Shown here one piece after another: positions 1 to 61,892 of a stretch of 61,892 nucleotides of DNA. Under the pieces are notes generated by a model. That model was not told where the DNA came from and did no database searches. It saw only the letters and a program-made list of their open reading frames with translations. The stretch comes from Brachyspira pilosicoli (lineage in GTDB: Bacteria > Spirochaetota > Brachyspiria > Brachyspirales > Brachyspiraceae). The stretch is from NCBI RefSeq assembly GCF_008016535.1, contig NZ_SAXY01000007.1, positions 1 through 61,892 of the forward strand, in the 5' to 3' direction. How positions within the stretch are numbered: the first letter of the stretch is position 1; every line of letters begins with the position of its first letter. The position numbers and the translations under genes were made by a program.

Positions 1-29
1 TTAAATTCTGTGCTATAATCTCTTTTCAT
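1..29 (-). CDS. IS transposase, N-terminal fragment at window edge
   Basis: The start codon is at 27-29 and the first residues read MKRDYSTEF, against MKKDYSTEF in the two full copies at 40567 and 49162. Only about nine codons are visible, so nothing can be said about whether this copy is intact. Confidence 0.75.
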
Positions 30-127
30 AGTAGCATCCTTTTTATTTGTTTTATGTTCAAAATATTATAACAAGGATACTGCTTTTTTTATACTAAAAA
101 ATGTCCAATATCTCATACTCCTAAACA
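1..127 (-). mobile_element. IS element, 5' terminal part (cut by window edge)
   Basis: This stretch is nearly identical to the end of the complete IS copy at 49160-50195 (bases 50069-50195 there). It holds the first codons of the transposase, the leader and the terminal inverted repeat ending at 127 (TGTTTAGGAG read from the minus strand). The element lies inside an ankyrin-repeat gene, whose reading frame runs straight into it. The rest of the element is outside the window. Confidence 0.9.
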
Positions 128-584
128 TTCTCACTATTTCAGTATAATTTTGACTGCAAGCTATCATCAATGTTGTTAAATAATTTTTTTCTAATTTAGT
201 TTCTATATACATATCAGCTTTATGTTCAAGAAGAATTTTAACGACATCTAAATTGCCATAAATACATGCATATATCAAAGCAGTATAATTATAATTGTTA
301 GTTATATCTACAGAAGCATTATACTCCAATAAAAGTTTTACTATATCAGTATTTCCTTTATAAGAGGCAATCATTAAAGGAGTGTATCCTTCTTTATTCT
401 TAAAATCTATTTCAATATCTTTTTTTTCAATATCATTTTTATTATTTTCAATTAATATTTTTGCTATTCCAAATACATTTATATTTACATAATTATTTTT
501 ATTCAATAAATATTTTATTTGCTCAATATCGCCCTCTTCTACAGCATTGAAAAATTCAATTTTTTCTCTATTTGTAAACATCAT
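66..584 (-). pseudogene. Ankyrin-repeat protein, 3' end replaced by IS insertion
   Basis: The 172-codon frame carries an N-terminal ankyrin-like helix pair and two clear repeats with the TPLMIASYKGN and ALIYACIYGN signatures, then part of another (TLMIACSQN). No signal peptide is visible, so it is probably cytoplasmic and mediates protein binding. At base 127 the native sequence (ending TEIVR) meets the inverted repeat of the IS, and the last 18 residues are translated from IS DNA up to a chance stop. The ankyrin motif is cut where the second helix (usually VxxLL) should continue, so the original protein was longer. A weak Shine-Dalgarno sequence (TAGGA) precedes the paired ATG start. Call of family is firm; partner and role are unknown. 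Confidence 0.85.
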
Positions 585-798
585 AAATCCTAAATTTATA
601 ATTTTTTAAACAAAAAATAAAGTTGTATAATACTTATAGATAGTATATTTAAAAATGAAGAAATATCAATAAATATATGTTTATAAAGTAAAAAACACAA
701 AGAAAAGTTTATAATTACATAATAAACATAACATTTTACAAAAAATTATAAAAAAATATCTAAAGTAAGCAAAAAAAATTAATAATTAATTGATAGCA

Positions 799-806
799 GC
801 CGATAA
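799..806 (+). promoter_or_regulatory. Candidate sigma-28 type -10 box upstream of flaB
   Basis: GCCGATAA matches the -10 element of flagellar sigma-28 (FliA/WhiG) promoters and lies about 50 bases before the flaB start. The matching -35 (TAAA about 15 bases upstream) is poor here: only AT-rich sequence such as TTAATAAT is seen. The call rests on the -10 match plus the gene it precedes. Confidence 0.5.
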
Positions 807-857
807 TATATACTAGTTCAAGGACGGACTAATAAACAATTTTCACGGAGGAACCAT

Positions 858-1730
858 ATGGTTATCAATAATAATATAAGTGCAATAAATGCACAAAGAA
901 CTCTTAAATTCCGCCAAGTAGATTTAAGAAAAGACGCAGCTCAAATATCTAGCGGTATGAGAATCAACCAAGCTGGAGATGATGCTAGCGGATTAGCAGT
1001 ATCTGAAAAAATGAGAACTCAGATTCGCGGTTTACGTCAAGCTGAAAGAAACACTCAAGACGGTATATCTTTCATTCAAACAACAGAAGGTTACTTGGAA
1101 GAAACTACTAATATCCTTCAAAGAATTCGTGAATTAGCTATACAAGCAGCTAACGGTATCTACACAGATGAAGACAGACTTTATGTACAAATCGAAGTTT
1201 CTCAATTAGTAGATGAAATCGACAGAGTTGCTTCACAAGCTCAATTCAACAAACTTAACATGTTGACTGGAAGATTTGCTAGATCTACAGGAGAAAATAC
1301 TCCTACAGCTTCTATGTGGTTACATATCGGTGCTAATATGGACGAAAGAAAACGTGTTTATATTGGTACTATGAACAGCCAAGCTCTTGGACTTAAAAAT
1401 CCAGTTGGACCTGCTACTACTGCTACTTTCATTAGTGTTTCTAGCCCTAATAAAGCTAATACAGTTATAGGTATGGTTGATGAAGCTCTTCTTAAAGTAT
1501 TAAAACAAAGAGCTGACTTAGGTGCTTATCAGAACAGATTAGAAATGACTGCTCAAGGCTTAATGGTAGGCTTTGAAAATATGCAGGCTTCTGAAAGCAG
1601 AATTCGTGATACAGATATGGCTGAAGCTTCAGTTAAACTTGCTAAAGATCAAATTCTTAATCAAGCTAACTTGTCTATGCTTGCTCAAGCTAATCAGTTA
1701 CCACAAGGTGCTCTTAGATTATTACAATAA
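858..1730 (+). CDS. flaB: Periplasmic flagellar filament core protein, FlaB type
   Basis: This 290-residue protein is a flagellin, the core subunit of the spirochaete periplasmic flagellum. The N-terminal D0/D1 region begins [16 protein letters not shown] and contains the conserved [19 protein letters not shown] stretch (residues about 33-51). The C-terminal D0 helix has the usual [14 protein letters not shown] pattern and ends near LRLLQ. The centre is short, with no large variable D2/D3 domain, as expected for FlaB. There is no signal peptide, consistent with export by the flagellar type III system. A strong GGAGG ribosome site lies 5 bases before the ATG and a clear terminator follows. Brachyspira has several flaB paralogues and I cannot say which one this is. 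Codon use is richer in C-ending codons than the neighbours, which fits high expression. Confidence 0.95.
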
Positions 1731-1752
1731 TAATAGCCTAATAGCTTAAAAT

Positions 1753-1790
1753 AAAAAGGGTGATGCTATTTTTTAGCTTCGCCCTTTTTT
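1753..1790 (+). terminator. Rho-independent terminator of flaB
   Basis: An 11-bp stem (GGGTGATGCTA pairing with TAGCTTCGCCC, with one wobble and one mismatch) around a T-rich loop is followed by TTTTTT. It starts about 20 bases after the flaB stop. Confidence 0.85.
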
Positions 1791-1815
1791 AATGCAAAAT
1801 AAATAATAAAATATA

Positions 1816-1853
1816 TATAAAAAATGGCTTGCAAGTATATATACTCACAAGCC
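1816..1853 (-). terminator. Terminator of the flavocytochrome-like reductase gene
   Basis: GGCTTG and CAAGCC arms enclose an inner palindrome (AGTATATATACT). Read on the minus strand the hairpin is followed by ATTTTTTATA. It sits just past the stop of the 1876-3603 gene and faces the flaB terminator. Confidence 0.7.
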
Positions 1854-1875
1854 TTAAAACATTTTCTATAAAATA

Positions 1876-3603
1876 TTATTTATTAGACTGTATATAATTA
1901 GCAGCATTTTTTCCAGCCTGTCTTCCAAAAATAATAATATCGGCTATAGCATTACCGCCAAGTCTATTAGCACCATGTATACCTCCAGTAACCTCACCAG
2001 CAGCATAAAGTCCAGCTATGGCAGTATTATTTGTTCCTATAACTTCAGCATTAGTATTAATTTTTATACCTCCCATAGTATGGTGTACGGCAGGAGCAAT
2101 TTTTATAGCATAATAAGGAGCCTCTTCTAAACTCCAATCAATAGCCTGAGTTCTTCCAAATTCAGTATCATTTTTAGCCTTAACATCATTATTCCATTTA
2201 TCCATAGTAGCTTTAAAAGCATCAGTTGGAATATTTAATTTTTTAGCAAGCTCTTCATAAGTAGCAGCTTCAGTAACTATTCCAAGAGCAACCATTGATT
2301 CAACAGTAGCCATATTTTTTCTTAAATTGTTATCAAATATGATATAAGCATAACTTCCAGGCTGAGCTAATACATCAGCAGAAACAACATCTCTAGTAGC
2401 CATTTCATCTCCAAATCTCTTTCCTTCCTGATTTACAAGTATAGCTCCCCTTCCTCTTAATCCTTCTGTAACAAGCTCGCTTTTTGATTGCTCAACTGTA
2501 GGGTGAATCTGTATTTGTTCCATATCAACCAAAGCAGCCCCAACTTTTTCTGCCATAAATATACCATCGCCTGTTCCGCCAGGATGACCTGTAGTAATGA
2601 AACCTTTTAATTCAGGCTTATATTTGGTATACAATTCTTCATTGGCACTAAATCCGCCTGTAGCAATTATCACAGCTTTAGCATTTATAGTCATTTTTCC
2701 ATTAGGAGTTTCAGTTATAACACCAGCAGCTTTCCCATCTTTCATAATTATTTCAGTGGCTTTAGTTTCAGTATATATATTTATGCCTTTAGGCTCTAAT
2801 TGCTTTTGAAGTCCTGCAATGATATATTTTCCTGCATCTGAGCCTCCTTCAGGAGCATGCATTCTTGGTCTGCTAGCTCCGCCGCTAGATACTACTGATT
2901 TTAAACTTATTCCCATACTGTCTAACCATTCTATAGCATCAGAAGAATTTTTTGCTAAATAAGCAACCAATTCAGGATCATTTATATTTTTTCCGCCTTT
3001 CATAGTATCATCTATAAATGTCTGAATACTATCTGCAATACCGAGTGATTTTTGATATTTAGTTTCAGCAGCATTCAATCCGCCTTTAGCTCTTACAGTA
3101 TTTCCGCCTAAATAAACCATCTTTTCTATTAATGTAACATCAAGTCCGCTTTCTTTAGCACTTAAAGCAGCACTCATACCTGCTCCGCCTGCCCCTATAA
3201 CTAAAACATCTGTATCTATTGTAACATCTTCTTTTACTATAGCTTCTTTTGAAGATTCCCCTATAGTTCCAGCCTGACTCAATGCCACTGTAATAGCCTC
3301 TATAGCACCTTTAGTAGTTCTAGTTGCTCCACTTACAGTATTTACTCCATCTATAGTATTCTTTTTAATAGTTTCATCTATAACTTTTTTTACAGCCATA
3401 TCAGAAAAATCACTATCAGCTTTTTCTAATACATCTATTTTCTCTATCTTATTATTTGATATTGTAACGGAAACTTTTATCTCTCCTTGATGTCCCATAG
3501 CAGAACCTTCATAAACCCCATCTGCATAAGAACTTTTTTGAGAATCTCCGCAACTAATCAGTAATGATAAAGTTAATAATGCTAAAAAAATAGTTTTTTT
3601 CAT
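1876..3603 (-). CDS. Lipoprotein FMN-binding / FAD-dependent fumarate reductase-like flavoprotein
   Basis: This 575-residue protein has a lipoprotein signal peptide (LLTLSLLISC, lipobox Cys18), so it is likely tethered in the periplasm. Residues about 28-108 form an FMN-binding domain with SGATRTT at 91-97; a threonine in this motif is the flavinylation site in the family. From residue 132 there is an FAD-binding fold (VLVIGAGGAG) followed by the fumarate reductase/urocanate reductase-like domain. Near the C-terminus HGANRLGGNA (543-552) carries the conserved substrate-binding Arg. There are no haem-binding CXXCH motifs, so electrons must come through the FMN domain. Known relatives reduce fumarate, urocanate or acrylate-type acceptors as terminal electron acceptors; the substrate cannot be told here. 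It is a single gene with its own promoter, AAGGAG ribosome site and terminator. Confidence 0.88.
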   Translation of the reverse strand: MKKTIFLALLTLSLLISCGDSQKSSYADGVYEGSAMGHQGEIKVSVTISNNKIEKIDVLEKADSDFSDMAVKKVIDETIKKNTIDGVNTVSGATRTTKGAIEAITVALSQAGTIGESSKEAIVKEDVTIDTDVLVIGAGGAGMSAALSAKESGLDVTLIEKMVYLGGNTVRAKGGLNAAETKYQKSLGIADSIQTFIDDTMKGGKNINDPELVAYLAKNSSDAIEWLDSMGISLKSVVSSGGASRPRMHAPEGGSDAGKYIIAGLQKQLEPKGINIYTETKATEIIMKDGKAAGVITETPNGKMTINAKAVIIATGGFSANEELYTKYKPELKGFITTGHPGGTGDGIFMAEKVGAALVDMEQIQIHPTVEQSKSELVTEGLRGRGAILVNQEGKRFGDEMATRDVVSADVLAQPGSYAYIIFDNNLRKNMATVESMVALGIVTEAATYEELAKKLNIPTDAFKATMDKWNNDVKAKNDTEFGRTQAIDWSLEEAPYYAIKIAPAVHHTMGGIKINTNAEVIGTNNTAIAGLYAAGEVTGGIHGANRLGGNAIADIIIFGRQAGKNAANYIQSNK

Positions 3604-3633
3604 TAAAAAACTCCTTAATATTTAGATAAATTA

Positions 3634-3662
3634 ATTATATAAAAAAAGATTAGCATTGTCAA
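3634..3662 (-). promoter_or_regulatory. Sigma-70 promoter of the fumarate reductase-like gene
   Basis: On the minus strand TTGACA (3657-3662) and TATAAT (3634-3639) are separated by 17 bases. Both hexamers are consensus, and the -10 lies about 30 bases before the start codon. Confidence 0.85.
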
Positions 3663-3782
3663 TTTGTTTTTATATTTTTATTACAATTCTATTATTTTAA
3701 AGTATAAAAAATAACAAAATTATTATAATTATCAAAATTTATAAACTTTTATAAACTTAAACTATATTACTAAATTATTATA

Positions 3783-4154
3783 TTAGCTATTTATAACCAT
3801 CTTGAATTGATTTGATATCTCCTTCTTTATAGCCTGTAAACTCTGTGATATAGATGATTGGCTAACATTAAAAATCTTAGCTAACTCTCTTTGGCTCTTA
3901 CCTTCAGAAAATAATTTTAATAACTGTTTTTGCTTTGGTGAAAGTATCGCCACAACCAAATTTGAAAGCCTCTCATATTCTACATAACTTAAACTATTTG
4001 TATAAAGTATATTCTCTAAGTCTTTATCTGTTAAAACCACTTCCCTGCTATAATCCCTATTTTTCTTAAACTCCCTCTTTCCATATCTAATCTTCTTTAA
4101 CATCTCATCGCATAATTTTACACAAGTATTATATTTAGGACATAAATTACACAT
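3783..4154 (-). CDS. Small DNA-binding protein with Cys cluster and sigma-region-4-like HTH
   Basis: This 123-residue protein has four cysteines at its N-terminus (Cys2, Cys5, Cys11, Cys15), a possible metal or Fe-S site. A helix-turn-helix spans residues about 72-109 (LSPKQKQLL then SQRELAKIFNVSQSSIS). The latter resembles region 4 of sigma-70 factors and LuxR/phage late regulators. It is the second gene of a two-gene operon; the upstream partner ends two bases before it. Similar small regulators occur in prophages and gene-transfer agents, but no phage structural gene is near. A transcription regulator is likely; the targets are unknown, and it may act on the 27-bp palindrome in its own promoter. 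Confidence 0.65.
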   Translation of the reverse strand: MCNLCPKYNTCVKLCDEMLKKIRYGKREFKKNRDYSREVVLTDKDLENILYTNSLSYVEYERLSNLVVAILSPKQKQLLKLFSEGKSQRELAKIFNVSQSSISQSLQAIKKEISNQFKMVINS

Positions 4155-4156
4155 TG

Positions 4157-4390
4157 TTAATACTCCTTTAATACATATAAAATATCTTCTAAAAGCATAG
4201 CTGAATATTCAATAGATGTATCAAAATTAAGTTTCTTTACAGCATTATCAACATCTACCCTCATTATAACCCAATCCTCCCAATTAACCTTTTTATTGTA
4301 AAAATAATCATCATCGTCAATATTATCTAGTATTATTTTTACAAGTTTTTTGTTATAATTTTTAAACTTTCTTGTTGGCGGTTTATTCAT
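4157..4390 (-). CDS. Hypothetical 77-residue protein, first gene of regulator operon
   Basis: I do not recognise this protein. It is basic at the N-terminus (MNKPPTRKFKNYNKK), acidic in the middle (DNIDDDDY) and has no signal peptide or membrane segment. A GGGAG ribosome site precedes the ATG. It is followed after two bases by the Cys-cluster HTH gene and preceded by a promoter and a perfect 27-bp palindrome, which supports it being a real, regulated gene. Confidence 0.6.
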   Translation of the reverse strand: MNKPPTRKFKNYNKKLVKIILDNIDDDDYFYNKKVNWEDWVIMRVDVDNAVKKLNFDTSIEYSAMLLEDILYVLKEY

Positions 4391-4411
4391 AATAGCTCTC
4401 CCAAACTAATG

Positions 4412-4438
4412 TATAGTAATATACTGTATATTACTATA
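4412..4438. promoter_or_regulatory. 27-bp perfect palindrome, candidate operator
   Basis: Arms TATAGTAATATAC (4412-4424) and GTATATTACTATA (4426-4438) are exact reverse complements around one base. The palindrome lies between the -10 box at 4444-4449 and the start codon at 4390, where a bound repressor would block transcription of the two-gene operon. Confidence 0.6.
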
Positions 4439-4443
4439 GTAGT

Positions 4444-4472
4444 TTTATATATCATATATCGTTTTTTTTCAA
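4444..4472 (-). promoter_or_regulatory. Sigma-70 promoter of the two-gene regulator operon
   Basis: On the minus strand TTGAAA (4467-4472) and TATAAA (4444-4449) are 17 bases apart, directly upstream of the 27-bp palindrome. Confidence 0.65.
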
Positions 4473-4582
4473 TACCCATTTTGATGTTTTTTAACATTTT
4501 TTATGTTTTTTATGCTTTTGATATTTTTTTATTTTTCGATTAGAATGGTTTATAAATCATAATAAATAGTAAGAGTAGTATA

Positions 4583-4768
4583 ATGATAAAAGAAGATAGT
4601 AAATATATATGTAAATGTAAAGAATTATCTATTGAAGAGATAGAAACATTAAAAAAAGAATATGGATTAAAGACATTAAGAGATATAGTAAAGAAGACAA
4701 AAGCAGGCACAATTTGCGGTGGATGTAGAAATCGTTTAAAGGAGCTATTTAAAGATAATTTAAGATAA
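4583..4768 (+). CDS. BFD-like [2Fe-2S]-binding small protein
   Basis: This 61-residue protein has cysteines at 10, 12, 45 and 48 (CKC and CGGC). That spacing is the Cys-X-Cys-X(about 32)-Cys-X2-Cys pattern of the bacterioferritin-associated ferredoxin (BFD) [2Fe-2S] domain. The domain fills the whole protein. BFD proteins donate electrons for iron release from bacterioferritin, and the same fold occurs in nitrite reductases and other enzymes, so the partner is open. No bacterioferritin gene is in this window. It converges on dapF with only five bases between the stops. Confidence 0.8.
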   Translation: MIKEDSKYICKCKELSIEEIETLKKEYGLKTLRDIVKKTKAGTICGGCRNRLKELFKDNLR

Positions 4769-4773
4769 AAGCA

Positions 4774-5613
4774 TTATAATTCTACATAGCCTCTGTATGC
4801 GTATCTTGCTTCGCCTTTCATAAAAACTGTATTATCTTTATAAGTTAATATCAACCCCCCCCCCAAAAGGTGATTGAGTATAATATTGTCAGTTCTTTTA
4901 CTTATAAATCCAGCCACACAAACGGCAGAAGCACCTGTACCGCATGCCAAAGTCTCACCGCTTCCCCTCTCCCAAGTTCTCTGTATAACTTCTCCTCTAC
5001 TTATAACCTGCACAAACTCTACATTTGTTCTATTTGGAAATATAGGATTATTTTCAATAAAACTTCCAATATCATCAATTCTCATATTTTTTACATCATC
5101 TACAAATATCACACAATGAGGATTGCCCATAGATACACAAGTAAAATAATAAGTTTTTCCATTAAAATTAATAGGCTCATCTATTATTGGAGTTTTATCT
5201 ATAGTAGTTGGTATTTTTAAGCCTTCAAGTATAGGAGAGTCCATATTTATCTCAACGCTATCAACTTCATCATTCTTTATAAATAAATTAGCCTCAAGAA
5301 CCCCTCTTAAAGTTTCTATTTTCATTGGGTTATTTTTTGATATATCATTATCATAAGCATATTTTGCAACACATCTTATGCCATTTCCGCACATTTCAGA
5401 CTCAGAGCCATCATAATTAAACATTCTCATAGTTACATCAGCTATTTTACTAGGCATTATTAAAATAATACCATCAGCACCTATAGAATAATGTCTATGA
5501 CTCAAAATTGGAGAATATTTTTTGGCATCTTCAACTGTAAAACTCTCTTTAAAACAATCTATATATATATAATCATTACCTATGCCATGCATTTTAGTAA
5601 AATTCAAAGTCAT
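4774..5613 (-). CDS. dapF: Diaminopimelate epimerase
   Basis: DapF interconverts LL- and meso-diaminopimelate for lysine and peptidoglycan synthesis. The protein begins MTLNFTKMHGIGNDY. Both active-site cysteines are present: CGNGIRC (about residue 74) and ACGTGAS (about residue 225). Length (279 aa) is typical. I place the start at 5613, since a GGAG site sits 9 bases before that ATG; a TTG further upstream at 5628 is possible. The codons for HLLGGGL near the C-terminus are written as a run of ten G, so slippage there would frameshift the last 30 or so residues. The presence of dapF supports DAP-type peptidoglycan and fits with murE at 58.2 kb. Confidence 0.95.
   Translation of the reverse strand: MTLNFTKMHGIGNDYIYIDCFKESFTVEDAKKYSPILSHRHYSIGADGIILIMPSKIADVTMRMFNYDGSESEMCGNGIRCVAKYAYDNDISKNNPMKIETLRGVLEANLFIKNDEVDSVEINMDSPILEGLKIPTTIDKTPIIDEPINFNGKTYYFTCVSMGNPHCVIFVDDVKNMRIDDIGSFIENNPIFPNRTNVEFVQVISRGEVIQRTWERGSGETLACGTGASAVCVAGFISKRTDNIILNHLLGGGLILTYKDNTVFMKGEARYAYRGYVEL
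4855..4864. repeat. C10/G10 homopolymer inside dapF
   Basis: Ten consecutive C on the plus strand (G on the coding strand) lie in the 3' part of dapF and encode the three-glycine run. Long G/C runs are very rare in this AT-rich window, and such runs are prone to polymerase slippage. Confidence 0.9.
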
Positions 5614-5647
5614 AACAATAAACTCCAAAACATAAAAAAATATTTAT

Positions 5648-7873
5648 TTATTTTACTTTAATTTCTATAGTTTTGTCTTTTACCCTGCTGTTTGAAACAG
5701 TAACTATTATAGAGCCTTTCTTGTTATTAGATTTCACCCAGAAAGAGTAATATCCGCCCTCAAGTACAGGGTTATCATTTCCTATTAAAGAACCAGAGCC
5801 TTTAACTTCTATTTTTATAGCTTCGTTAATATATGGAAGTCTGTTTCCTATAGAGTCAATAGCTTTTACTGTTATTCTTGTAGCATCCCATGCAGAACCA
5901 TTGCTTACAGCATTAATTTCTTTATCATCAGCAATTACTTCCAACTCTTTGAAAGTAGGATTTTTTAAGAAATGTTTTTCTATTACAGGATTACTATCAA
6001 TATATCCTACAACTTTAGCATCTTCCCAATTCATAGCACTAACACCGGGAATATTTCTCTCCATTTGTATAATAACAGGAGCATGCTTTAATCCTTGATA
6101 TTTTGCAGAAGCAGGATATTCTTTTGCTAGTAATTCATTCTTATAATAAAACTCCACATAATCACAATTTGTAGCAACCATTAAAGGAGATATTCCCCCT
6201 ATAGCTCTTTCACCTCTTGCATATATAGTAATAGGCTCTAATACAACACAATCTTTTTTATTCATCTGAGAAGAATATACACTTGCAGCCAATTTTTTAT
6301 TTCTAAACATATCGCAAACGCCATGATAACATATTCTATCACCCGAACCAAAATCATAATGAGTATGATAATCAAAAGCACACCAGCCAGTAGAACCAGA
6401 TATACTGTCATCTATAGCAACAGCATTAATAACATCAAAATGTCTTTTAGTATGCTCAATCAAACGCTCCTCAGAGTCTTGCATCTTTGTAGGGAACATA
6501 TGTCCATTATACTCTGTTATCATATAAGGCACATTTTTATCTAATTTTGTTACAAACTTTTGAGCTCTTATAGGGTCATTAACTCCATCGCAATTAAAGT
6601 CATTCATAGTATATACATCTTCTAAAAGCTCGCTTCCCATTATATATCTAACTCCGCCTGTTTGTCTTGTTTTATCTAACTTGTGAGCTACTTTGTTAGT
6701 TTCTTTGTAAAAGCTATGATTATCCTGACTCTCATTGATTCTCACTCCCCATATAATTATAGAAGCATGATGAAAATCTCTCTCTATCATGTCTTTTACA
6801 TTTTCTATAGAAACCTTTTGCCAATCTTTATCACCTATATGCTGCCAGCCAGGTATCTCTTCAAAAACCATCAACCCTATTTCATCGCATCTGTCTAAAA
6901 AATGTCTTGAAGCAGGATAATGAGATGAACGAACTATATTAACTCCCAAATCAAACTTTAATATATCAGCATCTTTTTTCTGCATTCTCTCAGGCATAGC
7001 ATAACCAACATAGGGAAAACTCTGATGTCTGTTTAATCCTCTTAATTTTATTTTTTTACCATTCAAAAAAAATCCGTTATCTCTAAATTCAACATCTCTA
7101 AAACCAATACTTACACTAATAGTATCTTCATTAGAAAGAGAAGCCTCAAGTCTATAAAGTCTAGGATTATCAATATCCCAAAGCTCTATTCTGTCAGTAT
7201 CAATATATTCTTTTATATTTATATCAGTAAATAATTCATCTTTTTTTAGAGTAATTTCTTTTTTTATCTCGCATATATGATATTCTCTATTATAAAGATT
7301 AATAAATAAAGTTTCTTTTTTGTTTTCTTTTTTGCTATTTCTTATTCTCACTTTTCCAATAATATTTTGTTTAGCGTCACCTATAATCATAACATTCTCT
7401 ATAGAAACTTCATCAACTATAATAATTTGTACTTCTCTATATATACCGCCGTAGCATAAATAATCTATTTCATTTCCAAAAGGAGGAATATCTTTTCTCT
7501 CTGTACTATCAACTTTAACTGCTATAATATTATCTCCCTCAATTAAAGAGTCTGTAATATCATGAACAAAAGGCAAATATCCCCCCTTATGTTCTGCGAA
7601 ACTTTTGCCATTAATAAATACTTCTGCAGCAGCCATTACTCCTTCAAAATTAATTAAAACTCTCTTATTTACAAAATCTTTCTTATTATAATTAAATATA
7701 TTTTGATATCCGGCAACAATCCAAGTATCAGATTCATCAAAATAATGAAGCGGTATTTCTTTTACAGTATGAGGTAAAGTTACACTTGTTGTTTTTTTAA
7801 TGGTGTTTTTTATATCATCATTCCATTTATCTAAAAACTTCCAATTAGTGTTAAAATCAATTACTTTTATCAT
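5648..7873 (-). CDS. Glycoside hydrolase family 2 (beta-galactosidase/glucuronidase-like)
   Basis: This 741-residue enzyme has the GH2 layout: an N-terminal jelly-roll domain (about 1-170), an immunoglobulin-like domain, a TIM barrel (from about 270) and a C-terminal Ig-like domain. GLNRHQSFP and RSSHYP are typical GH2 barrel motifs. The acid/base Glu is in WGVRINES (about residue 380) and the nucleophile Glu in ITEYNG (about 452). There is no signal peptide, so it probably hydrolyses imported oligosaccharides or glycosides in the cytoplasm. Whether it prefers galactosides, glucuronides or mannosides cannot be told from the motifs. It stands alone: no sugar transporter or regulator is adjacent, and dapF lies downstream. 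Confidence 0.9.
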   Translation of the reverse strand: MIKVIDFNTNWKFLDKWNDDIKNTIKKTTSVTLPHTVKEIPLHYFDESDTWIVAGYQNIFNYNKKDFVNKRVLINFEGVMAAAEVFINGKSFAEHKGGYLPFVHDITDSLIEGDNIIAVKVDSTERKDIPPFGNEIDYLCYGGIYREVQIIIVDEVSIENVMIIGDAKQNIIGKVRIRNSKKENKKETLFINLYNREYHICEIKKEITLKKDELFTDINIKEYIDTDRIELWDIDNPRLYRLEASLSNEDTISVSIGFRDVEFRDNGFFLNGKKIKLRGLNRHQSFPYVGYAMPERMQKKDADILKFDLGVNIVRSSHYPASRHFLDRCDEIGLMVFEEIPGWQHIGDKDWQKVSIENVKDMIERDFHHASIIIWGVRINESQDNHSFYKETNKVAHKLDKTRQTGGVRYIMGSELLEDVYTMNDFNCDGVNDPIRAQKFVTKLDKNVPYMITEYNGHMFPTKMQDSEERLIEHTKRHFDVINAVAIDDSISGSTGWCAFDYHTHYDFGSGDRICYHGVCDMFRNKKLAASVYSSQMNKKDCVVLEPITIYARGERAIGGISPLMVATNCDYVEFYYKNELLAKEYPASAKYQGLKHAPVIIQMERNIPGVSAMNWEDAKVVGYIDSNPVIEKHFLKNPTFKELEVIADDKEINAVSNGSAWDATRITVKAIDSIGNRLPYINEAIKIEVKGSGSLIGNDNPVLEGGYYSFWVKSNNKKGSIIVTVSNSRVKDKTIEIKVK

Positions 7874-7966
7874 AATATTTTACTCCGATAAGGATAAATA
7901 ATTTTTTATTAAGTATAGATTTTATTATTTAAACAACAAAAAATCAATTATAATTTTATCATTTTT

Positions 7967-8251
7967 TGTTTAGGAGTATGAGATATTGGACATTTTTTAG
8001 TTTAAAAAAGTAGGTATTCCTTATAATATAAATAGCCCAAATTTAAAGGAATACCTATGAAAGAATATACTTCAAATCAAAGAAAAAAGATAGTTATAAA
8101 AATAAATAAAGTTAAAAATAAAGAAATATTAGCTTTTAAATATCATATTAGTATTAGAACATATTATTATTGGAAAAGACAATTAGAAACTTGTTCTATT
8201 ATAAAACCTAAATCTACTAAATTTAAAGCTAATAAAAACATTCTGCTTTAA
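7967..8251 (+). mobile_element. Degenerate IS remnant, left end only
   Basis: From 7967 the sequence TGTTTAGGAGTATGAG and the following ATATTGGACATTTTTTAG match the left inverted repeat of the 1036-bp IS copies. The leader then diverges and leads into a short HTH reading frame. No catalytic domain or clear right end follows, so this is a relic of a related but distinct element. Confidence 0.75.
8057..8251 (+). pseudogene. Transposase N-terminal HTH fragment
   Basis: The 64-codon frame begins MKEYTSNQRKKIVIKI and contains SIRTYYYWKRQL. It parallels the first 45 residues of the nearby IS transposases (MKKDYSTEF and STFYTWLKKY), which is the DNA-binding helix-turn-helix. The DDE domain is missing. 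The frame is preceded by an inverted repeat (AGGTATTCCTT and AAAGGAATACCT). It is most likely a dead fragment. Confidence 0.7.
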
Positions 8252-8331
8252 ATTATAATACGTCTTTTGTTTACTTTTATAAATTAAGGAATTCCTAACT
8301 GCAATATATTTGTCCCCTGTGCATATTAAAC

Positions 8332-9300
8332 TTATTTTTTTATTTCTTCTATTTCATTTATCTCTATTAAAGAATCCCCTATTTGTAAAGATGGATTTGT
8401 CTTTAAAATACAAACAACACCGTCATAATCTGATACTATGTCTTTAATTTTTTTACCAAAATAATCTTTTATTTCTCCAACCTTATCTCCTTTTTTAACA
8501 ATATCCTCTGTTTTTACAATAGGATACCACATACCATAACAATCAGCCTTTATAGAAGCAGTATAATTTAATATAACTCTCTCTTCTGTATCTTTTATTT
8601 TTTCATCGCATAACATATCTAAATAAATCATAATATTTTTTATTCCATCATAATGAACTTGAACATTCTCTTCATCTAATATACCGTTGCCTCCAGCTTC
8701 AGTAAGTATAGAAGGAATACCTCTAAAAGCTAATCTGCTATAAGCTCCCCCATATTTATTATCTTTGTTCATTTTAGTATCTATTATATATTTTATATTA
8801 TATACTTCAGCCATCTTTCTTGATATATTATCTGTTTCTTCTATACCAACTATAGGAATATAAATACAATTAGCTATTGATTCAGGTATGTCCCCTCCAT
8901 GAAGTTCTATAGAGTAGTGAGCATCTTTTAATATTTCATTCCAAAAATAATAATCCATAGCTTCGGTATAACTTCCATACTCTTCACCTGGAAAAAGTCT
9001 TAATGGATTTTTATTATCATTAGGTACAATAAAAGCTCTATTCTCTCTAAAAGCAGGTATATTAAATATTGTAGTTATTATTAATTTCCCTTTAACTTGC
9101 AATTTATTTGATTCCAAATCATTTAATAATCTTATAGCAGCCTCTATTCCTGTAAATTCACTTCCATGCATCCCGCCTATAATAGCTAAAGTTTTATCAT
9201 TGTTATTTGTTTCGCCTTCTACATATGCAATAGGAAAAATTATTTCTTCTCCTGTAGTCTTACATATAAACTTTTTAATTTCTTTTTTTATTTTATTCAT
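8332..9300 (-). CDS. AstE/AspA-family zinc deacylase (succinylglutamate desuccinylase-like)
   Basis: This 322-residue protein belongs to the M14-like AstE/aspartoacylase family. GGMHGSEFTGIEAA (about residues 42-55) gives the zinc ligands His and Glu, and IELHGGD (about 133) gives the third ligand. The C-terminal part (from about 235) is a small beta domain of the kind that follows the catalytic domain in bacterial relatives. The family cleaves acyl groups from amino acids or related amides; the substrate is not known. Its start overlaps the end of the MATE exporter gene by 8 bases, so the two are translationally coupled and probably act on the same compound. Confidence 0.8.
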   Translation of the reverse strand: MNKIKKEIKKFICKTTGEEIIFPIAYVEGETNNNDKTLAIIGGMHGSEFTGIEAAIRLLNDLESNKLQVKGKLIITTIFNIPAFRENRAFIVPNDNKNPLRLFPGEEYGSYTEAMDYYFWNEILKDAHYSIELHGGDIPESIANCIYIPIVGIEETDNISRKMAEVYNIKYIIDTKMNKDNKYGGAYSRLAFRGIPSILTEAGGNGILDEENVQVHYDGIKNIMIYLDMLCDEKIKDTEERVILNYTASIKADCYGMWYPIVKTEDIVKKGDKVGEIKDYFGKKIKDIVSDYDGVVCILKTNPSLQIGDSLIEINEIEEIKK

Positions 9301-10627
9301 TTTTTACTCCATTATCAATTTTTTTAAATAAACTTTTTATAAAAGGTAATATAAAAATACTTCTGCCAAAATAAAAAGAAAGTAATGCAATCCAAAGCCC
9401 ATTATTGTTTAAATAATCAAAACTTATAAAAAGCACAGCTAAAAATAATATTAAACTCAAAAAAGTAGATATAAACACTGCCCTATTAAAAGAAGCCCCT
9501 GTAAATATTCCATAAAGTGTAAGCCCCAAAGCAGAAATAGTAGGATATAATGCTACCCAAAAATAATATTTATAACTATAATTTAGAACTTCAATATTAT
9601 CTGTAAATAAATTAATAAATGTTTTATTAAAAATTAAATATAAAGTTGTTAATAATATTACAAATATAAATCCATATTTAATATTTTTTATTATTGCATA
9701 TTTTAATAAAGTTGAGTTTTTTAATCCAAAAGCTCTGCCGCTATAAACACTTGAAGTATTAGCAATTCCATCAAACATATACGATATTATTGATTGTATT
9801 TGAAGAAGTATAGAGTTTGATGAAATTAATATGGTTCCCAATGAAGCACTTTTTGATGTAAAAATATTTATTTGAATTAGTAAACATATTGTTCTAAGCA
9901 TAAGATATAAATTTGAAATTAAAGAAGTTTTCATTTTAGATAAATCAGTAAAATCTTTTAAATTAACTTTTCCAAAATTTCCATATCTTAAAATAAAAAA
10001 CACACCAATAAAAAAAGAAGTTAATTGAGATATTAAAGTTGCAATTGCTATACCCAATACCCCCATAGATAATGATAAAGCAAATATTACATCCAATATC
10101 ATATTTAATAAATTTCCGCTTATTTGCATTATTAAAGAAGCCTTAACTTTTCTCTGCCCCATAAGCCAGCCTAACATCACATAATTAGATAATAAAAATG
10201 GAGCCCCCCATATAAGCACATTATAATATATATTAAAAGCTTCTAATGCCCCTATTTCTAAATCAAAACTATTTTTTGCATAAAAACTAATAACTCTTTG
10301 AAATATTAGTATTATAAATGATATTGATAATGCAATATATAAAGGCTGAAAAAAAGCAAAAGCTCTATCTTCTTTTTTTCCTGTACCTAATGCAATAGCA
10401 CTAAATGAAGTAGTATTTACTCTAAGAAAACCAAATACCCAATATATAGTATTAAAAACAACACTTCCAACCGATACACCAGCTATATATATTGGATTGC
10501 CTAATCTTCCAGCAACAGCTGTGTCTACTGCACCTAAAAGAGGTTGTGTCATTGTGGATATTACAAAAGGTATTAATATTTTTATATAATCTGAATCTTT
10601 TATTAATTGTTTTGTATCATTATTCAT
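9293..10627 (-). CDS. MATE-family multidrug/metabolite exporter
   Basis: A 444-residue membrane protein with about 12 hydrophobic segments. The N-terminal FVISTMTQPLLGAVDTAVAG stretch is characteristic of MATE (multi antimicrobial extrusion) transporters, and VMLGWLMGQRK follows segment 4. MATE proteins exchange cations (Na+ or H+) for organic substrates. It lies 33 bases behind nikE and overlaps the deacylase gene, so it is at the end of the nik operon or a closely spaced unit. The link to nickel uptake is unexplained; export of a metallophore-like or acylated compound is only a guess. Confidence 0.85.
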   Translation of the reverse strand: MNNDTKQLIKDSDYIKILIPFVISTMTQPLLGAVDTAVAGRLGNPIYIAGVSVGSVVFNTIYWVFGFLRVNTTSFSAIALGTGKKEDRAFAFFQPLYIALSISFIILIFQRVISFYAKNSFDLEIGALEAFNIYYNVLIWGAPFLLSNYVMLGWLMGQRKVKASLIMQISGNLLNMILDVIFALSLSMGVLGIAIATLISQLTSFFIGVFFILRYGNFGKVNLKDFTDLSKMKTSLISNLYLMLRTICLLIQINIFTSKSASLGTILISSNSILLQIQSIISYMFDGIANTSSVYSGRAFGLKNSTLLKYAIIKNIKYGFIFVILLTTLYLIFNKTFINLFTDNIEVLNYSYKYYFWVALYPTISALGLTLYGIFTGASFNRAVFISTFLSLILFLAVLFISFDYLNNNGLWIALLSFYFGRSIFILPFIKSLFKKIDNGVKNE

Positions 10628-10660
10628 TTTATAATTTTTATATTTTTATAATTGAAAAAA

Positions 10661-11521
10661 TCATATTGCAATATATTCTTCTTTTCTTAATTCTCTTGCT
10701 ATATTCACTATATCAAATGTTTTTACACTATTAAGAAGCTCTAAAGCATATTCTGTTTTTACATTATTAAGATTTTTTATATCATCTACTTCTTCTACAA
10801 TATTTCCGCTATTAAAAAATAACACTCTATCACATAAATATGTTATAGTAGATAAATCATGAGTAATAAATATATAAGAAAAACCATATATATTTCTTAA
10901 CTTTATTAAATAATCCATAAGCTGAGTTTGTGTAGAAACATCTAATGAACTTACTGCTTCATCTAATAAAATTATTTTTGGGTGAACCGCTACTGCCCTA
11001 GCTATACAAATTCTTTGCAATTGCCCTCCGCTTAATTCATGAGGATATCTCTTCAAAAAACTTTCATCTAACCCTACATTATTTAAAAGCTCTATAGCCA
11101 TGTTTCTTCTGTTTATTTTATCAAGTTGCTCTCCTGTATTGATAGTATGAACATTAATAGCTTCATCTAAAGTTCTCATAACCGTAAATCTAGGATTAAC
11201 AGAAGATACATAATCTTGAAACACAACACTTATATCATATCTTAATTTTTTATTCATTTTGTTTTTATATTTATAGAGGTCTATATTATCTATAATAACT
11301 TTCCCATTCTCAGGTCTTTGAAGTCCTAATATAACCTTTCCTAATGTGCTTTTACCGCTTCCGCTCTCTCCTATAATACCAAGACATTCTCCCTTTTTTA
11401 AATAAAAAGAAACATTATTTAATACAGTCTGTCTTTCTTTACCAAAAACTTTTTTTTGATTTTCCTTTCTAAAACTTACTTTTATATTTTTTGCTTCTAA
11501 TATTATTTTCTCATTTGTCAT
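10661..11521 (-). CDS. nikE: Nickel/peptide ABC transporter ATPase (NikE/DppF-like)
   Basis: This 286-residue ATPase has Walker A GESGSGKST (51-59), signature LSGGQLQR and Walker B IILLDEAVSSLD, followed by a switch His (FITHDLS). It is the second of two ATPases in a five-gene Nik/Dpp/Opp-type importer and overlaps the start of nikD's end by one base (TAATG-type junction). Both ATPases are needed as a heterodimer under the membrane. The name nikE follows from the binding protein NikA upstream; on its own this protein could equally be DppF. Confidence 0.85.
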   Translation of the reverse strand: MTNEKIILEAKNIKVSFRKENQKKVFGKERQTVLNNVSFYLKKGECLGIIGESGSGKSTLGKVILGLQRPENGKVIIDNIDLYKYKNKMNKKLRYDISVVFQDYVSSVNPRFTVMRTLDEAINVHTINTGEQLDKINRRNMAIELLNNVGLDESFLKRYPHELSGGQLQRICIARAVAVHPKIILLDEAVSSLDVSTQTQLMDYLIKLRNIYGFSYIFITHDLSTITYLCDRVLFFNSGNIVEEVDDIKNLNNVKTEYALELLNSVKTFDIVNIARELRKEEYIAI

Positions 11522-12345
11522 TATATTGCATCTCCATAAACTATTTCATTAAACTTTTTCATAACAGACATTCTTTTTGATACCAGAGAAGCTGTATATT
11601 CATCTTTGCTGTTAAATATAATGTCTCCTACAGAAGCATTTTCCAATATTCTTCCTTTTTTCATTACTATCATTTTGTTTGATATTTTGGATAATATTCC
11701 TAAGTCATGCGATATGAAAAGCATAGAAACTTTATTCTCTTTTTTTATTCTCAAAAATTCATTCATAATAGTATTTTGACTAATAGAATCTATTGCAGTA
11801 GTAGGTTCATCAGCTATTATAAGTTTAGGGTTTAATGATAATGCTAATCCTATCATTATTCTTTGAAGCATGCCTCCGCTAAGCTGATGAGGATATTTTT
11901 TTATTGTATCTTCTGGATTTCTTATTTTCATTATATTTAGAGTATCTATACATTTTTGATATATTTGTTTTTTATTTAAATCCGTGTGCTCTAAAAAAGT
12001 TTCCTGCATTTGATTGTATATTCTGTATAAAGGATCAAAACATGTCATAGGATTTTGAAGTATCATACATATTTTATTTCCCCTTAATTTTCTTATGTTT
12101 CCAGAACTCTCTTTTATTAAATCAATATTGTTAAAAAGAGCCTCACCTTCTACACGAAAATTATTATCAAGCAAACGAAGTATTGATTTTATGGTCATAC
12201 TCTTGCCGCTTCCGCTTTCTCCTAATATGCCTAAACATTCGCTTTCTTTAACAGAAAAAGAAACATCATCTATTATTTTTATATTATTGTTTTTTTCTCT
12301 AAAATAAACATTGAGATTTTTTACTTCTAAAATATTTTCATTCAT
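11521..12345 (-). CDS. nikD: Nickel/peptide ABC transporter ATPase (NikD/DppD-like)
   Basis: A 274-residue ABC ATPase with Walker A GESGSGKSM (42-50; the final residue is Met instead of Thr, as in many DppD/NikD proteins), signature LSGGMLQR, and Walker B LIIADEPTTAID. The C-terminal extension is short. It follows nikC after 28 bases and overlaps nikE by one base. It pairs with NikE to power the NikB-NikC channel. Confidence 0.85.
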   Translation of the reverse strand: MNENILEVKNLNVYFREKNNNIKIIDDVSFSVKESECLGILGESGSGKSMTIKSILRLLDNNFRVEGEALFNNIDLIKESSGNIRKLRGNKICMILQNPMTCFDPLYRIYNQMQETFLEHTDLNKKQIYQKCIDTLNIMKIRNPEDTIKKYPHQLSGGMLQRIMIGLALSLNPKLIIADEPTTAIDSISQNTIMNEFLRIKKENKVSMLFISHDLGILSKISNKMIVMKKGRILENASVGDIIFNSKDEYTASLVSKRMSVMKKFNEIVYGDAI

Positions 12346-12373
12346 ATTTAATCCTATTTAATAAATAATAAAA

Positions 12374-13198
12374 TTATGCCCTGCTTTCTTTAGGGTCAAG
12401 AACATCTCTTAAAGCATCTCCAAGGAGATTGAATGAAGCTACCAAAAATACTATCGCAACTCCTGGAACTATCATCTGCTTAGGATTTGTAGTCATTACA
12501 TTTTTTGCTTCATTAAGCATAGCACCCCATTCAGGTATAGGAGCCTGCACACCTAACCCCAAAAAAGATAATGTTGAAATATTTAATATAGCCCACCCTG
12601 TATCTAAAGTTGCAAGTACTATCATTTCTGACGATATTGAAGGAATCATATGATTAAATAATATAAATCTTGAAGAAGAACCTATAGTTTTTGAAAATAA
12701 AACAAAGTTCTTTTCTCTATATTTAAGTACATTCGTTCTTATCATTCTTGAATACCATGCCCATTTTATAAATACATTAGCTATAATAACATTTGCAATA
12801 TCAACTCCTAATAAAGCAACAACTGCAAGTATCATTATCTGACTTGGAAAAGAAAGCATAACATCTACTATTCTCATTATTATCTCATCAACAGCACCTT
12901 TAAAATATCCAGCAAGTATTCCCATTAAAGTGCCAAGTGCTATAGTTCCAAGCATAGTGAGTAAAGATAAAAATAAAGTGTATCTTATTCCATATATCAT
13001 TCTTGATAATATACATCTTCCAAGCTGATCTGTTCCTAATGGATATTCTTTTGATATACTTGCAAATTTATTTAATATATTATTTGCATAAGGATCATTT
13101 GGAGCAATTAACGGAGCAAATATTCCTATTAAGGCAATAATTAATATAAATACCGTACAGCCTAATGCCATCTTATTTTCTAAAAATCTTTTTAACAT
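12374..13198 (-). CDS. nikC: Nickel ABC transporter permease (NikC/DppC-like)
   Basis: A 274-residue membrane protein of the DppC/NikC family. It has an N-terminal membrane segment (residues about 10-32), then PLGTDQLGRCILSRMIYG, which is a family hallmark, and about five more membrane segments. The coupling-helix region contains the EAA-like stretch with a conserved Gly. It begins four bases after nikB ends. It forms the transmembrane pore together with NikB. Confidence 0.88.
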   Translation of the reverse strand: MLKRFLENKMALGCTVFILIIALIGIFAPLIAPNDPYANNILNKFASISKEYPLGTDQLGRCILSRMIYGIRYTLFLSLLTMLGTIALGTLMGILAGYFKGAVDEIIMRIVDVMLSFPSQIMILAVVALLGVDIANVIIANVFIKWAWYSRMIRTNVLKYREKNFVLFSKTIGSSSRFILFNHMIPSISSEMIVLATLDTGWAILNISTLSFLGLGVQAPIPEWGAMLNEAKNVMTTNPKQMIVPGVAIVFLVASFNLLGDALRDVLDPKESRA

Positions 13199-13202
13199 TT
13201 TA

Positions 13203-14141
13203 TTACTCTCCTATTCTAAGTCTAGGATCAGCTACTCTTTGTATAATATCAAAAATCAAATTGAAAAATACAAATAAAATACCCGTCATTAATATATAAG
13301 CTTGTATAACAGGATAATCTCTATTAAATATAGAAGCTATGCATAGTCTTCCAACACCGGGCCAAGCAAATACATTTTCAACAACTATAGTACCCGATAT
13401 TAATTGAGGTATACTCATCCCTATTGCTGTAATGCATGATTGAAGAGAGTTTTTTAATATATGTTTTACTAATATTATTCTTTGATTTAATCCTCTAGCA
13501 TTTGCATATAATACATAATCTTCTTTCATATTTTCAAGCATATTATTTCTTATAAGCCTTATATATGTGGATATGTATGTTATTGATATTGTTATTGCGG
13601 GAAGTATAGCATGACTCCAAGTTCCGCTCCCGCTTGTAGGGAGCAAATCAAGTTTTATACTAACAAGCCATATTAATAAAAGCCCAACCCAATAAGCAGG
13701 CATAGCAGTTGTTGCAAATACTATAAATCTAATAACTCTATCAAAAATGCTATCTTTATAGACGGCACTAAAAAAACCAATAGGCAAACTCAAAACTACT
13801 ACAAATATCAGAGAAAGAAATGCTAATTGCAATGTGGCAGGTAATGATCTTGCTATTTCTCCTACCACTGTTCTTGAAGGATTAGTATAGCTTACACCCA
13901 AATCTAATCTTAAAAAATCTAATATCCATCTAAAATATCTAACAAAAAAAGGTTCGTTTAAGCCCAATTCTTCACGCATTTGTTCTATTGCTTCATCAGA
14001 TATAATGGGAATTTGCTGAACTCTCAAAACAACTTCGGCTGGGTCTGATGGTATTAGATTGATAAAGAAAAAACTTAGCAAAGTAATTCCAAATAAAAGC
14101 GGTATTGTAACTAATACCCTTTTTATAATATATGCTTTCAT
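13203..14141 (-). CDS. nikB: Nickel ABC transporter permease (NikB/DppB-like)
   Basis: A 312-residue DppB/NikB-type permease with an N-terminal membrane segment (about 9-30), a periplasmic loop containing IPSDPAEVVL and LGLNEPFFVRYFRWI, and five C-terminal segments. SDPAEVVLR is close to the corresponding part of E. coli NikB. It is separated from nikA by 73 bases that hold a hairpin. It partners NikC. Confidence 0.88.
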   Translation of the reverse strand: MKAYIIKRVLVTIPLLFGITLLSFFFINLIPSDPAEVVLRVQQIPIISDEAIEQMREELGLNEPFFVRYFRWILDFLRLDLGVSYTNPSRTVVGEIARSLPATLQLAFLSLIFVVVLSLPIGFFSAVYKDSIFDRVIRFIVFATTAMPAYWVGLLLIWLVSIKLDLLPTSGSGTWSHAILPAITISITYISTYIRLIRNNMLENMKEDYVLYANARGLNQRIILVKHILKNSLQSCITAIGMSIPQLISGTIVVENVFAWPGVGRLCIASIFNRDYPVIQAYILMTGILFVFFNLIFDIIQRVADPRLRIGE

Positions 14142-14174
14142 AATGAAAACCTCTTTTTTTATATATAATTGTAT

Positions 14175-14203
14175 GCTGCAAACTATTAATTATAATTTGC
14201 AGC
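14175..14203 (-). other. Intercistronic hairpin between nikA and nikB
   Basis: GCTGCAAA (14175-14182) and TTTGCAGC (14196-14203) form a perfect 8-bp stem with a 13-base AT loop, with no strong T-run. Such hairpins after a binding-protein gene often protect its mRNA and lower expression of the downstream permease genes. Confidence 0.55.
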
Positions 14204-14214
14204 GATGAAATCTA

Positions 14215-15807
14215 TTAATTAAAATACATTAGCCAAAAAGGAACTTCATATTGAGTTTGAGCAAACTTAACATTTTTTAAATCTGATGTATAAACCGCCT
14301 TGTTACATTCATAAGTAAGCGGTATATAAACAGCATCTTCATGAAGTCTAGTGAGAACGAAATTATAAAGCTCTTTTCTTTCATTTTCATCTACACTCAA
14401 AAGAATCTTTGTTATAGCTTCATCAATTTCTTTTTTGTCATGCAAACCCTGCTGAGCTGCATAATCGCCATATACCCTCTGACGCATAGCTGCTAATGAT
14501 GATTGCGGGTCATAAGGAGAGCCCCAACAAATATTAAACACCATATCAAAATTACCAGCCTTCATATTATCTCTATAAGATTGCTCTTCTTCTCCTGTAA
14601 TATTAACTTCAACTCCTATTTTAGCATACTCAGACTGTAAATATTCTGATATTGTTTTTTCTGTTACACTATCACTATTATATAAAAGATTTAAACTTAA
14701 TCTTTGTCCGTCTTTTTCTCTTATTCCATCATTGCCAACAACCCAACCAGCTTCTTCTAATAATTGATTTGCTTTATCCATATTATACTCATAAGGAGTA
14801 AGTTCTATATCGCAATATGCTACAGTTCTTGAGAAAAGTGTATCAGCAGGAGGCTCTAAACCATAAAATATTCCATCTGATATAGCTTTTTTATCAGTAG
14901 CATGCTGCAATGCTTTTCTAACATTGCTATTAGATAATATAGAATGAGTTGTATTTAATACTATTTGTCTTGTTGAAGTAGGTGCTGATAGAGATGATAC
15001 AAATTTAGAATCATTTTTATATTTATTGATAGCATCAGAGTCTATCATGTTTTTACCAAATATTAAATCTATCTCTCCCTTTTCTAAAGCTAGTAGTCTA
15101 GTTTGATTATCAGGTATAACTTTTACTCTTATTCTTTTAATTTTAGGCTCTTCTCCCCAATAATTAGTATTAGCTTCAAAAACAGCATATTTATCAGTTT
15201 CATATTCTTTTAATACATAAGGCCCTGTACCTATATATTCATTAACTCCATTCTTTGTAGAACCATTTTTCATAGCCTTTGGAGATATCATAGCAAATGG
15301 TCTTGTAACTCCTAATTCTGTAAGCATAGGATAATATGGAGAAGTTAAAGTTATTTTTAAAGTATAATCATCAATAGCCTCAACTTTATCTAATATATGC
15401 ATCATTTCAAGCCATGTATGTCTTTCTTTATTTTCTATAATAGCATCAAAATTAGCCTTTATAGCATTAGCATCACATATCTCACCATCAGAAAAATAAA
15501 CATTCTTTCTAATATTAAATGTATATACTTTTCCATCTTCACTAATATTCCAGCTTTCAGCAAGACAAGGCTCGTATCCATTCTCTCCGATATTAACTAA
15601 TGTTTCATAAAGCATCTCTTGTGCATACATCTCCCCAGCATATAAATGCGGATTTAAATCCCTTATATCTCTATAGTTTACAAATATTAACTCTTCATTA
15701 TTAAGTTTTCTGTTACTTTCTGCCGTATCTGAACTTCCAGAACAATTTACAAAAAGCATTAATAATAATATGCTGAAAAGCAGATTTTTAATTATTTTAT
15801 TTTTCAT
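14215..15807 (-). CDS. nikA: Nickel-binding lipoprotein of ABC transporter (NikA-like)
   Basis: A 530-residue family 5 solute-binding protein with a lipoprotein signal (LLLMLFVNC, Cys22). Long stretches follow E. coli NikA as I recall it: LNPHLY, RHTWLEMM, a YYPMLTELG/TRPF region, IGTGPYVLKE, NYWGEEPKIKRI and WGSPYDPQSSLAAMR, then AQQGL. This makes NikA a better fit than DppA or OppA. The His of the E. coli motif FHRTWGAPYD (the nickel-ligand histidine, if my numbering is right) is Asn here (FNICWGSPYD), so metal coordination may differ or the ligand may be a different metallophore. It heads the operon nikABCDE. Nickel would serve enzymes such as hydrogenase or urease, not seen here. Confidence 0.85.
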   Translation of the reverse strand: MKNKIIKNLLFSILLLMLFVNCSGSSDTAESNRKLNNEELIFVNYRDIRDLNPHLYAGEMYAQEMLYETLVNIGENGYEPCLAESWNISEDGKVYTFNIRKNVYFSDGEICDANAIKANFDAIIENKERHTWLEMMHILDKVEAIDDYTLKITLTSPYYPMLTELGVTRPFAMISPKAMKNGSTKNGVNEYIGTGPYVLKEYETDKYAVFEANTNYWGEEPKIKRIRVKVIPDNQTRLLALEKGEIDLIFGKNMIDSDAINKYKNDSKFVSSLSAPTSTRQIVLNTTHSILSNSNVRKALQHATDKKAISDGIFYGLEPPADTLFSRTVAYCDIELTPYEYNMDKANQLLEEAGWVVGNDGIREKDGQRLSLNLLYNSDSVTEKTISEYLQSEYAKIGVEVNITGEEEQSYRDNMKAGNFDMVFNICWGSPYDPQSSLAAMRQRVYGDYAAQQGLHDKKEIDEAITKILLSVDENERKELYNFVLTRLHEDAVYIPLTYECNKAVYTSDLKNVKFAQTQYEVPFWLMYFN

Positions 15808-15842
15808 TTTAGAATCTCCATTGTTTTGTTACTAATATATTT

Positions 15843-15879
15843 TGTTAGTGTATTCTAACATATAATATATAAATGTCAA
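15843..15879 (-). promoter_or_regulatory. nikA promoter with overlapping palindromic operator
   Basis: On the minus strand TTGACA (15874-15879) and TAGAAT (15852-15857) are 16 bases apart. The -10 lies inside an 18-bp interrupted palindrome, TGTTAG-N6-CTAACA (15843-15860). A regulator bound there would block the promoter. The sequence does not resemble the classic NikR site (GTATGA-N16-TCATAC). The same half TTAGAATA occurs in a palindrome upstream of tpx at 58205. Confidence 0.6.
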
Positions 15880-16038
15880 CACATTATTAGTGATATAGAA
15901 CAAATTTTTAGATGTGTGAAATAGATAAAATACTACTCAATATACGTAAAATACAACTCAATTGCTATAAAAAACTTTAATTATACTTTAATTTTAATAT
16001 TTATTACAAAAAAATATAGACCTTAAAATTACAAAAAC

Positions 16039-16446
16039 TTAATATTTTATCTCTTCATATATTAAAGGTTCATCTCTAAATGTTGTGTATATTGTTAACG
16101 TATTATCTGTTATATTAAAAGAATAAGCTGTTTGAAGAATTGACAAATATTCACCCTCTGCATTTCTTTTTTTTGAGTCAGCAGTTTTTCTTGTGGTATT
16201 TATCATAGATATTGAAATTTTATCATTTTCTATTTTGCAATCTGCCCAATACTCATTAATTGAAGACTTACCATATATTTTATTTTTATCAATACTAATA
16301 GTAATATTCATATAACTATAAATATTGACAAGTTTATATACTTTTATCTTTTCAACTTCTTTAGAATCTTCTTGCACAAAGAGCATATTATGTTTGCAAG
16401 ATATAAAAACTAGAAAAAATAGTATTATAATATTTTTTAAAATAAT
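16039..16446 (-). CDS. META/HslJ-like lipoprotein, apparent ATT start
   Basis: The first ATG in this frame (16386) would give a 115-residue protein with no export signal. Reading further upstream adds 20 codons that spell a typical lipoprotein signal (ILKNIIILFFLVFISC, Cys near residue 17). No ATG, GTG or TTG precedes it, but an ATT at 16444-16446 is placed 7 bases after a good AAGGAG (16454-16459). So translation probably starts at ATT, or the start codon has mutated. The mature part resembles a META domain: NDKISISMINTTRK followed by a Glu/Leu helix and a final beta strand NTLTIYT. The gene overlaps the 3' end of the acetyltransferase-like gene by 10 bases, suggesting coupled translation. 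Function unknown; META proteins are often stress-related envelope lipoproteins. Confidence 0.6.
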   Translation of the reverse strand: MILKNIIILFFLVFISCKHNMLFVQEDSKEVEKIKVYKLVNIYSYMNITISIDKNKIYGKSSINEYWADCKIENDKISISMINTTRKTADSKKRNAEGEYLSILQTAYSFNITDNTLTIYTTFRDEPLIYEEIKY

Positions 16447-16928
16447 GTAAGCTCTCCTTCTTTGCTTGAACCAGAATCATCAAAAGATTCCATAGTGTTT
16501 GCTGCATCCAATGGAGATAAATTGCCTTTAAGTGCATCTTCAAATAATGGCGAACTTATAAGTCTATTATAACCCTGATTTGTTCCTTTATCAAATGTGA
16601 TGTCTGGGTGAAGCTTTATTGCATGCAAAAGAAGAAGCTTACCAAATCCTCCCCTTCTATATGGGAAGCTTATATATATGTATTTAAGCATATTCTCTTT
16701 ATCTACATAATAATAACCTTCTATTCTTCCATCTATTGTTAAAAGACCTACATTTTGATTGTTATTATTAATTATTTTATAGAAAAAATTATCAGTATAG
16801 ACAATTTCTTTATTATCTTTTATCTTGATATTTTTTATAAAGTTAATTAATTCATTTTTGTATAAACTATTATATTCAATAACAATTACTGAAGGATATT
16901 CTTCATGGTCTATTGTTAAAACAGGCAT
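16437..16928 (-). CDS. Probable GNAT-like acetyltransferase
   Basis: About 163 residues from the ATG at 16928, chosen because GGGAG lies 8 bases upstream (a TTG at 16943 overlaps that site and is unlikely). Residues about 80-105 read LKYIYISFPYRRGGFGKLLL, which resembles the acetyl-CoA pyrophosphate loop of GNAT enzymes (R/Q-x-x-G-x-G/A) after a beta strand. The rest is weakly conserved, and the C-terminus is Ser/Asp/Gly-rich and looks disordered. The substrate is unknown, and the family call is tentative. It shares an overlapping junction with the META-like lipoprotein. Confidence 0.5.
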   Translation of the reverse strand: MPVLTIDHEEYPSVIVIEYNSLYKNELINFIKNIKIKDNKEIVYTDNFFYKIINNNNQNVGLLTIDGRIEGYYYVDKENMLKYIYISFPYRRGGFGKLLLLHAIKLHPDITFDKGTNQGYNRLISSPLFEDALKGNLSPLDAANTMESFDDSGSSKEGELTLF

Positions 16929-16963
16929 ATAAAATTCTCCCAAAAATATAAAAAATCTCTCTT

Positions 16964-16982
16964 ACAATATCGGAAATATTGT
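16964..16982. promoter_or_regulatory. Palindrome between divergent genes
   Basis: ACAATAT and ATATTGT arms are exact reverse complements around CGGAA, in the 130-base gap between the acetyltransferase-like gene and the outer-membrane protein gene. It could be an operator, but AT-rich palindromes of this size are also expected by chance. Confidence 0.3.
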
Positions 16983-17001
16983 CAATATATATACTAATTA
17001 A

Positions 17002-17030
17002 TTGACTTAAAAAATTAATAGCTATATATT
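17002..17030 (+). promoter_or_regulatory. Sigma-70 promoter of the outer-membrane protein gene
   Basis: TTGACT (17002-17007) and TATATT (17025-17030) are 17 bases apart, about 30 bases before the start codon. Confidence 0.65.
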
Positions 17031-17059
17031 ATTAATATAATAAATATTTAGGATAATTT

Positions 17060-17746
17060 ATGAAAAAAACTATAATTTTATTTTTTGCATTATTTTTATT
17101 TTCAGTAAGCAATCTATTTTCAGCACCAGGTTTTTTTAGTTTAGGCTATGTTATAACATTAGCAGGAAGCTTGCCTGAATACAAAATAGAAAATAACGGC
17201 GGAAGTTTAAATAAAAATGACTATCAAAGTCAATCATATTTTGAAGGCGGTATAATATTACAAACAGCTTATAATTTTATAGTTAGCTCAAGAACACAAT
17301 CTGCTATAACACTTGGTATTGATTTTGGATATAATAGAGATGCTTTTAGTTTTATAGATTATAATATTAAGAAAAAATATGCTAATTTATTTGACAGCAT
17401 ACTTGTGGGAGGATATTTAGAATCTACCATATATGGATTTATGCTTGGAGTTGGAGGAGGAGTAAAAATAGCTTTGGGCGGAAACTATAGATATGATAAT
17501 ATAATAGAGCTTCTTAACTATAATAGATTAAGAGAAAGATTTGATGATTTATATATACCGTATATAAAATTTGTAGTTGGTTATAAATTCTATAAATATT
17601 ATTCAAGCAGCAGTTTGAGTTTTTATTTTAACTATGATTTTCCTAATGTTAAAGTAAAAGGAGTTTCTCCAGATGTACAAAAACTTGCAGCAATAGATTT
17701 AGGTGTTCAGATATCAGGACATTTTAATTTTACAGAAGACTATTAA
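17060..17746 (+). CDS. Probable outer-membrane beta-barrel protein
   Basis: A 228-residue protein with a Sec signal peptide (MKKTIILFFALFLFSVSNLFSA, cleavage near residue 22). The mature part alternates hydrophobic and polar residues, is rich in Tyr, Gly and Phe, and has strand-like segments such as SAITLGIDFGYN and IYGFMLGVGGGVKIALGG. That pattern fits a small outer-membrane barrel of about eight strands. I do not recognise a named family. It has its own promoter and is followed 28 bases later by tenA, so both may be on one transcript. Confidence 0.6.
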   Translation: MKKTIILFFALFLFSVSNLFSAPGFFSLGYVITLAGSLPEYKIENNGGSLNKNDYQSQSYFEGGIILQTAYNFIVSSRTQSAITLGIDFGYNRDAFSFIDYNIKKKYANLFDSILVGGYLESTIYGFMLGVGGGVKIALGGNYRYDNIIELLNYNRLRERFDDLYIPYIKFVVGYKFYKYYSSSSLSFYFNYDFPNVKVKGVSPDVQKLAAIDLGVQISGHFNFTEDY

Positions 17747-17774
17747 TTAATAAAACTAATTAAAGAAATTAACA

Positions 17775-18434
17775 ATGGATTTTTCTAAAAAAGTATGGAA
17801 CAAAAACATAAAAAACTATCAAAAAATTAAAGATATGCCATTCAACAAAGAATTGATGTTAGGAACTTTAGATAAAAATAAATTTGCCTACTATATAGAA
17901 CAAGATGCTCATTACTTAAAATATTATTCAAAAGTTTTAGCAATAATATCTTCAAAAATAGATAGTGCAGATACTGCTATTACATTTTTACAATCTTCTA
18001 TTAATTCATATATAGTTGAAGAAGAGGTGGTTCATAAATATTTTAGAGAGTTATTTAATTTTAAAAATACAAATAAAATAACAACTGCCTATTTAGGCTA
18101 CACTAGTTTTTTAATAAATACAGCACATACTGAATCTGTAGAAGTTGCAGCATCTGCTATACTTCCTTGTTTTTGGATATACAATGAAATAGGAAAGTAC
18201 ATAAAAGAAAATGCTGTTACAAAAAACAACCCTTATAAAAAATGGATAGATACTTATGCAGACGAAGAGTTTTCTAAAGCAACTGACAATATGATTAGCA
18301 TTATTGACAATATGTATTCAAAAACTTCTAAAATAAATAAAGAAAAAATGATTAAGGCTTTTGATACTGCTTTTATTTGGGAATATAGGTTCTGGAATGA
18401 TGCTTACAATTTAGAAGTATTTAATAAAATATAA
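17775..18434 (+). CDS. tenA: TenA-family thiaminase II / aminopyrimidine aminohydrolase
   Basis: A 219-residue all-helical TenA/HQ-type protein. Residues matching the active site are visible: Asp44 and Tyr47 (EQDAHYL), the catalytic Cys132 (ILPCFWIYNEIG) and Glu203 near the C-terminus (IWEYRFW). TenA hydrolyses amino-HMP, a thiamine breakdown product, so that the pyrimidine can be salvaged. No other thiamine genes and no TPP riboswitch are in the window; the gene follows the outer-membrane protein gene by 28 bases. The protein lacks a signal peptide. Thiamine salvage is the best guess; TenA-E types with other pyrimidine substrates are possible. Confidence 0.85.
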   Translation: MDFSKKVWNKNIKNYQKIKDMPFNKELMLGTLDKNKFAYYIEQDAHYLKYYSKVLAIISSKIDSADTAITFLQSSINSYIVEEEVVHKYFRELFNFKNTNKITTAYLGYTSFLINTAHTESVEVAASAILPCFWIYNEIGKYIKENAVTKNNPYKKWIDTYADEEFSKATDNMISIIDNMYSKTSKINKEKMIKAFDTAFIWEYRFWNDAYNLEVFNKI

Positions 18435-19655
18435 TTATTTTTTAATTTTTATAGGAAGCAGTCTTTCTAATTCTGTTTTTGATACTTGAGTGTTGCCTGT
18501 TATTAAGCTTAACACTTTTATATTAGTTTCATCATTTAAAGCATTAAAAATATATTCTAAGCTATAATTTTTATTATAATTCTTTAATGGATATATTATA
18601 TTCACATGATTTTCGCATACAAACACACTCTCTTTTACTATTGCTGACTTTATATTAATATTTTTATGAGAGCCTGTGATTCTATTAACTGCTATAACCT
18701 CTTCTCTTATTATTAAATCTTCTGAAATATTTTTTATATATTGAAGTTTTCTTTTATTTGGTATAACAATTTTTCCATTTACTATATTAGAAGAATATAT
18801 TAAAGGAATCGCATTATTTTTACTTTCTGTAAGATTTTCTTTATATTTATTCCAAGCAATACTTCCTGTTTTTACAGAGTAGCCTATTTCTTTTAAGCTA
18901 ATTGTGTCTTTATATGCCTTGTTTAAAAATAATTTATCTTCTGTAAATATTGTAATATCATTTTTTGAAAATATATATTTTTTATTTTTTTTAGTATTAG
19001 TTCTTTTGAGTATTAAAAGCATCACTTTTTGATTTGCCATATAAAAGTTATCAGAGCCTTCCACTATATGCATATATTCTATACTGCTATTATTAATTAT
19101 ATATTCTCTTAATTTAGCAAAGAATGCTCCATTATTCATTGAAGGCGGCACAACATAGGCTAAATATCCACCATCATTAAGAAGCTCTAAACCTATTTTT
19201 ATAAACAAAGAAAATATATTAACTCTTCCGCTTATAATCTCTTTAAATCTTAATTTTTGCTCTTTATCTAATTTAAACTCAAAATATGGAGGATTTCCTA
19301 TTATATAATCATATTTAATAGATTTATCAGTGTTAATTTTTAAAGTATCTAAACATTTAACATCTGCATTATTTATTATTTTTTTTGATATAGCTACTAA
19401 ACTCTCATCAATATCAAATCCATGTATCTCAGCATTATTAAAATATTTTCTACAAGATAAAAGAAACTCTCCGCTTCCGCATGCTGGATCTAATATTCTT
19501 ACATTATCTTTTTTTTCTGAAATATTTATTAATTCTTTTAAAAGTAAATCTCTTATACTTTTTGGCGTAAAGTACTGTCCTAGTTTTTTTCTTTTTTCTA
19601 TATTTGTATTTTTAAAATAATCTATACTTTCTTTTGTGTACTCTTTTATCATCAT
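18435..19655 (-). CDS. Type II DNA adenine-N6 methyltransferase
   Basis: A 406-residue methyltransferase with LGQYFTPKSIRDLL (the N-terminal motif shared by gamma-class N6-adenine enzymes), SAM motif I ILDPACGSGEF (55-65) and catalytic motif IV IIGNPPYFEF (118-127). The second half (from about 230) is likely the target-recognition domain. It ends at the tenA stop (convergent genes, no gap) and begins 7 bases after the endonuclease gene. Together they form a restriction-modification pair: this enzyme protects host DNA at the site cut by its neighbour. The recognition sequence cannot be read from the protein. Confidence 0.88.
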   Translation of the reverse strand: MMIKEYTKESIDYFKNTNIEKRKKLGQYFTPKSIRDLLLKELINISEKKDNVRILDPACGSGEFLLSCRKYFNNAEIHGFDIDESLVAISKKIINNADVKCLDTLKINTDKSIKYDYIIGNPPYFEFKLDKEQKLRFKEIISGRVNIFSLFIKIGLELLNDGGYLAYVVPPSMNNGAFFAKLREYIINNSSIEYMHIVEGSDNFYMANQKVMLLILKRTNTKKNKKYIFSKNDITIFTEDKLFLNKAYKDTISLKEIGYSVKTGSIAWNKYKENLTESKNNAIPLIYSSNIVNGKIVIPNKRKLQYIKNISEDLIIREEVIAVNRITGSHKNINIKSAIVKESVFVCENHVNIIYPLKNYNKNYSLEYIFNALNDETNIKVLSLITGNTQVSKTELERLLPIKIKK

Positions 19656-19662
19656 ATCTCTC

Positions 19663-20367
19663 TTACAAACTATTACAAAACTCTATAACATTATCTTCGC
19701 ATCTTTGTCTATCTTCATGTAAAAAATAATCTATCTTAGCATTTTCATTTATCGTCTTATTTTGTTCGTAAGCACGCCTCACATAAACATTAAATCCCCT
19801 ATCAAACTTATATGCAAATAAATTATCTTTATTATTTCTTTTAATTTTCTTTTTAAAACTATCTTCAAGTTTTTTTATCTCTTCAAAAAAATCTATCAAT
19901 TCATCTCTCTCATTCATAGGAAGCACATCATTACCCATAAAAAAAGTAACATCTCCCCTACCATAAGAACCAAATATGTAAATAGAATTCGCTTTAGGAA
20001 GATTACTATTCCACATTGGTTTTGAAGATATATTGCTACTATATTTTATTTCTATAGATATAATTTTTTTTCTGCTAAACACAAGAAAATCAGGGAAATT
20101 CTGACTTCCATAAGGCTGCGATACAAAACAATTTTCAAAACTCTTATCTTCTAAAGAATAAATATTATCAATAATCTTATCAGACTTTTTATTTAAAATA
20201 TCACTTTTTAAAATAGAAAGTATTTTTTTTATTTCTATATCATTTCTTCTATTGAAGCCAACCTTTTTTAAAGCAGTCTCAAATCTATCTTCAAACTCAA
20301 TACCTTTTTTACTTTTTAGCCACTCTTTTTTATTATTTCTTATATCTATAAATATATCTCTAAGCAT
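19663..20367 (-). CDS. Probable type II restriction endonuclease, PD-(D/E)XK fold
   Basis: A 234-residue protein with FPDFLVFSRKKIISIEIKYS (91-110), a textbook PD-X12-E-X-K nuclease site (Asp93, Glu106, Lys108). It sits 7 bases upstream of an adenine methyltransferase in the same direction, the usual arrangement of a type II R-M pair. The preceding QPYGSQ loop (84-89) is also seen in several restriction enzymes. The only reasonable ATG is at 20367, but the -10 box found upstream is 7 bases from it and there is no ribosome-binding site, so the transcript may be leaderless. Identity as the cognate endonuclease is inferred from the motif and position. Confidence 0.78.
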   Translation of the reverse strand: MLRDIFIDIRNNKKEWLKSKKGIEFEDRFETALKKVGFNRRNDIEIKKILSILKSDILNKKSDKIIDNIYSLEDKSFENCFVSQPYGSQNFPDFLVFSRKKIISIEIKYSSNISSKPMWNSNLPKANSIYIFGSYGRGDVTFFMGNDVLPMNERDELIDFFEEIKKLEDSFKKKIKRNNKDNLFAYKFDRGFNVYVRRAYEQNKTINENAKIDYFLHEDRQRCEDNVIEFCNSL

Positions 20368-20373
20368 GCTAAT

Positions 20374-20401
20374 AATATATTTTAAAAAATAATATTGTCA
20401 A
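20374..20401 (-). promoter_or_regulatory. Promoter of the R-M operon, possibly leaderless
   Basis: On the minus strand TTGACA (20396-20401) and TATATT (20374-20379) are 16 bases apart. The -10 is only 6 bases from the ATG at 20367, so transcription should start at or very near the start codon. Confidence 0.55.
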
Positions 20402-20460
20402 TATATAACTATTAAAAGTTAGTATGTATAAAATTAATATAAAAAATAATAGAAAATGCT

Positions 20461-20500
20461 AATAAGTCTATAGCTAAATTGCTCTAGCTATAGACTTATT
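20461..20500 (-). terminator. 16-bp hairpin after the giant gene
   Basis: AATAAGTCTATAGCTA (20461-20476) and its exact reverse complement (20485-20500) enclose an 8-base loop, 36 bases past the stop of the 14.6-kb gene. The T-run after it is weak on the minus strand, so it may act as a terminator or as a 3' mRNA stabiliser. Confidence 0.65.
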
Positions 20501-20535
20501 ATTTATATACTATATTTTATCAGATCTCTTATTTA

Positions 20536-23500
20536 TTAATATCCTCTCGCTGACTCATCTTTCCATTTTTTGATAACTCTCTCAACCTCATCTCTGTCAT
20601 AAGAAGTATTTTTTACTATCTCATCATATTTCCAACCCTGCTTATACATATTAATAATAATGTTTTCTTTCTTATCATTAATCTTTGTACTAGTAGTTTT
20701 ATTTCTCTTAGTTAAACTTTTACCCGCATCATTAACATACTTCTCAGCATTATCTAATAGAGTTTCCAAATAACGAACAAAATATTCAGCTCTCTCAAGA
20801 TTTTTCACTATATTGTTATCATAATCCTCATACTGCTTCTTCATATATTTTAGGTTTTCTCTCTGATTCTGTATCTCTTCTATGATAACATTAAGCTCTT
20901 CTAACTTGCTAAAGAACTTCTGAACCTTTTCATCATTCTTATCTATCTTAGCTATATCTCTTTCTAAAGCAAACATCTTATCAGAGAACTCTCTTCTAGT
21001 ATCTTCTATATCAAGCATAGCAGATTTAATAGTATCTATTTTTTGTAATATATCATCAGATTCAGTGTCTGCAGTATTTACTTTTTCTAATATAGTATTA
21101 GCCTGCTCTTCTTTATCATTGATAATAGCAAGTTTATTTTCTATCTGAGAAGCTATATCTATAACAACTTTTATACCCTCTTGAGTATTTTCTATCATAG
21201 AGTTGCTTTCTGCTATTTGCATAAACTTGTTTTGTACCTCTTCAGACATCTCTACAAGCATATTTACTTTTTCTTGAGTATCTTTCAAACTTTCTTTCTC
21301 TTTTCTGATACTATCCGCATAGTCTAATATAGTATCATGCATATTCTTAAGCTCTTCAAACTCAGACATAGTTTTATTCATATCATAAACTGTATTTTTA
21401 GTATCATTTACTAAAACGTCTAATTTAGCTACATCATCTTTAATGAAATTAGCCATCTCTTCCGCTTTATCAAACATTTTTACAGTATCCATATACTTAT
21501 CTATGTCTTTGCCTATTTTTTCTATCTGTATTTTTAATGTTTCATACTCACTGTTTATATCATAAGTTTTATCATCAAGCATTTTATCTATAGAGTTAAC
21601 AACATCATTTAATTTTTCTGTTAAATTATCTGTTCTTGAATCTAAATCTTTGAGTATAACATTAGTTTTATCTTCATACTTCAAATTAATGTCTTCTAAT
21701 CTAGCATCTATCCCACTAGCATATTTAGCTATATCCTCTTCTAAAGCAGATATAATATTTTTCATGCCTGAAAGTCTCTCATCATAAACATCTAAATTTG
21801 AAGATTGAACCTTTAACATCTCCTCTTTAGCATTTTGTACATACTCTTTAGCATCATTCATAAGCAATGATAAAGTCTGTTCCATATTAGAATTAAGTCT
21901 GTCTATATATTTATCATACTTATCATTAGCAGATTCTTCTATATTAGTTACACTCTCTTCAATAATACTATTAGCCTCTTTAATCTTTTCGTTAACAGCA
22001 TCAGATATAGATTCTCTTAACTCCAACAATGAAATAGAAATATCTTCATACTGAGTTCTTAATTCATCAAATTGAGTATTCTTATCTTCTAAAAGCTCAT
22101 TTATTCTATTAGTAACATTCTCAATTATAGAATCAAATTCACTAACTTTGCTGTCTAAAGAAGTTTTAGCATTAGAAGAAAGCTCTTCAAGTCTAAACTT
22201 AAACTTATTGCCTTCTTCTTCTATATCTTTAGAATACAACTCAATTTTATTTTGTAACTCTAATGCCTTCTCTTCAACTATAGCTTGAAGTTTCTCTATA
22301 GAAGGAGAAAACTCATTTTGTAAGTTATTCATCTTCTCTTCTACATCTTTTAATAAGTCTTTATTATCTTCTAAAGATTTATTAAACTCTTCTTTAGCAT
22401 TAATAGCCTTCTCTAAATCACCTAAAAGATTATCAACTGAAGAATGCATACTTTCTTTTGTTGACTCTAACTCACTATAAAGAGAATTAATCTTATCCTG
22501 CCATTCTTTATAAGTGTTTTCAAATAAAGCTACAATATCTTCTTTGCTTCTCTCTTGTCTGTCACTATAATACTTCTCTGTTTCAAGATACATATCTTTT
22601 AATTTTGTAACTTCTTCCTCATGCATAGTTTTTACTTCTTCTATGCTTCTTTCACTCTCATAATTAACAGCACTTCTTAATTCGCTTAAAAGCTCATCTT
22701 GATAAGAAGACATATTATCTCTTAACTCTTTAGCAGTATCATCTAATTTAGAGTTCATCAATTTGAAAGTTTCATCAATCTTATCACTAATAGTTAACTC
22801 TACCTCATCTATAGCCTGTTTAACATCATTGAATCTCTCAAACTTCTTCATCTCATTATTAACAAACTCATTTACAATTTTCATTATATGAGGAGTTAAA
22901 TCATTAGTCTCTTTCAATATACTCTCATTAAATGAAGCAAGTAAATTATTAACAGCCTCTTTAGATTTGTCTAAATGCTCATTATTTTCATTAATAATTT
23001 TCTCTTCCATAGAAGATATATATTCTTCAACTTCTTTTATCTTTCTATTAAACTCTAATTCTTTCTCAGCTATTCTTTGAGAAGCATTATCTGAAGCCTC
23101 AATAACCGCAGATGTTAAACTATCAATCTTATTATTTATATTAACATCACTAGTTTTTACCATCTCAATTAGAGCTTCTCTTTCTCTGCGAACATTTTCT
23201 ATGTCCTGAGATATTAATTTTTGAGATTGACTTAATAATCTTATCTCATTTTCCTGCTCTTTCAAATTAACTTTAATAGTATCAACTATAGCATCTATTT
23301 CATTTTGAGCATTATCTATTTTCTCCATTATAGATTTTACTTTATCATTTTCTATATCATTTATATGCTTCTTAACTTTTTCAACATTGTCAGTAATATC
23401 TAATAATATATGAGAAGCACTCTCTTTAATATTATCAACTTCAACCTCTATAGCATCTCTATAAAACTCTTTAATTTTTTCTGGCTCTGAATAAGCATCT

Positions 23501-26500
23501 TCAAAATGTTCTATTCTTGCCTCTATACGTTTTCTGAAAGCCTCATTAGATTCTTCAAATACCTTGATAATATCATCTCTCAACTCTTCTGTCATATATT
23601 TGAAATCAGCTTCTATAGAATCACCCTTAAAGTTCTCAAGAACATCTAATATCTCTTTTTTCTGTTCATCTATTAGAGAAATAGCATCATCTTTACTTAT
23701 TAAATCTAGAGAAACTTTTTTGTTTAGCTCATCTATATTATCAATAATGCTTATTTTCTCATTGTTCAAAACCTTCATAGCTTCATCTTGTTCTCTTATA
23801 AGCTCTAATATAGATTTTCTAAAATTAATAAACTCATTAATTAATCTATTTCTATCGCTTTCCATACTATTTATAGCATCATCAGAATATAAAGTGCCTG
23901 TCTCATACTTTAATCTAATATCCTCTACTTCTAAAGCAATTCTCTCTCTCTCTTGTAATAAACTATTAGCCAACTCTTCTATGAAAGAAAGTTTATTAGC
24001 AAACTCATCTCTAAAGTTAGAAATATCATTTGCTATATTATCCCTATAGCTATTAATATTGCCAACTATTTCTTCTTGAAGCATAGCAAAGTTATTTCTC
24101 ATATCAGCCTTTTGCTCTTCAGCAATATCTTGGAAATGATTCTCTTCTTGAAGTTTAGATTCTATATCATCTCTAAATGAAGCAAACTCTTCTCTCAAAG
24201 ACATCTTCTCTTCAACAAATATATTGCTTATATCCTCTAAAGTTGGAATATCTTTAAGTATTGATTCTTTTAAACCAGATAATTTATTTTCAAAATTAAC
24301 TTGCTCTTTTGATAAAATCTCAGCTATAACATCTGTAGGAGAATAGTTTTCTTCTAAGTCTTTTCTAAACTCATCTATAGTTTTATTAATATTAGCTATC
24401 TCTTCATCAAATAATTTTGAAACATAATCTTTATCTGCAATATTAGAAGATAATTTTTCTTTTGTATCATCTATAGAATCATCAATACTGCCTTTATACT
24501 CTGACATAAGCTCTTCAAACTTATCTAAAGAAACAGAATTATCTTTTAAACTTTCAAACTCTTTTCTTATATCATTTAAAGCATAATATAAATTAGCTTT
24601 TTCTTTATCAATTATATCATTAAAGTTCTTTAAATATTCGTTTCTAAAAGCTTCTATCTTATCAGAATTAGACATATATTCTACTCTAATAGCAGATTTG
24701 AAATTATCCAATTCTTCTATTAATTTATTTTTCTCTTCTTCAAACATATCAGCAAAGTTTTTATTGTTAGAAGTTAATATATCATTTTTAAAGTCTTCAA
24801 ACTCATTAACTATATTGTTCTTCTCTGAAACAAATAAATCGCTAATATCTTCCATGCTAGGTATTGATTCAATAACCTCTGTTTTAAACTTAGAGAACTC
24901 TTCATTCATCTGAGCATCTTTTCTCTCTATAGTTTCATAGACATCTTTCTTAAGCTCATATATTGAATCTAATAACTCTTTCTTATCTTTAGCAAGTTCA
25001 TTAGAAAGCTCTAAAGAAGAAATTAAATTATGTTCTATATGTCCAGTATCATTTGATAAGCTATCTTTCAAATTATTTATCTTAGTATCAATAGCTTCTT
25101 CATAATCATTTAATACTTTATCTAATCTGTTTACATATTGAGTGATATCATTATTTAAGTAATGCTGACTATCCTCTACATCTTTTATTCTATCTTCAAA
25201 TGCTTCCATTTTATTTTCAAATGTAGAAAGTTTATCATTAATCAATGATTTTGATTTATCATTATCTTCTTCAATAGAAACTATTTTTTTCTCTATATCA
25301 GATTTTAAATTATTTATAGTATTTGATATACTTTCTATTTTTTCATTAGAAGTAAGATTTTCTTTGTCTAGGTTTTCAATTATAGAGTTTATATTTTCAT
25401 TAAAGCTCTTTTCAACATTATCTATTTTTAAATTAAACTCCTCAAATGAATCTCTAAACTTAATCTCTAAATCAGATTTAAAACTATCTGCCTTCTCAGT
25501 TATAAAATCAGAATATAATTCTCTTATTTTATCTCCGTCACCCCAAGAATCTTCAAAGAACTCTATACGCTTCTCTAATCTGCTTGTAAAGTTCAAGTTA
25601 TTATCTTCAATATCTGATAAACTATTCACTATAGAAGATATTTTAGATTTATATTCTTCAAGAGTATTAAATATATCATTATTATTAGATTTAAATAACT
25701 CGAAACTCTCCTCTATTTTTTTCAACTCTTCAGATAATTCATCTTTACTGATTTTATTATTCTCATAAGAAGAGATTTTATTTACTAATTCTAATTCTTT
25801 GCTATTTATAAACTCATTAATCTTACCCTCTGAACTTTCAATAGCCTTAGATATAGCATTATTGATGTTTTCATTTAAATCATTTAATGAATCTGTTATA
25901 ATATTATCTAAGCTCTCTTTGCTCTTCTCTATACTATCCATCTGCTCTTTTAATTTTGAATCTATCTTAGAAGAATAATCACTCAAATATACATCAATAT
26001 ATCCTCTATTAGCATCCATCTTAGATTTTTCTATTTCTAATTTCAAACTATTACAAAGTTCTTCTAAAGATTTAGAATTATTTTCATAAGCAGTATTCAA
26101 TAACTTAGCATAGCTTTCATAGTTAGATATAATACTTTTACCTATATCATTGATATCTTTCATTATAGAAGATGACTCCTCTAATCTATAGCTTTCTATA
26201 TTTTTTAACTCATCTTCATATTTATCAATAGCATCAGTTATCATATTATTAAATCTATTAATATCAGAAGTTAGCTTGTTTTCCAAATTATTAACTTTAT
26301 TATTAATAGAGCTTATTCTAGATTCTAATGATTCATTTAACTCATTTTCTCTATCTGCTATTTTTTCTCTAACAGCTTTTACTATATCATCTACAATAGA
26401 ATCCTTTTTATCATTTGTGCTGTCTATAAATGATTCTATATTATTTTTTGCTTCTTTTAATTGTTCAAGCAAATTATATAAACTATCATCTTTCCAAATA

Positions 26501-29500
26501 GATATGCCGTTTTCAACCTCATCAATTTGCTCTTTTAAACTTGACATTATCTCATTTTTCAAGTTGTTTACTTCTGGAGTAATAGCATCTTCATAAAGTT
26601 TTAATATTTTACTTGAATCTGATAAATTATCTTCAAAATAAGCAACTCTATTATTGATATTTTCTCTAAACTCATCATTATTAGAATTTAATTCATCATA
26701 CAAAGAATAAAGCTTCTCCTTCTCTTCGTCAAAATATTCTTTAGAAACACCATTATCCTCTAATGTATCTATTTTGTATTCTAATGAATATTTAAACTCA
26801 GATACCTCTTCAAATAATCTATCAATATCAACTCTTAAATTACCATCAACACCTTCTAAATTATTTTTTAACAAATAAACTTCATTTTCTAACTCATCAA
26901 GCTTATCAAAATCTTCTTTCAATGAATTGAATGTATCTTGTAATTTTATTCTCTCCTGTTCTAATTCATCTAATACATCATTATTTTTCAAAGCTTCTAA
27001 TTCAAATTTAAAGTTATCTATGCTATCTAATATACTATTTTTTTCATCATCCATAGTATTTTTTATATTAGAAATCATACTCTCAGAATCTGATACTCTA
27101 TCAATTATCTCTTTAGTAAACATGTCAAAGGATTCTTCAAATTGATTTTTTAATTCCTCAAAAATACTTGGAATATATGATTTTTTAGCTTCTAATATAG
27201 AATCTTTGAAATTAGCAAACTCTTCTCTTAATGCTACAACATGCTCATCACTTAATACAGAACTTTCTATATTTGAGAATTTATCTTCATAAGATTTACC
27301 TATAGACTCATACTCTGTTTTAAGTTCTGATATTTTTGAATCTAAATATTCATACAATAATTTTTCTTTTTCATCTACTTTAGATATTTGTTCAGCATAA
27401 TCATTTAATTTGCTCTCTACAATAGATATTCTTTCATTTTGATTAAGAGTATTCTCATTTATTTTACTTATAGTATCATTTAAATTAGAATTAAGCTCAT
27501 CAAAACTATTTTTTATTATACTTTCTAATTCTTCTTTTGCTTTATTTAATACACTAAACTTATCTTCTATTTTTGAATCTATATTATTTAAATATTCTTG
27601 TAAATATTCATCAATATAATTCTTATCTGCATTCTCCTCTCTAATACGTTCTATCTCTTCTCTTAAACTATTTGAATACTCTTCTAAATATTCGTTTACA
27701 TAATTTTTGTCAGATTCTCTATTATCTTCTCTTAAAGTATTCAATTCATCTTTTAAATTATTTGAATACTCTTCTAAATATTCATTAATGTAATTTTTAT
27801 CTGCTTCTGTATTTTCTTCTCTAAGAGAATATAGATCATCTTTCAAATTATTAGAGTACTCTTCTAATAAAGATACTGAATTATTATAAACTTCTTCTAA
27901 GTCTTTTACATAATTCTCATAGCTATTTTTAACCTCTTCACTAATTTTGTTTAGAGTATCCTCACTTAACTCTGCACTATTAACTTGTAGAGTATTTATT
28001 TCTGCTTTATAGTTATTAACAGCTTCATTTAAACTATTATAGAAGTTCTCTAAATCTTTGCTAACATCATTAGTTATCTTATCATCAAATACTGACAACT
28101 TACTTTCTATATCTTTAACTCTGTCTTCTAATTTGCTGTATATAGCTTCTTCTTTTGATTCTATCTCTTTCATCATATAAGATAACAATTCTTCTTTTTT
28201 AGCGTCTGTATCTTTTATATAGTTTTCTATAGTAGACTTAGACTCTTCTAATTTATCATATATAGATTTCTCTTTTAATTCTAATTCTTTCATTATAGAA
28301 GACAATATTTCTTCTTTTTTACTATCTGTATCTTTTATATAGTTTTCTATACTATTTTTTGCTTGTTCCAACTCAGACAATAATCTATTAATATCATCTT
28401 CTTTGTAATTATCCACACTTAATGATAAATTATCTACCTTAGATTTTAGCTCTTCTAAATAATTCTCAAACTCAAGCTCTCTTTCATATCTTATATTGTC
28501 TAGCTCTTCTCTTAAATCTGCTGAATATAAGCTTCTTATTCTTGTGCTGTCTGACCAAGTATCTTCAAAATATTCTACTCTTCTCTCTAATCTCTCTCTA
28601 AACTCTTTATTGTCTTTCTCTAAATTATCAAATAAATTATTTAGTTTTGACAACTCTTCATTAAACAAATCTTTTACACTGCTGTCATTATTCAATGAAC
28701 TAATGTTATTTTCTATTCCTATTAATTTATCTTCTAAATCTTTTCTGTAATTTGATATACTATTTTCTAACTCTAATGATTTGTTAATAGCTTTATCCAC
28801 ATCTTCTTTGAAACTGCTTAATCTATTATCAAAATCATTTACATTACCATTCACACTCTCAAAGTTATTATTTAACACCTCAAAGTTAGATGATATTGTA
28901 TCTAAATTAGCAGATATATTTTCATTATTTAATGATAATTCTTCAACTCTGCTATTTAATTTATCCATTTCTAAATGAACATTATTATATTCTTTTTTAA
29001 GTTCATCTATTGATGAGTTTATTGAAGATTTTAATGAACTATCTAATTCTGATACATTATCTCTCAATTCATTTAAACTGCCTTCTAATTCATCAAACTT
29101 AGACAACTCTTCTCTTATACCATTAAAAGAATCTTCTAATGATAACTTATAATCTAATAACTCATTTAATCTGTCATCATTATTAATATTATCTATATCA
29201 GAGCGAAGAGCGTCTAACTCCTCTAATAAAAGATTCTTATCACTTGATAGCATATCTTTTACATAGTTTATGTCACTGTCTGTGTCATTTAGTCTAGTTA
29301 ATAAATCCCTGCTAAACTCTTCAAAGCCTCTCTCTAACTTCTCTCTCTCCTCTTCAAATAAACTATATAAATCACTGCCATCATTATTAACCAAATCATT
29401 ATTATCATTAACTGATGAAATATCTTCTTTCAATGATAAATAATCATCTCTAAGACTCTCTAGTTTAGATATAAGCTCTTCTTTCTCTTGACTTTGTAAA

Positions 29501-32500
29501 TCTATTATCTCATCTCTATCTAAAATGCTCTTCTTAACTAAATCTAAAGCTTCCTCAAAATCTACACTCAACTCTTTATATTGACTGCGTACTGAAGATA
29601 TATCATTATCTAAACTTGCTTTTATATTAGTTATCTCTTCTTCTAATTTAGAGTTAATACTATTTATACGTGAATCTAATTCTTCAACATAATCTTTATT
29701 AAACAACTTGCCAAAATCTTCTTCTAACCTGCTTAACTTCTCTACATTTGCAAGAAGCTTATCATTAATATCATTCTCTAATGATGTTATTTTTTCTTCT
29801 GCTAAACTATTTACTTTAGATAATGATTCTTCTATACGAGTATTAAGATTTTCAAAAGAAGTATTTAATATATTGTCTAATTCTTTTTTGCTCTCTTCTA
29901 ATACATTTAACTTCTCTTCTAATCTGCTGTCTAAATTATTTGAATATTCTTCTAAATATTCATTAATATAATTTTTCTCATCATTTAAAAGCTGTAACTG
30001 AGATTCTTCTTTAATATTTTCAATCTCTTTTTTTACATTATCAAGATGCTCATCTAAAGAAGAAATAGCAGTATTATAAGTATTATCAAGCATTATAGAA
30101 TATTCTTCATAATCTGCCCTTATACTATCTGATAAAGATTTTAAATCAGATATAATGGCCTCTTTTTCATTGCTTCTGTAATGTTCTATATTTTTTATCT
30201 CTTCACTATATTTATTAGAAGCATCATTTATCATTTTATAAATATTTTCTAAACTGCTTCCTATATCATTGTTAATTTTTTTGTCTATATTAGATAATTT
30301 ATTATCAACATCTAATATCTTTTCATCTATACGAGAATAAATTTCTCCCTCTTTAGCCTCTAATTTTTTTAGTATATCAGAAAGCAACTCTTCTTTTTTG
30401 CTGTCTGTGTCTTTTATATAAGATTCAATACTATTTTTAGCATCATTTAATTGAGATAAAAGCTCATTAATATTTTCATTTTTCCAATCTTCTATACCGC
30501 TAGAAATCTCATCTATCTGTGTTTTTAACTCATTAATATAAACATCGAATTTCTCATCAGAATATGCTCTAAGATTGTTAATTTCTTCTTTTAGCTCATT
30601 AGAATACATACTTCTAAGTCTAGTAGGATCAGACCAAGAATCTTCAAAATATTCAATGCGTTTCTCTATTCTATTTTTAAACTCATCATTTCCAGCTGAT
30701 AATTCTTTTAATATATTTTCCATTCTGTTTTCTATATTATCAGTCTTATCAATAGAACTAGAAATACTGCCCTTTACATCATACAATTCTTTATTAAGAG
30801 TCTCTAAATCTTCTAATAAAGAACTAGAATCATTAGATATTTTCTCTTCTAAATTGTCTTTAAAATCTATTAATTTTTTAGATAAAGAACTAACATCATC
30901 TTTTATAGTAGAGTCTATTCCTTCCATTCTATCTTTCAAAGAGTTAAAATCTTTTTCTAAGTTTTTAACTTTTTCTATATCAGATTTCAAATCATCTAAA
31001 GAACTCTCTAATTGTAACTTATCCTCAACTAATGCCTCAACTCTATTATCAGATTTAACATCTTCTAAATCTTTTTCTATCAATTCTATTTTTTCTATTA
31101 AACGATTTCTCTCTTCAGATAAAACATCTTTAATATAATTTAAGTCACTTTCATTATCAGATATTCTCATAAGAAGATTTTTTGAAAACTCATCAAATAT
31201 ATTTTCTATTCTTTCTCTCTCTTCTTCTAATAAAGCAGGTATTTCTACTTCATTGCTCTTTAATATTTGAGATTTAAAAATTTCAAACTCTTCTTTCATA
31301 TCATCTAATTGAACATTCAAAGCTTCTCTTTCAGACTCTTGTATATCATTTAATTCTTCTCTAGACATAATAGAAGATTTTATTTCATCTATAGTTCTAT
31401 CGAATTCAGTATTTTTAAATGATACATCAGATTTTAACTCTTCTAATTCATTATAAATATCATCTTTAAGAGTATCTACTAAATTAGAAATATCATTAAC
31501 ACGTTCAAGTTTTTCGTTATATTGATTAAACATAGATAACATATTTTCATTATTAGAAATCATATTATCTATCTCTTCTTTTAATTTATTATCAAGACTC
31601 TCTCTATAACCATTAAAACCATCTCTCAATAATTCTAATGCCTTAGAAAGTTCTAATGTTTGATTACTTACAGCAGAATCAGTATATTCTTTAGCCTTAT
31701 CTAATAATTGAGTAACGCCATTATAAAGAGTATTGAAAGAATCATTTAAAGTAGTGCTTATATTATTAACCTTTTCATCTATCTCTAAAGATTTATCCTT
31801 CAAATAATTATCTATATAATTAGCCTCATTTTCCAAATGTACTTTTTCAGAATCTTCTCTGTGTTTTTCTATATCATTTTTTAATTCACTAACATAATCA
31901 TCAAGAGAAGATTTTTTATTATTGTATATCTCTTCTAATATCTTAGTGTATTTTTTATAATCTTTTCTTATGCTAGCACCGATATTTTCAATATCAGCAA
32001 TTATATTTTCATTTTCTTCTAATCTTAAGCTTTCTATCTCTTTTATTTCATCATTATATTTTTCTATAGCAGCCTCTATTATTTCATTAAGCTCCTCTAA
32101 TTTACCTAAAGACTCCTCCTCTATTTTATTAAACACTTCATCACATTTAGCATTCAAAAACTCTTTCTTATCTTCAATATAAGATGAAACATCTTGCATC
32201 TCAGCATTAACTGCTTTTTTCAAGCTATCTATATTGTCTTTAAGTTCATTAACATAAGAATCAGCTGTTTCCAATCTATCATCTATAGTGTTTTTTAATG
32301 CATCTATATAATAGTTAGAATCTTTCTCTTTAGAATCTATATTAGATTTTAATTCATCAACATATTTGTTAATATTCTCTTTCTTTATTTCAATATCTTC
32401 TATTATGCTATTTACAGAAGAAACAACCTCATTAGATTTTGCATCAACATTCTCTTTTACACTATTAACATAATCTGTTATATCTTTAGTTTTATTTTCT

Positions 32501-35157
32501 ATGCTGTCTTCCATATTTTTAGAAGCAAATGCAAGCTCTTCCAACTTAGAAGATAAAGTATCCATTTTTATTCTATATTCATCGCTAATAATATCAGAAT
32601 GTTCTTTTAATTGTTCGTATTCATTTCTCAAATTATTATAATAATTTTCTAAAGAACCTTTATATTCCTTAGTCATAGAATCTAAATCTGATTTACTTTC
32701 ACTAAACAAATCATCTATTTTATCATTTAATGATTTATACTTATCTTCAATATTTGATAACAAATTACTTTCTTTTTCATTTGCAACATCATATACTCTA
32801 TTTATAGTATTTTCAAAATCTTCTCTTCCATTTTCAACTCTATTTAAAATATCTTCTATATCATCTCTAACTTTATTTATACCTTCTCTTTTTTCGTTTA
32901 GGAGAGTATCAAATGAATTAGTTGCCTCAAGTAATTCAGTATTTAGCATATTAACTATTTTGTTTTTATTATCTTCAGCAAACTCTTTATTTTCATTTAA
33001 TGAATAATCTATTTTCTCTTTAAACTCTTTTAAAGAATCTTCCATATTTGAAATTATATCATTATGTCTTTTGTCGCTTTCTTCTACCTGATGAGCAAGA
33101 CTGCTTATGCTATCACTTATAGATTTTATACTAGTCTCTTCATAATTATCTATAACTTCTTTTAATTGACTTTTCAAACTATCTAAATAAGAGTTGCCGT
33201 ATTCATATAGATTATTTCTAATCTCTTCCATGTTAGATTCTGCATTTTTTATACCAGTGTCCAATTTTTCATTAGCACTATCAACTAAATCTTTTATCTC
33301 TGAAGAAGTTTTATCTAAAAGCTCTATACGTTTTTCTATATTTTCTTTTAAATTAGTTTCTGTATTTTCTAATAAGTCTTGTATCTTACTACTATCATTA
33401 TCATATTGTTCTTTTAATACAGATAATTTATCAGTGACATCATTCAAATCTGTATATGTATTTTTTATATAATTATCTACACCCTGTTCAAAATCAGCTT
33501 TTATATTATTGAAATTATCCTCAAGCTCTTGTATCTTTTTATTAGCCTGTTCTTCTAAATCTTTATATAAATATTCTTTTTCTAAACTTAAAGCATCTAA
33601 TATCTCTTCTTGTTTATTGTTTAATATAGAAGATATTTCAGAAGTTTGATAATGTATTTCATTCATTTTATCTTTTAAAAGATTAGTTTCTGTTTCAACA
33701 TCTGCTCTAAGTTCATTAATTTCAGCTATAAGAGAACTTCTAGCATTGTCTATAGAATACTCCATATCATCTTGAGTTCTAGCTAATATATCATTTTTAA
33801 GTTTGTCTATATCATTAACTATCTCATCAAATTTACTCTCTGCTCTAAGCATAGTTTCTTCGCTCATACCATCTATAGATACTATTAAATCAGAAAGCTC
33901 TTTAGTTTTATTTCTATAAAGAGTGATAATACCGTCATTTTCATTTTCAAGTATATCTCTTATATTATTAGAAAATGCTTCCACTTCTGTTATCAAACGA
34001 TTGCTAATATCATTTTTAAGAGTAGTAAACTCTGTTTCTAATTGAACAGTTTTATCTTCATAATCTTTAGTTATTAAATCTGCTTTATCTTTAATATCAT
34101 CTATAGTCTTCTCTAAAGAATGAGCCTTATCTTCAACAGACACTAAGAACTCTTCTTTTTCATTTCCTATTTTCTCTAATTCTTCTTTTAATGTGTTGTA
34201 TAAGAACTCTTTAGTCTTCTCCATTTCACCCTTAAACTCTTCAACGCTAGACTCTGTTATAGAATTAAGTCTATCTTGTATAGTATCTCTCAAGTTTATA
34301 AGCTCAACTTCAAGTCCTTCTTTGGACTGGCTCAAACTAGCATAACGTTCTTCTATATCTTTTGATTTAGCATTAATCTCTTCAGCAAATAGAGAATATT
34401 TATTTACAAGTTCATCTCTTCCCTTTTCAAATAATTCTGCCAACTGTTCTATGTTGTTGCGTGCAGTTCTTTCAGCAAGCTGAGTAAGCTGATTTGTAAA
34501 GAGTTCTTCTTTTTTTGCAACATGAAGCTTAAACTCTTCTGTTAATGCTGATATCTTATCTTTTTCCTGCTCAGCCATATCTGTATAATGAGCATCACGA
34601 GCGAGTAAGTTTGTAGTAAGAGCATCAAATCTCTTATATAATTCAGACTCAAAATCATTTAATTTAGCATTATAAGAAGCAATTAAATTATCCTGTATAG
34701 AAGAAACATTTTTTTCTAATTCTATCATCTTTGTTTTAACATCAGATATTCTTTTATATGTTTTTTCTATAGTGTTGCGTTCTTTTAATACAGTATCAAC
34801 TTTGTTAAGTATATCTAAATAAGCCTCTTCAAGCGAGTCTACTTGTTCCTGATATTGTGATACTGCCGCCTTATAATCTTTATATGACTCTATTTTATTA
34901 TTAAGTTTAGCTAAATCTTCTTCCATAGACTTACTTATAAAACCAGCTTTTTTTACAGCAATCTCCAAATCTATGGCATTATCCCTAACTTCTGATATTT
35001 TCTCTTCTATAATACCTTCTAATGCTGCTTTTTCTTCAGCAAAGATATCATCAAAATTTGAGTTGTTATTGTTTTTTTTTCTATCGATAATTTTAGAAAT
35101 ACCGACAACTATAATAGGAATAATTAGCATTAACGCGAAATTCAATATAGGGAACAT
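20536..35157 (-). CDS. Giant membrane-anchored coiled-coil protein (4873 aa)
   Basis: One uninterrupted frame of 14.6 kb. The start is supported by GGAG 6 bases before the ATG. Residues 4-22 (ILNFALMLIIPIIVVGISK) are a single membrane segment followed by positive residues (DRKKN), so the body should face the cytoplasm. Residues about 40-4800 are almost wholly charged heptad sequence (Glu, Lys, Asp, Ser, Asn, Leu, Ile) with very few Pro, Trp or Cys. Five related blocks with a RIEYFED-W-SD pattern occur near residues 1505, 2199, 2842, 3202 and 3887. The C-terminal 50 residues form a separate small domain (INMYKQGWKYDEIVKNTSYD) like a helix-turn-helix. There is no ATPase Walker motif, so it is not an SMC/Rad50 protein. 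I recall that very long spirochaete coiled-coil proteins are annotated as a SpiroCoCo family, which this may join (not checked). A structural, scaffold or tether role is inferred; a continuous helix would be about 0.7 micrometre long. Confidence 0.85.
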   Translation of the reverse strand: MFPILNFALMLIIPIIVVGISKIIDRKKNNNNSNFDDIFAEEKAALEGIIEEKISEVRDNAIDLEIAVKKAGFISKSMEEDLAKLNNKIESYKDYKAAVSQYQEQVDSLEEAYLDILNKVDTVLKERNTIEKTYKRISDVKTKMIELEKNVSSIQDNLIASYNAKLNDFESELYKRFDALTTNLLARDAHYTDMAEQEKDKISALTEEFKLHVAKKEELFTNQLTQLAERTARNNIEQLAELFEKGRDELVNKYSLFAEEINAKSKDIEERYASLSQSKEGLEVELINLRDTIQDRLNSITESSVEEFKGEMEKTKEFLYNTLKEELEKIGNEKEEFLVSVEDKAHSLEKTIDDIKDKADLITKDYEDKTVQLETEFTTLKNDISNRLITEVEAFSNNIRDILENENDGIITLYRNKTKELSDLIVSIDGMSEETMLRAESKFDEIVNDIDKLKNDILARTQDDMEYSIDNARSSLIAEINELRADVETETNLLKDKMNEIHYQTSEISSILNNKQEEILDALSLEKEYLYKDLEEQANKKIQELEDNFNNIKADFEQGVDNYIKNTYTDLNDVTDKLSVLKEQYDNDSSKIQDLLENTETNLKENIEKRIELLDKTSSEIKDLVDSANEKLDTGIKNAESNMEEIRNNLYEYGNSYLDSLKSQLKEVIDNYEETSIKSISDSISSLAHQVEESDKRHNDIISNMEDSLKEFKEKIDYSLNENKEFAEDNKNKIVNMLNTELLEATNSFDTLLNEKREGINKVRDDIEDILNRVENGREDFENTINRVYDVANEKESNLLSNIEDKYKSLNDKIDDLFSESKSDLDSMTKEYKGSLENYYNNLRNEYEQLKEHSDIISDEYRIKMDTLSSKLEELAFASKNMEDSIENKTKDITDYVNSVKENVDAKSNEVVSSVNSIIEDIEIKKENINKYVDELKSNIDSKEKDSNYYIDALKNTIDDRLETADSYVNELKDNIDSLKKAVNAEMQDVSSYIEDKKEFLNAKCDEVFNKIEEESLGKLEELNEIIEAAIEKYNDEIKEIESLRLEENENIIADIENIGASIRKDYKKYTKILEEIYNNKKSSLDDYVSELKNDIEKHREDSEKVHLENEANYIDNYLKDKSLEIDEKVNNISTTLNDSFNTLYNGVTQLLDKAKEYTDSAVSNQTLELSKALELLRDGFNGYRESLDNKLKEEIDNMISNNENMLSMFNQYNEKLERVNDISNLVDTLKDDIYNELEELKSDVSFKNTEFDRTIDEIKSSIMSREELNDIQESEREALNVQLDDMKEEFEIFKSQILKSNEVEIPALLEEERERIENIFDEFSKNLLMRISDNESDLNYIKDVLSEERNRLIEKIELIEKDLEDVKSDNRVEALVEDKLQLESSLDDLKSDIEKVKNLEKDFNSLKDRMEGIDSTIKDDVSSLSKKLIDFKDNLEEKISNDSSSLLEDLETLNKELYDVKGSISSSIDKTDNIENRMENILKELSAGNDEFKNRIEKRIEYFEDSWSDPTRLRSMYSNELKEEINNLRAYSDEKFDVYINELKTQIDEISSGIEDWKNENINELLSQLNDAKNSIESYIKDTDSKKEELLSDILKKLEAKEGEIYSRIDEKILDVDNKLSNIDKKINNDIGSSLENIYKMINDASNKYSEEIKNIEHYRSNEKEAIISDLKSLSDSIRADYEEYSIMLDNTYNTAISSLDEHLDNVKKEIENIKEESQLQLLNDEKNYINEYLEEYSNNLDSRLEEKLNVLEESKKELDNILNTSFENLNTRIEESLSKVNSLAEEKITSLENDINDKLLANVEKLSRLEEDFGKLFNKDYVEELDSRINSINSKLEEEITNIKASLDNDISSVRSQYKELSVDFEEALDLVKKSILDRDEIIDLQSQEKEELISKLESLRDDYLSLKEDISSVNDNNDLVNNDGSDLYSLFEEEREKLERGFEEFSRDLLTRLNDTDSDINYVKDMLSSDKNLLLEELDALRSDIDNINNDDRLNELLDYKLSLEDSFNGIREELSKFDELEGSLNELRDNVSELDSSLKSSINSSIDELKKEYNNVHLEMDKLNSRVEELSLNNENISANLDTISSNFEVLNNNFESVNGNVNDFDNRLSSFKEDVDKAINKSLELENSISNYRKDLEDKLIGIENNISSLNNDSSVKDLFNEELSKLNNLFDNLEKDNKEFRERLERRVEYFEDTWSDSTRIRSLYSADLREELDNIRYERELEFENYLEELKSKVDNLSLSVDNYKEDDINRLLSELEQAKNSIENYIKDTDSKKEEILSSIMKELELKEKSIYDKLEESKSTIENYIKDTDAKKEELLSYMMKEIESKEEAIYSKLEDRVKDIESKLSVFDDKITNDVSKDLENFYNSLNEAVNNYKAEINTLQVNSAELSEDTLNKISEEVKNSYENYVKDLEEVYNNSVSLLEEYSNNLKDDLYSLREENTEADKNYINEYLEEYSNNLKDELNTLREDNRESDKNYVNEYLEEYSNSLREEIERIREENADKNYIDEYLQEYLNNIDSKIEDKFSVLNKAKEELESIIKNSFDELNSNLNDTISKINENTLNQNERISIVESKLNDYAEQISKVDEKEKLLYEYLDSKISELKTEYESIGKSYEDKFSNIESSVLSDEHVVALREEFANFKDSILEAKKSYIPSIFEELKNQFEESFDMFTKEIIDRVSDSESMISNIKNTMDDEKNSILDSIDNFKFELEALKNNDVLDELEQERIKLQDTFNSLKEDFDKLDELENEVYLLKNNLEGVDGNLRVDIDRLFEEVSEFKYSLEYKIDTLEDNGVSKEYFDEEKEKLYSLYDELNSNNDEFRENINNRVAYFEDNLSDSSKILKLYEDAITPEVNNLKNEIMSSLKEQIDEVENGISIWKDDSLYNLLEQLKEAKNNIESFIDSTNDKKDSIVDDIVKAVREKIADRENELNESLESRISSINNKVNNLENKLTSDINRFNNMITDAIDKYEDELKNIESYRLEESSSIMKDINDIGKSIISNYESYAKLLNTAYENNSKSLEELCNSLKLEIEKSKMDANRGYIDVYLSDYSSKIDSKLKEQMDSIEKSKESLDNIITDSLNDLNENINNAISKAIESSEGKINEFINSKELELVNKISSYENNKISKDELSEELKKIEESFELFKSNNNDIFNTLEEYKSKISSIVNSLSDIEDNNLNFTSRLEKRIEFFEDSWGDGDKIRELYSDFITEKADSFKSDLEIKFRDSFEEFNLKIDNVEKSFNENINSIIENLDKENLTSNEKIESISNTINNLKSDIEKKIVSIEEDNDKSKSLINDKLSTFENKMEAFEDRIKDVEDSQHYLNNDITQYVNRLDKVLNDYEEAIDTKINNLKDSLSNDTGHIEHNLISSLELSNELAKDKKELLDSIYELKKDVYETIERKDAQMNEEFSKFKTEVIESIPSMEDISDLFVSEKNNIVNEFEDFKNDILTSNNKNFADMFEEEKNKLIEELDNFKSAIRVEYMSNSDKIEAFRNEYLKNFNDIIDKEKANLYYALNDIRKEFESLKDNSVSLDKFEELMSEYKGSIDDSIDDTKEKLSSNIADKDYVSKLFDEEIANINKTIDEFRKDLEENYSPTDVIAEILSKEQVNFENKLSGLKESILKDIPTLEDISNIFVEEKMSLREEFASFRDDIESKLQEENHFQDIAEEQKADMRNNFAMLQEEIVGNINSYRDNIANDISNFRDEFANKLSFIEELANSLLQERERIALEVEDIRLKYETGTLYSDDAINSMESDRNRLINEFINFRKSILELIREQDEAMKVLNNEKISIIDNIDELNKKVSLDLISKDDAISLIDEQKKEILDVLENFKGDSIEADFKYMTEELRDDIIKVFEESNEAFRKRIEARIEHFEDAYSEPEKIKEFYRDAIEVEVDNIKESASHILLDITDNVEKVKKHINDIENDKVKSIMEKIDNAQNEIDAIVDTIKVNLKEQENEIRLLSQSQKLISQDIENVRREREALIEMVKTSDVNINNKIDSLTSAVIEASDNASQRIAEKELEFNRKIKEVEEYISSMEEKIINENNEHLDKSKEAVNNLLASFNESILKETNDLTPHIMKIVNEFVNNEMKKFERFNDVKQAIDEVELTISDKIDETFKLMNSKLDDTAKELRDNMSSYQDELLSELRSAVNYESERSIEEVKTMHEEEVTKLKDMYLETEKYYSDRQERSKEDIVALFENTYKEWQDKINSLYSELESTKESMHSSVDNLLGDLEKAINAKEEFNKSLEDNKDLLKDVEEKMNNLQNEFSPSIEKLQAIVEEKALELQNKIELYSKDIEEEGNKFKFRLEELSSNAKTSLDSKVSEFDSIIENVTNRINELLEDKNTQFDELRTQYEDISISLLELRESISDAVNEKIKEANSIIEESVTNIEESANDKYDKYIDRLNSNMEQTLSLLMNDAKEYVQNAKEEMLKVQSSNLDVYDERLSGMKNIISALEEDIAKYASGIDARLEDINLKYEDKTNVILKDLDSRTDNLTEKLNDVVNSIDKMLDDKTYDINSEYETLKIQIEKIGKDIDKYMDTVKMFDKAEEMANFIKDDVAKLDVLVNDTKNTVYDMNKTMSEFEELKNMHDTILDYADSIRKEKESLKDTQEKVNMLVEMSEEVQNKFMQIAESNSMIENTQEGIKVVIDIASQIENKLAIINDKEEQANTILEKVNTADTESDDILQKIDTIKSAMLDIEDTRREFSDKMFALERDIAKIDKNDEKVQKFFSKLEELNVIIEEIQNQRENLKYMKKQYEDYDNNIVKNLERAEYFVRYLETLLDNAEKYVNDAGKSLTKRNKTTSTKINDKKENIIINMYKQGWKYDEIVKNTSYDRDEVERVIKKWKDESARGY
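27580..27880 (-). repeat. Short tandem repeat within the giant coiled-coil gene
   Basis: Three consecutive units of about 33-36 codons are alike, each containing NEYLEEYSN followed by a charged LREE/LRED segment. The next region (28140-28350) holds another two-fold repeat built on ENYIKDTD and KKEE-L. Both indicate recent local duplication on top of the larger internal repeats. Confidence 0.7.
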
Positions 35158-35189
35158 AATTATCTCCAGTAGACAAAAAATATAGTATA

Positions 35190-35227
35190 ATTAACATAAT
35201 AATATATTATGTTAATATATAAGTCAA
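35190..35227 (-). promoter_or_regulatory. Promoter and palindrome of the giant gene
   Basis: On the minus strand TTGACT (35222-35227) and TATTAT (35199-35204) are 17 bases apart. The -10 lies within a palindrome with arms ATTAACATAATA (35190-35201) and TATTATGTTAAT (35205-35216). It begins 33 bases before the start codon. A regulator could bind there, though the sequence is nearly all A/T. Confidence 0.55.
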
Positions 35228-35308
35228 TAGTTTTTTACAATTTTATTATGATAACTTATGCATAATTTAGTGTTTTAATAAAAAATATCCTATAAAATCG
35301 CTTTTTAA

Positions 35309-36064
35309 TCACTTCCATATATTTAAAGAATCATGCATATACTTAGATATATTAGAATTATATAATTTATTAATTAAACTAACATCAAAATCTTTAACTA
35401 ATCCATAATAATATAATGAAGAGTCTTTTAATATTAGTATTTTATTTGCAAAATATAAAGCACTATTTAAATCATGAAGCACCGCAACAATGCATCTATT
35501 CTCATTTTCCAAAACCCAATTTTTTAAATCGTTTATTAAATCTAATTGTATATTCAAATCCAAATGATTAGTAGGTTCATCTAAAATTATAATATCAGGC
35601 TCTTTTGCAAAAATACGAGCCAAAAATACCCTCTGAAGCTCACCTCCAGAAATCTCGGTTATAAGTTTATCTTTTAAATGTAATATTTTTAGTTTTTCTA
35701 AACAATGAATAATAAAGTCTTTATCCTCTTTGCTTGGAATAGATAAAAGCCTATCTTTGAAATTAAGATATCTGCCCATCATCACAGTATCATAAACAGT
35801 ATACCCAAAATATATATTGTATACCTGACTCATCATAGCTATTTTTTTGTATAACTCATTATATTTTTTTTGATTATTTATAAGTATATCACCTTCAAAA
35901 TCAACTAAATTACATAAAGCATTTAATAAACTACTTTTTCCGCACCCATTAGGACCTATTATGCATAAAATATCATTACTATAAACTTCAAAACTAATAT
36001 CTTTTAATATGTTTATATTATTGTAATAAATATAAAGATTTTTCACTTCTATAATTTTTTTCAT
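35309..36064 (-). CDS. ABC importer ATPase (BtuD/FecE-like)
   Basis: A 251-residue ATPase with P-loop GPNGCGKSS (37-45), signature ISGGELQRVFLAR, Walker B DIIILDEPTNHLD and switch His in AVLHDLNSALYFANK. The LHDLNxA pattern is typical of the iron-siderophore/haem/cobalamin importer ATPases. It is the last gene of the row binding protein-permease-ATPase and lies 9 bases after the permease gene. Confidence 0.88.
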   Translation of the reverse strand: MKKIIEVKNLYIYYNNINILKDISFEVYSNDILCIIGPNGCGKSSLLNALCNLVDFEGDILINNQKKYNELYKKIAMMSQVYNIYFGYTVYDTVMMGRYLNFKDRLLSIPSKEDKDFIIHCLEKLKILHLKDKLITEISGGELQRVFLARIFAKEPDIIILDEPTNHLDLNIQLDLINDLKNWVLENENRCIVAVLHDLNSALYFANKILILKDSSLYYYGLVKDFDVSLINKLYNSNISKYMHDSLNIWK

Positions 36065-36073
36065 AAATAAACC

Positions 36074-37063
36074 CTAATTTTTAATAAAAACATACAAAAA
36101 GAAAGGAGCCCCTATAATAGCCGTAACTATACCTATTGGAATATTAGAACCAGAAACAATAACCCTAGAAAATATATCAGCAATATTCAAAATCAAAGCC
36201 CCAATTAAAGCACTCATAGGAATAACTATAATATGCTTAGCACCAAAAAGACGCCTTGCAATATGAGGCGATATTAAATCTATAAAACCAATAACCCCAA
36301 CAAAAGCAACCAAAACACCAGTAACTAAAGAAGATAATAATATAAATAATATCCTAGCCTTTTTGGGATTAACTCCAAGAAGTAAACTCTCCTTATCTCC
36401 AAAAGTCATAATGTCTAAAATATTAGCATTTTTCACCAAAACAACAAAAAATATTATAGTCAATAATATTATAATAAAAATATCAAAATAATTTCTAACA
36501 AATAAATTACCCAACTGCCAAAATATTATCTGATTAGAATACTTAGGAAAAGTATAAGCAAAAAAACTCATAATAGAGCTAAAAAATAATGATATAACAA
36601 CTCCCGCAAGTATTATAGAATTACTACTGATATCTTTATCTATTTTTTTTGAAATAAAAAGTATAAATAATATTGTTATAAATCCAAAAAAAACAGAAGA
36701 AATTATAAAAAAGTAATAATTAAAATATATACCGCTAATTATAATTAAACTCACCCCAAAACCAGCCCCAGAAGATATACCCAAATTATACACAGAAGCT
36801 AAACTATTTTTTAATATAGACTGCATAACAATCCCTGTCATAGATAAAGAAGCACCAATAAATAATGACAAAATAATATGCGGAAGTCTTATATTAAATA
36901 CAATATTTATTTTATTTATATTGTCTACAAAACCAAAATTAAATAATTTATATAATATAATAGACATTACTTCTTTAGGCGAAATAAAAACACTTCCTAT
37001 ACATATTGACGCTATAATAGATAATATAAGTAAAATAAAAATTATTATTATTTTTTTTATCAT
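36074..37063 (-). CDS. FecCD/BtuC-family ABC importer permease
   Basis: A 329-residue permease with about ten membrane segments. RLPHIILSLFIGASLSMTGI, GISSGAGFG, LLLGVNPKKAR and GFIDLISPHIARRLFG are all hallmarks of the FecCD family; the last is the ATPase-coupling region. It starts 5 bases after the binding-protein gene. Substrate class: chelated iron, haem or vitamin B12. Confidence 0.9.
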   Translation of the reverse strand: MIKKIIIIFILLILSIIASICIGSVFISPKEVMSIILYKLFNFGFVDNINKINIVFNIRLPHIILSLFIGASLSMTGIVMQSILKNSLASVYNLGISSGAGFGVSLIIISGIYFNYYFFIISSVFFGFITILFILFISKKIDKDISSNSIILAGVVISLFFSSIMSFFAYTFPKYSNQIIFWQLGNLFVRNYFDIFIIILLTIIFFVVLVKNANILDIMTFGDKESLLLGVNPKKARILFILLSSLVTGVLVAFVGVIGFIDLISPHIARRLFGAKHIIVIPMSALIGALILNIADIFSRVIVSGSNIPIGIVTAIIGAPFFLYVFIKN

Positions 37064-37068
37064 AATAT

Positions 37069-37965
37069 TTATTTAATATCCTTATATTCTTCTGGATAAA
37101 TATATTTAGCCATTAATAATATAGAAGAAACTATATTATGTGTTGGAAGAGATGTACCTTCTACAAAAAATACTTTACTTGTTTTTACAGCATTAATATC
37201 TTTCCAAGCAGCCCTATTTTGTATTTCTGCTACAGGGTTATCTATATAATCAACACTTGTAAAAATTATATCAGGATTTAAATATACTACCTCTTCTTCT
37301 GATACACTTATCCATTCATTTCTGTTAGAAAAAATATTTTTAGCCCCTATAATGTTAATAATATCATCTAAATAAACATTAGAGCCAAAACTATATAGAT
37401 TAGGAAGTGAAGATATCTCAAAATAAACAGTTTTTTTGTTTGTAATAGTATCTCCTATATCTTTTATCTCTTTTATTTTTGTACGCATATTATAAACAAT
37501 TTCTTTAGCTTTCTCACTAGCATTCAAAACATTACCTAAAAAATATATATCATCTTCTATTTTCTTTAGAGTTTCACTATTTGTAATTGTTATAATTGTA
37601 AGGTTAGATAATGAAAGAATAGAGTTTTTAGTGTAAAATGCTGTGAGATTATTTATAAACACAACATCAGAATTAAGAGAAATAATTTTTTCTGCATCTG
37701 GATTTAACATATCAAAAATAAAAATATTAGAAACATCTATATTATTTCTTTTAAGAATATCTTTTGAAAAAGTATCGGCTGCTATTATTTTATTAGCTAC
37801 ATTCAAATCAATCAATATATCAGTAACTCCAGGAGAGAGAGATATTATTTTTTCTATTTTTTTATTTGGAATTATTATATTGTTTTTGCCGCTATTATTA
37901 ATCCCATTTTTAGAACATGAGTATATTGATAAAATAAAAATAATAAAGAAAAAAAACTTATACAT
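37069..37965 (-). CDS. Substrate-binding lipoprotein (BtuF/FecB-like)
   Basis: A 298-residue protein with a lipoprotein signal (FFFIIFILSIYSC, Cys17). The mature part has the helical-backbone binding-protein fold: IEKIISLSPGVTDILIDLNV (41-60) and a C-terminal half with VVYLNPDIIFTS. The opening IISLSPGVTD is closer to BtuF and haem-type proteins than to ferric siderophore ones, so cobalamin is possible but unproven. No cobalamin riboswitch is visible; the gene starts only 25 bases after rpsA, so it is likely read from the cmk-rpsA transcript. This coupling of a nutrient importer to a ribosomal gene is unusual. Confidence 0.82.
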   Translation of the reverse strand: MYKFFFFIIFILSIYSCSKNGINNSGKNNIIIPNKKIEKIISLSPGVTDILIDLNVANKIIAADTFSKDILKRNNIDVSNIFIFDMLNPDAEKIISLNSDVVFINNLTAFYTKNSILSLSNLTIITITNSETLKKIEDDIYFLGNVLNASEKAKEIVYNMRTKIKEIKDIGDTITNKKTVYFEISSLPNLYSFGSNVYLDDIINIIGAKNIFSNRNEWISVSEEEVVYLNPDIIFTSVDYIDNPVAEIQNRAAWKDINAVKTSKVFFVEGTSLPTHNIVSSILLMAKYIYPEEYKDIK

Positions 37966-37990
37966 ACGATTTTAGAATTATTTTTATAAA

Positions 37991-39664
37991 TTAATTTTTA
38001 ATATTATCGAAAGGATTATAAGTTAAAGAAGCAGGCTTTTCTTTAGAAATATAGCTTTGAGTTTCTTTTTTATTTTCAGCTTCCATATACTCTCTTCTAG
38101 AAAGAGATATTCTTCTTTTTACTTGATTAACTTCTCTTACAACAAAAGGATAACTCTCCCCAACTTTAAGTACATTTTCTAAGCTCTCACCCTTAGGTAA
38201 ATCTATTTGAGAAATATGCATATATCCTTCTAAATCATTTTCTAAAGAAACAATAACACCAGAATCTATAATAGCCTTAACAGTACCATTAACTATAGAG
38301 CCATGAGGATGAGCCTTGTCAAATACTCTCCAAGGGCTTTCTTTAGTATGCTTATAGCTAAGTTTAATTCTTTGCTTATCTCTATCTATGGAGATAATAA
38401 CCATTTCAACTTCTTCATTTTCTTTTATATAATCTTTAATATTAACAGTATTGTTCATCCAATCGAAATCGCTAATATCACATATACCCTCAAGACCATT
38501 AGGAAGTTCAAACACAGCAAAATCTTTGAATATTCTTTTTACTTTACATTTTACAGAACTCTTAACAGGGAAATCTCTATCAGCACTGTCCCAAGGATTA
38601 TCTTGAACTTGTTTTAGACCTAGAGTTAATTTTCTCTCAGGTACATTCATATCAAGGATTTTACATTCTAAATAAGCACCAACCTTAACAAAATCATTAG
38701 GATTATTAACATGAGAGTTCCAACTCAAATCAGAAACATGTATAAGCCCTTCAACACCATCATATACATTTACGAAAGCACCAAACTTTTTAACAGTAGT
38801 AACCTCGCCTTTGATTATATCTCCAACATGATACTCTTCAACAAACTTATACCAAGTATCTCCCTTAAGTTGTTTAATACCCAAATCAACTTTTCTTTTT
38901 TCTTTATCAACAGATAAAACTTGAAACTTTCTCTCTTCACCTTTAGTTATAATATTTTTAGGATTAATAATCTTAGCCCAAGACATATTCGGTATAGCAA
39001 GGAAACCGTCTAAACCTTCTGTTAATTGTATGAAAGCTCCGAATTTCTCTATATTTTTAACTTTTCCTTCTACTATATCGCCTTCTTTCAAATTTGATAA
39101 ATATTCTTCTATTACCTTATTTTGAGTTTCTTCTTGTAAAGCCCTCCTAGAAACAACTATATCTTTATTACCTTTTCTATCTATAATCTTAAATTGAAAC
39201 TCTTTTCCTATATAATCAGCTTCTTTTATTCCTCTAGAAATATCAATTTGAGAAAAAGGACAAAAAGCATTATGTCCCATTATAGAAACAGTAAATCCTC
39301 CCTTAATAGCCTCTTTAACAACACCATTTATAGGAGCAGCATTTTTTACAGCATCTTCTATTAAATCTTGTGCCTTTCTCTTATCAATTTCTCTCTTAGA
39401 TAAAATAACATAACCTTTATTATTATCTTGTCCTATTATTACAGCCTCAACCTCTTCACCTTTAACAGGCTCCTTGTCAAACTCATCTCTATTTATCTTA
39501 CCTTCAACCTTATAATTAAAATCTATAAAAACATCAGTATCATCAAATTGAACTATTTTTCCGCTAACAACACTTCTAAGTTTAAAGTGCGTTTTATTGT
39601 CAGTCTCCTCTAATGCCTTAAGAAATTCATTTTGTTGTTCTGATAAATTATTATCTTCCATCAT
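37991..39664 (-). CDS. rpsA: 30S ribosomal protein S1
   Basis: A 557-residue protein with six S1 RNA-binding domains, for example GAFIQLTEGLDGFL, GAFVNVYDGVEGLIHVSDLSW and a final SGVIVSLENDLEGYMHI. Domains 3 and 4 are the best conserved. S1 unfolds mRNA on the 30S subunit and is needed for most initiation. Two adjacent ATG codons open the gene, preceded by purine-rich AGGAGG and AGGGAAG stretches. It lies 43 bases behind cmk, the classic cmk-rpsA pair. Confidence 0.95.
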   Translation of the reverse strand: MMEDNNLSEQQNEFLKALEETDNKTHFKLRSVVSGKIVQFDDTDVFIDFNYKVEGKINRDEFDKEPVKGEEVEAVIIGQDNNKGYVILSKREIDKRKAQDLIEDAVKNAAPINGVVKEAIKGGFTVSIMGHNAFCPFSQIDISRGIKEADYIGKEFQFKIIDRKGNKDIVVSRRALQEETQNKVIEEYLSNLKEGDIVEGKVKNIEKFGAFIQLTEGLDGFLAIPNMSWAKIINPKNIITKGEERKFQVLSVDKEKRKVDLGIKQLKGDTWYKFVEEYHVGDIIKGEVTTVKKFGAFVNVYDGVEGLIHVSDLSWNSHVNNPNDFVKVGAYLECKILDMNVPERKLTLGLKQVQDNPWDSADRDFPVKSSVKCKVKRIFKDFAVFELPNGLEGICDISDFDWMNNTVNIKDYIKENEEVEMVIISIDRDKQRIKLSYKHTKESPWRVFDKAHPHGSIVNGTVKAIIDSGVIVSLENDLEGYMHISQIDLPKGESLENVLKVGESYPFVVREVNQVKRRISLSRREYMEAENKKETQSYISKEKPASLTYNPFDNIKN

Positions 39665-39707
39665 TCTTCCCTCTCCCTCCTGAACTTAAAATCAGGTTAA
39701 TATCTAA

Positions 39708-40388
39708 TTATTCATTAGATTTTTTATTAAAAACCACATCTGTGATTTTTTGTACAACTTCATCTATAGTCATATTTGTAGTATCTATAATAATAGCATC
39801 TTTAGGTACTACTAGGGGACTATCCTCCCTATTAGAGTCAAACTCATCTCTTTTTTTTATGCTGTTAAGCACTTCTTCAAAAGTTATATTTTTGCCCTTT
39901 TGTATTTCTTCTTCATATCTTCTTTTAGCCCTAATTTCAACAGAAGCATCTATATAAAACTTATATTTTGTAAAAGGAAAAACAACACTTCCTATATCTC
40001 TGCCGTCTACTACATAATTATCATTTTCAGCAATAGCCCTTTGTAAGGAAACCATACTTTTTCTAACTGCACTAATAGAAGATACTTTAGAAACCATATT
40101 AACAACTTTTATACTTCTTATCTCTTCACTAACATCTATATCATTTAAGTATATTTTGTTATTATTGTCAAAACTAATTTTTAAATCGCTGATAGCAGAT
40201 ATGATTTCATTATCATTTTGTATATTAACGTTTTTATTTAAAAAAAATAAGGTTACAGCCCTATACATAGCACCAGTATCTAAATATTTATATCCTAACT
40301 TTTTAGCTACTAACTTAGCTACTGTACTTTTACCAGCACCCGAAGGACCATCTAAAGATATTATTTTATATACTTGTAAATCAGACAC
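39708..40388 (-). CDS. cmk: Cytidylate kinase
   Basis: A 226-residue kinase that phosphorylates CMP and dCMP. The P-loop GPSGAGKST lies at 14-22; KYLDTGAMYRAV (33-44) and DGRDIGSVVFP (NMP-binding) are standard Cmk motifs, and RRYEEEIQKG contributes to the lid. It is followed by rpsA. An IS (40469-41504) now ends 80 bases upstream of its start codon and may have separated it from earlier promoter DNA. Confidence 0.95.
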   Translation of the reverse strand: MSDLQVYKIISLDGPSGAGKSTVAKLVAKKLGYKYLDTGAMYRAVTLFFLNKNVNIQNDNEIISAISDLKISFDNNNKIYLNDIDVSEEIRSIKVVNMVSKVSSISAVRKSMVSLQRAIAENDNYVVDGRDIGSVVFPFTKYKFYIDASVEIRAKRRYEEEIQKGKNITFEEVLNSIKKRDEFDSNREDSPLVVPKDAIIIDTTNMTIDEVVQKITDVVFNKKSNE

Positions 40389-40468
40389 CTATAACCTTTA
40401 TTTAAAAACTTTAATGCTAATAATATATCATAAATAATTATAATTGCAAATATTTTAAAAGAAAAAAT

Positions 40469-41504
40469 TGTTAAGGAGTGTGAGATATTGGACATTTTTT
40501 AGTATAAAAAAAGCAGTATCCTTGTTATAATATTTTGATATAGAAAACAAATAAAAAGATACTACTATGAAAAAAGATTATAGCACAGAATTTAAATTAT
40601 TTATAGTGGATGAAGCATTAAAAACTAAAAATATTAAAAGATTTTTAAAGAGAGAAGAAATATCTAAATCCACTTTTTATACTTGGCTTAAGAAATATAA
40701 AGACACTGGAACTGTCGCTAATTTTAGCACTAAGCCAAAAACTTCTCCAAATATCTTTAATAATCAAAAAGCTATTAATTTAATTATTGAACTCTATACT
40801 AAAGAATATCGAGGTAAGCATTATATTAAAGCATATTTAAATCGTGAAGGCATTAATATAGGTGTTACAGCTATAGAGAATGTACTAAAAAGAAATAATC
40901 TTTGGAGATACAAAATAAAAAAGAAAAAGAAGCGATATGATAAACGAAAATTTGTCTCTAAAATACAAAAAGAAGGCAAAATAGTTCAAATAGACACTAA
41001 ATATATCAAATTAGGCAGAAAAAGAGTTTATCAATTCACAGCTGTAGATTTAGCTACTCGCTATAGTTGGAGGCAAATCTATGAAGATAAAACACCTTCT
41101 AGTGCTTTATCTTTCTTAAAATATGTATTGAAAACTTCACCTTTTAAGATACAAGCTATACAAACAGACAATGGTATAGAATATACTTATCGCTGTATTA
41201 ATACTCCTAAAATCAATATTTTTGATGAATACTGCTTAAAAAATAAATTAGAGAGAAGATATATTCCAGTAGCAACACCAAGATACAATGACGTAGTAGA
41301 AAGAGTACACGGCATAGACGAAAGAGAATTTTATTCACGATTAAATAAAAATATCACAGTAGAATTATTGAGAGAAAAATTAAAAGAATATACACATTTT
41401 TATAACAATCAAAGATTGATTTCTTCGTTATTGTATATTACAATCAAAGAAAGAATCAAAAATATTATAGCAAGTAAAAGTACAATATCTATGGCTCCAT
41501 GACA
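40469..41504 (+). mobile_element. Complete 1036-bp IS, single-ORF DDE type (IS3/IS481-like)
   Basis: The element starts TGTTAAGGAGTGTGAGATAT and ends ATGGCTCCATGACA. The ends form imperfect inverted repeats of about 30 bases, sharing TGT, a central GGAG and AGATATTG-AC. The copy at 49160-50195 is the same length, and partial copies lie at both window edges. Flanks (AAAAAT left, AGCAAG right) show no clear target duplication. It sits between divergent cmk and the sigma-factor gene. Confidence 0.88.
40567..41502 (+). CDS. IS transposase (DDE, rve-type), possibly impaired
   Basis: A 311-residue transposase: N-terminal HTH (MKKDYSTEFKLFIVDEA, then ISKSTFYTWLKKY), a second helix-turn-helix segment (NREGINIGVTAIENVL) and an rve/DDE catalytic core. 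The acidic triad is seen as IDTK (about residue 140), QTDNG (about 200) and VVERVHG (about 245). Compared with the copy at 49162, this one has YNDVVER where the other has YNGVVER. The Gly next to the catalytic Glu is widely conserved, so activity may be reduced. It is a single frame with no frameshift, which fits IS481-like elements better than two-ORF IS3 elements. Confidence 0.88.
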   Translation: MKKDYSTEFKLFIVDEALKTKNIKRFLKREEISKSTFYTWLKKYKDTGTVANFSTKPKTSPNIFNNQKAINLIIELYTKEYRGKHYIKAYLNREGINIGVTAIENVLKRNNLWRYKIKKKKKRYDKRKFVSKIQKEGKIVQIDTKYIKLGRKRVYQFTAVDLATRYSWRQIYEDKTPSSALSFLKYVLKTSPFKIQAIQTDNGIEYTYRCINTPKINIFDEYCLKNKLERRYIPVATPRYNDVVERVHGIDEREFYSRLNKNITVELLREKLKEYTHFYNNQRLISSLLYITIKERIKNIIASKSTISMAP

Positions 41505-41525
41505 AGCAAGTTTATACTTATAACC

Positions 41526-41554
41526 TTGACAATTTTTAAAAATCTTTTATTCTA
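41526..41554 (+). promoter_or_regulatory. Promoter of the sigma factor gene
   Basis: TTGACA (41526-41531) is followed after 16-17 bases by TATTCT/ATTCTA (41548-41554). It lies just 21 bases beyond the IS end, so the native promoter appears to have survived the insertion. Confidence 0.55.
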
Positions 41555-41603
41555 TGTATATTAAGTTTTTATATTTTTTTATAATAATTAGGAAATATAG
41601 CAC

Positions 41604-42530
41604 TTGAAAAAAGATATTAACGAAGAATACAAAGGTCCTGTCAGTGTATACCTAAAACAAATAGGTGAAATACGCAGACTCACAAAGGAAGAAGAATTAG
41701 AATTATGGCAGCGTCTTGAAGTGTGCCGAGAGAATAAAAATAAATTAATAGATGAAGATGAAGAAAAGTATTCTAAAGAAATTGAAGAGATTGACAAAGA
41801 AATAGATTCTATTCAACATAAATTAGTAAAATCAAATTTAAGATTAGTTATTAGTATTGCAAAGAGATATTATAATAGCGGAGTACCTTTTATAGATATC
41901 ATAGATGAAGGAAATATTGGTTTAATAGAGGCTGTAAAAAGGTTCGAGTATAGGAAAGGATTTAAATTCTCTACTTACGGAGTGTGGTGGATAAAACAAA
42001 GTATTGTTAAAGAAATATCAAGCAAAAGACATATCATAAGATTTCCAATGCATATGGCAAGATTAATAAAAAAAAGTATACAAATATCTAAAAACCTCAC
42101 ACAACAGCTTGGAAGAGAGCCTTCTATAGATGAAATAGCTAAAGAAATGAAAATAGACAGAAAAACTCTCTCTTCTATAATAGTATTCACACAAGAAACT
42201 GCTAGTGTTGACTCTTTCTTTAAAAACTCTGATAATAATGATATGACTTCTTTTATTGAAGATAAAAACTTTCCTTCACCTCATCAAGATGCATTTATGG
42301 AAAGTTTAAGAGATACTTTGACAGAAGCATTAAAAGCTCTAGATGAAAAAGAAAGAACCGTAATTATAGAAAGATTCGGACTTTATGGAAAAGAGCCTAA
42401 AACATTAGAAGATACAGGAAAAGAATTAAATATCACAAGAGAGAGAGTAAGACAAATACAAATAAAAGCTCTTAAAAAATTATCCGGTCTTAATTTATCC
42501 AAAGAATTAAAAAGTTTCCTTTGGGACTAA
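41604..42530 (+). CDS. RNA polymerase sigma-70 family factor, short group 2-like
   Basis: A 308-residue sigma factor starting at TTG (no upstream in-frame ATG; AGGAAA lies 10 bases before it). Region 1.2 (VSVYLKQIGEIRRLTKEEE), region 2 (NLRLVISIAKRYYNSGVPFIDIIDEGNIGLIEAVKRFEY and FSTYGVWWIKQ, the -10 recognition part), region 3 (about 165-205) and region 4 (RFGLYGKEPKTLEDTGKEL with RERVRQIQIKALKKL) are complete. Region 1.1 and the long non-conserved insert of full RpoD are missing, so it looks like a group 2 (RpoS/Sig-like) factor and not the housekeeping RpoD, unless this genus has a short RpoD. It is autonomous, with its own promoter. Confidence 0.88.
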   Translation: MKKDINEEYKGPVSVYLKQIGEIRRLTKEEELELWQRLEVCRENKNKLIDEDEEKYSKEIEEIDKEIDSIQHKLVKSNLRLVISIAKRYYNSGVPFIDIIDEGNIGLIEAVKRFEYRKGFKFSTYGVWWIKQSIVKEISSKRHIIRFPMHMARLIKKSIQISKNLTQQLGREPSIDEIAKEMKIDRKTLSSIIVFTQETASVDSFFKNSDNNDMTSFIEDKNFPSPHQDAFMESLRDTLTEALKALDEKERTVIIERFGLYGKEPKTLEDTGKELNITRERVRQIQIKALKKLSGLNLSKELKSFLWD

Positions 42531-42974
42531 TATATTGTGGGATTAATATATACTAAAAATTTTTAAGTTTGTCAATCTTGTTTTTAAATTTTATTGTTTG
42601 CGGGGACTAGCCCCCGCACCCCCACTTCTTTTATTGCTATAAAAGAAGCAAAAGAACTGCATTTTTAGCTAAAATATAGGTATTACTTTATATTTTAATA
42701 CATATTTTTATATATAAAGTTCTACTAATTAGTTTTTTTATAAAATATAATAAAAAGGTAAAACTTTTTTTGTTCAGTAAAAAACAGATAATTTTTTATA
42801 ATGTGTAGTTATTGATAAACTATATTTGTTTAGGTATATACTAATATTTTAAGTTTATCAAAATATTTTTTCACTTTATATTTTTAAGTATATTCTTGAT
42901 TATTTTTTTATAAAAGATTTTTATTATTATCCGAATTAAGTAACATATAATTTTAAAAAACGGAAGTAATAATT
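42531..42974. other. 444-base intergenic region
   Basis: The first 140 bases carry the dispersed two-hairpin repeat (copy A). From about 42680 to 42960 the DNA is very AT-rich with no reading frame of note. A GGAAG ribosome site (about 42962-42966) belongs to the next gene; its promoter is not certain. Confidence 0.6.
42545..42670 (+). repeat. Dispersed intergenic repeat, copy A (shortened)
   Basis: The order is ATATATACTAAAAATTT, a GC-rich hairpin (GCGGGG at 42600-42605 with CCCCGC at 42612-42617), then CACTTCTTTTA with TAAAAGAAGC as a second hairpin, then AAAGAACTGCATTTTTAGC. The same order occurs at 61095-61226 (copy B), where about 30 extra bases lie in the loop of the second hairpin. 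Confidence 0.8.
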
Positions 42975-43838
42975 ATGCCTAATGAAATCAAAACTAAATT
43001 AAAGCCAGTGATAATAATTCTTTTAATACTTATAGTAGTAGTTGCTGGTTTTTTCATTGTAAGAAGTATATTAAACAGTAAAGGAATGCCAAATATAGAT
43101 TTCCCAGAAACAAATACTACAGAAACAACTGATACTACAACAATAGATGATATATTCGGTGAAGATATTACACAAGAAGAAAAAGATTTCTTGTCTACAA
43201 ATCAAACTATTAACCCTACTATAACAGAAACGAATATAAATACTAATAATAATGCTATAGCATTAACAGATGATGGGTTATATGAAGCTAATAATAATAT
43301 GAATATACCAGATATAGCTCCTAATCCTACTCAAAAACCTTCTTCTGGAAGTTCCGCATATATTTATGACACTACAGGAACAGTAGTTGTAGAGCCTAAT
43401 ACTGGAAATAATCAAGCATTAAATAATACAGTAAATAATAATCAAACTGTTAATATAAGCTCTTTTATAATAAATTATAATGATAGATTTGTTGCTTCTA
43501 GAAGCGAGCCATTATTAATAACTTTGGCTGTAAAAACACCTCCTCAAGGTAAATTTGCTAGAATAAGATTTTATGCTAGAAGAATAGATGATAATTATAA
43601 TATTTTAAGCAGAGATTTAATATTCTATCTTCCAAAAATATATGTTATAGATGGACAAGCACAAACTCAGTTCTATTTTGCAGGAAGAAAATCACCATTA
43701 AGCGGAGGACAATATTTACCTAAAGGAAGATATTTATTATACGCTGAAGCTGAAATAACAGATTCTAACGGAATGCCTGTTGGAAAAACTGGAAGATATC
43801 CTCTTCCTCAATGGAATTATGTTATAACATTAAGATAA
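42975..43838 (+). CDS. Membrane-anchored hypothetical protein with Asn/Thr-rich linker
   Basis: A 287-residue protein. Residues 10-33 (KPVIIILLILIVVVAGFFIV) are one membrane segment, placing the remainder outside the cytoplasm. Residues about 40-155 are low-complexity Asn/Thr/Pro/Glu linker. A folded C-terminal domain starts about 160 and includes SEPLLITLAVKTPPQGKFA and LPKGRYLLYAEAEITDSNG, which look like beta strands of an Ig-like or carbohydrate-binding-like fold. No named family is recognised. It is a single gene with a clear terminator. Confidence 0.7.
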   Translation: MPNEIKTKLKPVIIILLILIVVVAGFFIVRSILNSKGMPNIDFPETNTTETTDTTTIDDIFGEDITQEEKDFLSTNQTINPTITETNINTNNNAIALTDDGLYEANNNMNIPDIAPNPTQKPSSGSSAYIYDTTGTVVVEPNTGNNQALNNTVNNNQTVNISSFIINYNDRFVASRSEPLLITLAVKTPPQGKFARIRFYARRIDDNYNILSRDLIFYLPKIYVIDGQAQTQFYFAGRKSPLSGGQYLPKGRYLLYAEAEITDSNGMPVGKTGRYPLPQWNYVITLR

Positions 43839-43860
43839 AAAATAAACTTAAATAAAAATT

Positions 43861-43910
43861 AAGCTCTGGAAATAAAATTATTATTCCAGAGCTTTTATAT
43901 TTTTTAATAA
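43861..43910 (+). terminator. Rho-independent terminator
   Basis: AAGCTCTGGAA (43861-43871) and TTCCAGAGCTT (43884-43894) make a perfect 11-bp stem followed by a T-rich stretch. It serves the 42975 gene and may also stop the convergent dehydrogenase gene transcript. Confidence 0.85.
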
Positions 43911-43920
43911 TATAAAAAAA

Positions 43921-45009
43921 TTATAATATTTTTTTTATATTATATTCTTCAAGTTTTATCATAGCATTAATTATCATATCTTTAGTAATAGGATAAGGCG
44001 AAACATCCAAATCCTTTGAAACATACGCCCCATCTAAAACTCTTGATAACTCTTCATCTTCTAAGCTTATATCTTTTATACCTATTGCTTTTATTGAAGT
44101 TGGAAGTGATAAAGATTTATTAAAATTAAAAACTTTTTCAAGTTCATCAAATTGTTTGTCCATAATTAAAAGCAAAAGTATACCATAGGCTACAAGCTCT
44201 CCATGAAAATACTTCTCTCCTATTTCTTTTATTCTCGTAAGTCCATTATATACAGCATGAGGCAATGATATATGATAATCATCTCTCATCATCACAGATG
44301 TAAGTCCTGTAGTATATACTATATGCAAAACTACTCTGTTAAAATCATCAGTATTTTTATTGTTTTTAAAATCATTAAAAGCTTTTAAAGAATATTTTAT
44401 TATATCATCAGAACATTCTTTTATTATTTCATAGCCTAAAAAATTTTTATAATCAAAAACTTCATTTCTTGTAGAAAATAAAGTTTCATATTGCTTAGAT
44501 AAAGCATCTCCCATACCCGCAACAAAATATCTCTCAGGAGAGTTTAATATAATATCAGTATTGATAAAAGTATGAATAGCAGGTCTTTTTTGAGTATATA
44601 AGTTTTTATAAGAATCATCACTATTATACATAACAGATAAACTTGTAACAGCCGCACAATTAGAAGCCAATGTAGGAAATGTAAATAAAGGCTTATTTAT
44701 CATATCACAAAGTGTTTTTACTGTATCAACACAACGTCCGCCGCCAACAGCAAAAATCATATCTGCTTCTTTTATCTCTTTAATATTTTTGAGCATCTCA
44801 ACATTCTCGTAACTTGCAACCCCGCCATAATAAATCTCAGCAATTATTTTTATGTTTTTTAAACTCTTTAATAAAATATCTCTTGAAGCATTTAAAGATT
44901 TTTTTCCAGAAATAATTACAGCATTAGAACCATAATTTTTACATATATTATCTATATAATTATACGCATCGTTTCCAATAGTATAATTTGGTAAAAATAA
45001 ACTTTCCAT
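43921..45009 (-). CDS. GldA-like iron-containing alcohol (glycerol) dehydrogenase
   Basis: A 362-residue member of the iron-dependent alcohol dehydrogenase/glycerol dehydrogenase family. The NAD-binding half has MIFAVGGGRCVDTVK (about 84-98) and TFPTLASNCAAVTSLSVMY (about 108-126). The metal-binding half has VAGMGDALSKQYE, LPHAVYNGL and YFHGELVAYG, with the Asp and two His ligands. It probably oxidises glycerol or reduces a related ketone; a glycerol-1-phosphate dehydrogenase-like role is possible. It is followed upstream on the same strand by the diguanylate cyclase gene, 19 bases away. Confidence 0.82.
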   Translation of the reverse strand: MESLFLPNYTIGNDAYNYIDNICKNYGSNAVIISGKKSLNASRDILLKSLKNIKIIAEIYYGGVASYENVEMLKNIKEIKEADMIFAVGGGRCVDTVKTLCDMINKPLFTFPTLASNCAAVTSLSVMYNSDDSYKNLYTQKRPAIHTFINTDIILNSPERYFVAGMGDALSKQYETLFSTRNEVFDYKNFLGYEIIKECSDDIIKYSLKAFNDFKNNKNTDDFNRVVLHIVYTTGLTSVMMRDDYHISLPHAVYNGLTRIKEIGEKYFHGELVAYGILLLLIMDKQFDELEKVFNFNKSLSLPTSIKAIGIKDISLEDEELSRVLDGAYVSKDLDVSPYPITKDMIINAMIKLEEYNIKKIL

Positions 45010-45028
45010 AAATATATCCTTATAGTAA

Positions 45029-46069
45029 CTATTTTCTATTAATTATTCTATCATCATATATAATAACTTTATTTCTGCCTTGATGTTTGGCCTCATACAT
45101 AGCCATATCTGATTCTTTTACACTTTGAAATATTGATGTTTTTGAATTATGCCTATGCTCAGATATACCTATACTAACAGTAATTTTTATATCTTGTTTT
45201 TCATAATTAAAAACTTTATTTTCAACAGTTCTTCTAATTCTCTCTCCAACAGTAAATGCTTCATCTTTATTTGTATTAGGACAAATAATAATAAACTCCT
45301 CTCCTCCATATCTAAAAGAAATATCACTTCTTCTTAGTATATTATCTGATGATGAAGTTAATAAATGTCCTATTTCATGCAACACCAAATTTCCACAATC
45401 ATGCCCATATATATCATTTACATTCTTAAAATGATCTAAATCCATAAATATGAGTGATATAGTATATTTATAACGTTTAGCCCTCTCAGCTTCCTCTTCT
45501 ATAACTTTGTAAAAATATCTTATATTATATAAATTGGTAATATGGTCAATTATTGATTGTTCATTCAATATATCTATTTCTTTTTTTAACTCTTTGATAA
45601 ATCTATTTTTTTCTATAGATGATTCTAGTTCTATATTATCTATACTAAGTCTTATATTTCTTATTTTTAATTTAATAATAATGTCATACAAAGTATATAT
45701 ATCAATTATACCTATAGGAAAATCTTTATCATCAACAACAACAGCATAATCTAATTTTTTATCCATCATCATATCGAACACATCATTTGTATTGGTATTA
45801 AACGGAACTTTTATATAATTTTTAGTAATAAATTTTGATATATTTTGATGAGCCAAACAGTCTATATTCTTTTTTTTCACTTGTTTTGCTAATGCGGTAA
45901 AGAGATCATTATATATAACAACACCAAAAATTTTTTTATTTGTATTTAGAACAATAAAGATTTTAGGCGGATTTTTTGATGATATAGAAATTAGATCTTG
46001 AAAGGTAGTATTTTTGTATATTATTTTGACATTATCAGCCTTAATGTAATTTATGATATCAACATGCAT
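45029..46069 (-). CDS. CBS-domain diguanylate cyclase
   Basis: A 346-residue protein that makes cyclic di-GMP from GTP. The N-terminal half (about 1-135) is a pair of CBS domains, which bind adenosyl ligands or other nucleotides. A short coiled linker (about 140-170) leads to a GGDEF domain with the active loop RYGGEEF (about 252-258). The inhibitory site RRSD lies five residues before it and is intact, so product feedback is expected. There is no membrane segment. The CBS pair suggests that c-di-GMP synthesis answers to cellular energy or nucleotide state. c-di-GMP controls motility in spirochaetes. Confidence 0.9.
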   Translation of the reverse strand: MHVDIINYIKADNVKIIYKNTTFQDLISISSKNPPKIFIVLNTNKKIFGVVIYNDLFTALAKQVKKKNIDCLAHQNISKFITKNYIKVPFNTNTNDVFDMMMDKKLDYAVVVDDKDFPIGIIDIYTLYDIIIKLKIRNIRLSIDNIELESSIEKNRFIKELKKEIDILNEQSIIDHITNLYNIRYFYKVIEEEAERAKRYKYTISLIFMDLDHFKNVNDIYGHDCGNLVLHEIGHLLTSSSDNILRRSDISFRYGGEEFIIICPNTNKDEAFTVGERIRRTVENKVFNYEKQDIKITVSIGISEHRHNSKTSIFQSVKESDMAMYEAKHQGRNKVIIYDDRIINRK

Positions 46070-46141
46070 ATAATGAGCCTTTAATCAAAAGAAATATTAA
46101 TAGTACCAAATTAATTTTAACATAAAGTCATATTTTTTCAA

Positions 46142-47107
46142 TTATTTTTTTAGTTTATTTTGAAGCTGCATTGTGTTTCTCTCCCAGAAGATATTATCAG
46201 TATAGCCTTGTATTTCTTTGTTTTCTTTAGCAATTTCTATTCTTTTTTCTGTCCAAGCACAGTATGCTGGGTTTTGCTCTATGCCTGAGTAATTTCTTCC
46301 TAATTTTTTGGCTACCACTGAAGTAGTACCGCTTCCCAAAAAAGGATCAAATACAAAATCATTTTCATTAGAACTAGCTAATATTAACTTTGCTATTAAC
46401 TTTTCCGGCTTTTGTGTAGGGTGTGCTGTGTTTTCTGGCATTGACCAATAGGGGATAGATATATCGTCCCAAAAATTAGACGGACAAGTATCTCTAAAGT
46501 TTCCTTCTTCTGTTTCTATCCAATCTTTTGGTTTGCCTTCTATTCTATATGGAGCTATTACATTTCTTCTTATCTTTACTTTATCTATATTAAAAGTATA
46601 TTTATTTGAAAGAGTAACAAACCATATATCTTCCATTCCATTTTTCCAATTATTTTTTGCACCTCTGCCCTTCTCTCGCTGCCAAGTAATTCTATTTTGT
46701 ATCTTAAAATATTTCTCTAATACATTTCCTATTACAAGACTTGACTTCCAATCGCAACATACATACATCGTAGCATTTTCTTTTAGCATAGGAATAATAC
46801 TTTCTACCCATAAATGAGTATATTTCTCATAGCTTAAATTATCTCTGTCTTTAAACTTATATCCATGATAATTTTTTGATATGTTATAAGGCGGATCAAC
46901 TATCATCAAATCAGCTATATTTTTTTCTATTTTTTTAAATACATTAAAAGTATTTCCGTTTATAGTTTTATTTATAATATCTTTTTTTTTGTATTCTTTT
47001 ATACTATCATTATCTATAATACATTTACTTAAATAAACTTTTCCTTCTTCTGTATTTATATCAAAATCAATAGTTTTGTTTTTGACAGATTTAATTTTTA
47101 CATCCAT
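46142..47107 (-). CDS. Solitary DNA methyltransferase, DPPY-first (beta-type) order
   Basis: A 321-residue amino-methyltransferase in which the catalytic motif IV comes first (MIVDPPYNISKNY, 68-80) and the SAM motif last (FDPFLGSGTTSVVAKKLG, about 255-272). HPTQKPEKLIAKLILAS precedes the SAM motif as usual for this class. This order marks the beta class of adenine-N6 or cytosine-N4 enzymes. No endonuclease gene is adjacent (guaA lies 3 bases upstream), so it is an orphan methylase that could have an epigenetic or phage-protective role. Target unknown. Confidence 0.88.
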   Translation of the reverse strand: MDVKIKSVKNKTIDFDINTEEGKVYLSKCIIDNDSIKEYKKKDIINKTINGNTFNVFKKIEKNIADLMIVDPPYNISKNYHGYKFKDRDNLSYEKYTHLWVESIIPMLKENATMYVCCDWKSSLVIGNVLEKYFKIQNRITWQREKGRGAKNNWKNGMEDIWFVTLSNKYTFNIDKVKIRRNVIAPYRIEGKPKDWIETEEGNFRDTCPSNFWDDISIPYWSMPENTAHPTQKPEKLIAKLILASSNENDFVFDPFLGSGTTSVVAKKLGRNYSGIEQNPAYCAWTEKRIEIAKENKEIQGYTDNIFWERNTMQLQNKLKK

Positions 47108-47110
47108 CTA

Positions 47111-48655
47111 CTATTCCCATTCTATAGTAGCAGGCGGTTTTGAAGATATATCATAAACAACGCGGTTAATACCTTTAACTTCATTTATTATTCTGTTTGA
47201 TATTATACCTAAAACATTATAATCAATCTTAGCCCAATCAGCAGTCATAGCATCAACACTCTCAACACATCTTACAGCACAAACCTGCTCATAAGTACGT
47301 CCGTCACCCATAACGCCAACGCTTTTTACAGGAAGAAGTATAGCAAAAGACTGCCATAATTTTCTGTAAAGTCCTGCCTTTTTTATCTCACTTACAACTA
47401 TATCATCAGCTTCTTGAAGTATTTTTACCCTCTCTTCTGTAATGTCCCCAAGTATTCTAACTGCTAAACCCGGACCGGGGAAAGGTTGCCTATATACTAT
47501 ATCTTCAGGTAATTTTAATTCTAAACCAATCTCTCTCACTTCATCTTTGAATAATTCTCTAAATGGTTCTAAAAGTTCAAATTTCATGTCCTTTGGAAGT
47601 CCGCCTACATTATGATGACTTTTTATAACCGCAGAGCTTCCCCTTAATGATACACTCTCTATTACATCAGGATAAAGTGTTCCCTGTGCTAAAAAGCCTA
47701 CATTTTCTATCTTTTTAGCTTCATCATTAAATACGCTTACAAACTCATGTCCTATTATCTTTCTTTTTTGTTCAGGGTCAGTAACTCCAGACAATTTATC
47801 TAAGAATCTCTTTGAAGCATCAACATAAATTAAATCAATATTAAAATTATCTCTAAATACTTCAACGACCTTTTTATCTTCATCTTTTCTCAATAGTCCA
47901 TTATTAACAAATATACATTTTAATTGCTTGCCTATTGCTTTTTCTATTAATACAGCAGCTACAGAAGAATCGACCCCTCCAGAAAGCCCTAATATTACAT
48001 TTTTATCTCCTACAGTTTCTTTTATTCTTTTTATTTCATATTCTATAAAAGAGCCCATATTCCAATTTCTTTCGCACTTACAAATATTAAATAAGAAATT
48101 TTCTATGATTTTTATACCGTTTTCTGTATGAACCACCTCAGGGTGAAACTGTATAGCATAAATATTTTTCTTTTTATTTTCTATAGCAGCTAACTCTGTA
48201 TTTGGAGTTTTTGCTATAAGTTCGAAACCTTCTGGAATAGATTTTATACTATCCCCATGACTCATCCACACTACATTGCTTTTACCGAATGATTTAAATA
48301 TGCTTTCATGATTAGTTATTTCTATTTCAGCTTTTCCGTATTCTCTTTTGTCGGCACTTTCAACTTTTCCGCCCATAGAATAAACTATTATCTGCATTCC
48401 ATAACATATTCCAAGTATAGGCACTCCCAACTCAAATAACTTTTTATCAACTTTAGGAGCATCTTCTTCATACACACTTGAAGGACCTCCTGAAAGTATT
48501 ATTGCTTTTGGGTTAAACTCTTTTATAAAATCTATGGAAACATGAAATTGGTGAATCTCTGAATAAACATTTAATTCTCTTATTCTTCTTGTAATAAGTT
48601 GCGTAAACTGTGAGCCGAAATCTAGTATTAAAACTTTATCAATATTGTTTTGCAT
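47111..48655 (-). CDS. guaA: GMP synthase (glutamine-hydrolysing)
   Basis: A 514-residue GuaA converting XMP to GMP. The glutaminase domain has the catalytic Cys in LGICYGMQ and the His/Glu of IQFHPEV. The synthetase domain has the P-loop [13 protein letters not shown]. The C-terminal dimerisation domain ends PPATIEWE, the conserved tail of GuaA. Length is standard. It is transcribed with the methyltransferase gene only 3 bases downstream. Confidence 0.96.
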
Positions 48656-49159
48656 ATTTTTCCTCTTTAAAATAAAAACATGATTTATGATTCATTAAGA
48701 TTAATTAAACAATATTATATTAAAACAATAAAATTTCAATTAATAGTTATCATAATATATAGATTTTTAAATACGCACGGTAAGCAGATTTTTTGTTTAA
48801 TAAAAATTATTTTATTTGTAACGTATTTATTTTTATAGTAAGTTAAGCGTGCGTTAATTATATTTTTAAATAAAAAAACACTAGGGTGGGTGCCATAATT
48901 CATATTGAAATAATAAATATAATTAAAACTAAAAATTCAAAATTAAGCATTAAATATTGAGGGCGGGGAGCGTAAATAAAATTTAAAATCTATTTACATT
49001 CCCCGCCCTTTATGATTTTTTGTTTATATTTGAATTTTTTATTTTGTTTATCTTTTATACTCACACAGAAAAAGCACTCCCGCCCAAGCTTTTTAAAACT
49101 TAAAAACTTATATAAAAACAATATATGCATAAAGCAATTCATATCATACCAACTATAAA
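48656..49159. other. 504-base intergenic region with large hairpin
   Basis: No reading frame of note. The first 110 bases hold the AT-rich guaA leader. At 48770-48860 CGCACG and CGTGCG occur 70 bases apart as inverted elements. At 48961-49008 GGGCGGGGA and TCCCCGCCC flank GTAAATA and TATTTAC, forming a 16-bp imperfect stem followed by TTTATGATTTTT. The region borders the IS at 49160. Confidence 0.6.
48961..49020 (+). terminator. GC-rich hairpin, terminator-like
   Basis: GGGCGGGGAGCGTAAATA (48961-48978) pairs with TATTTACATTCCCCGCCC (48991-49008) with two mismatches, then T-rich DNA. No plus-strand gene ends here, so it may be a mobile repeat or the remnant of a lost gene instead of an active terminator. 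Confidence 0.5.
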
Positions 49160-50195
49160 TGTCATGGAGCCATAGATATTGTACTTTTACTTGCTATAAT
49201 ATTTTTGATTCTTTCTTTGATTGTAATATACAATAACGAAGAAATCAATCTTTGATTGTTATAAAAATGTGTATATTCTTTTAATTTTTCTCTCAATAAT
49301 TCTACAGTTATATTTTTATTTAATCGTGAATAAAATTCTCTTTCGTCTATACCGTGTACTCTTTCTACTACGCCATTGTATCTTGGTGTTGCTACAGGAA
49401 TATATCTCCTCTCTAATTTATTTTTTAAGCAGTATTCATCAAAAATATTTATTTTAGAAGTATTAATACAGCGATAAGTATATTCTAATCCATTGTCTGT
49501 TTGTATAGCTTGTATCTTAAAAGGTGAAGTTTTTAAGACATATTTTAAGAAAGATAAAGCACTATAAGGTGTTTTATCTTCATAGATTTCTCTCCAACTA
49601 TAACGAGTAGCTAAATCTACAGCAGTGAATTGATAAACTGTTTTTCTGCCTAATTTGATATATTTAGTGTCTATTTGAACTATTTTGCCTTCTTTTTGTA
49701 TTTTAGAGACAAATTTTCGTTTATCATATCGCTTCTTTTTCTTTTTTGTTTTATATCTCCAAAGATTATTTCTTTTTAGTACATTCTCTATAGCTGTAAC
49801 ACCTATCTTAATGCCTTCACGGTTCAAATATGCTTTAATATAATGTTTTCCCCTATACTCTTCAGTATAGAGTTTAATAATTAAATTAATAGCTTCTTGA
49901 TTATTAAAGATATTTGGAGAAGTTTTTGGCTTAGTACTAAAATTAGCGACAGTTCCAGTGTCTTTATATTTTTTAAGCCAAGCATAAAAAGTAGATTTGG
50001 GTATTTCTTCTATCTTTAGAAATCTTTTAATATTTTTAGTTTCTAATGCTTCATCCACTATAAATAATTTAAATTCTGTGCTATAATCTTTTTTCATAGT
50101 AGCATCCTTTTTATTTGTTTTATGTTCAAAATATTATAACAAGGATACTGCTTTTTTTATACTAAAAAATGTCCAATATCTCACACTCCTAAACA
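49160..50195 (-). mobile_element. Complete 1036-bp IS, second copy
   Basis: Same length and ends as the copy at 40469-41504, in the opposite orientation. The left border on the plus strand is TGTCATGGAGCC and the right border is CTCCTAAACA. Flanks (CTATAAA and CATCGCT) show no clear target duplication. The protein is intact. Confidence 0.9.
49162..50097 (-). CDS. IS transposase (DDE, rve-type), apparently intact
   Basis: A 311-residue transposase with HTH (STFYAWLKKYK), IDTK, QTDNG and YNGVVERVHG for the DDE triad. It differs from the 40567 copy at about a dozen residues, including the conserved Gly beside the catalytic Glu that this copy retains. This copy is the most likely source of transposition activity in the window. 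Confidence 0.9.
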   Translation of the reverse strand: MKKDYSTEFKLFIVDEALETKNIKRFLKIEEIPKSTFYAWLKKYKDTGTVANFSTKPKTSPNIFNNQEAINLIIKLYTEEYRGKHYIKAYLNREGIKIGVTAIENVLKRNNLWRYKTKKKKKRYDKRKFVSKIQKEGKIVQIDTKYIKLGRKTVYQFTAVDLATRYSWREIYEDKTPYSALSFLKYVLKTSPFKIQAIQTDNGLEYTYRCINTSKINIFDEYCLKNKLERRYIPVATPRYNGVVERVHGIDEREFYSRLNKNITVELLREKLKEYTHFYNNQRLISSLLYITIKERIKNIIASKSTISMAP

Positions 50196-50288
50196 CATCG
50201 CTATTTTTTATATAAAAGCATAAATAATTTTTGAAATTTATTTTTTTAATAAGAATTTTCAATTATTTTTTGTATTTTTGATATTATA

Positions 50289-50618
50289 TTAAATAAAAAT
50301 AACCTGCACTAAAAACATATATATAACCGTACCTAAACCTATACTAATAAGCACATTTCTTTTAATAATTTGAAAAACAGCTACTAAAATTATAGAGATT
50401 ATTTCAGGCAAGCCATATGGAAATTTTATTATATTTATATCTTTTATGCAATATATTACAAGCAACGCTATCATAGAATATGGCAATATTCTACCTAAAA
50501 ACTGAACATATTTATTTTCAGATAATGATTTATTTATTATAAAAAAAGGTAAAAATCTAAGAAAAGCTGTTCCTATTACAATCATTAAAGCTGTTATTAA
50601 TATTTCTTTATTATTCAT
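50289..50618 (-). CDS. azlD: Branched-chain amino acid exporter small subunit, AzlD
   Basis: About 109 residues from the ATG at 50618, which overlaps the end of azlC by 8 bases (the in-frame ATG at 50654 would overlap much more). It has about four membrane segments and the AzlD opening ITALMIVIGTAFLRFLPFF, with LGRILPYSMIALLVIYCIKD following. AzlD works with AzlC to export leucine-type amino acids and analogues. It is the last gene of cutC-azlC-azlD. Confidence 0.82.
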   Translation of the reverse strand: MNNKEILITALMIVIGTAFLRFLPFFIINKSLSENKYVQFLGRILPYSMIALLVIYCIKDINIIKFPYGLPEIISIILVAVFQIIKRNVLISIGLGTVIYMFLVQVIFI

Positions 50619-51324
50619 ATATTTTTCCATTTTCATTATATTTATAAATAGCACTTATTGATATAAATATTAAAACCATAGCAAGTATTATAAATATATT
50701 AGTTTTAAATATTAAAATAGGTATAGAGCATAAAATTCCAATCAAAGCACCTCTATGGTCTTTAGAATCAAGCCATTGTTCTGTAAATATCACCACAAAT
50801 AAAGCAGTTAAAACAAAATCAAGCCCTTTAGTATTGAAAGTTATAAAAGAGCCTATAAAACATCCAAGCAATGTGCCTATATTCCAATACATATGATCTA
50901 TAAAAGATACAAAGAAAAGAAAGGCATTTTTATTGATGTTTTTAGGTATATCTGCAGAGCATAATATAGAAAAAGTTTCATCGCTTAAAGTGTATATTAA
51001 ATAAGGCTTTATAAAACCTGTATTTTTAAACTTTGATACAAGAGATATACCATAAAAAGCAACCCTTGAATTAACTATTAATGTAAGTATAAAAGCGTAT
51101 AGCGGATTAAAAGGAGCTAAAAATAAATAATTAATAGCCGTATATTGCATGCTTCCGCAATAGGCAAATAAACTTAAAAAAACCGCAAGCCAAGTATCAA
51201 ACCCTTTAGCTTTCATAAGTATACCATAAGCCATACCCAAAAATATATACCCCACAAGAACAGGCACAGTAAAAGGAAAAGCATATTTTAATGCTGAAAT
51301 TAAATCATATTTTTTGATATTCAT
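50611..51324 (-). CDS. azlC: Branched-chain amino acid exporter large subunit, AzlC
   Basis: A 237-residue membrane protein of the AzlC family: FPFTVPVLVGYIFLGMAYGI (16-35), FAYCGSMQYTAI, and NSRVAFYGISLVSKF followed by YTLSDETFS are typical. About seven to eight membrane segments are expected. It begins one base after cutC ends, so the two are translated together. Confidence 0.88.
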   Translation of the reverse strand: MNIKKYDLISALKYAFPFTVPVLVGYIFLGMAYGILMKAKGFDTWLAVFLSLFAYCGSMQYTAINYLFLAPFNPLYAFILTLIVNSRVAFYGISLVSKFKNTGFIKPYLIYTLSDETFSILCSADIPKNINKNAFLFFVSFIDHMYWNIGTLLGCFIGSFITFNTKGLDFVLTALFVVIFTEQWLDSKDHRGALIGILCSIPILIFKTNIFIILAMVLIFISISAIYKYNENGKIYE

Positions 51325-51325
51325 A

Positions 51326-52063
51326 TTATAACTTCGATTTTATATTTTTCACTTTGTTTTCATCTGTATATTTTTGGCTAAACTCTACAGGTCTTAATGC
51401 TGCCCCCATAAATACATTTTCATTTCTATATTGCATCACACTTTCAACTGTTTTGTTTGCTGTCATATGATATTCATTAGCCTTAACAGTATCTTTTACA
51501 TATTCAATGTTTCTTTCATTTATTCCGCTTCCGGGCATTATTATTATTTTGTTATTATATTTTTCAACTAATTCTTTTAATTTTATTATACCGCTCATAA
51601 CATTAGATTCACCGCCTGAAGTAAGTATTCTCTCAAACCCAAGCGATATAATATCTTCGCATGCTTTATTTAAATCAGAACTTACATCTATTGCCCTATG
51701 AAATGTTGCCTTACTGCTACCCCATAAATCTAATAAGTCACCGCATCTTTTTTTATCAACTTTCCCATCTTTCGTGAGTATACCAAACACTATGCCGTCA
51801 ATTTTTAATTCTTTCATGAGTTTTATTTCTCTTTTCATTATTTCAAACTCAATATCATTGTAGCAGAAATCCCCTCCCCTAGGACGCACCATTGCATATA
51901 TTGGTATGTTTATTTTTTCTCTTGCTAATTCTAAAACACAGTAACTAGGAGTTGTGCCTCCCTCAAACATGTTCCCGCAAAGTTCAAGCCTATCAGCTCC
52001 GCCTTTTTCAGCACTTATACAAGACTCTGCACTATCTACGCATATTTCTATTTTTTTATTCAT
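51326..52063 (-). CDS. cutC: CutC family protein
   Basis: A 245-residue TIM-barrel CutC protein: EICVDSAESCISAEKGGADR at the start, LELCGNMFEGGTTPS, MVRPRGGDFCYND and the later LTSGGESNVMSGI are conserved blocks. CutC was named for copper homeostasis, but its enzymatic role is not settled. Here it leads an operon with the AzlC-AzlD amino acid exporter. Confidence 0.9.
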   Translation of the reverse strand: MNKKIEICVDSAESCISAEKGGADRLELCGNMFEGGTTPSYCVLELAREKINIPIYAMVRPRGGDFCYNDIEFEIMKREIKLMKELKIDGIVFGILTKDGKVDKKRCGDLLDLWGSSKATFHRAIDVSSDLNKACEDIISLGFERILTSGGESNVMSGIIKLKELVEKYNNKIIIMPGSGINERNIEYVKDTVKANEYHMTANKTVESVMQYRNENVFMGAALRPVEFSQKYTDENKVKNIKSKL

Positions 52064-52253
52064 ATAATGATGCCTCTAAAAACATTAATTAAAACATATA
52101 GATTATACTAGAAAATTCCTAATTGTCAAGAGCTATAATATAACTATTAATTAAAGCCTTATTTAAACAAAGAATATTTATTAATTATTTTGATGAATTA
52201 ATAATAAATAATCAAAACTTTACTTTTATAGTTATTTTTCGTATAATAATATT

Positions 52254-53171
52254 ATGAGTAGCAGAGATATTAATGTTTTAAATGATTATTTTGTGAGATA
52301 TTTATTCTCATCTCAAGACAGCAATTTAATATTACTTGACTTTATTAATTCTATAATGCTTGACTCTAATATGAAAATTTTTAGAGCAGTAGAAATTTTA
52401 AATCCATTCAATTATAAAGAGAATTATGAGGATAAAGAAACTATAGTTGATGTTAAATGCATTACTCAAAATGGCTCAGTTGTTATTATAGAGATTCAAT
52501 TACAAGGCAATTCAAAGTTTCCAGAGAGAATATTATATTATTGGGCTTCTAATTATAATAAGTTATTAAAACATGGTGAAAAATATGATGCTCTAACTCC
52601 TGTAATAAATATCAATTTGCTTAATTTCAATTTAGATGATAATGACTCTATACATTCTTGTTATATGATATATGATACTAATAGTAAAAGATTACTTACC
52701 GACCACTTACAAATACATATAATAGAATTAAAAAAGTTTAAATATAATTTATTAGAACCAGATTTAAACTGTTGGCTCACATTTTTTACAATGAAAGAAA
52801 AAGATAATAAGGAGGTTATAATGTCAGAATTAGTAAAAGAAAAACCAATAATGGAAGAAGTACAGAAAAGATATAACAACTTTATTAAAGACAGATTAAT
52901 GATGAATGAATATGATAAAAGACAGGCTTATCTATACGGCAATCAAATAATGCTTGAAGAAGAAAGAAGATTAGGTATAGAGCAAGGTATAGAGCAAGGT
53001 ATAGAGCAAGGTATAGAGCAAGGTATAGAACAAGGTATAGAACAAGGCATAGAACAAGGCATAAAAAAAGAACAAATAAATATAGCCAGAGAAATGAAAA
53101 AAGAGAATATGGATATAAAACTCATAAATAAATTAACAGGCTTGAGTATAGAAGAAATAGAAAATTTATAA
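52254..53171 (+). CDS. Rpn/PD-(D/E)XK nuclease family protein with GIEQ repeat
   Basis: A 305-residue protein of the Rpn/transposase_31-like PD-(D/E)XK group, abundant in Brachyspira. NDYFVRYLFSS opens the fold; the nuclease site is Asp66 (TIVDVKC) and Glu80-X-Gln82 (VVIIEIQLQ), then FPERILYYWASNYN. The family is associated with recombination-promoting DNA cleavage. Residues about 241-268 are seven GIEQ units followed by GIKK, a charged helical linker, and a C-terminal DMKLI-like helix with LTGLSIEEIENL, which resembles a small HTH. The gene is monocistronic and reads toward the broken TPR gene. Confidence 0.82.
   Translation: MSSRDINVLNDYFVRYLFSSQDSNLILLDFINSIMLDSNMKIFRAVEILNPFNYKENYEDKETIVDVKCITQNGSVVIIEIQLQGNSKFPERILYYWASNYNKLLKHGEKYDALTPVININLLNFNLDDNDSIHSCYMIYDTNSKRLLTDHLQIHIIELKKFKYNLLEPDLNCWLTFFTMKEKDNKEVIMSELVKEKPIMEEVQKRYNNFIKDRLMMNEYDKRQAYLYGNQIMLEEERRLGIEQGIEQGIEQGIEQGIEQGIEQGIEQGIKKEQINIAREMKKENMDIKLINKLTGLSIEEIENL
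52974..53057 (+). repeat. In-frame 12-bp tandem repeat (seven copies)
   Basis: GGTATAGAGCAA and close variants (GGTATAGAACAA, GGCATAGAACAA) repeat seven times. Each unit encodes GIEQ, so loss or gain of units keeps the reading frame and only changes linker length. Confidence 0.92.
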
Positions 53172-53400
53172 ATCATTGCCGCCATCAAAAGAATACAAAT
53201 GCCGACATTGAATATAAATTTTTAGCCCCGAACAACACCCTAAAAAATCACAATCCTAACTCCCTTAACTCTTCAGCTATTCTAGAGCATTTTTCAGCTT
53301 CAGATTCTCTTTTTAGGACATGTAAGGTACTACTCTTCTCAAAATAAAGCTCACTGCGCTAGGCTTTAACTTTATAGCCTTGTCATAACATTTTATAGCT

Positions 53401-53841
53401 AAGTTATAATATTTTTCTTTGTCAGATTTAGAATATTGATGAGAGAAATATTTATTAGCGAATTGACTATAAGCATCAGCTTTGCCTTTATAGGTTTCTG
53501 CATCATTAGGATTTAATTCTATAGCCTTGTCATAACATTCTATAGCTAAGTTATAATATTTTTCTTTGTCAGATTTAGAATATTGATGAGAGAAATATTT
53601 ATTAGCGAATTGACTATAAGCATCAGCTTTGCCTTTATAGGTTTCTGCATCATTAGGATTTAATTCTATAGCCTTGTCATAACATTCTATAGCTAAGTTA
53701 TAATATTTTTCTTTGTCAGATTTAGAATATTGATGAGAGAAATATTTATTAGCGAATTGACTATAAGCATCAGCTTTGCCTTTATAGGTTTCTGCATCAT
53801 TAGGATTTAATTCTATAGCCTTGTCATAACATTCTATAGCT
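53401..53841 (-). repeat. Three near-identical 147-bp tandem repeats
   Basis: Units begin at 53401, 53548 and 53695 (and the next partly diverged unit at 53842). Each encodes 49 residues of TPR type including KADAYSQFANKYFSHQY. The DNA is almost identical between units, so they arose recently by duplication. Confidence 0.88.
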
Positions 53842-54303
53842 AAGTTATAATATTTTTCGTCACTATAACTATAACTATTATCAGCTAATTTATAATAAGT
53901 ATCAGCTTTACCTTTATAAGTTTCTGCATCATTAGGATTTAACTCTATCATCTTGTCATAGCATTCTATAGCTAAGTTATAATATTTTCCTTTGTCAGAA
54001 CTATAATCAGATTTATCAGCTAATTGATTTAAAAAGTCTATTTTCTCTCGGTAAGTTTCTATATTTGTTGGATTAGCTTCTATCATCTTGTTATAGCATT
54101 CTATAGCTAAGTTATAATATTTTTCTAAGTTATAATATTTTTCTAAGTTATAATATTTTTCTTTGTTATTATTGTTTTTACTATTACTATATATACTATT
54201 ACTATATATACTATATAATATTTTGTATATATTAGCTTTACCTTTATAGGCTTCTGCATAATTAGGATTTAATTCTATAGCCTTATCATAATATTTTATA
54301 GCT

Positions 54304-54555
54304 AAGTTATAATATGTTTCTTTGTCAGACTTAATATAAGCTAATTGATAATAAATATCAGCTTTTCCTTTATAGGCTTCTGCATCATTAGGATTTAATT
54401 CTATAGCCTTATCATAATATTTTATAGCTAAGTTATAATATGTTTCTTTGTCAGACTTAATATAAGCTAATTGATAATAAATATCAGCTTTTCCTTTATA
54501 GGCTTCTGCATCTGACAGATTTAACTCTATAACATTGTCATAGCATTCTATAGCT
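54304..54555 (-). repeat. Two 126-bp tandem repeats in the TPR gene
   Basis: Units start at 54304 and 54430, with period 126 bases (42 codons, KADIYYQLAYIKSDKE). Just downstream on the coding strand (54104-54160) an 18-bp YYNLEK-coding unit occurs three times, and 54181-54220 is a (AGTAATAGTATATAT)-like repeat. Confidence 0.8.
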
Positions 54556-56893
54556 AAGTCATAATATTTTTTTTATTACTATCATTTTCATTGGCTAATG
54601 TTCTGTATATTTCTGCTTTGCCTTTATAGGCCTCTATAGGGCTTAATTTCATCATCTTGTCATAACATTCTATAGCTGCTTTACTATTGCCTATGCTTTT
54701 GGCAAATTCTATTTTCTCTCTGTAGCTTTCTATATTTTGATTATTTGCCTCTATAATTTTATCATACCATTCCATAACTAAATAATTTTCTCCTTTGCTT
54801 TTTAATAAATTAATTTGTTCTTTAAGGCTTTTTATATCTGATTTATTATCTTCTTCTTCTCTTTTATTAGAATTAACATCTATTTTGTTTTCATCTAATA
54901 TATTTAAGGCTTTTTGATAAAGTTCATCTCTGCTTAAAGATTCATTATTTTTTTCTATATTGTTATATAATGATAATGCTTCATCATATTTGTTTAGCAA
55001 AATCAAAGCTATTATTTTATAAGCATAAAAAACTTTATTATTCTTTTCAAGCTTTAAAATATTATTGCAGTAATTCAAAATATCTTCAGCATTTTTATTA
55101 TCTATAAATGATAATGCCTTATTAAAATTATCAATAGCCTTGTCAAAAAGAGATAATTTATATAATGTCATACCTATTATATAATAATCTCTTGCATTAT
55201 TTTTTTCTTTATAATTTTTTAAAGCTTCATCATAATATTTAATAGCTTCTTTATAATTATTTTTTATCTCATAAATCTCGCCCAAAAAATAATACATATC
55301 ATATTTATTAAAATTGTTTGTGCTTTTAAAACTTTCTAATGCTTCATCATATTTTTTTAAATTGTATAAACAAAGTCCTTTATAATGATATGCATTACTG
55401 TTTTTATCATCAATTTTTAAATATAAATCCATTACTTCTATTGATTCATTATATTTTTTAAGTTCAAATAAAATTAGAGCTTTATTATAATAAGAATCAG
55501 TATCTTTATCGTTAATCTCTATTGCTTTATCAAAACATACTATAGCTTCATTATAATTTTCTATATTTTTTAATAAAGAGCCCTTAAAATAATATGACTT
55601 ATAATATTTTTCATCTAATGAAACAGCTTTATCAGCACAATTTATAGCCTCTTTATGCCTTCCAAGTTCAAAAAATGTCTCTGCTTTATCATAATAATAT
55701 TTTATTTCTTTTTGTAAGTTCTCATTATAGTTTATTTTATCCAAACAGTATTCTTCATAGTATGCATTATAATTTTTATCTAAACTTTTTACTTTATTAT
55801 AATATTCTAATGCCTTTTTATAATCATCTTCTTTTGAAGTTTTATCCGCTTGTTTTCTATATTCATCAGCAATAATGTATAATGCTTTTATATTATTAGA
55901 ATCAATATTTAATATTTCATTACAGCAATTAATAATTTCTTCCTGTCTGCCGACTAAACTCTCTAAATATTCTATTTTTTTATAATAGCTTTCTAAATTA
56001 TTTTTATTCAAATTAATTATATCATCATAGCATTTAATAACATCTTCTTCTCTGTTGCCCAAGCTCTGTAAATACCACAATTTTTTATAGTATCGCTCTG
56101 CATTATTTTTATCCAATTCTATTATATCATCAAAACATTTTATTATATTATCCTGCCTATTTCCTAAACTCTCTAAATATTCTATCTTTTTATAATAACT
56201 TTCTAAATTGTTCTTATCCAAATTAATTATATCATCATAGCATTTTATTATATCATCAGCATTTACTTCATTACCTTTCTTTAAAATATCTAATTTCAAA
56301 AGTTTTAAATTTATATCATTCGCATCAATTTCTATTGCCTTATTACAGTCTTCTATTGCATAGCTTGGCATTGATAAACTATTATATATTTCTGCTCTTT
56401 CTTTATAGAGATTTTTTTTATTTTCTTTGTTATAGCTTTTATCTGTTTTTTCTACTTCCTTTATTTGATTATCTAGTGAAATAATTCTATCTAACAACTC
56501 ATCATTAATATTTTCATTATCAGCAAATTTATTAAAATATTCGTTTTCTGTAAGTTTTATATTTTCAGCAAATGTTTTAACTTCATAAAAATCATCAGCA
56601 CTTAAATCAGGCATAACATTAACCATAGGATTAAGCTCCATACTTTTTTTCATTATATCATTTATTTTATCATTAAAAGAGTTTATTTTGCTGTTTATAT
56701 CTGTGATAATATTATCAATCTTTTTATTAGAAGTTAAAGCATTATCCAAAAAGTGAATAAAGTTTTCTATATTATTTTTAGCTTCCTCTTTAAAATCTTC
56801 TTTTACTTCATTTAAGTTTATATTGAGATTTTCTTTTATTTTGTTAATTTCTTTTTTTAGAAAGTATATTTTGATGTCAGCCATAATATTCAA
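54554..56893 (-). CDS. TPR-repeat protein, 5' part (frame ends in A8 tract)
   Basis: A 779-residue frame starting MNIMADIKIYFLKKEINKIK. The first 110 residues are coiled-coil-like with no signal peptide; from about 145 there are TPR units such as YYYKGSLLKNIENYNEAIVCFDKAIEIN-type repeats. TPR proteins are scaffolds for protein contacts. The frame ends in SNKKNIMT, which comes from a one-base shift at an eight-A run. With nine A it would run on as NKKKYYDLAIECYDN into the downstream TPR segment, giving one protein of nearly 1200 residues. Either this is a phase-variable or dead gene, or the A count is a sequencing error. Confidence 0.75.
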   Translation of the reverse strand: MNIMADIKIYFLKKEINKIKENLNINLNEVKEDFKEEAKNNIENFIHFLDNALTSNKKIDNIITDINSKINSFNDKINDIMKKSMELNPMVNVMPDLSADDFYEVKTFAENIKLTENEYFNKFADNENINDELLDRIISLDNQIKEVEKTDKSYNKENKKNLYKERAEIYNSLSMPSYAIEDCNKAIEIDANDINLKLLKLDILKKGNEVNADDIIKCYDDIINLDKNNLESYYKKIEYLESLGNRQDNIIKCFDDIIELDKNNAERYYKKLWYLQSLGNREEDVIKCYDDIINLNKNNLESYYKKIEYLESLVGRQEEIINCCNEILNIDSNNIKALYIIADEYRKQADKTSKEDDYKKALEYYNKVKSLDKNYNAYYEEYCLDKINYNENLQKEIKYYYDKAETFFELGRHKEAINCADKAVSLDEKYYKSYYFKGSLLKNIENYNEAIVCFDKAIEINDKDTDSYYNKALILFELKKYNESIEVMDLYLKIDDKNSNAYHYKGLCLYNLKKYDEALESFKSTNNFNKYDMYYFLGEIYEIKNNYKEAIKYYDEALKNYKEKNNARDYYIIGMTLYKLSLFDKAIDNFNKALSFIDNKNAEDILNYCNNILKLEKNNKVFYAYKIIALILLNKYDEALSLYNNIEKNNESLSRDELYQKALNILDENKIDVNSNKREEEDNKSDIKSLKEQINLLKSKGENYLVMEWYDKIIEANNQNIESYREKIEFAKSIGNSKAAIECYDKMMKLSPIEAYKGKAEIYRTLANENDSNKKNIMT

Positions 56894-57001
56894 ATCCTAT
56901 ATAATATTTTGCTATTATATATTTATTTTCATATAAAATCTATATTTTAATCAAAATAAAAATAAAGAAAAAATTAATTTGAAAAGCTTTTAAATTGTTA
57001 T

Positions 57002-57038
57002 AAAAAAGAGCCTCTATATAATAATATATAAAAGCCCT
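57002..57038 (-). terminator. Terminator of the glutathione peroxidase gene
   Basis: Read on the minus strand, AGGGCTTTTATATA and TATATAGAGGCTCT form a 14-bp stem (three G-T wobbles) followed by TTTTTT. It lies right after the stop of the gpx gene. Confidence 0.75.
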
Positions 57039-57045
57039 TAATATT

Positions 57046-57531
57046 TTACTCTTTTTTTAATAATTCGCCTACTATCTCATCGAGTTCTTCAGGCTTTACT
57101 CTAGGGTCATAACGCCCAACTATATTACCTTGTCTATCTATTAGAAACTTACCGAAATTCCATCTTATTTTATCAACACCCTCTTCGGTTGGTTTTTCGG
57201 TTCTCAAATAAGTAAATAAAGGATCAGCATTTTTGCTATTAACTTTTACTTTGTCAAACAACTTAAAAGTAATGCCGTATTTTTCTTTTCTAAACTCAGC
57301 AATCTCTTCAATAGGCTCTTTTGCCTGTCCGCCGAATTGATTGCAAGGAAAGTCTAATATTTCAAAACCATCCTTTTTATATTTTTTGTATAAATCCTGC
57401 AACGCAGAATATTGTTTAGTAAACCCACATTTAGTGGCACTATTAATTATAAGCAAAACTTTTCCCTCGTATTTTTTTAATTTTACATCTTTGCCTTCAG
57501 CATCTTTTACTGTATAGTCATATATACTCAT
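57046..57531 (-). CDS. Glutathione peroxidase-family thiol peroxidase
   Basis: A 161-residue Gpx-fold enzyme that reduces hydroperoxides. Cys35 (NSATKCGFT) replaces the selenocysteine of mammalian enzymes; FPCNQFGGQ (61-69) and the later IRWNFGKFLI supply the Gln, Trp and Asn of the active site. Cys63 is in the conserved FPCNQF block. Bacterial Cys-type enzymes usually accept electrons from thioredoxin and not from glutathione. No signal peptide. It lies downstream of tpx with a terminator between them, so both peroxidases form an oxidative-stress pair useful to an oxygen-exposed anaerobe. Confidence 0.92.
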   Translation of the reverse strand: MSIYDYTVKDAEGKDVKLKKYEGKVLLIINSATKCGFTKQYSALQDLYKKYKKDGFEILDFPCNQFGGQAKEPIEEIAEFRKEKYGITFKLFDKVKVNSKNADPLFTYLRTEKPTEEGVDKIRWNFGKFLIDRQGNIVGRYDPRVKPEELDEIVGELLKKE

Positions 57532-57547
57532 CTCTTAAACTCCTTAT

Positions 57548-57583
57548 TAAAAAAAAGCATACCTTTAAAATAAAGATATGCTT
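57548..57583 (-). terminator. Terminator of tpx
   Basis: On the minus strand AAGCATATCTTT and AAAGGTATGCTT form an 11-12-bp stem with a short loop, then a run of T at 57548-57556. Confidence 0.8.
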
Positions 57584-57605
57584 AATTTATACAAAATATT
57601 TTTAA

Positions 57606-58103
57606 TTATAAAAGCTCTTTAGCTGCTTTTATAACTGATTCATAATCAGGTTCATTAGTAATTTCTGGAACATACTGTACATATTTTACAACATTGTTTT
57701 TATCAAGTACAAATACAGCACGAGTAAGAAGTTTTAATTCTTTTATTAAAGTACCAAATTTCTTACCAAAATCTCTTTCAGCATAATCTGATAATACTAT
57801 ATGTGAATTAGCATTAGCAGCAGCACACCATCTTGCCTGAGCGAAAGGTAAATCTAAAGAAACTGTTACAACTGTTACGCCTTTTAAAGAAGAAGCTTCT
57901 TTATTAAATCTTTTAGTTTGTATATCACATACAGGAGTATCCAAAGATGGTACAGAAGAAATAATTTTTACTGTATCTCCAGCATCTTTTAAAGACCATG
58001 GACTTAAATCTGTTTTAACTCCAGTAAAATCAGGAGCTTTAGCACCTTCTACTAATGCAACACCTTCTAAATGAACTTCGCCGCCTTGAAATGTTATTTT
58101 CAT
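57606..58103 (-). CDS. tpx: Thiol peroxidase (Tpx)
   Basis: About 165 residues from the ATG at 58103 (MKITFQGGEVHLEG), chosen because AAGGAG lies 7 bases upstream of it and would overlap the coding sequence if the ATG at 58118 were used. Cys59 (SLDTPVCD) is the peroxidatic Cys and Cys93 (ARWCAAAN) the resolving Cys. Tpx reduces lipid and alkyl hydroperoxides with thioredoxin. It has its own promoter and terminator. Confidence 0.94.
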   Translation of the reverse strand: MKITFQGGEVHLEGVALVEGAKAPDFTGVKTDLSPWSLKDAGDTVKIISSVPSLDTPVCDIQTKRFNKEASSLKGVTVVTVSLDLPFAQARWCAAANANSHIVLSDYAERDFGKKFGTLIKELKLLTRAVFVLDKNNVVKYVQYVPEITNEPDYESVIKAAKELL

Positions 58104-58157
58104 TTTTATCTCCTTCATATTAAAATCAAAATAATATAATATTTATATTATTTAAAA

Positions 58158-58186
58158 AATATATATCGTTAAATAAATAAAGTCAA
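58158..58186 (-). promoter_or_regulatory. Sigma-70 promoter of tpx
   Basis: On the minus strand TTGACT (58181-58186) and TATATT (58158-58163) are 17 bases apart. A 14-bp palindrome TTAGAATATTCTAA (58205-58218) lies just upstream and overlaps the murE stop codon. Confidence 0.6.
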
Positions 58187-58214
58187 TAGATAGAAGCAAA
58201 TTTTTTAGAATATT

Positions 58215-59738
58215 CTAACATTTATTAATGTTTGATAATGCTTCTCTAGCAACTTCCTTATCATCAAAATGAATAGTTTTATCTGGGAATATCTGATAGG
58301 TTTCATGACCTTTTCCTGCTATTATTACTATATCATTCTCTTTTGCTTCTTTAATAGCCTCAAATATAGCTTCTTTTCTGTCTATTATCTTTTTATAATT
58401 AGAATTGGTAAAACCCTTTTCTATATCAGACATTATTTGCTCTATACTTTCAGTTCTTTGGTTATCTGTAGTTAATATAGATATATCAGCATATTTCTCT
58501 GCAATAGAAGCCATTATGGGACGTTTTTTTCTATCTCTGTCGCCTCCGCATCCAAATACTACTATCACCCTATTAGGTTTTAATTTTCTAGATTCAACTA
58601 ATATATTTTCTAAACTGTCTGGAGTATGCGAATAATCAACAGCAACAATAAAAGGACATTTTTCACTGCTCACTATTTCAAACCTTCCAGAAACCTGAAC
58701 CCTTTTAAGAGATTTTATTACTTTTTCTATATCTAATTTATATTCATATGCATAAGCTAACACAGATAGAGAATTAACCACATTAAACTCTCCCAAAAGA
58801 GATAGTTTTACTTTTGATATAAACTTTCCTTTAGCATAAAACTCATATTCGCTATATTTAGAGTTTAAAGTTATAATCTTTGCATAATAGTCTGCTTTTT
58901 CATTTAAACCATAAGTAACCATTTTTAAATCTAATTTTTTTATATAATTTTTTATCTCTTTAAAATAATCTGTATTGATGTTTATAATAGCTAATTTTTT
59001 CTTTTTAGAGCTTTGTTTAAGCAGAGAAAATAATTTTAATTTAGCCTTCAAATAATTTTTCATATCAATATGATAATCCAAATGGTCTTCTGTGAGGTTT
59101 GTAAATATTGCAGCATCATAATTAATATAGTCGCATCTGTCCATAGCAAGAGCTTGAGAAGAAGCTTCCATTACAATATGAGAAACATTTTTTTTATACG
59201 CCTTATCAAAGATATTCTCTAAATCTATAGATTCAGGGGTTGTAAGATTAGTTTTTATTTCTGATTTGCCTATCATGTTTTTTATAGTTCCTATTAGAGC
59301 GGTTTTATTTTTGTTGCTCTCTAAAGCTGCTTTTAATAAATAGCTTGTAGTAGTTTTTCCGTTAGTTCCTGTTATTGCTATAGAATGCATTTTTTTTGTA
59401 GGCTCATCATAGAGTTTAGAAGCTATATATGCTAAAGTTTCTCTTGGATTTTTACTTCCTACAAAACAAACATTTTTATATTTTTCTTTTAGATTGTTAA
59501 TAAAACTTTTATCTGCAGCAATGTCATAAATAATAATACTTGCTTTATTTTTAATAGCACTTTCTATATATTTATGCCCATCATCTTTTAAGCCTTTAAT
59601 AGCAACAAATATATAATTTTTTTTTATAAGTTTTGAATTATAAGCAATAGATTTTATTTCTAATTTTAAGCTTTCTTTTGTTATTTCTTTAGTATTTAAA
59701 TTATCATATCCTTTTATAAGATCTTTAAAATATTTCAT
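58215..59738 (-). CDS. murE: UDP-N-acetylmuramyl tripeptide synthase (MurE)
   Basis: A 507-residue Mur ligase that adds the third amino acid to UDP-MurNAc-L-Ala-D-Glu. Residues about 121-128 (GTNGKTTT) bind ATP; NLTEDHLDYH and the C-terminal VFGCGGDRDRKKRP block are typical MurE. In meso-DAP ligases the substrate motif is DNPR; here it is DNQRTES (about residues 424-430), keeping Asp, Asn and Arg. With dapF present, meso-DAP is the likely substrate, but Pro to Gln is a change worth checking. The gene is in the dcw-type row rsmH-ftsL-murE. Confidence 0.93.
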   Translation of the reverse strand: MKYFKDLIKGYDNLNTKEITKESLKLEIKSIAYNSKLIKKNYIFVAIKGLKDDGHKYIESAIKNKASIIIYDIAADKSFINNLKEKYKNVCFVGSKNPRETLAYIASKLYDEPTKKMHSIAITGTNGKTTTSYLLKAALESNKNKTALIGTIKNMIGKSEIKTNLTTPESIDLENIFDKAYKKNVSHIVMEASSQALAMDRCDYINYDAAIFTNLTEDHLDYHIDMKNYLKAKLKLFSLLKQSSKKKKLAIININTDYFKEIKNYIKKLDLKMVTYGLNEKADYYAKIITLNSKYSEYEFYAKGKFISKVKLSLLGEFNVVNSLSVLAYAYEYKLDIEKVIKSLKRVQVSGRFEIVSSEKCPFIVAVDYSHTPDSLENILVESRKLKPNRVIVVFGCGGDRDRKKRPIMASIAEKYADISILTTDNQRTESIEQIMSDIEKGFTNSNYKKIIDRKEAIFEAIKEAKENDIVIIAGKGHETYQIFPDKTIHFDDKEVAREALSNINKC

Positions 59739-59796
59739 TTTTATTTACCCAAATTATTTTTATTATTAATTAAAAAACTTTATAAATAGTAAAATA

Positions 59797-60132
59797 TTAT
59801 TTATCAGATTCTATTTTTAAATATATTATATCATCTTCATTTCCAGCAGAACTAAAACCATTGATTATAGCTGTTTCTATAAATCTATTTGGAGAGGATA
59901 ATTGTGCCTCTTTTGCGGTAAGCACTTTTACTTCTTTTTCTAAAATCTCTATTTGCTTATCTAAATTATGAGCCTCTTGTAAAATTTCATTAGACTTCAT
60001 ATTTCTTATAAAAGTAAGCCCTATAGAAAATATTACAAATATAATAATGACTAAAAATAAAGCCCCAAGACTATATGTTTTTTTCTCTTTTTTTGTTTCT
60101 TTATTATTGTCAATAACTTTTTTGCTTTTCAT
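59797..60132 (-). CDS. FtsL-like cell division protein
   Basis: A 111-residue protein with a basic N-terminus (MKSKKVIDNNKETKKEKK), one membrane segment (about 24-44, LGALFLVIIIFVIFSIGLTF) and a short periplasmic coiled coil (about 50-80). Size, topology and place directly after rsmH match FtsL, which bridges FtsB and FtsW-FtsI in the divisome. FtsL is too variable in sequence for a firm call by eye. The ftsI gene that normally follows is missing here. Confidence 0.65.
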   Translation of the reverse strand: MKSKKVIDNNKETKKEKKTYSLGALFLVIIIFVIFSIGLTFIRNMKSNEILQEAHNLDKQIEILEKEVKVLTAKEAQLSSPNRFIETAIINGFSSAGNEDDIIYLKIESDK

Positions 60133-60143
60133 AAAACCTCAAA

Positions 60144-61037
60144 TTAAATTGTTAATTTTGCAACTCTAAGTTTAGCACTTCTACTTGCTGGATTTAATTT
60201 TATTTCTTCATTTGTCGGAGTTATAACCTTAGAATTTAGTAATTTAAATATGCCATCTTTATTTTTAGTTTTTTCATTGTCTTTAAAAAATCTCTTAACT
60301 ATTCTATCTTCCAAAGAATGATAACTCATTATAGCAGCAACTCCTCCGTTTTTTAAAATTTTGCTAATATTTGAAATTGATTTTTCTAATATATTAAGCT
60401 CATCATTTACCTCTATTCTTATAGCCTGAAATACTAATGTTGCAGGGTGAATCTTACCAAACCTCTTTGCTTTATCTGTATGATAAAATATAATATTTTC
60501 TAATTCTTTGGAAGTTTCTATAGTTTTTTTCTTTCTTTCATTTATTATAATGTTTGCAATTTTTGAAGCATTATGCAACTCTGCGTATTCTCTAAAAACT
60601 CTCTCAAGCTCTTTTTCTGAATAGCTATTAATAACATCATAAGCACTTTTACTATTAATACCAAGACGCATATCAAGTTTAACATCATCTTTAAAAGAAA
60701 ACCCTCTATTAGCCTTTTTGAAATGAAACATAGAAACGCCAAGGTCATAAAGCATAAAATCAACATTGCCAATAACATTTTCATCAAGCTCTTCTATCAT
60801 CTTATCATAAGTGTTGTTATAGTAGTGAAACTTCTTATAATCTTTAAGCCTCTCTTTAGCAACTTCAAGTATTTTATCATCTCTTTCAAAGCTATGAACT
60901 TCAAGATTCAAATCAAGCATTGCCTTAGTATGTCCGCCCTCGCCTAATGTAGCGTCCACTGCAATATTGGCATTTTCTGGTATAAAACTTAAAATCTCTT
61001 TAAGCATTACAGGTGTATGAACTATATTATTATCCAT
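60144..61037 (-). CDS. rsmH: 16S rRNA (cytosine-1402-N4) methyltransferase
   Basis: A 297-residue RsmH (MraW). HTPVMLKEIL at the start, VDATLGEGGHTKAML (about 27-41, SAM site), LYDLGVSMFHF, RGFSFKDDVKLDMR and the C-terminal YHSLEDRIVKRFFKD are the standard motifs. It modifies C1402 in the ribosomal P site. It opens the small division/cell-wall row rsmH-ftsL-murE; mraZ is absent upstream. Confidence 0.95.
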   Translation of the reverse strand: MDNNIVHTPVMLKEILSFIPENANIAVDATLGEGGHTKAMLDLNLEVHSFERDDKILEVAKERLKDYKKFHYYNNTYDKMIEELDENVIGNVDFMLYDLGVSMFHFKKANRGFSFKDDVKLDMRLGINSKSAYDVINSYSEKELERVFREYAELHNASKIANIIINERKKKTIETSKELENIIFYHTDKAKRFGKIHPATLVFQAIRIEVNDELNILEKSISNISKILKNGGVAAIMSYHSLEDRIVKRFFKDNEKTKNKDGIFKLLNSKVITPTNEEIKLNPASRSAKLRVAKLTI

Positions 61038-61094
61038 ATCATATACTATCGGTATAAGCTATTATAAAAAACAATATAACTAATTTAATATTAA

Positions 61095-61226
61095 GATATA
61101 TACTAAAAATTTAGTTTTTATATTTTTATTGTTTGTGGTGGCTTTGCCCCACACCCCACTTCTTTTACGACCGAAGGAAGTGCCTGTGGTATTGGTATAA
61201 AAGAAGCAAAAAAACTGCATTTTTTA
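61095..61226 (+). repeat. Dispersed intergenic repeat, copy B (longer form)
   Basis: It starts ATATATACTAAAAATTTAG, then an imperfect hairpin (GTGGTGGCTTTGCCCCAC), CACTTCTTTTA, an insert with CGACCGAAGGAAGTGC, TAAAAGAAGC and AAAACTGCATTTTTT. It matches copy A at 42545-42670 block by block, with an extra segment in the middle. Confidence 0.8.
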
Positions 61227-61260
61227 CCAATTTTATAGCATTAAATTATATTAAACATAT

Positions 61261-61502
61261 AAAGTAAAAATATTTATAAATGATGATTTAGTGAGAGATT
61301 ATGACTTTAGATATTTGATAAAAAGAGATAATGTATATTATATAGACTTAATTATCCTTTTGAAAAATCGTATGGACTAGATTTTTATTTTTATAGATAC
61401 AGAGTATTTACACCAAAAATTGGAAAATACACATTTAAATCAGAAGTTACAGATTTTGATAATAAAACAGTAATACTTACAATAACTATTAATTTCTATT
61501 AA
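61261..61502 (+). pseudogene. Decayed gene 3' fragment with one frameshift
   Basis: Two adjoining plus-strand frames read as one protein if a base is added near 61345. The first part gives INDDLVRDYDFRYLIKRDN and YYIDL; the second gives PFEKSYGLDFYFYRYRVFTP and ends TVILTITINFY followed by a stop. Alternating Tyr/Phe and charged residues and a C-terminal aromatic residue suggest a beta-rich, possibly envelope, protein. No start codon or upstream part remains. Confidence 0.5.
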
Positions 61503-61513
61503 TTATATTTTTA

Positions 61514-61892
61514 TGTCATGGAGCCATAGATATTGTACTTTTACTTGCTATAATATTTTTGATTCTTTCTTTGATTGTAATATAACCTAACGAAGAAATC
61601 AATCTTTGATTGTTATAAAAATGTGTATATTCTTTTAATTTTTCTCTTAATAATTCTACTGTGATATTTTTATTTAATCGTGAATAAAATTCTCTTTCGT
61701 CTATGCCGTGTACTCTTTCTACTACGCCGTTATATCTTGGTGTTGCTACAGGAATATATCTTCGTTCTAATTTATTTTTAAGACAATATTCATCAAAAAT
61801 ATTTATTTTAGGAGTATTAATACAGCGATAAGTATATTCCATACCATTATCGGTCTGTATAGATTGTATCCTAAAAGGTGAAGTTTGTAATA
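61514..61892 (-). mobile_element. IS element, 3' part (cut by window edge)
   Basis: The sequence begins TGTCATGGAGCC, the right inverted repeat, and follows the 49160 copy closely with scattered silent changes. The rest is outside the window. It belongs to the same IS family as the other copies. Confidence 0.88.
61516..61892 (-). CDS. IS transposase, C-terminal part (partial)
   Basis: The last 125 codons of the transposase, open to the window edge. QTDNG and YNGVVERVHG are present, so the part of the DDE site that can be seen is intact. One residue near the end differs (SSLGYIT for SSLLYIT). Confidence 0.85.
   Translation of the reverse strand, partial: LQTSPFRIQSIQTDNGMEYTYRCINTPKINIFDEYCLKNKLERRYIPVATPRYNGVVERVHGIDEREFYSRLNKNITVELLREKLKEYTHFYNNQRLISSLGYITIKERIKNIIASKSTISMAP

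Follow-up and report, generated by a model that had tools for sequence, protein, structure and literature searches.

The window analysed here, a 61,892-nucleotide stretch of a Brachyspira pilosicoli contig (NZ_SAXY01000007.1), contains one gene of 4873 codons whose features are collected in Table 1; its neighbours in the window are ABC transporter and methylase genes. The gene is a single frame that starts with ATG within a surrounding open frame of 4884 codons. The chance of so long an open run, estimated from base composition, is about 10^-236, and when the window was shuffled 50 times no open frame exceeded 163 codons; G+C at the three codon positions is 0.385, 0.214 and 0.176. The original prediction, made from the DNA letters and reading frames, had described a real open frame with a good ribosome-binding site (here GGAG, 6 nt before the ATG), and a charged protein with one N-terminal membrane segment and no nucleotide-binding motif. 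All of this is borne out: charged residues make up 38% of the protein, Kyte-Doolittle hydropathy peaks at 2.58 over residues 2-20 and reaches at best 1.04 elsewhere, and a search of the protein for a Walker A motif found none. A perfect 16-bp inverted repeat (AATAAGTCTATAGCTA / TAGCTATAGACTTATT, 8-base loop, window positions 20461-20500), seen by eye just past the stop codon, is likely the gene's A+T-rich terminator. A solitary N6-adenine DNA methylase-like gene (N6_Mtase/Eco57I) lies nearby at 18435-19655.

Table 1. Features of the SpiroCoCo gene and protein in the window.
Feature	Position	Strand	Basis
GGAG ribosome-binding site, 6 nt upstream of ATG	35164..35167	-	sequence
SpiroCoCo gene (P0001), 4873 aa	20536..35157	-	frame, family scores, selection
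N-terminal membrane segment, residues about 2-21, then Lys/Arg	35095..35154	-	Kyte-Doolittle; topology inferred
SpiroCoCo_N domain, residues 9-227, most conserved part	34477..35133	-	profile score, dN/dS 0.008
Helical rod (predicted), residues about 230-4800, hydrophobic period 3.63	20758..34470	-	periodicity, AF2
Module motif 1, RIEKRIEYFEDSWSDPTRLRSMY, about residues 1495-1523	30589..30675	-	repeat search
Module motif 2, RLERRVEYFEDTWSDSTRIRSLY	28510..28596	-	repeat search
Module motif 3, degenerate, NRVAYFEDNLSDSSKILKLY	26578..26664	-	repeat search
Module motif 4, KRIEFFEDSWGDGDKIRELY	25498..25584	-	repeat search
Module motif 5, ARIEHFEDAYSEPEKIKEFY	23446..23532	-	repeat search
SpiroCoCo_C domain, residues 4534-4862	20572..21558	-	215-223 bits, cut-off 125
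C-terminal three-helix HTH (predicted), DUF6115/DUF2802 type, residues about 4828-4870	20548..20676	-	profiles, AF2, alignment

The name SpiroCoCo, which had been suggested for such proteins, proved to be the right one. The two NCBIfam domain models of this family both exceed their curated cut-offs, SpiroCoCo_N (NF047514) with 137.3 bits against 75 and SpiroCoCo_C (NF047515) with 215.1 bits against 125, and the window protein is a full family member with both end domains and the helical rod in a single chain. Other members likewise have the N- and C-domains in one chain with a coiled rod between them; those of Treponema and Sediminispirochaeta are about 1.1 kaa long and those of Borreliaceae mostly about 2.2 kaa, whereas the window member is 4.9 kaa long and modular. 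Membership of the SMC/Rad50/ZorA group was rejected, since the best score was 93.9 bits against a cut-off of 567, Walker A is absent and the matches are coiled-coil background. SpiroCoCo is already known as a database model; a literature search with the family name and with BB0512, TP0408 and LA_3659 found no paper on it, and within the reach of our searches no earlier description turned up of the giant modular form, the period of 3.63, the SwrB/FipA-type tip or the joint loss with flagella, all set out below.

The lysine and arginine residues that follow the membrane segment predict an N-out/C-in orientation, which would place the rod in the cytoplasm. Hydrophobic residues of the rod recur with a period of 3.63 and their autocorrelation is as high at lag 7 as at lag 11; periods of 3.62-3.65 were obtained for eleven orthologues, drawn from Brachyspira, Borrelia, Treponema and Sediminispirochaeta. 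The almost continuous heptads of the original prediction are contradicted by these values, and we rejected a heptad coiled coil, for which 3.5 would be expected and for which the MukB coil, our heptad control, gave 3.47 (T4 fibritin was an unclean control owing to its loops). Judged by its periodicity, the rod is instead a mixed heptad/hendecad (7/11) pattern that should form near-straight, hardly supercoiled helices. Its composition favours helix: of the 4873 residues of the protein, 12 are proline and 58 glycine. An unbroken helix at 0.1485 nm per residue would measure 0.72 micrometre, so that the originally estimated 0.7 micrometre stands as an upper bound, while the continuity it assumed is brought into doubt by those prolines and glycines and by predicted helix breaks. 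An AlphaFold2 (AF2) model of one module is helical with such breaks, and at a pLDDT of 67 and a pTM of 0.32 it is compatible with a continuous rod and with hairpins alike.

Purifying selection acts on the whole chain. The orthologue of a near relative (G122) is 94.4% identical to the window protein over 4844 residues, and dN/dS between the two is 0.11 for the full comparison and falls to 0.008 in residues 1-227, with 0.08-0.22 in the rod and 0.064 in the C-domain; thus all parts are under selection, the N-domain extremely so, in agreement with the claim that strong selection keeps the frame open. Homologues split into several genes, or a frame broken in most strains, would have spoken against the single giant gene originally described, but in 12 Brachyspira genomes the N- and C-domains lie within one unbroken frame. 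Elsewhere in the genus, splits coincide with contig ends or with an assembly gap. The exception is one genome (G106), in which the reading frame switches a single time after about 810 codons; this change may be real or a sequencing error.

Repeat searches revealed that the central part of SpiroCoCo in Brachyspira consists of units about 600-700 residues long, each marked by a motif, R-L-E-K-R-I-x-Y-F-E-D-T-W-S-D-S-x-R-I-R-S-L-Y, that is almost invariant across copies. The window protein has five copies of the motif (two degenerate), G043 has seven and G029 two; such repeats were not found in SpiroCoCo of Treponema, Borrelia or Sediminispirochaeta. Across Brachyspira the protein ranges from 3.9 to 9.1 kaa, which makes the window's 4.9 kaa mid-range for the genus; this, the modules and the C-terminal helix-turn-helix (HTH) domain described below had been overlooked originally. 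The main difference between the window protein and that of G122 is one in-frame insertion of 728 residues, that is, one whole module. In a sister genus, the SpiroCoCo gene of G033 (G033:C4, L150) contains an 871-residue tandem copy that is 95% identical, which reflects a module gained very recently unless it stems from the assembly.

A cytoskeletal ruler was one of the roles first proposed for the protein. We compared SpiroCoCo length with flagellar number in three named species, B. suanatina (G053; 7872 codons, 14-18 flagella per cell), B. intermedia (G078; 7877 codons, 24-28 flagella) and B. murdochii (G090; 7673 codons, 22-26 flagella). The near-equal lengths of the first two accompany quite different flagellar numbers, so length does not track flagellar number in these species and a simple ruler is unsupported. 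We consider it an even bet that the length of the rod in Brachyspira measures nothing, that the number of modules drifts by tandem duplication, and that what matters is the conserved ends and some minimal length. The wide range within one genus, the single-module difference between near relatives, the tandem copy in G033, the sufficiency of about 1.1 kaa in Treponema and the mismatch with flagellar number are all consistent with such drift; against it, the rod is itself under purifying selection and the motif hardly varies from module to module. As it bears on length alone, this explanation could hold together with the flagellar role proposed below.

In the AlphaFold2 prediction for the last 330 residues (mean pLDDT 78), two long helices are joined by a disordered linker to a three-helix HTH. 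The nearest families by sequence are DUF6115, which matches 21 of 24 SpiroCoCo C-termini (best 8.7e-8), and DUF2802, which matches 17 of the 24 (best 3.2e-7); the best DUF2802 score listed is 30.2 bits against a cut-off of 33.5, and the window protein scores 23.9 bits with DUF6115 against a cut-off of 27. In whole-genome searches with DUF6115, SpiroCoCo C-termini reach 45.7 bits and many orthologues exceed that cut-off. The same searches also match another, short protein, about 140-300 aa long, with a transmembrane segment (TM) and an HTH. Its tip aligns with that of SpiroCoCo in hhalign at 97% (E 5e-11), and the Borrelia short protein matches SpiroCoCo_C at 8e-9; between the N-domains of the two proteins no homology was detected. 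These comparisons indicate that the C-terminal HTH of SpiroCoCo is homologous to the DUF6115/DUF2802 domains of SwrB and FipA and to the tip of the short protein.

SwrB activates flagellar export (PMC4526659), and FipA recruits FlhF via its DUF2802 domain, in which alanine at the invariant G110 or L129 abolishes binding (PMC11620751). The short gene adjoins FlhF, FlhG, sigma-28 or FapA genes in Treponema and Borrelia, and it matches an unnamed 'TM + HTH' gene in the spirochaete flagellar superoperon (PMC11607428). For Borrelia, only size and gene order served to identify the FlhF and FapA frames. The Brachyspira short paralogue (L132:9127-9918 on G000:C54) has a long variable linker and adjoins a decarboxylase gene near a contig end, with no flagellar gene among the neighbours tested. 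The invariant glycine of FipA is kept in 54 of 55 SpiroCoCo proteins, as is the glutamate at +16, with the same spacing as in FipA. The leucine at +19 is kept in nearly all members outside Brachyspiraceae; within that family all members but one carry R, K, T or A instead, with R, K or T in Brachyspira, and the window protein keeps the G and E and has R in place of L. At that position the Brachyspira short paralogue has a hydrophobic residue. Replacement of the leucine suggests that the docking partner or binding mode may have changed in Brachyspira. The genome of the window encodes an FlhF-like GTPase, which scores 139 bits, below the cut-off of 174.

SpiroCoCo genes themselves lie outside flagellar operons, and no flagellar family was found among the gene neighbours tested. 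In Treponema, Borrelia and Sediminispirochaeta, and not in Brachyspira, a HAD-type hydrolase (phosphatase) gene lies directly upstream (L133:7097-7777, L134:7118-7804, L136:13166-13867 and L139:13071-13736).

The distribution of the family is tightly tied to flagella. SpiroCoCo_C (E<1e-10) was found in 327 of 392 spirochaete genomes and FliG_C in 335; every one of the 327 has FliG, and all 57 FliG-negative genomes lack SpiroCoCo_C, a cross-count obtained partly by subtraction (19 and 37 negative genomes). The eight FliG-positive genomes without SpiroCoCo_C are fragmented assemblies (90-360 contigs) and all have FlhA, which agreed with the FliG pattern in the 21 genomes checked. On an RpoB tree, flagellar markers and SpiroCoCo were lost together at least twice independently, in a clade of families f42, f53 and f54, which includes a genome (G218) that is probably Sphaerochaeta coccoides, and in G372, which lies among flagellate relatives. 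In four genomes of one lineage (G124, G175, G203 and G255; family f38, genus g68) FliG (E about 1e-17 to 1e-19) and SpiroCoCo_C (1e-16 to 1e-21) are strongly diverged together and FlhA is strong; this lineage possibly has an altered flagellum. Almost all of the flagellated spirochaetes examined thus have SpiroCoCo, among them the lineages of the syphilis and Lyme agents.

Since the protein occurs only in spirochaetes with flagella and has a tip like those of flagellar placement and activation proteins, it probably takes part in building or holding the internal flagella. More specifically, we put at roughly 45% the probability that SpiroCoCo is a giant scaffold of FipA/SwrB type that lies along the inner membrane and is attached to the flagellar apparatus, a model for which we infer the topology, the docking partner and the scaffold role. 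Its N-terminal segment would anchor it in the inner membrane, and the near-straight rod would extend through the cytoplasm, probably following the membrane. At the end of a flexible linker, the HTH would dock on a factor for flagellar assembly or placement (FlhF, or FliF/FliG), and the long scaffold might in this way position, activate or couple basal bodies close to the ends of the cell. Tandem gain of modules has lengthened the rod in Brachyspira. Brachyspira flagella insert subterminally on a line at both ends of the cell (PMC4603578), so a rod of several hundred nanometres is of plausible scale. A scaffold near the periplasmic flagella was among the original suggestions, and it gains real support from the co-occurrence and the C-terminal homology; contact with any flagellar protein is the presumptive part of it. 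The location of the gene outside flagellar operons, the substituted leucine in Brachyspira, the window protein's DUF6115 score below the cut-off and the lack of N-domain similarity to the short paralogue count against it.

SpiroCoCo might instead be a membrane-anchored cytoskeletal filament that keeps the long helical cell body, its co-loss with flagella reflecting loss of shape. Flagella-less spirochaete lineages also lack helical shape, as is established for Sphaerochaeta, so co-loss fits this explanation equally well and co-occurrence cannot separate motility from shape. In favour of such a filament are the great length and near-straight course of the helical rod, the occurrence of the protein in almost every shaped spirochaete but not in the Sphaerochaeta clade, and the separation of its gene from flagellar genes. 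Its HTH, however, is specifically of the SwrB/FipA type and common to a flagellar-operon protein, and a generic filament needs none; the putative kinship of the tip favours a flagellar role, and we regard the filament as doubtful.

An envelope-to-nucleoid tether, membrane-anchored with its HTH on DNA, is unlikely. In favour of this earlier suggestion, an HTH is predicted, with three helices, whose nearest solved folds in Foldseek are those of DNA-binding proteins (resolvase and LuxR type; none significant, all E above 0.03). A PDB sequence search with the HTH gave no informative match. The tether is weakened by the near-neutral charge of the domain (-1 to +2), by a third helix that is acidic and hydrophobic (GEVELILEL) in most members, by best family matches to the flagellar DUF2802/DUF6115, and by the want of any reason for a tether to vanish along with flagella. 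We also judge it improbable that SpiroCoCo, as a giant, stretched protein of FipA/SwrB type, forms a straight rod that follows the inner membrane and governs how far the periplasmic flagellar motors reach or how they are spaced, each module of about 600-700 residues adding about 90-100 nm and module number tuning the layout. Modular growth to 9.1 kaa makes Brachyspira a natural length series for testing the giant rod as such a gauge.

The link to the SwrB/FipA domain, together with the strict co-occurrence, gives SpiroCoCo a first concrete and testable role as a flagellar scaffold, and it bears on how spirochaetes line up several motors at each end with their filaments in the periplasm. Compared with known systems, the short spirochaete TM+HTH protein (165-290 aa) shares the homologous C-terminal HTH but lacks the rod. 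SwrB of Bacillus subtilis (DUF6115) has, like SpiroCoCo, a single N-terminal membrane segment, a cytoplasmic coil and a C-terminal HTH-like domain; SwrB is short, whereas SpiroCoCo, likened to it by sequence, is far longer and spirochaete-specific. FipA of Vibrio and Pseudomonas (DUF2802) also combines an N-terminal TM, a coil and a C-terminal domain, and SpiroCoCo keeps two or three of its three invariant residues at identical spacing; FipA, however, has 163 aa and its gene adjoins flhF/flhG, whereas the SpiroCoCo gene lies elsewhere and the leucine that is critical for FlhF binding is not conserved in Brachyspira.
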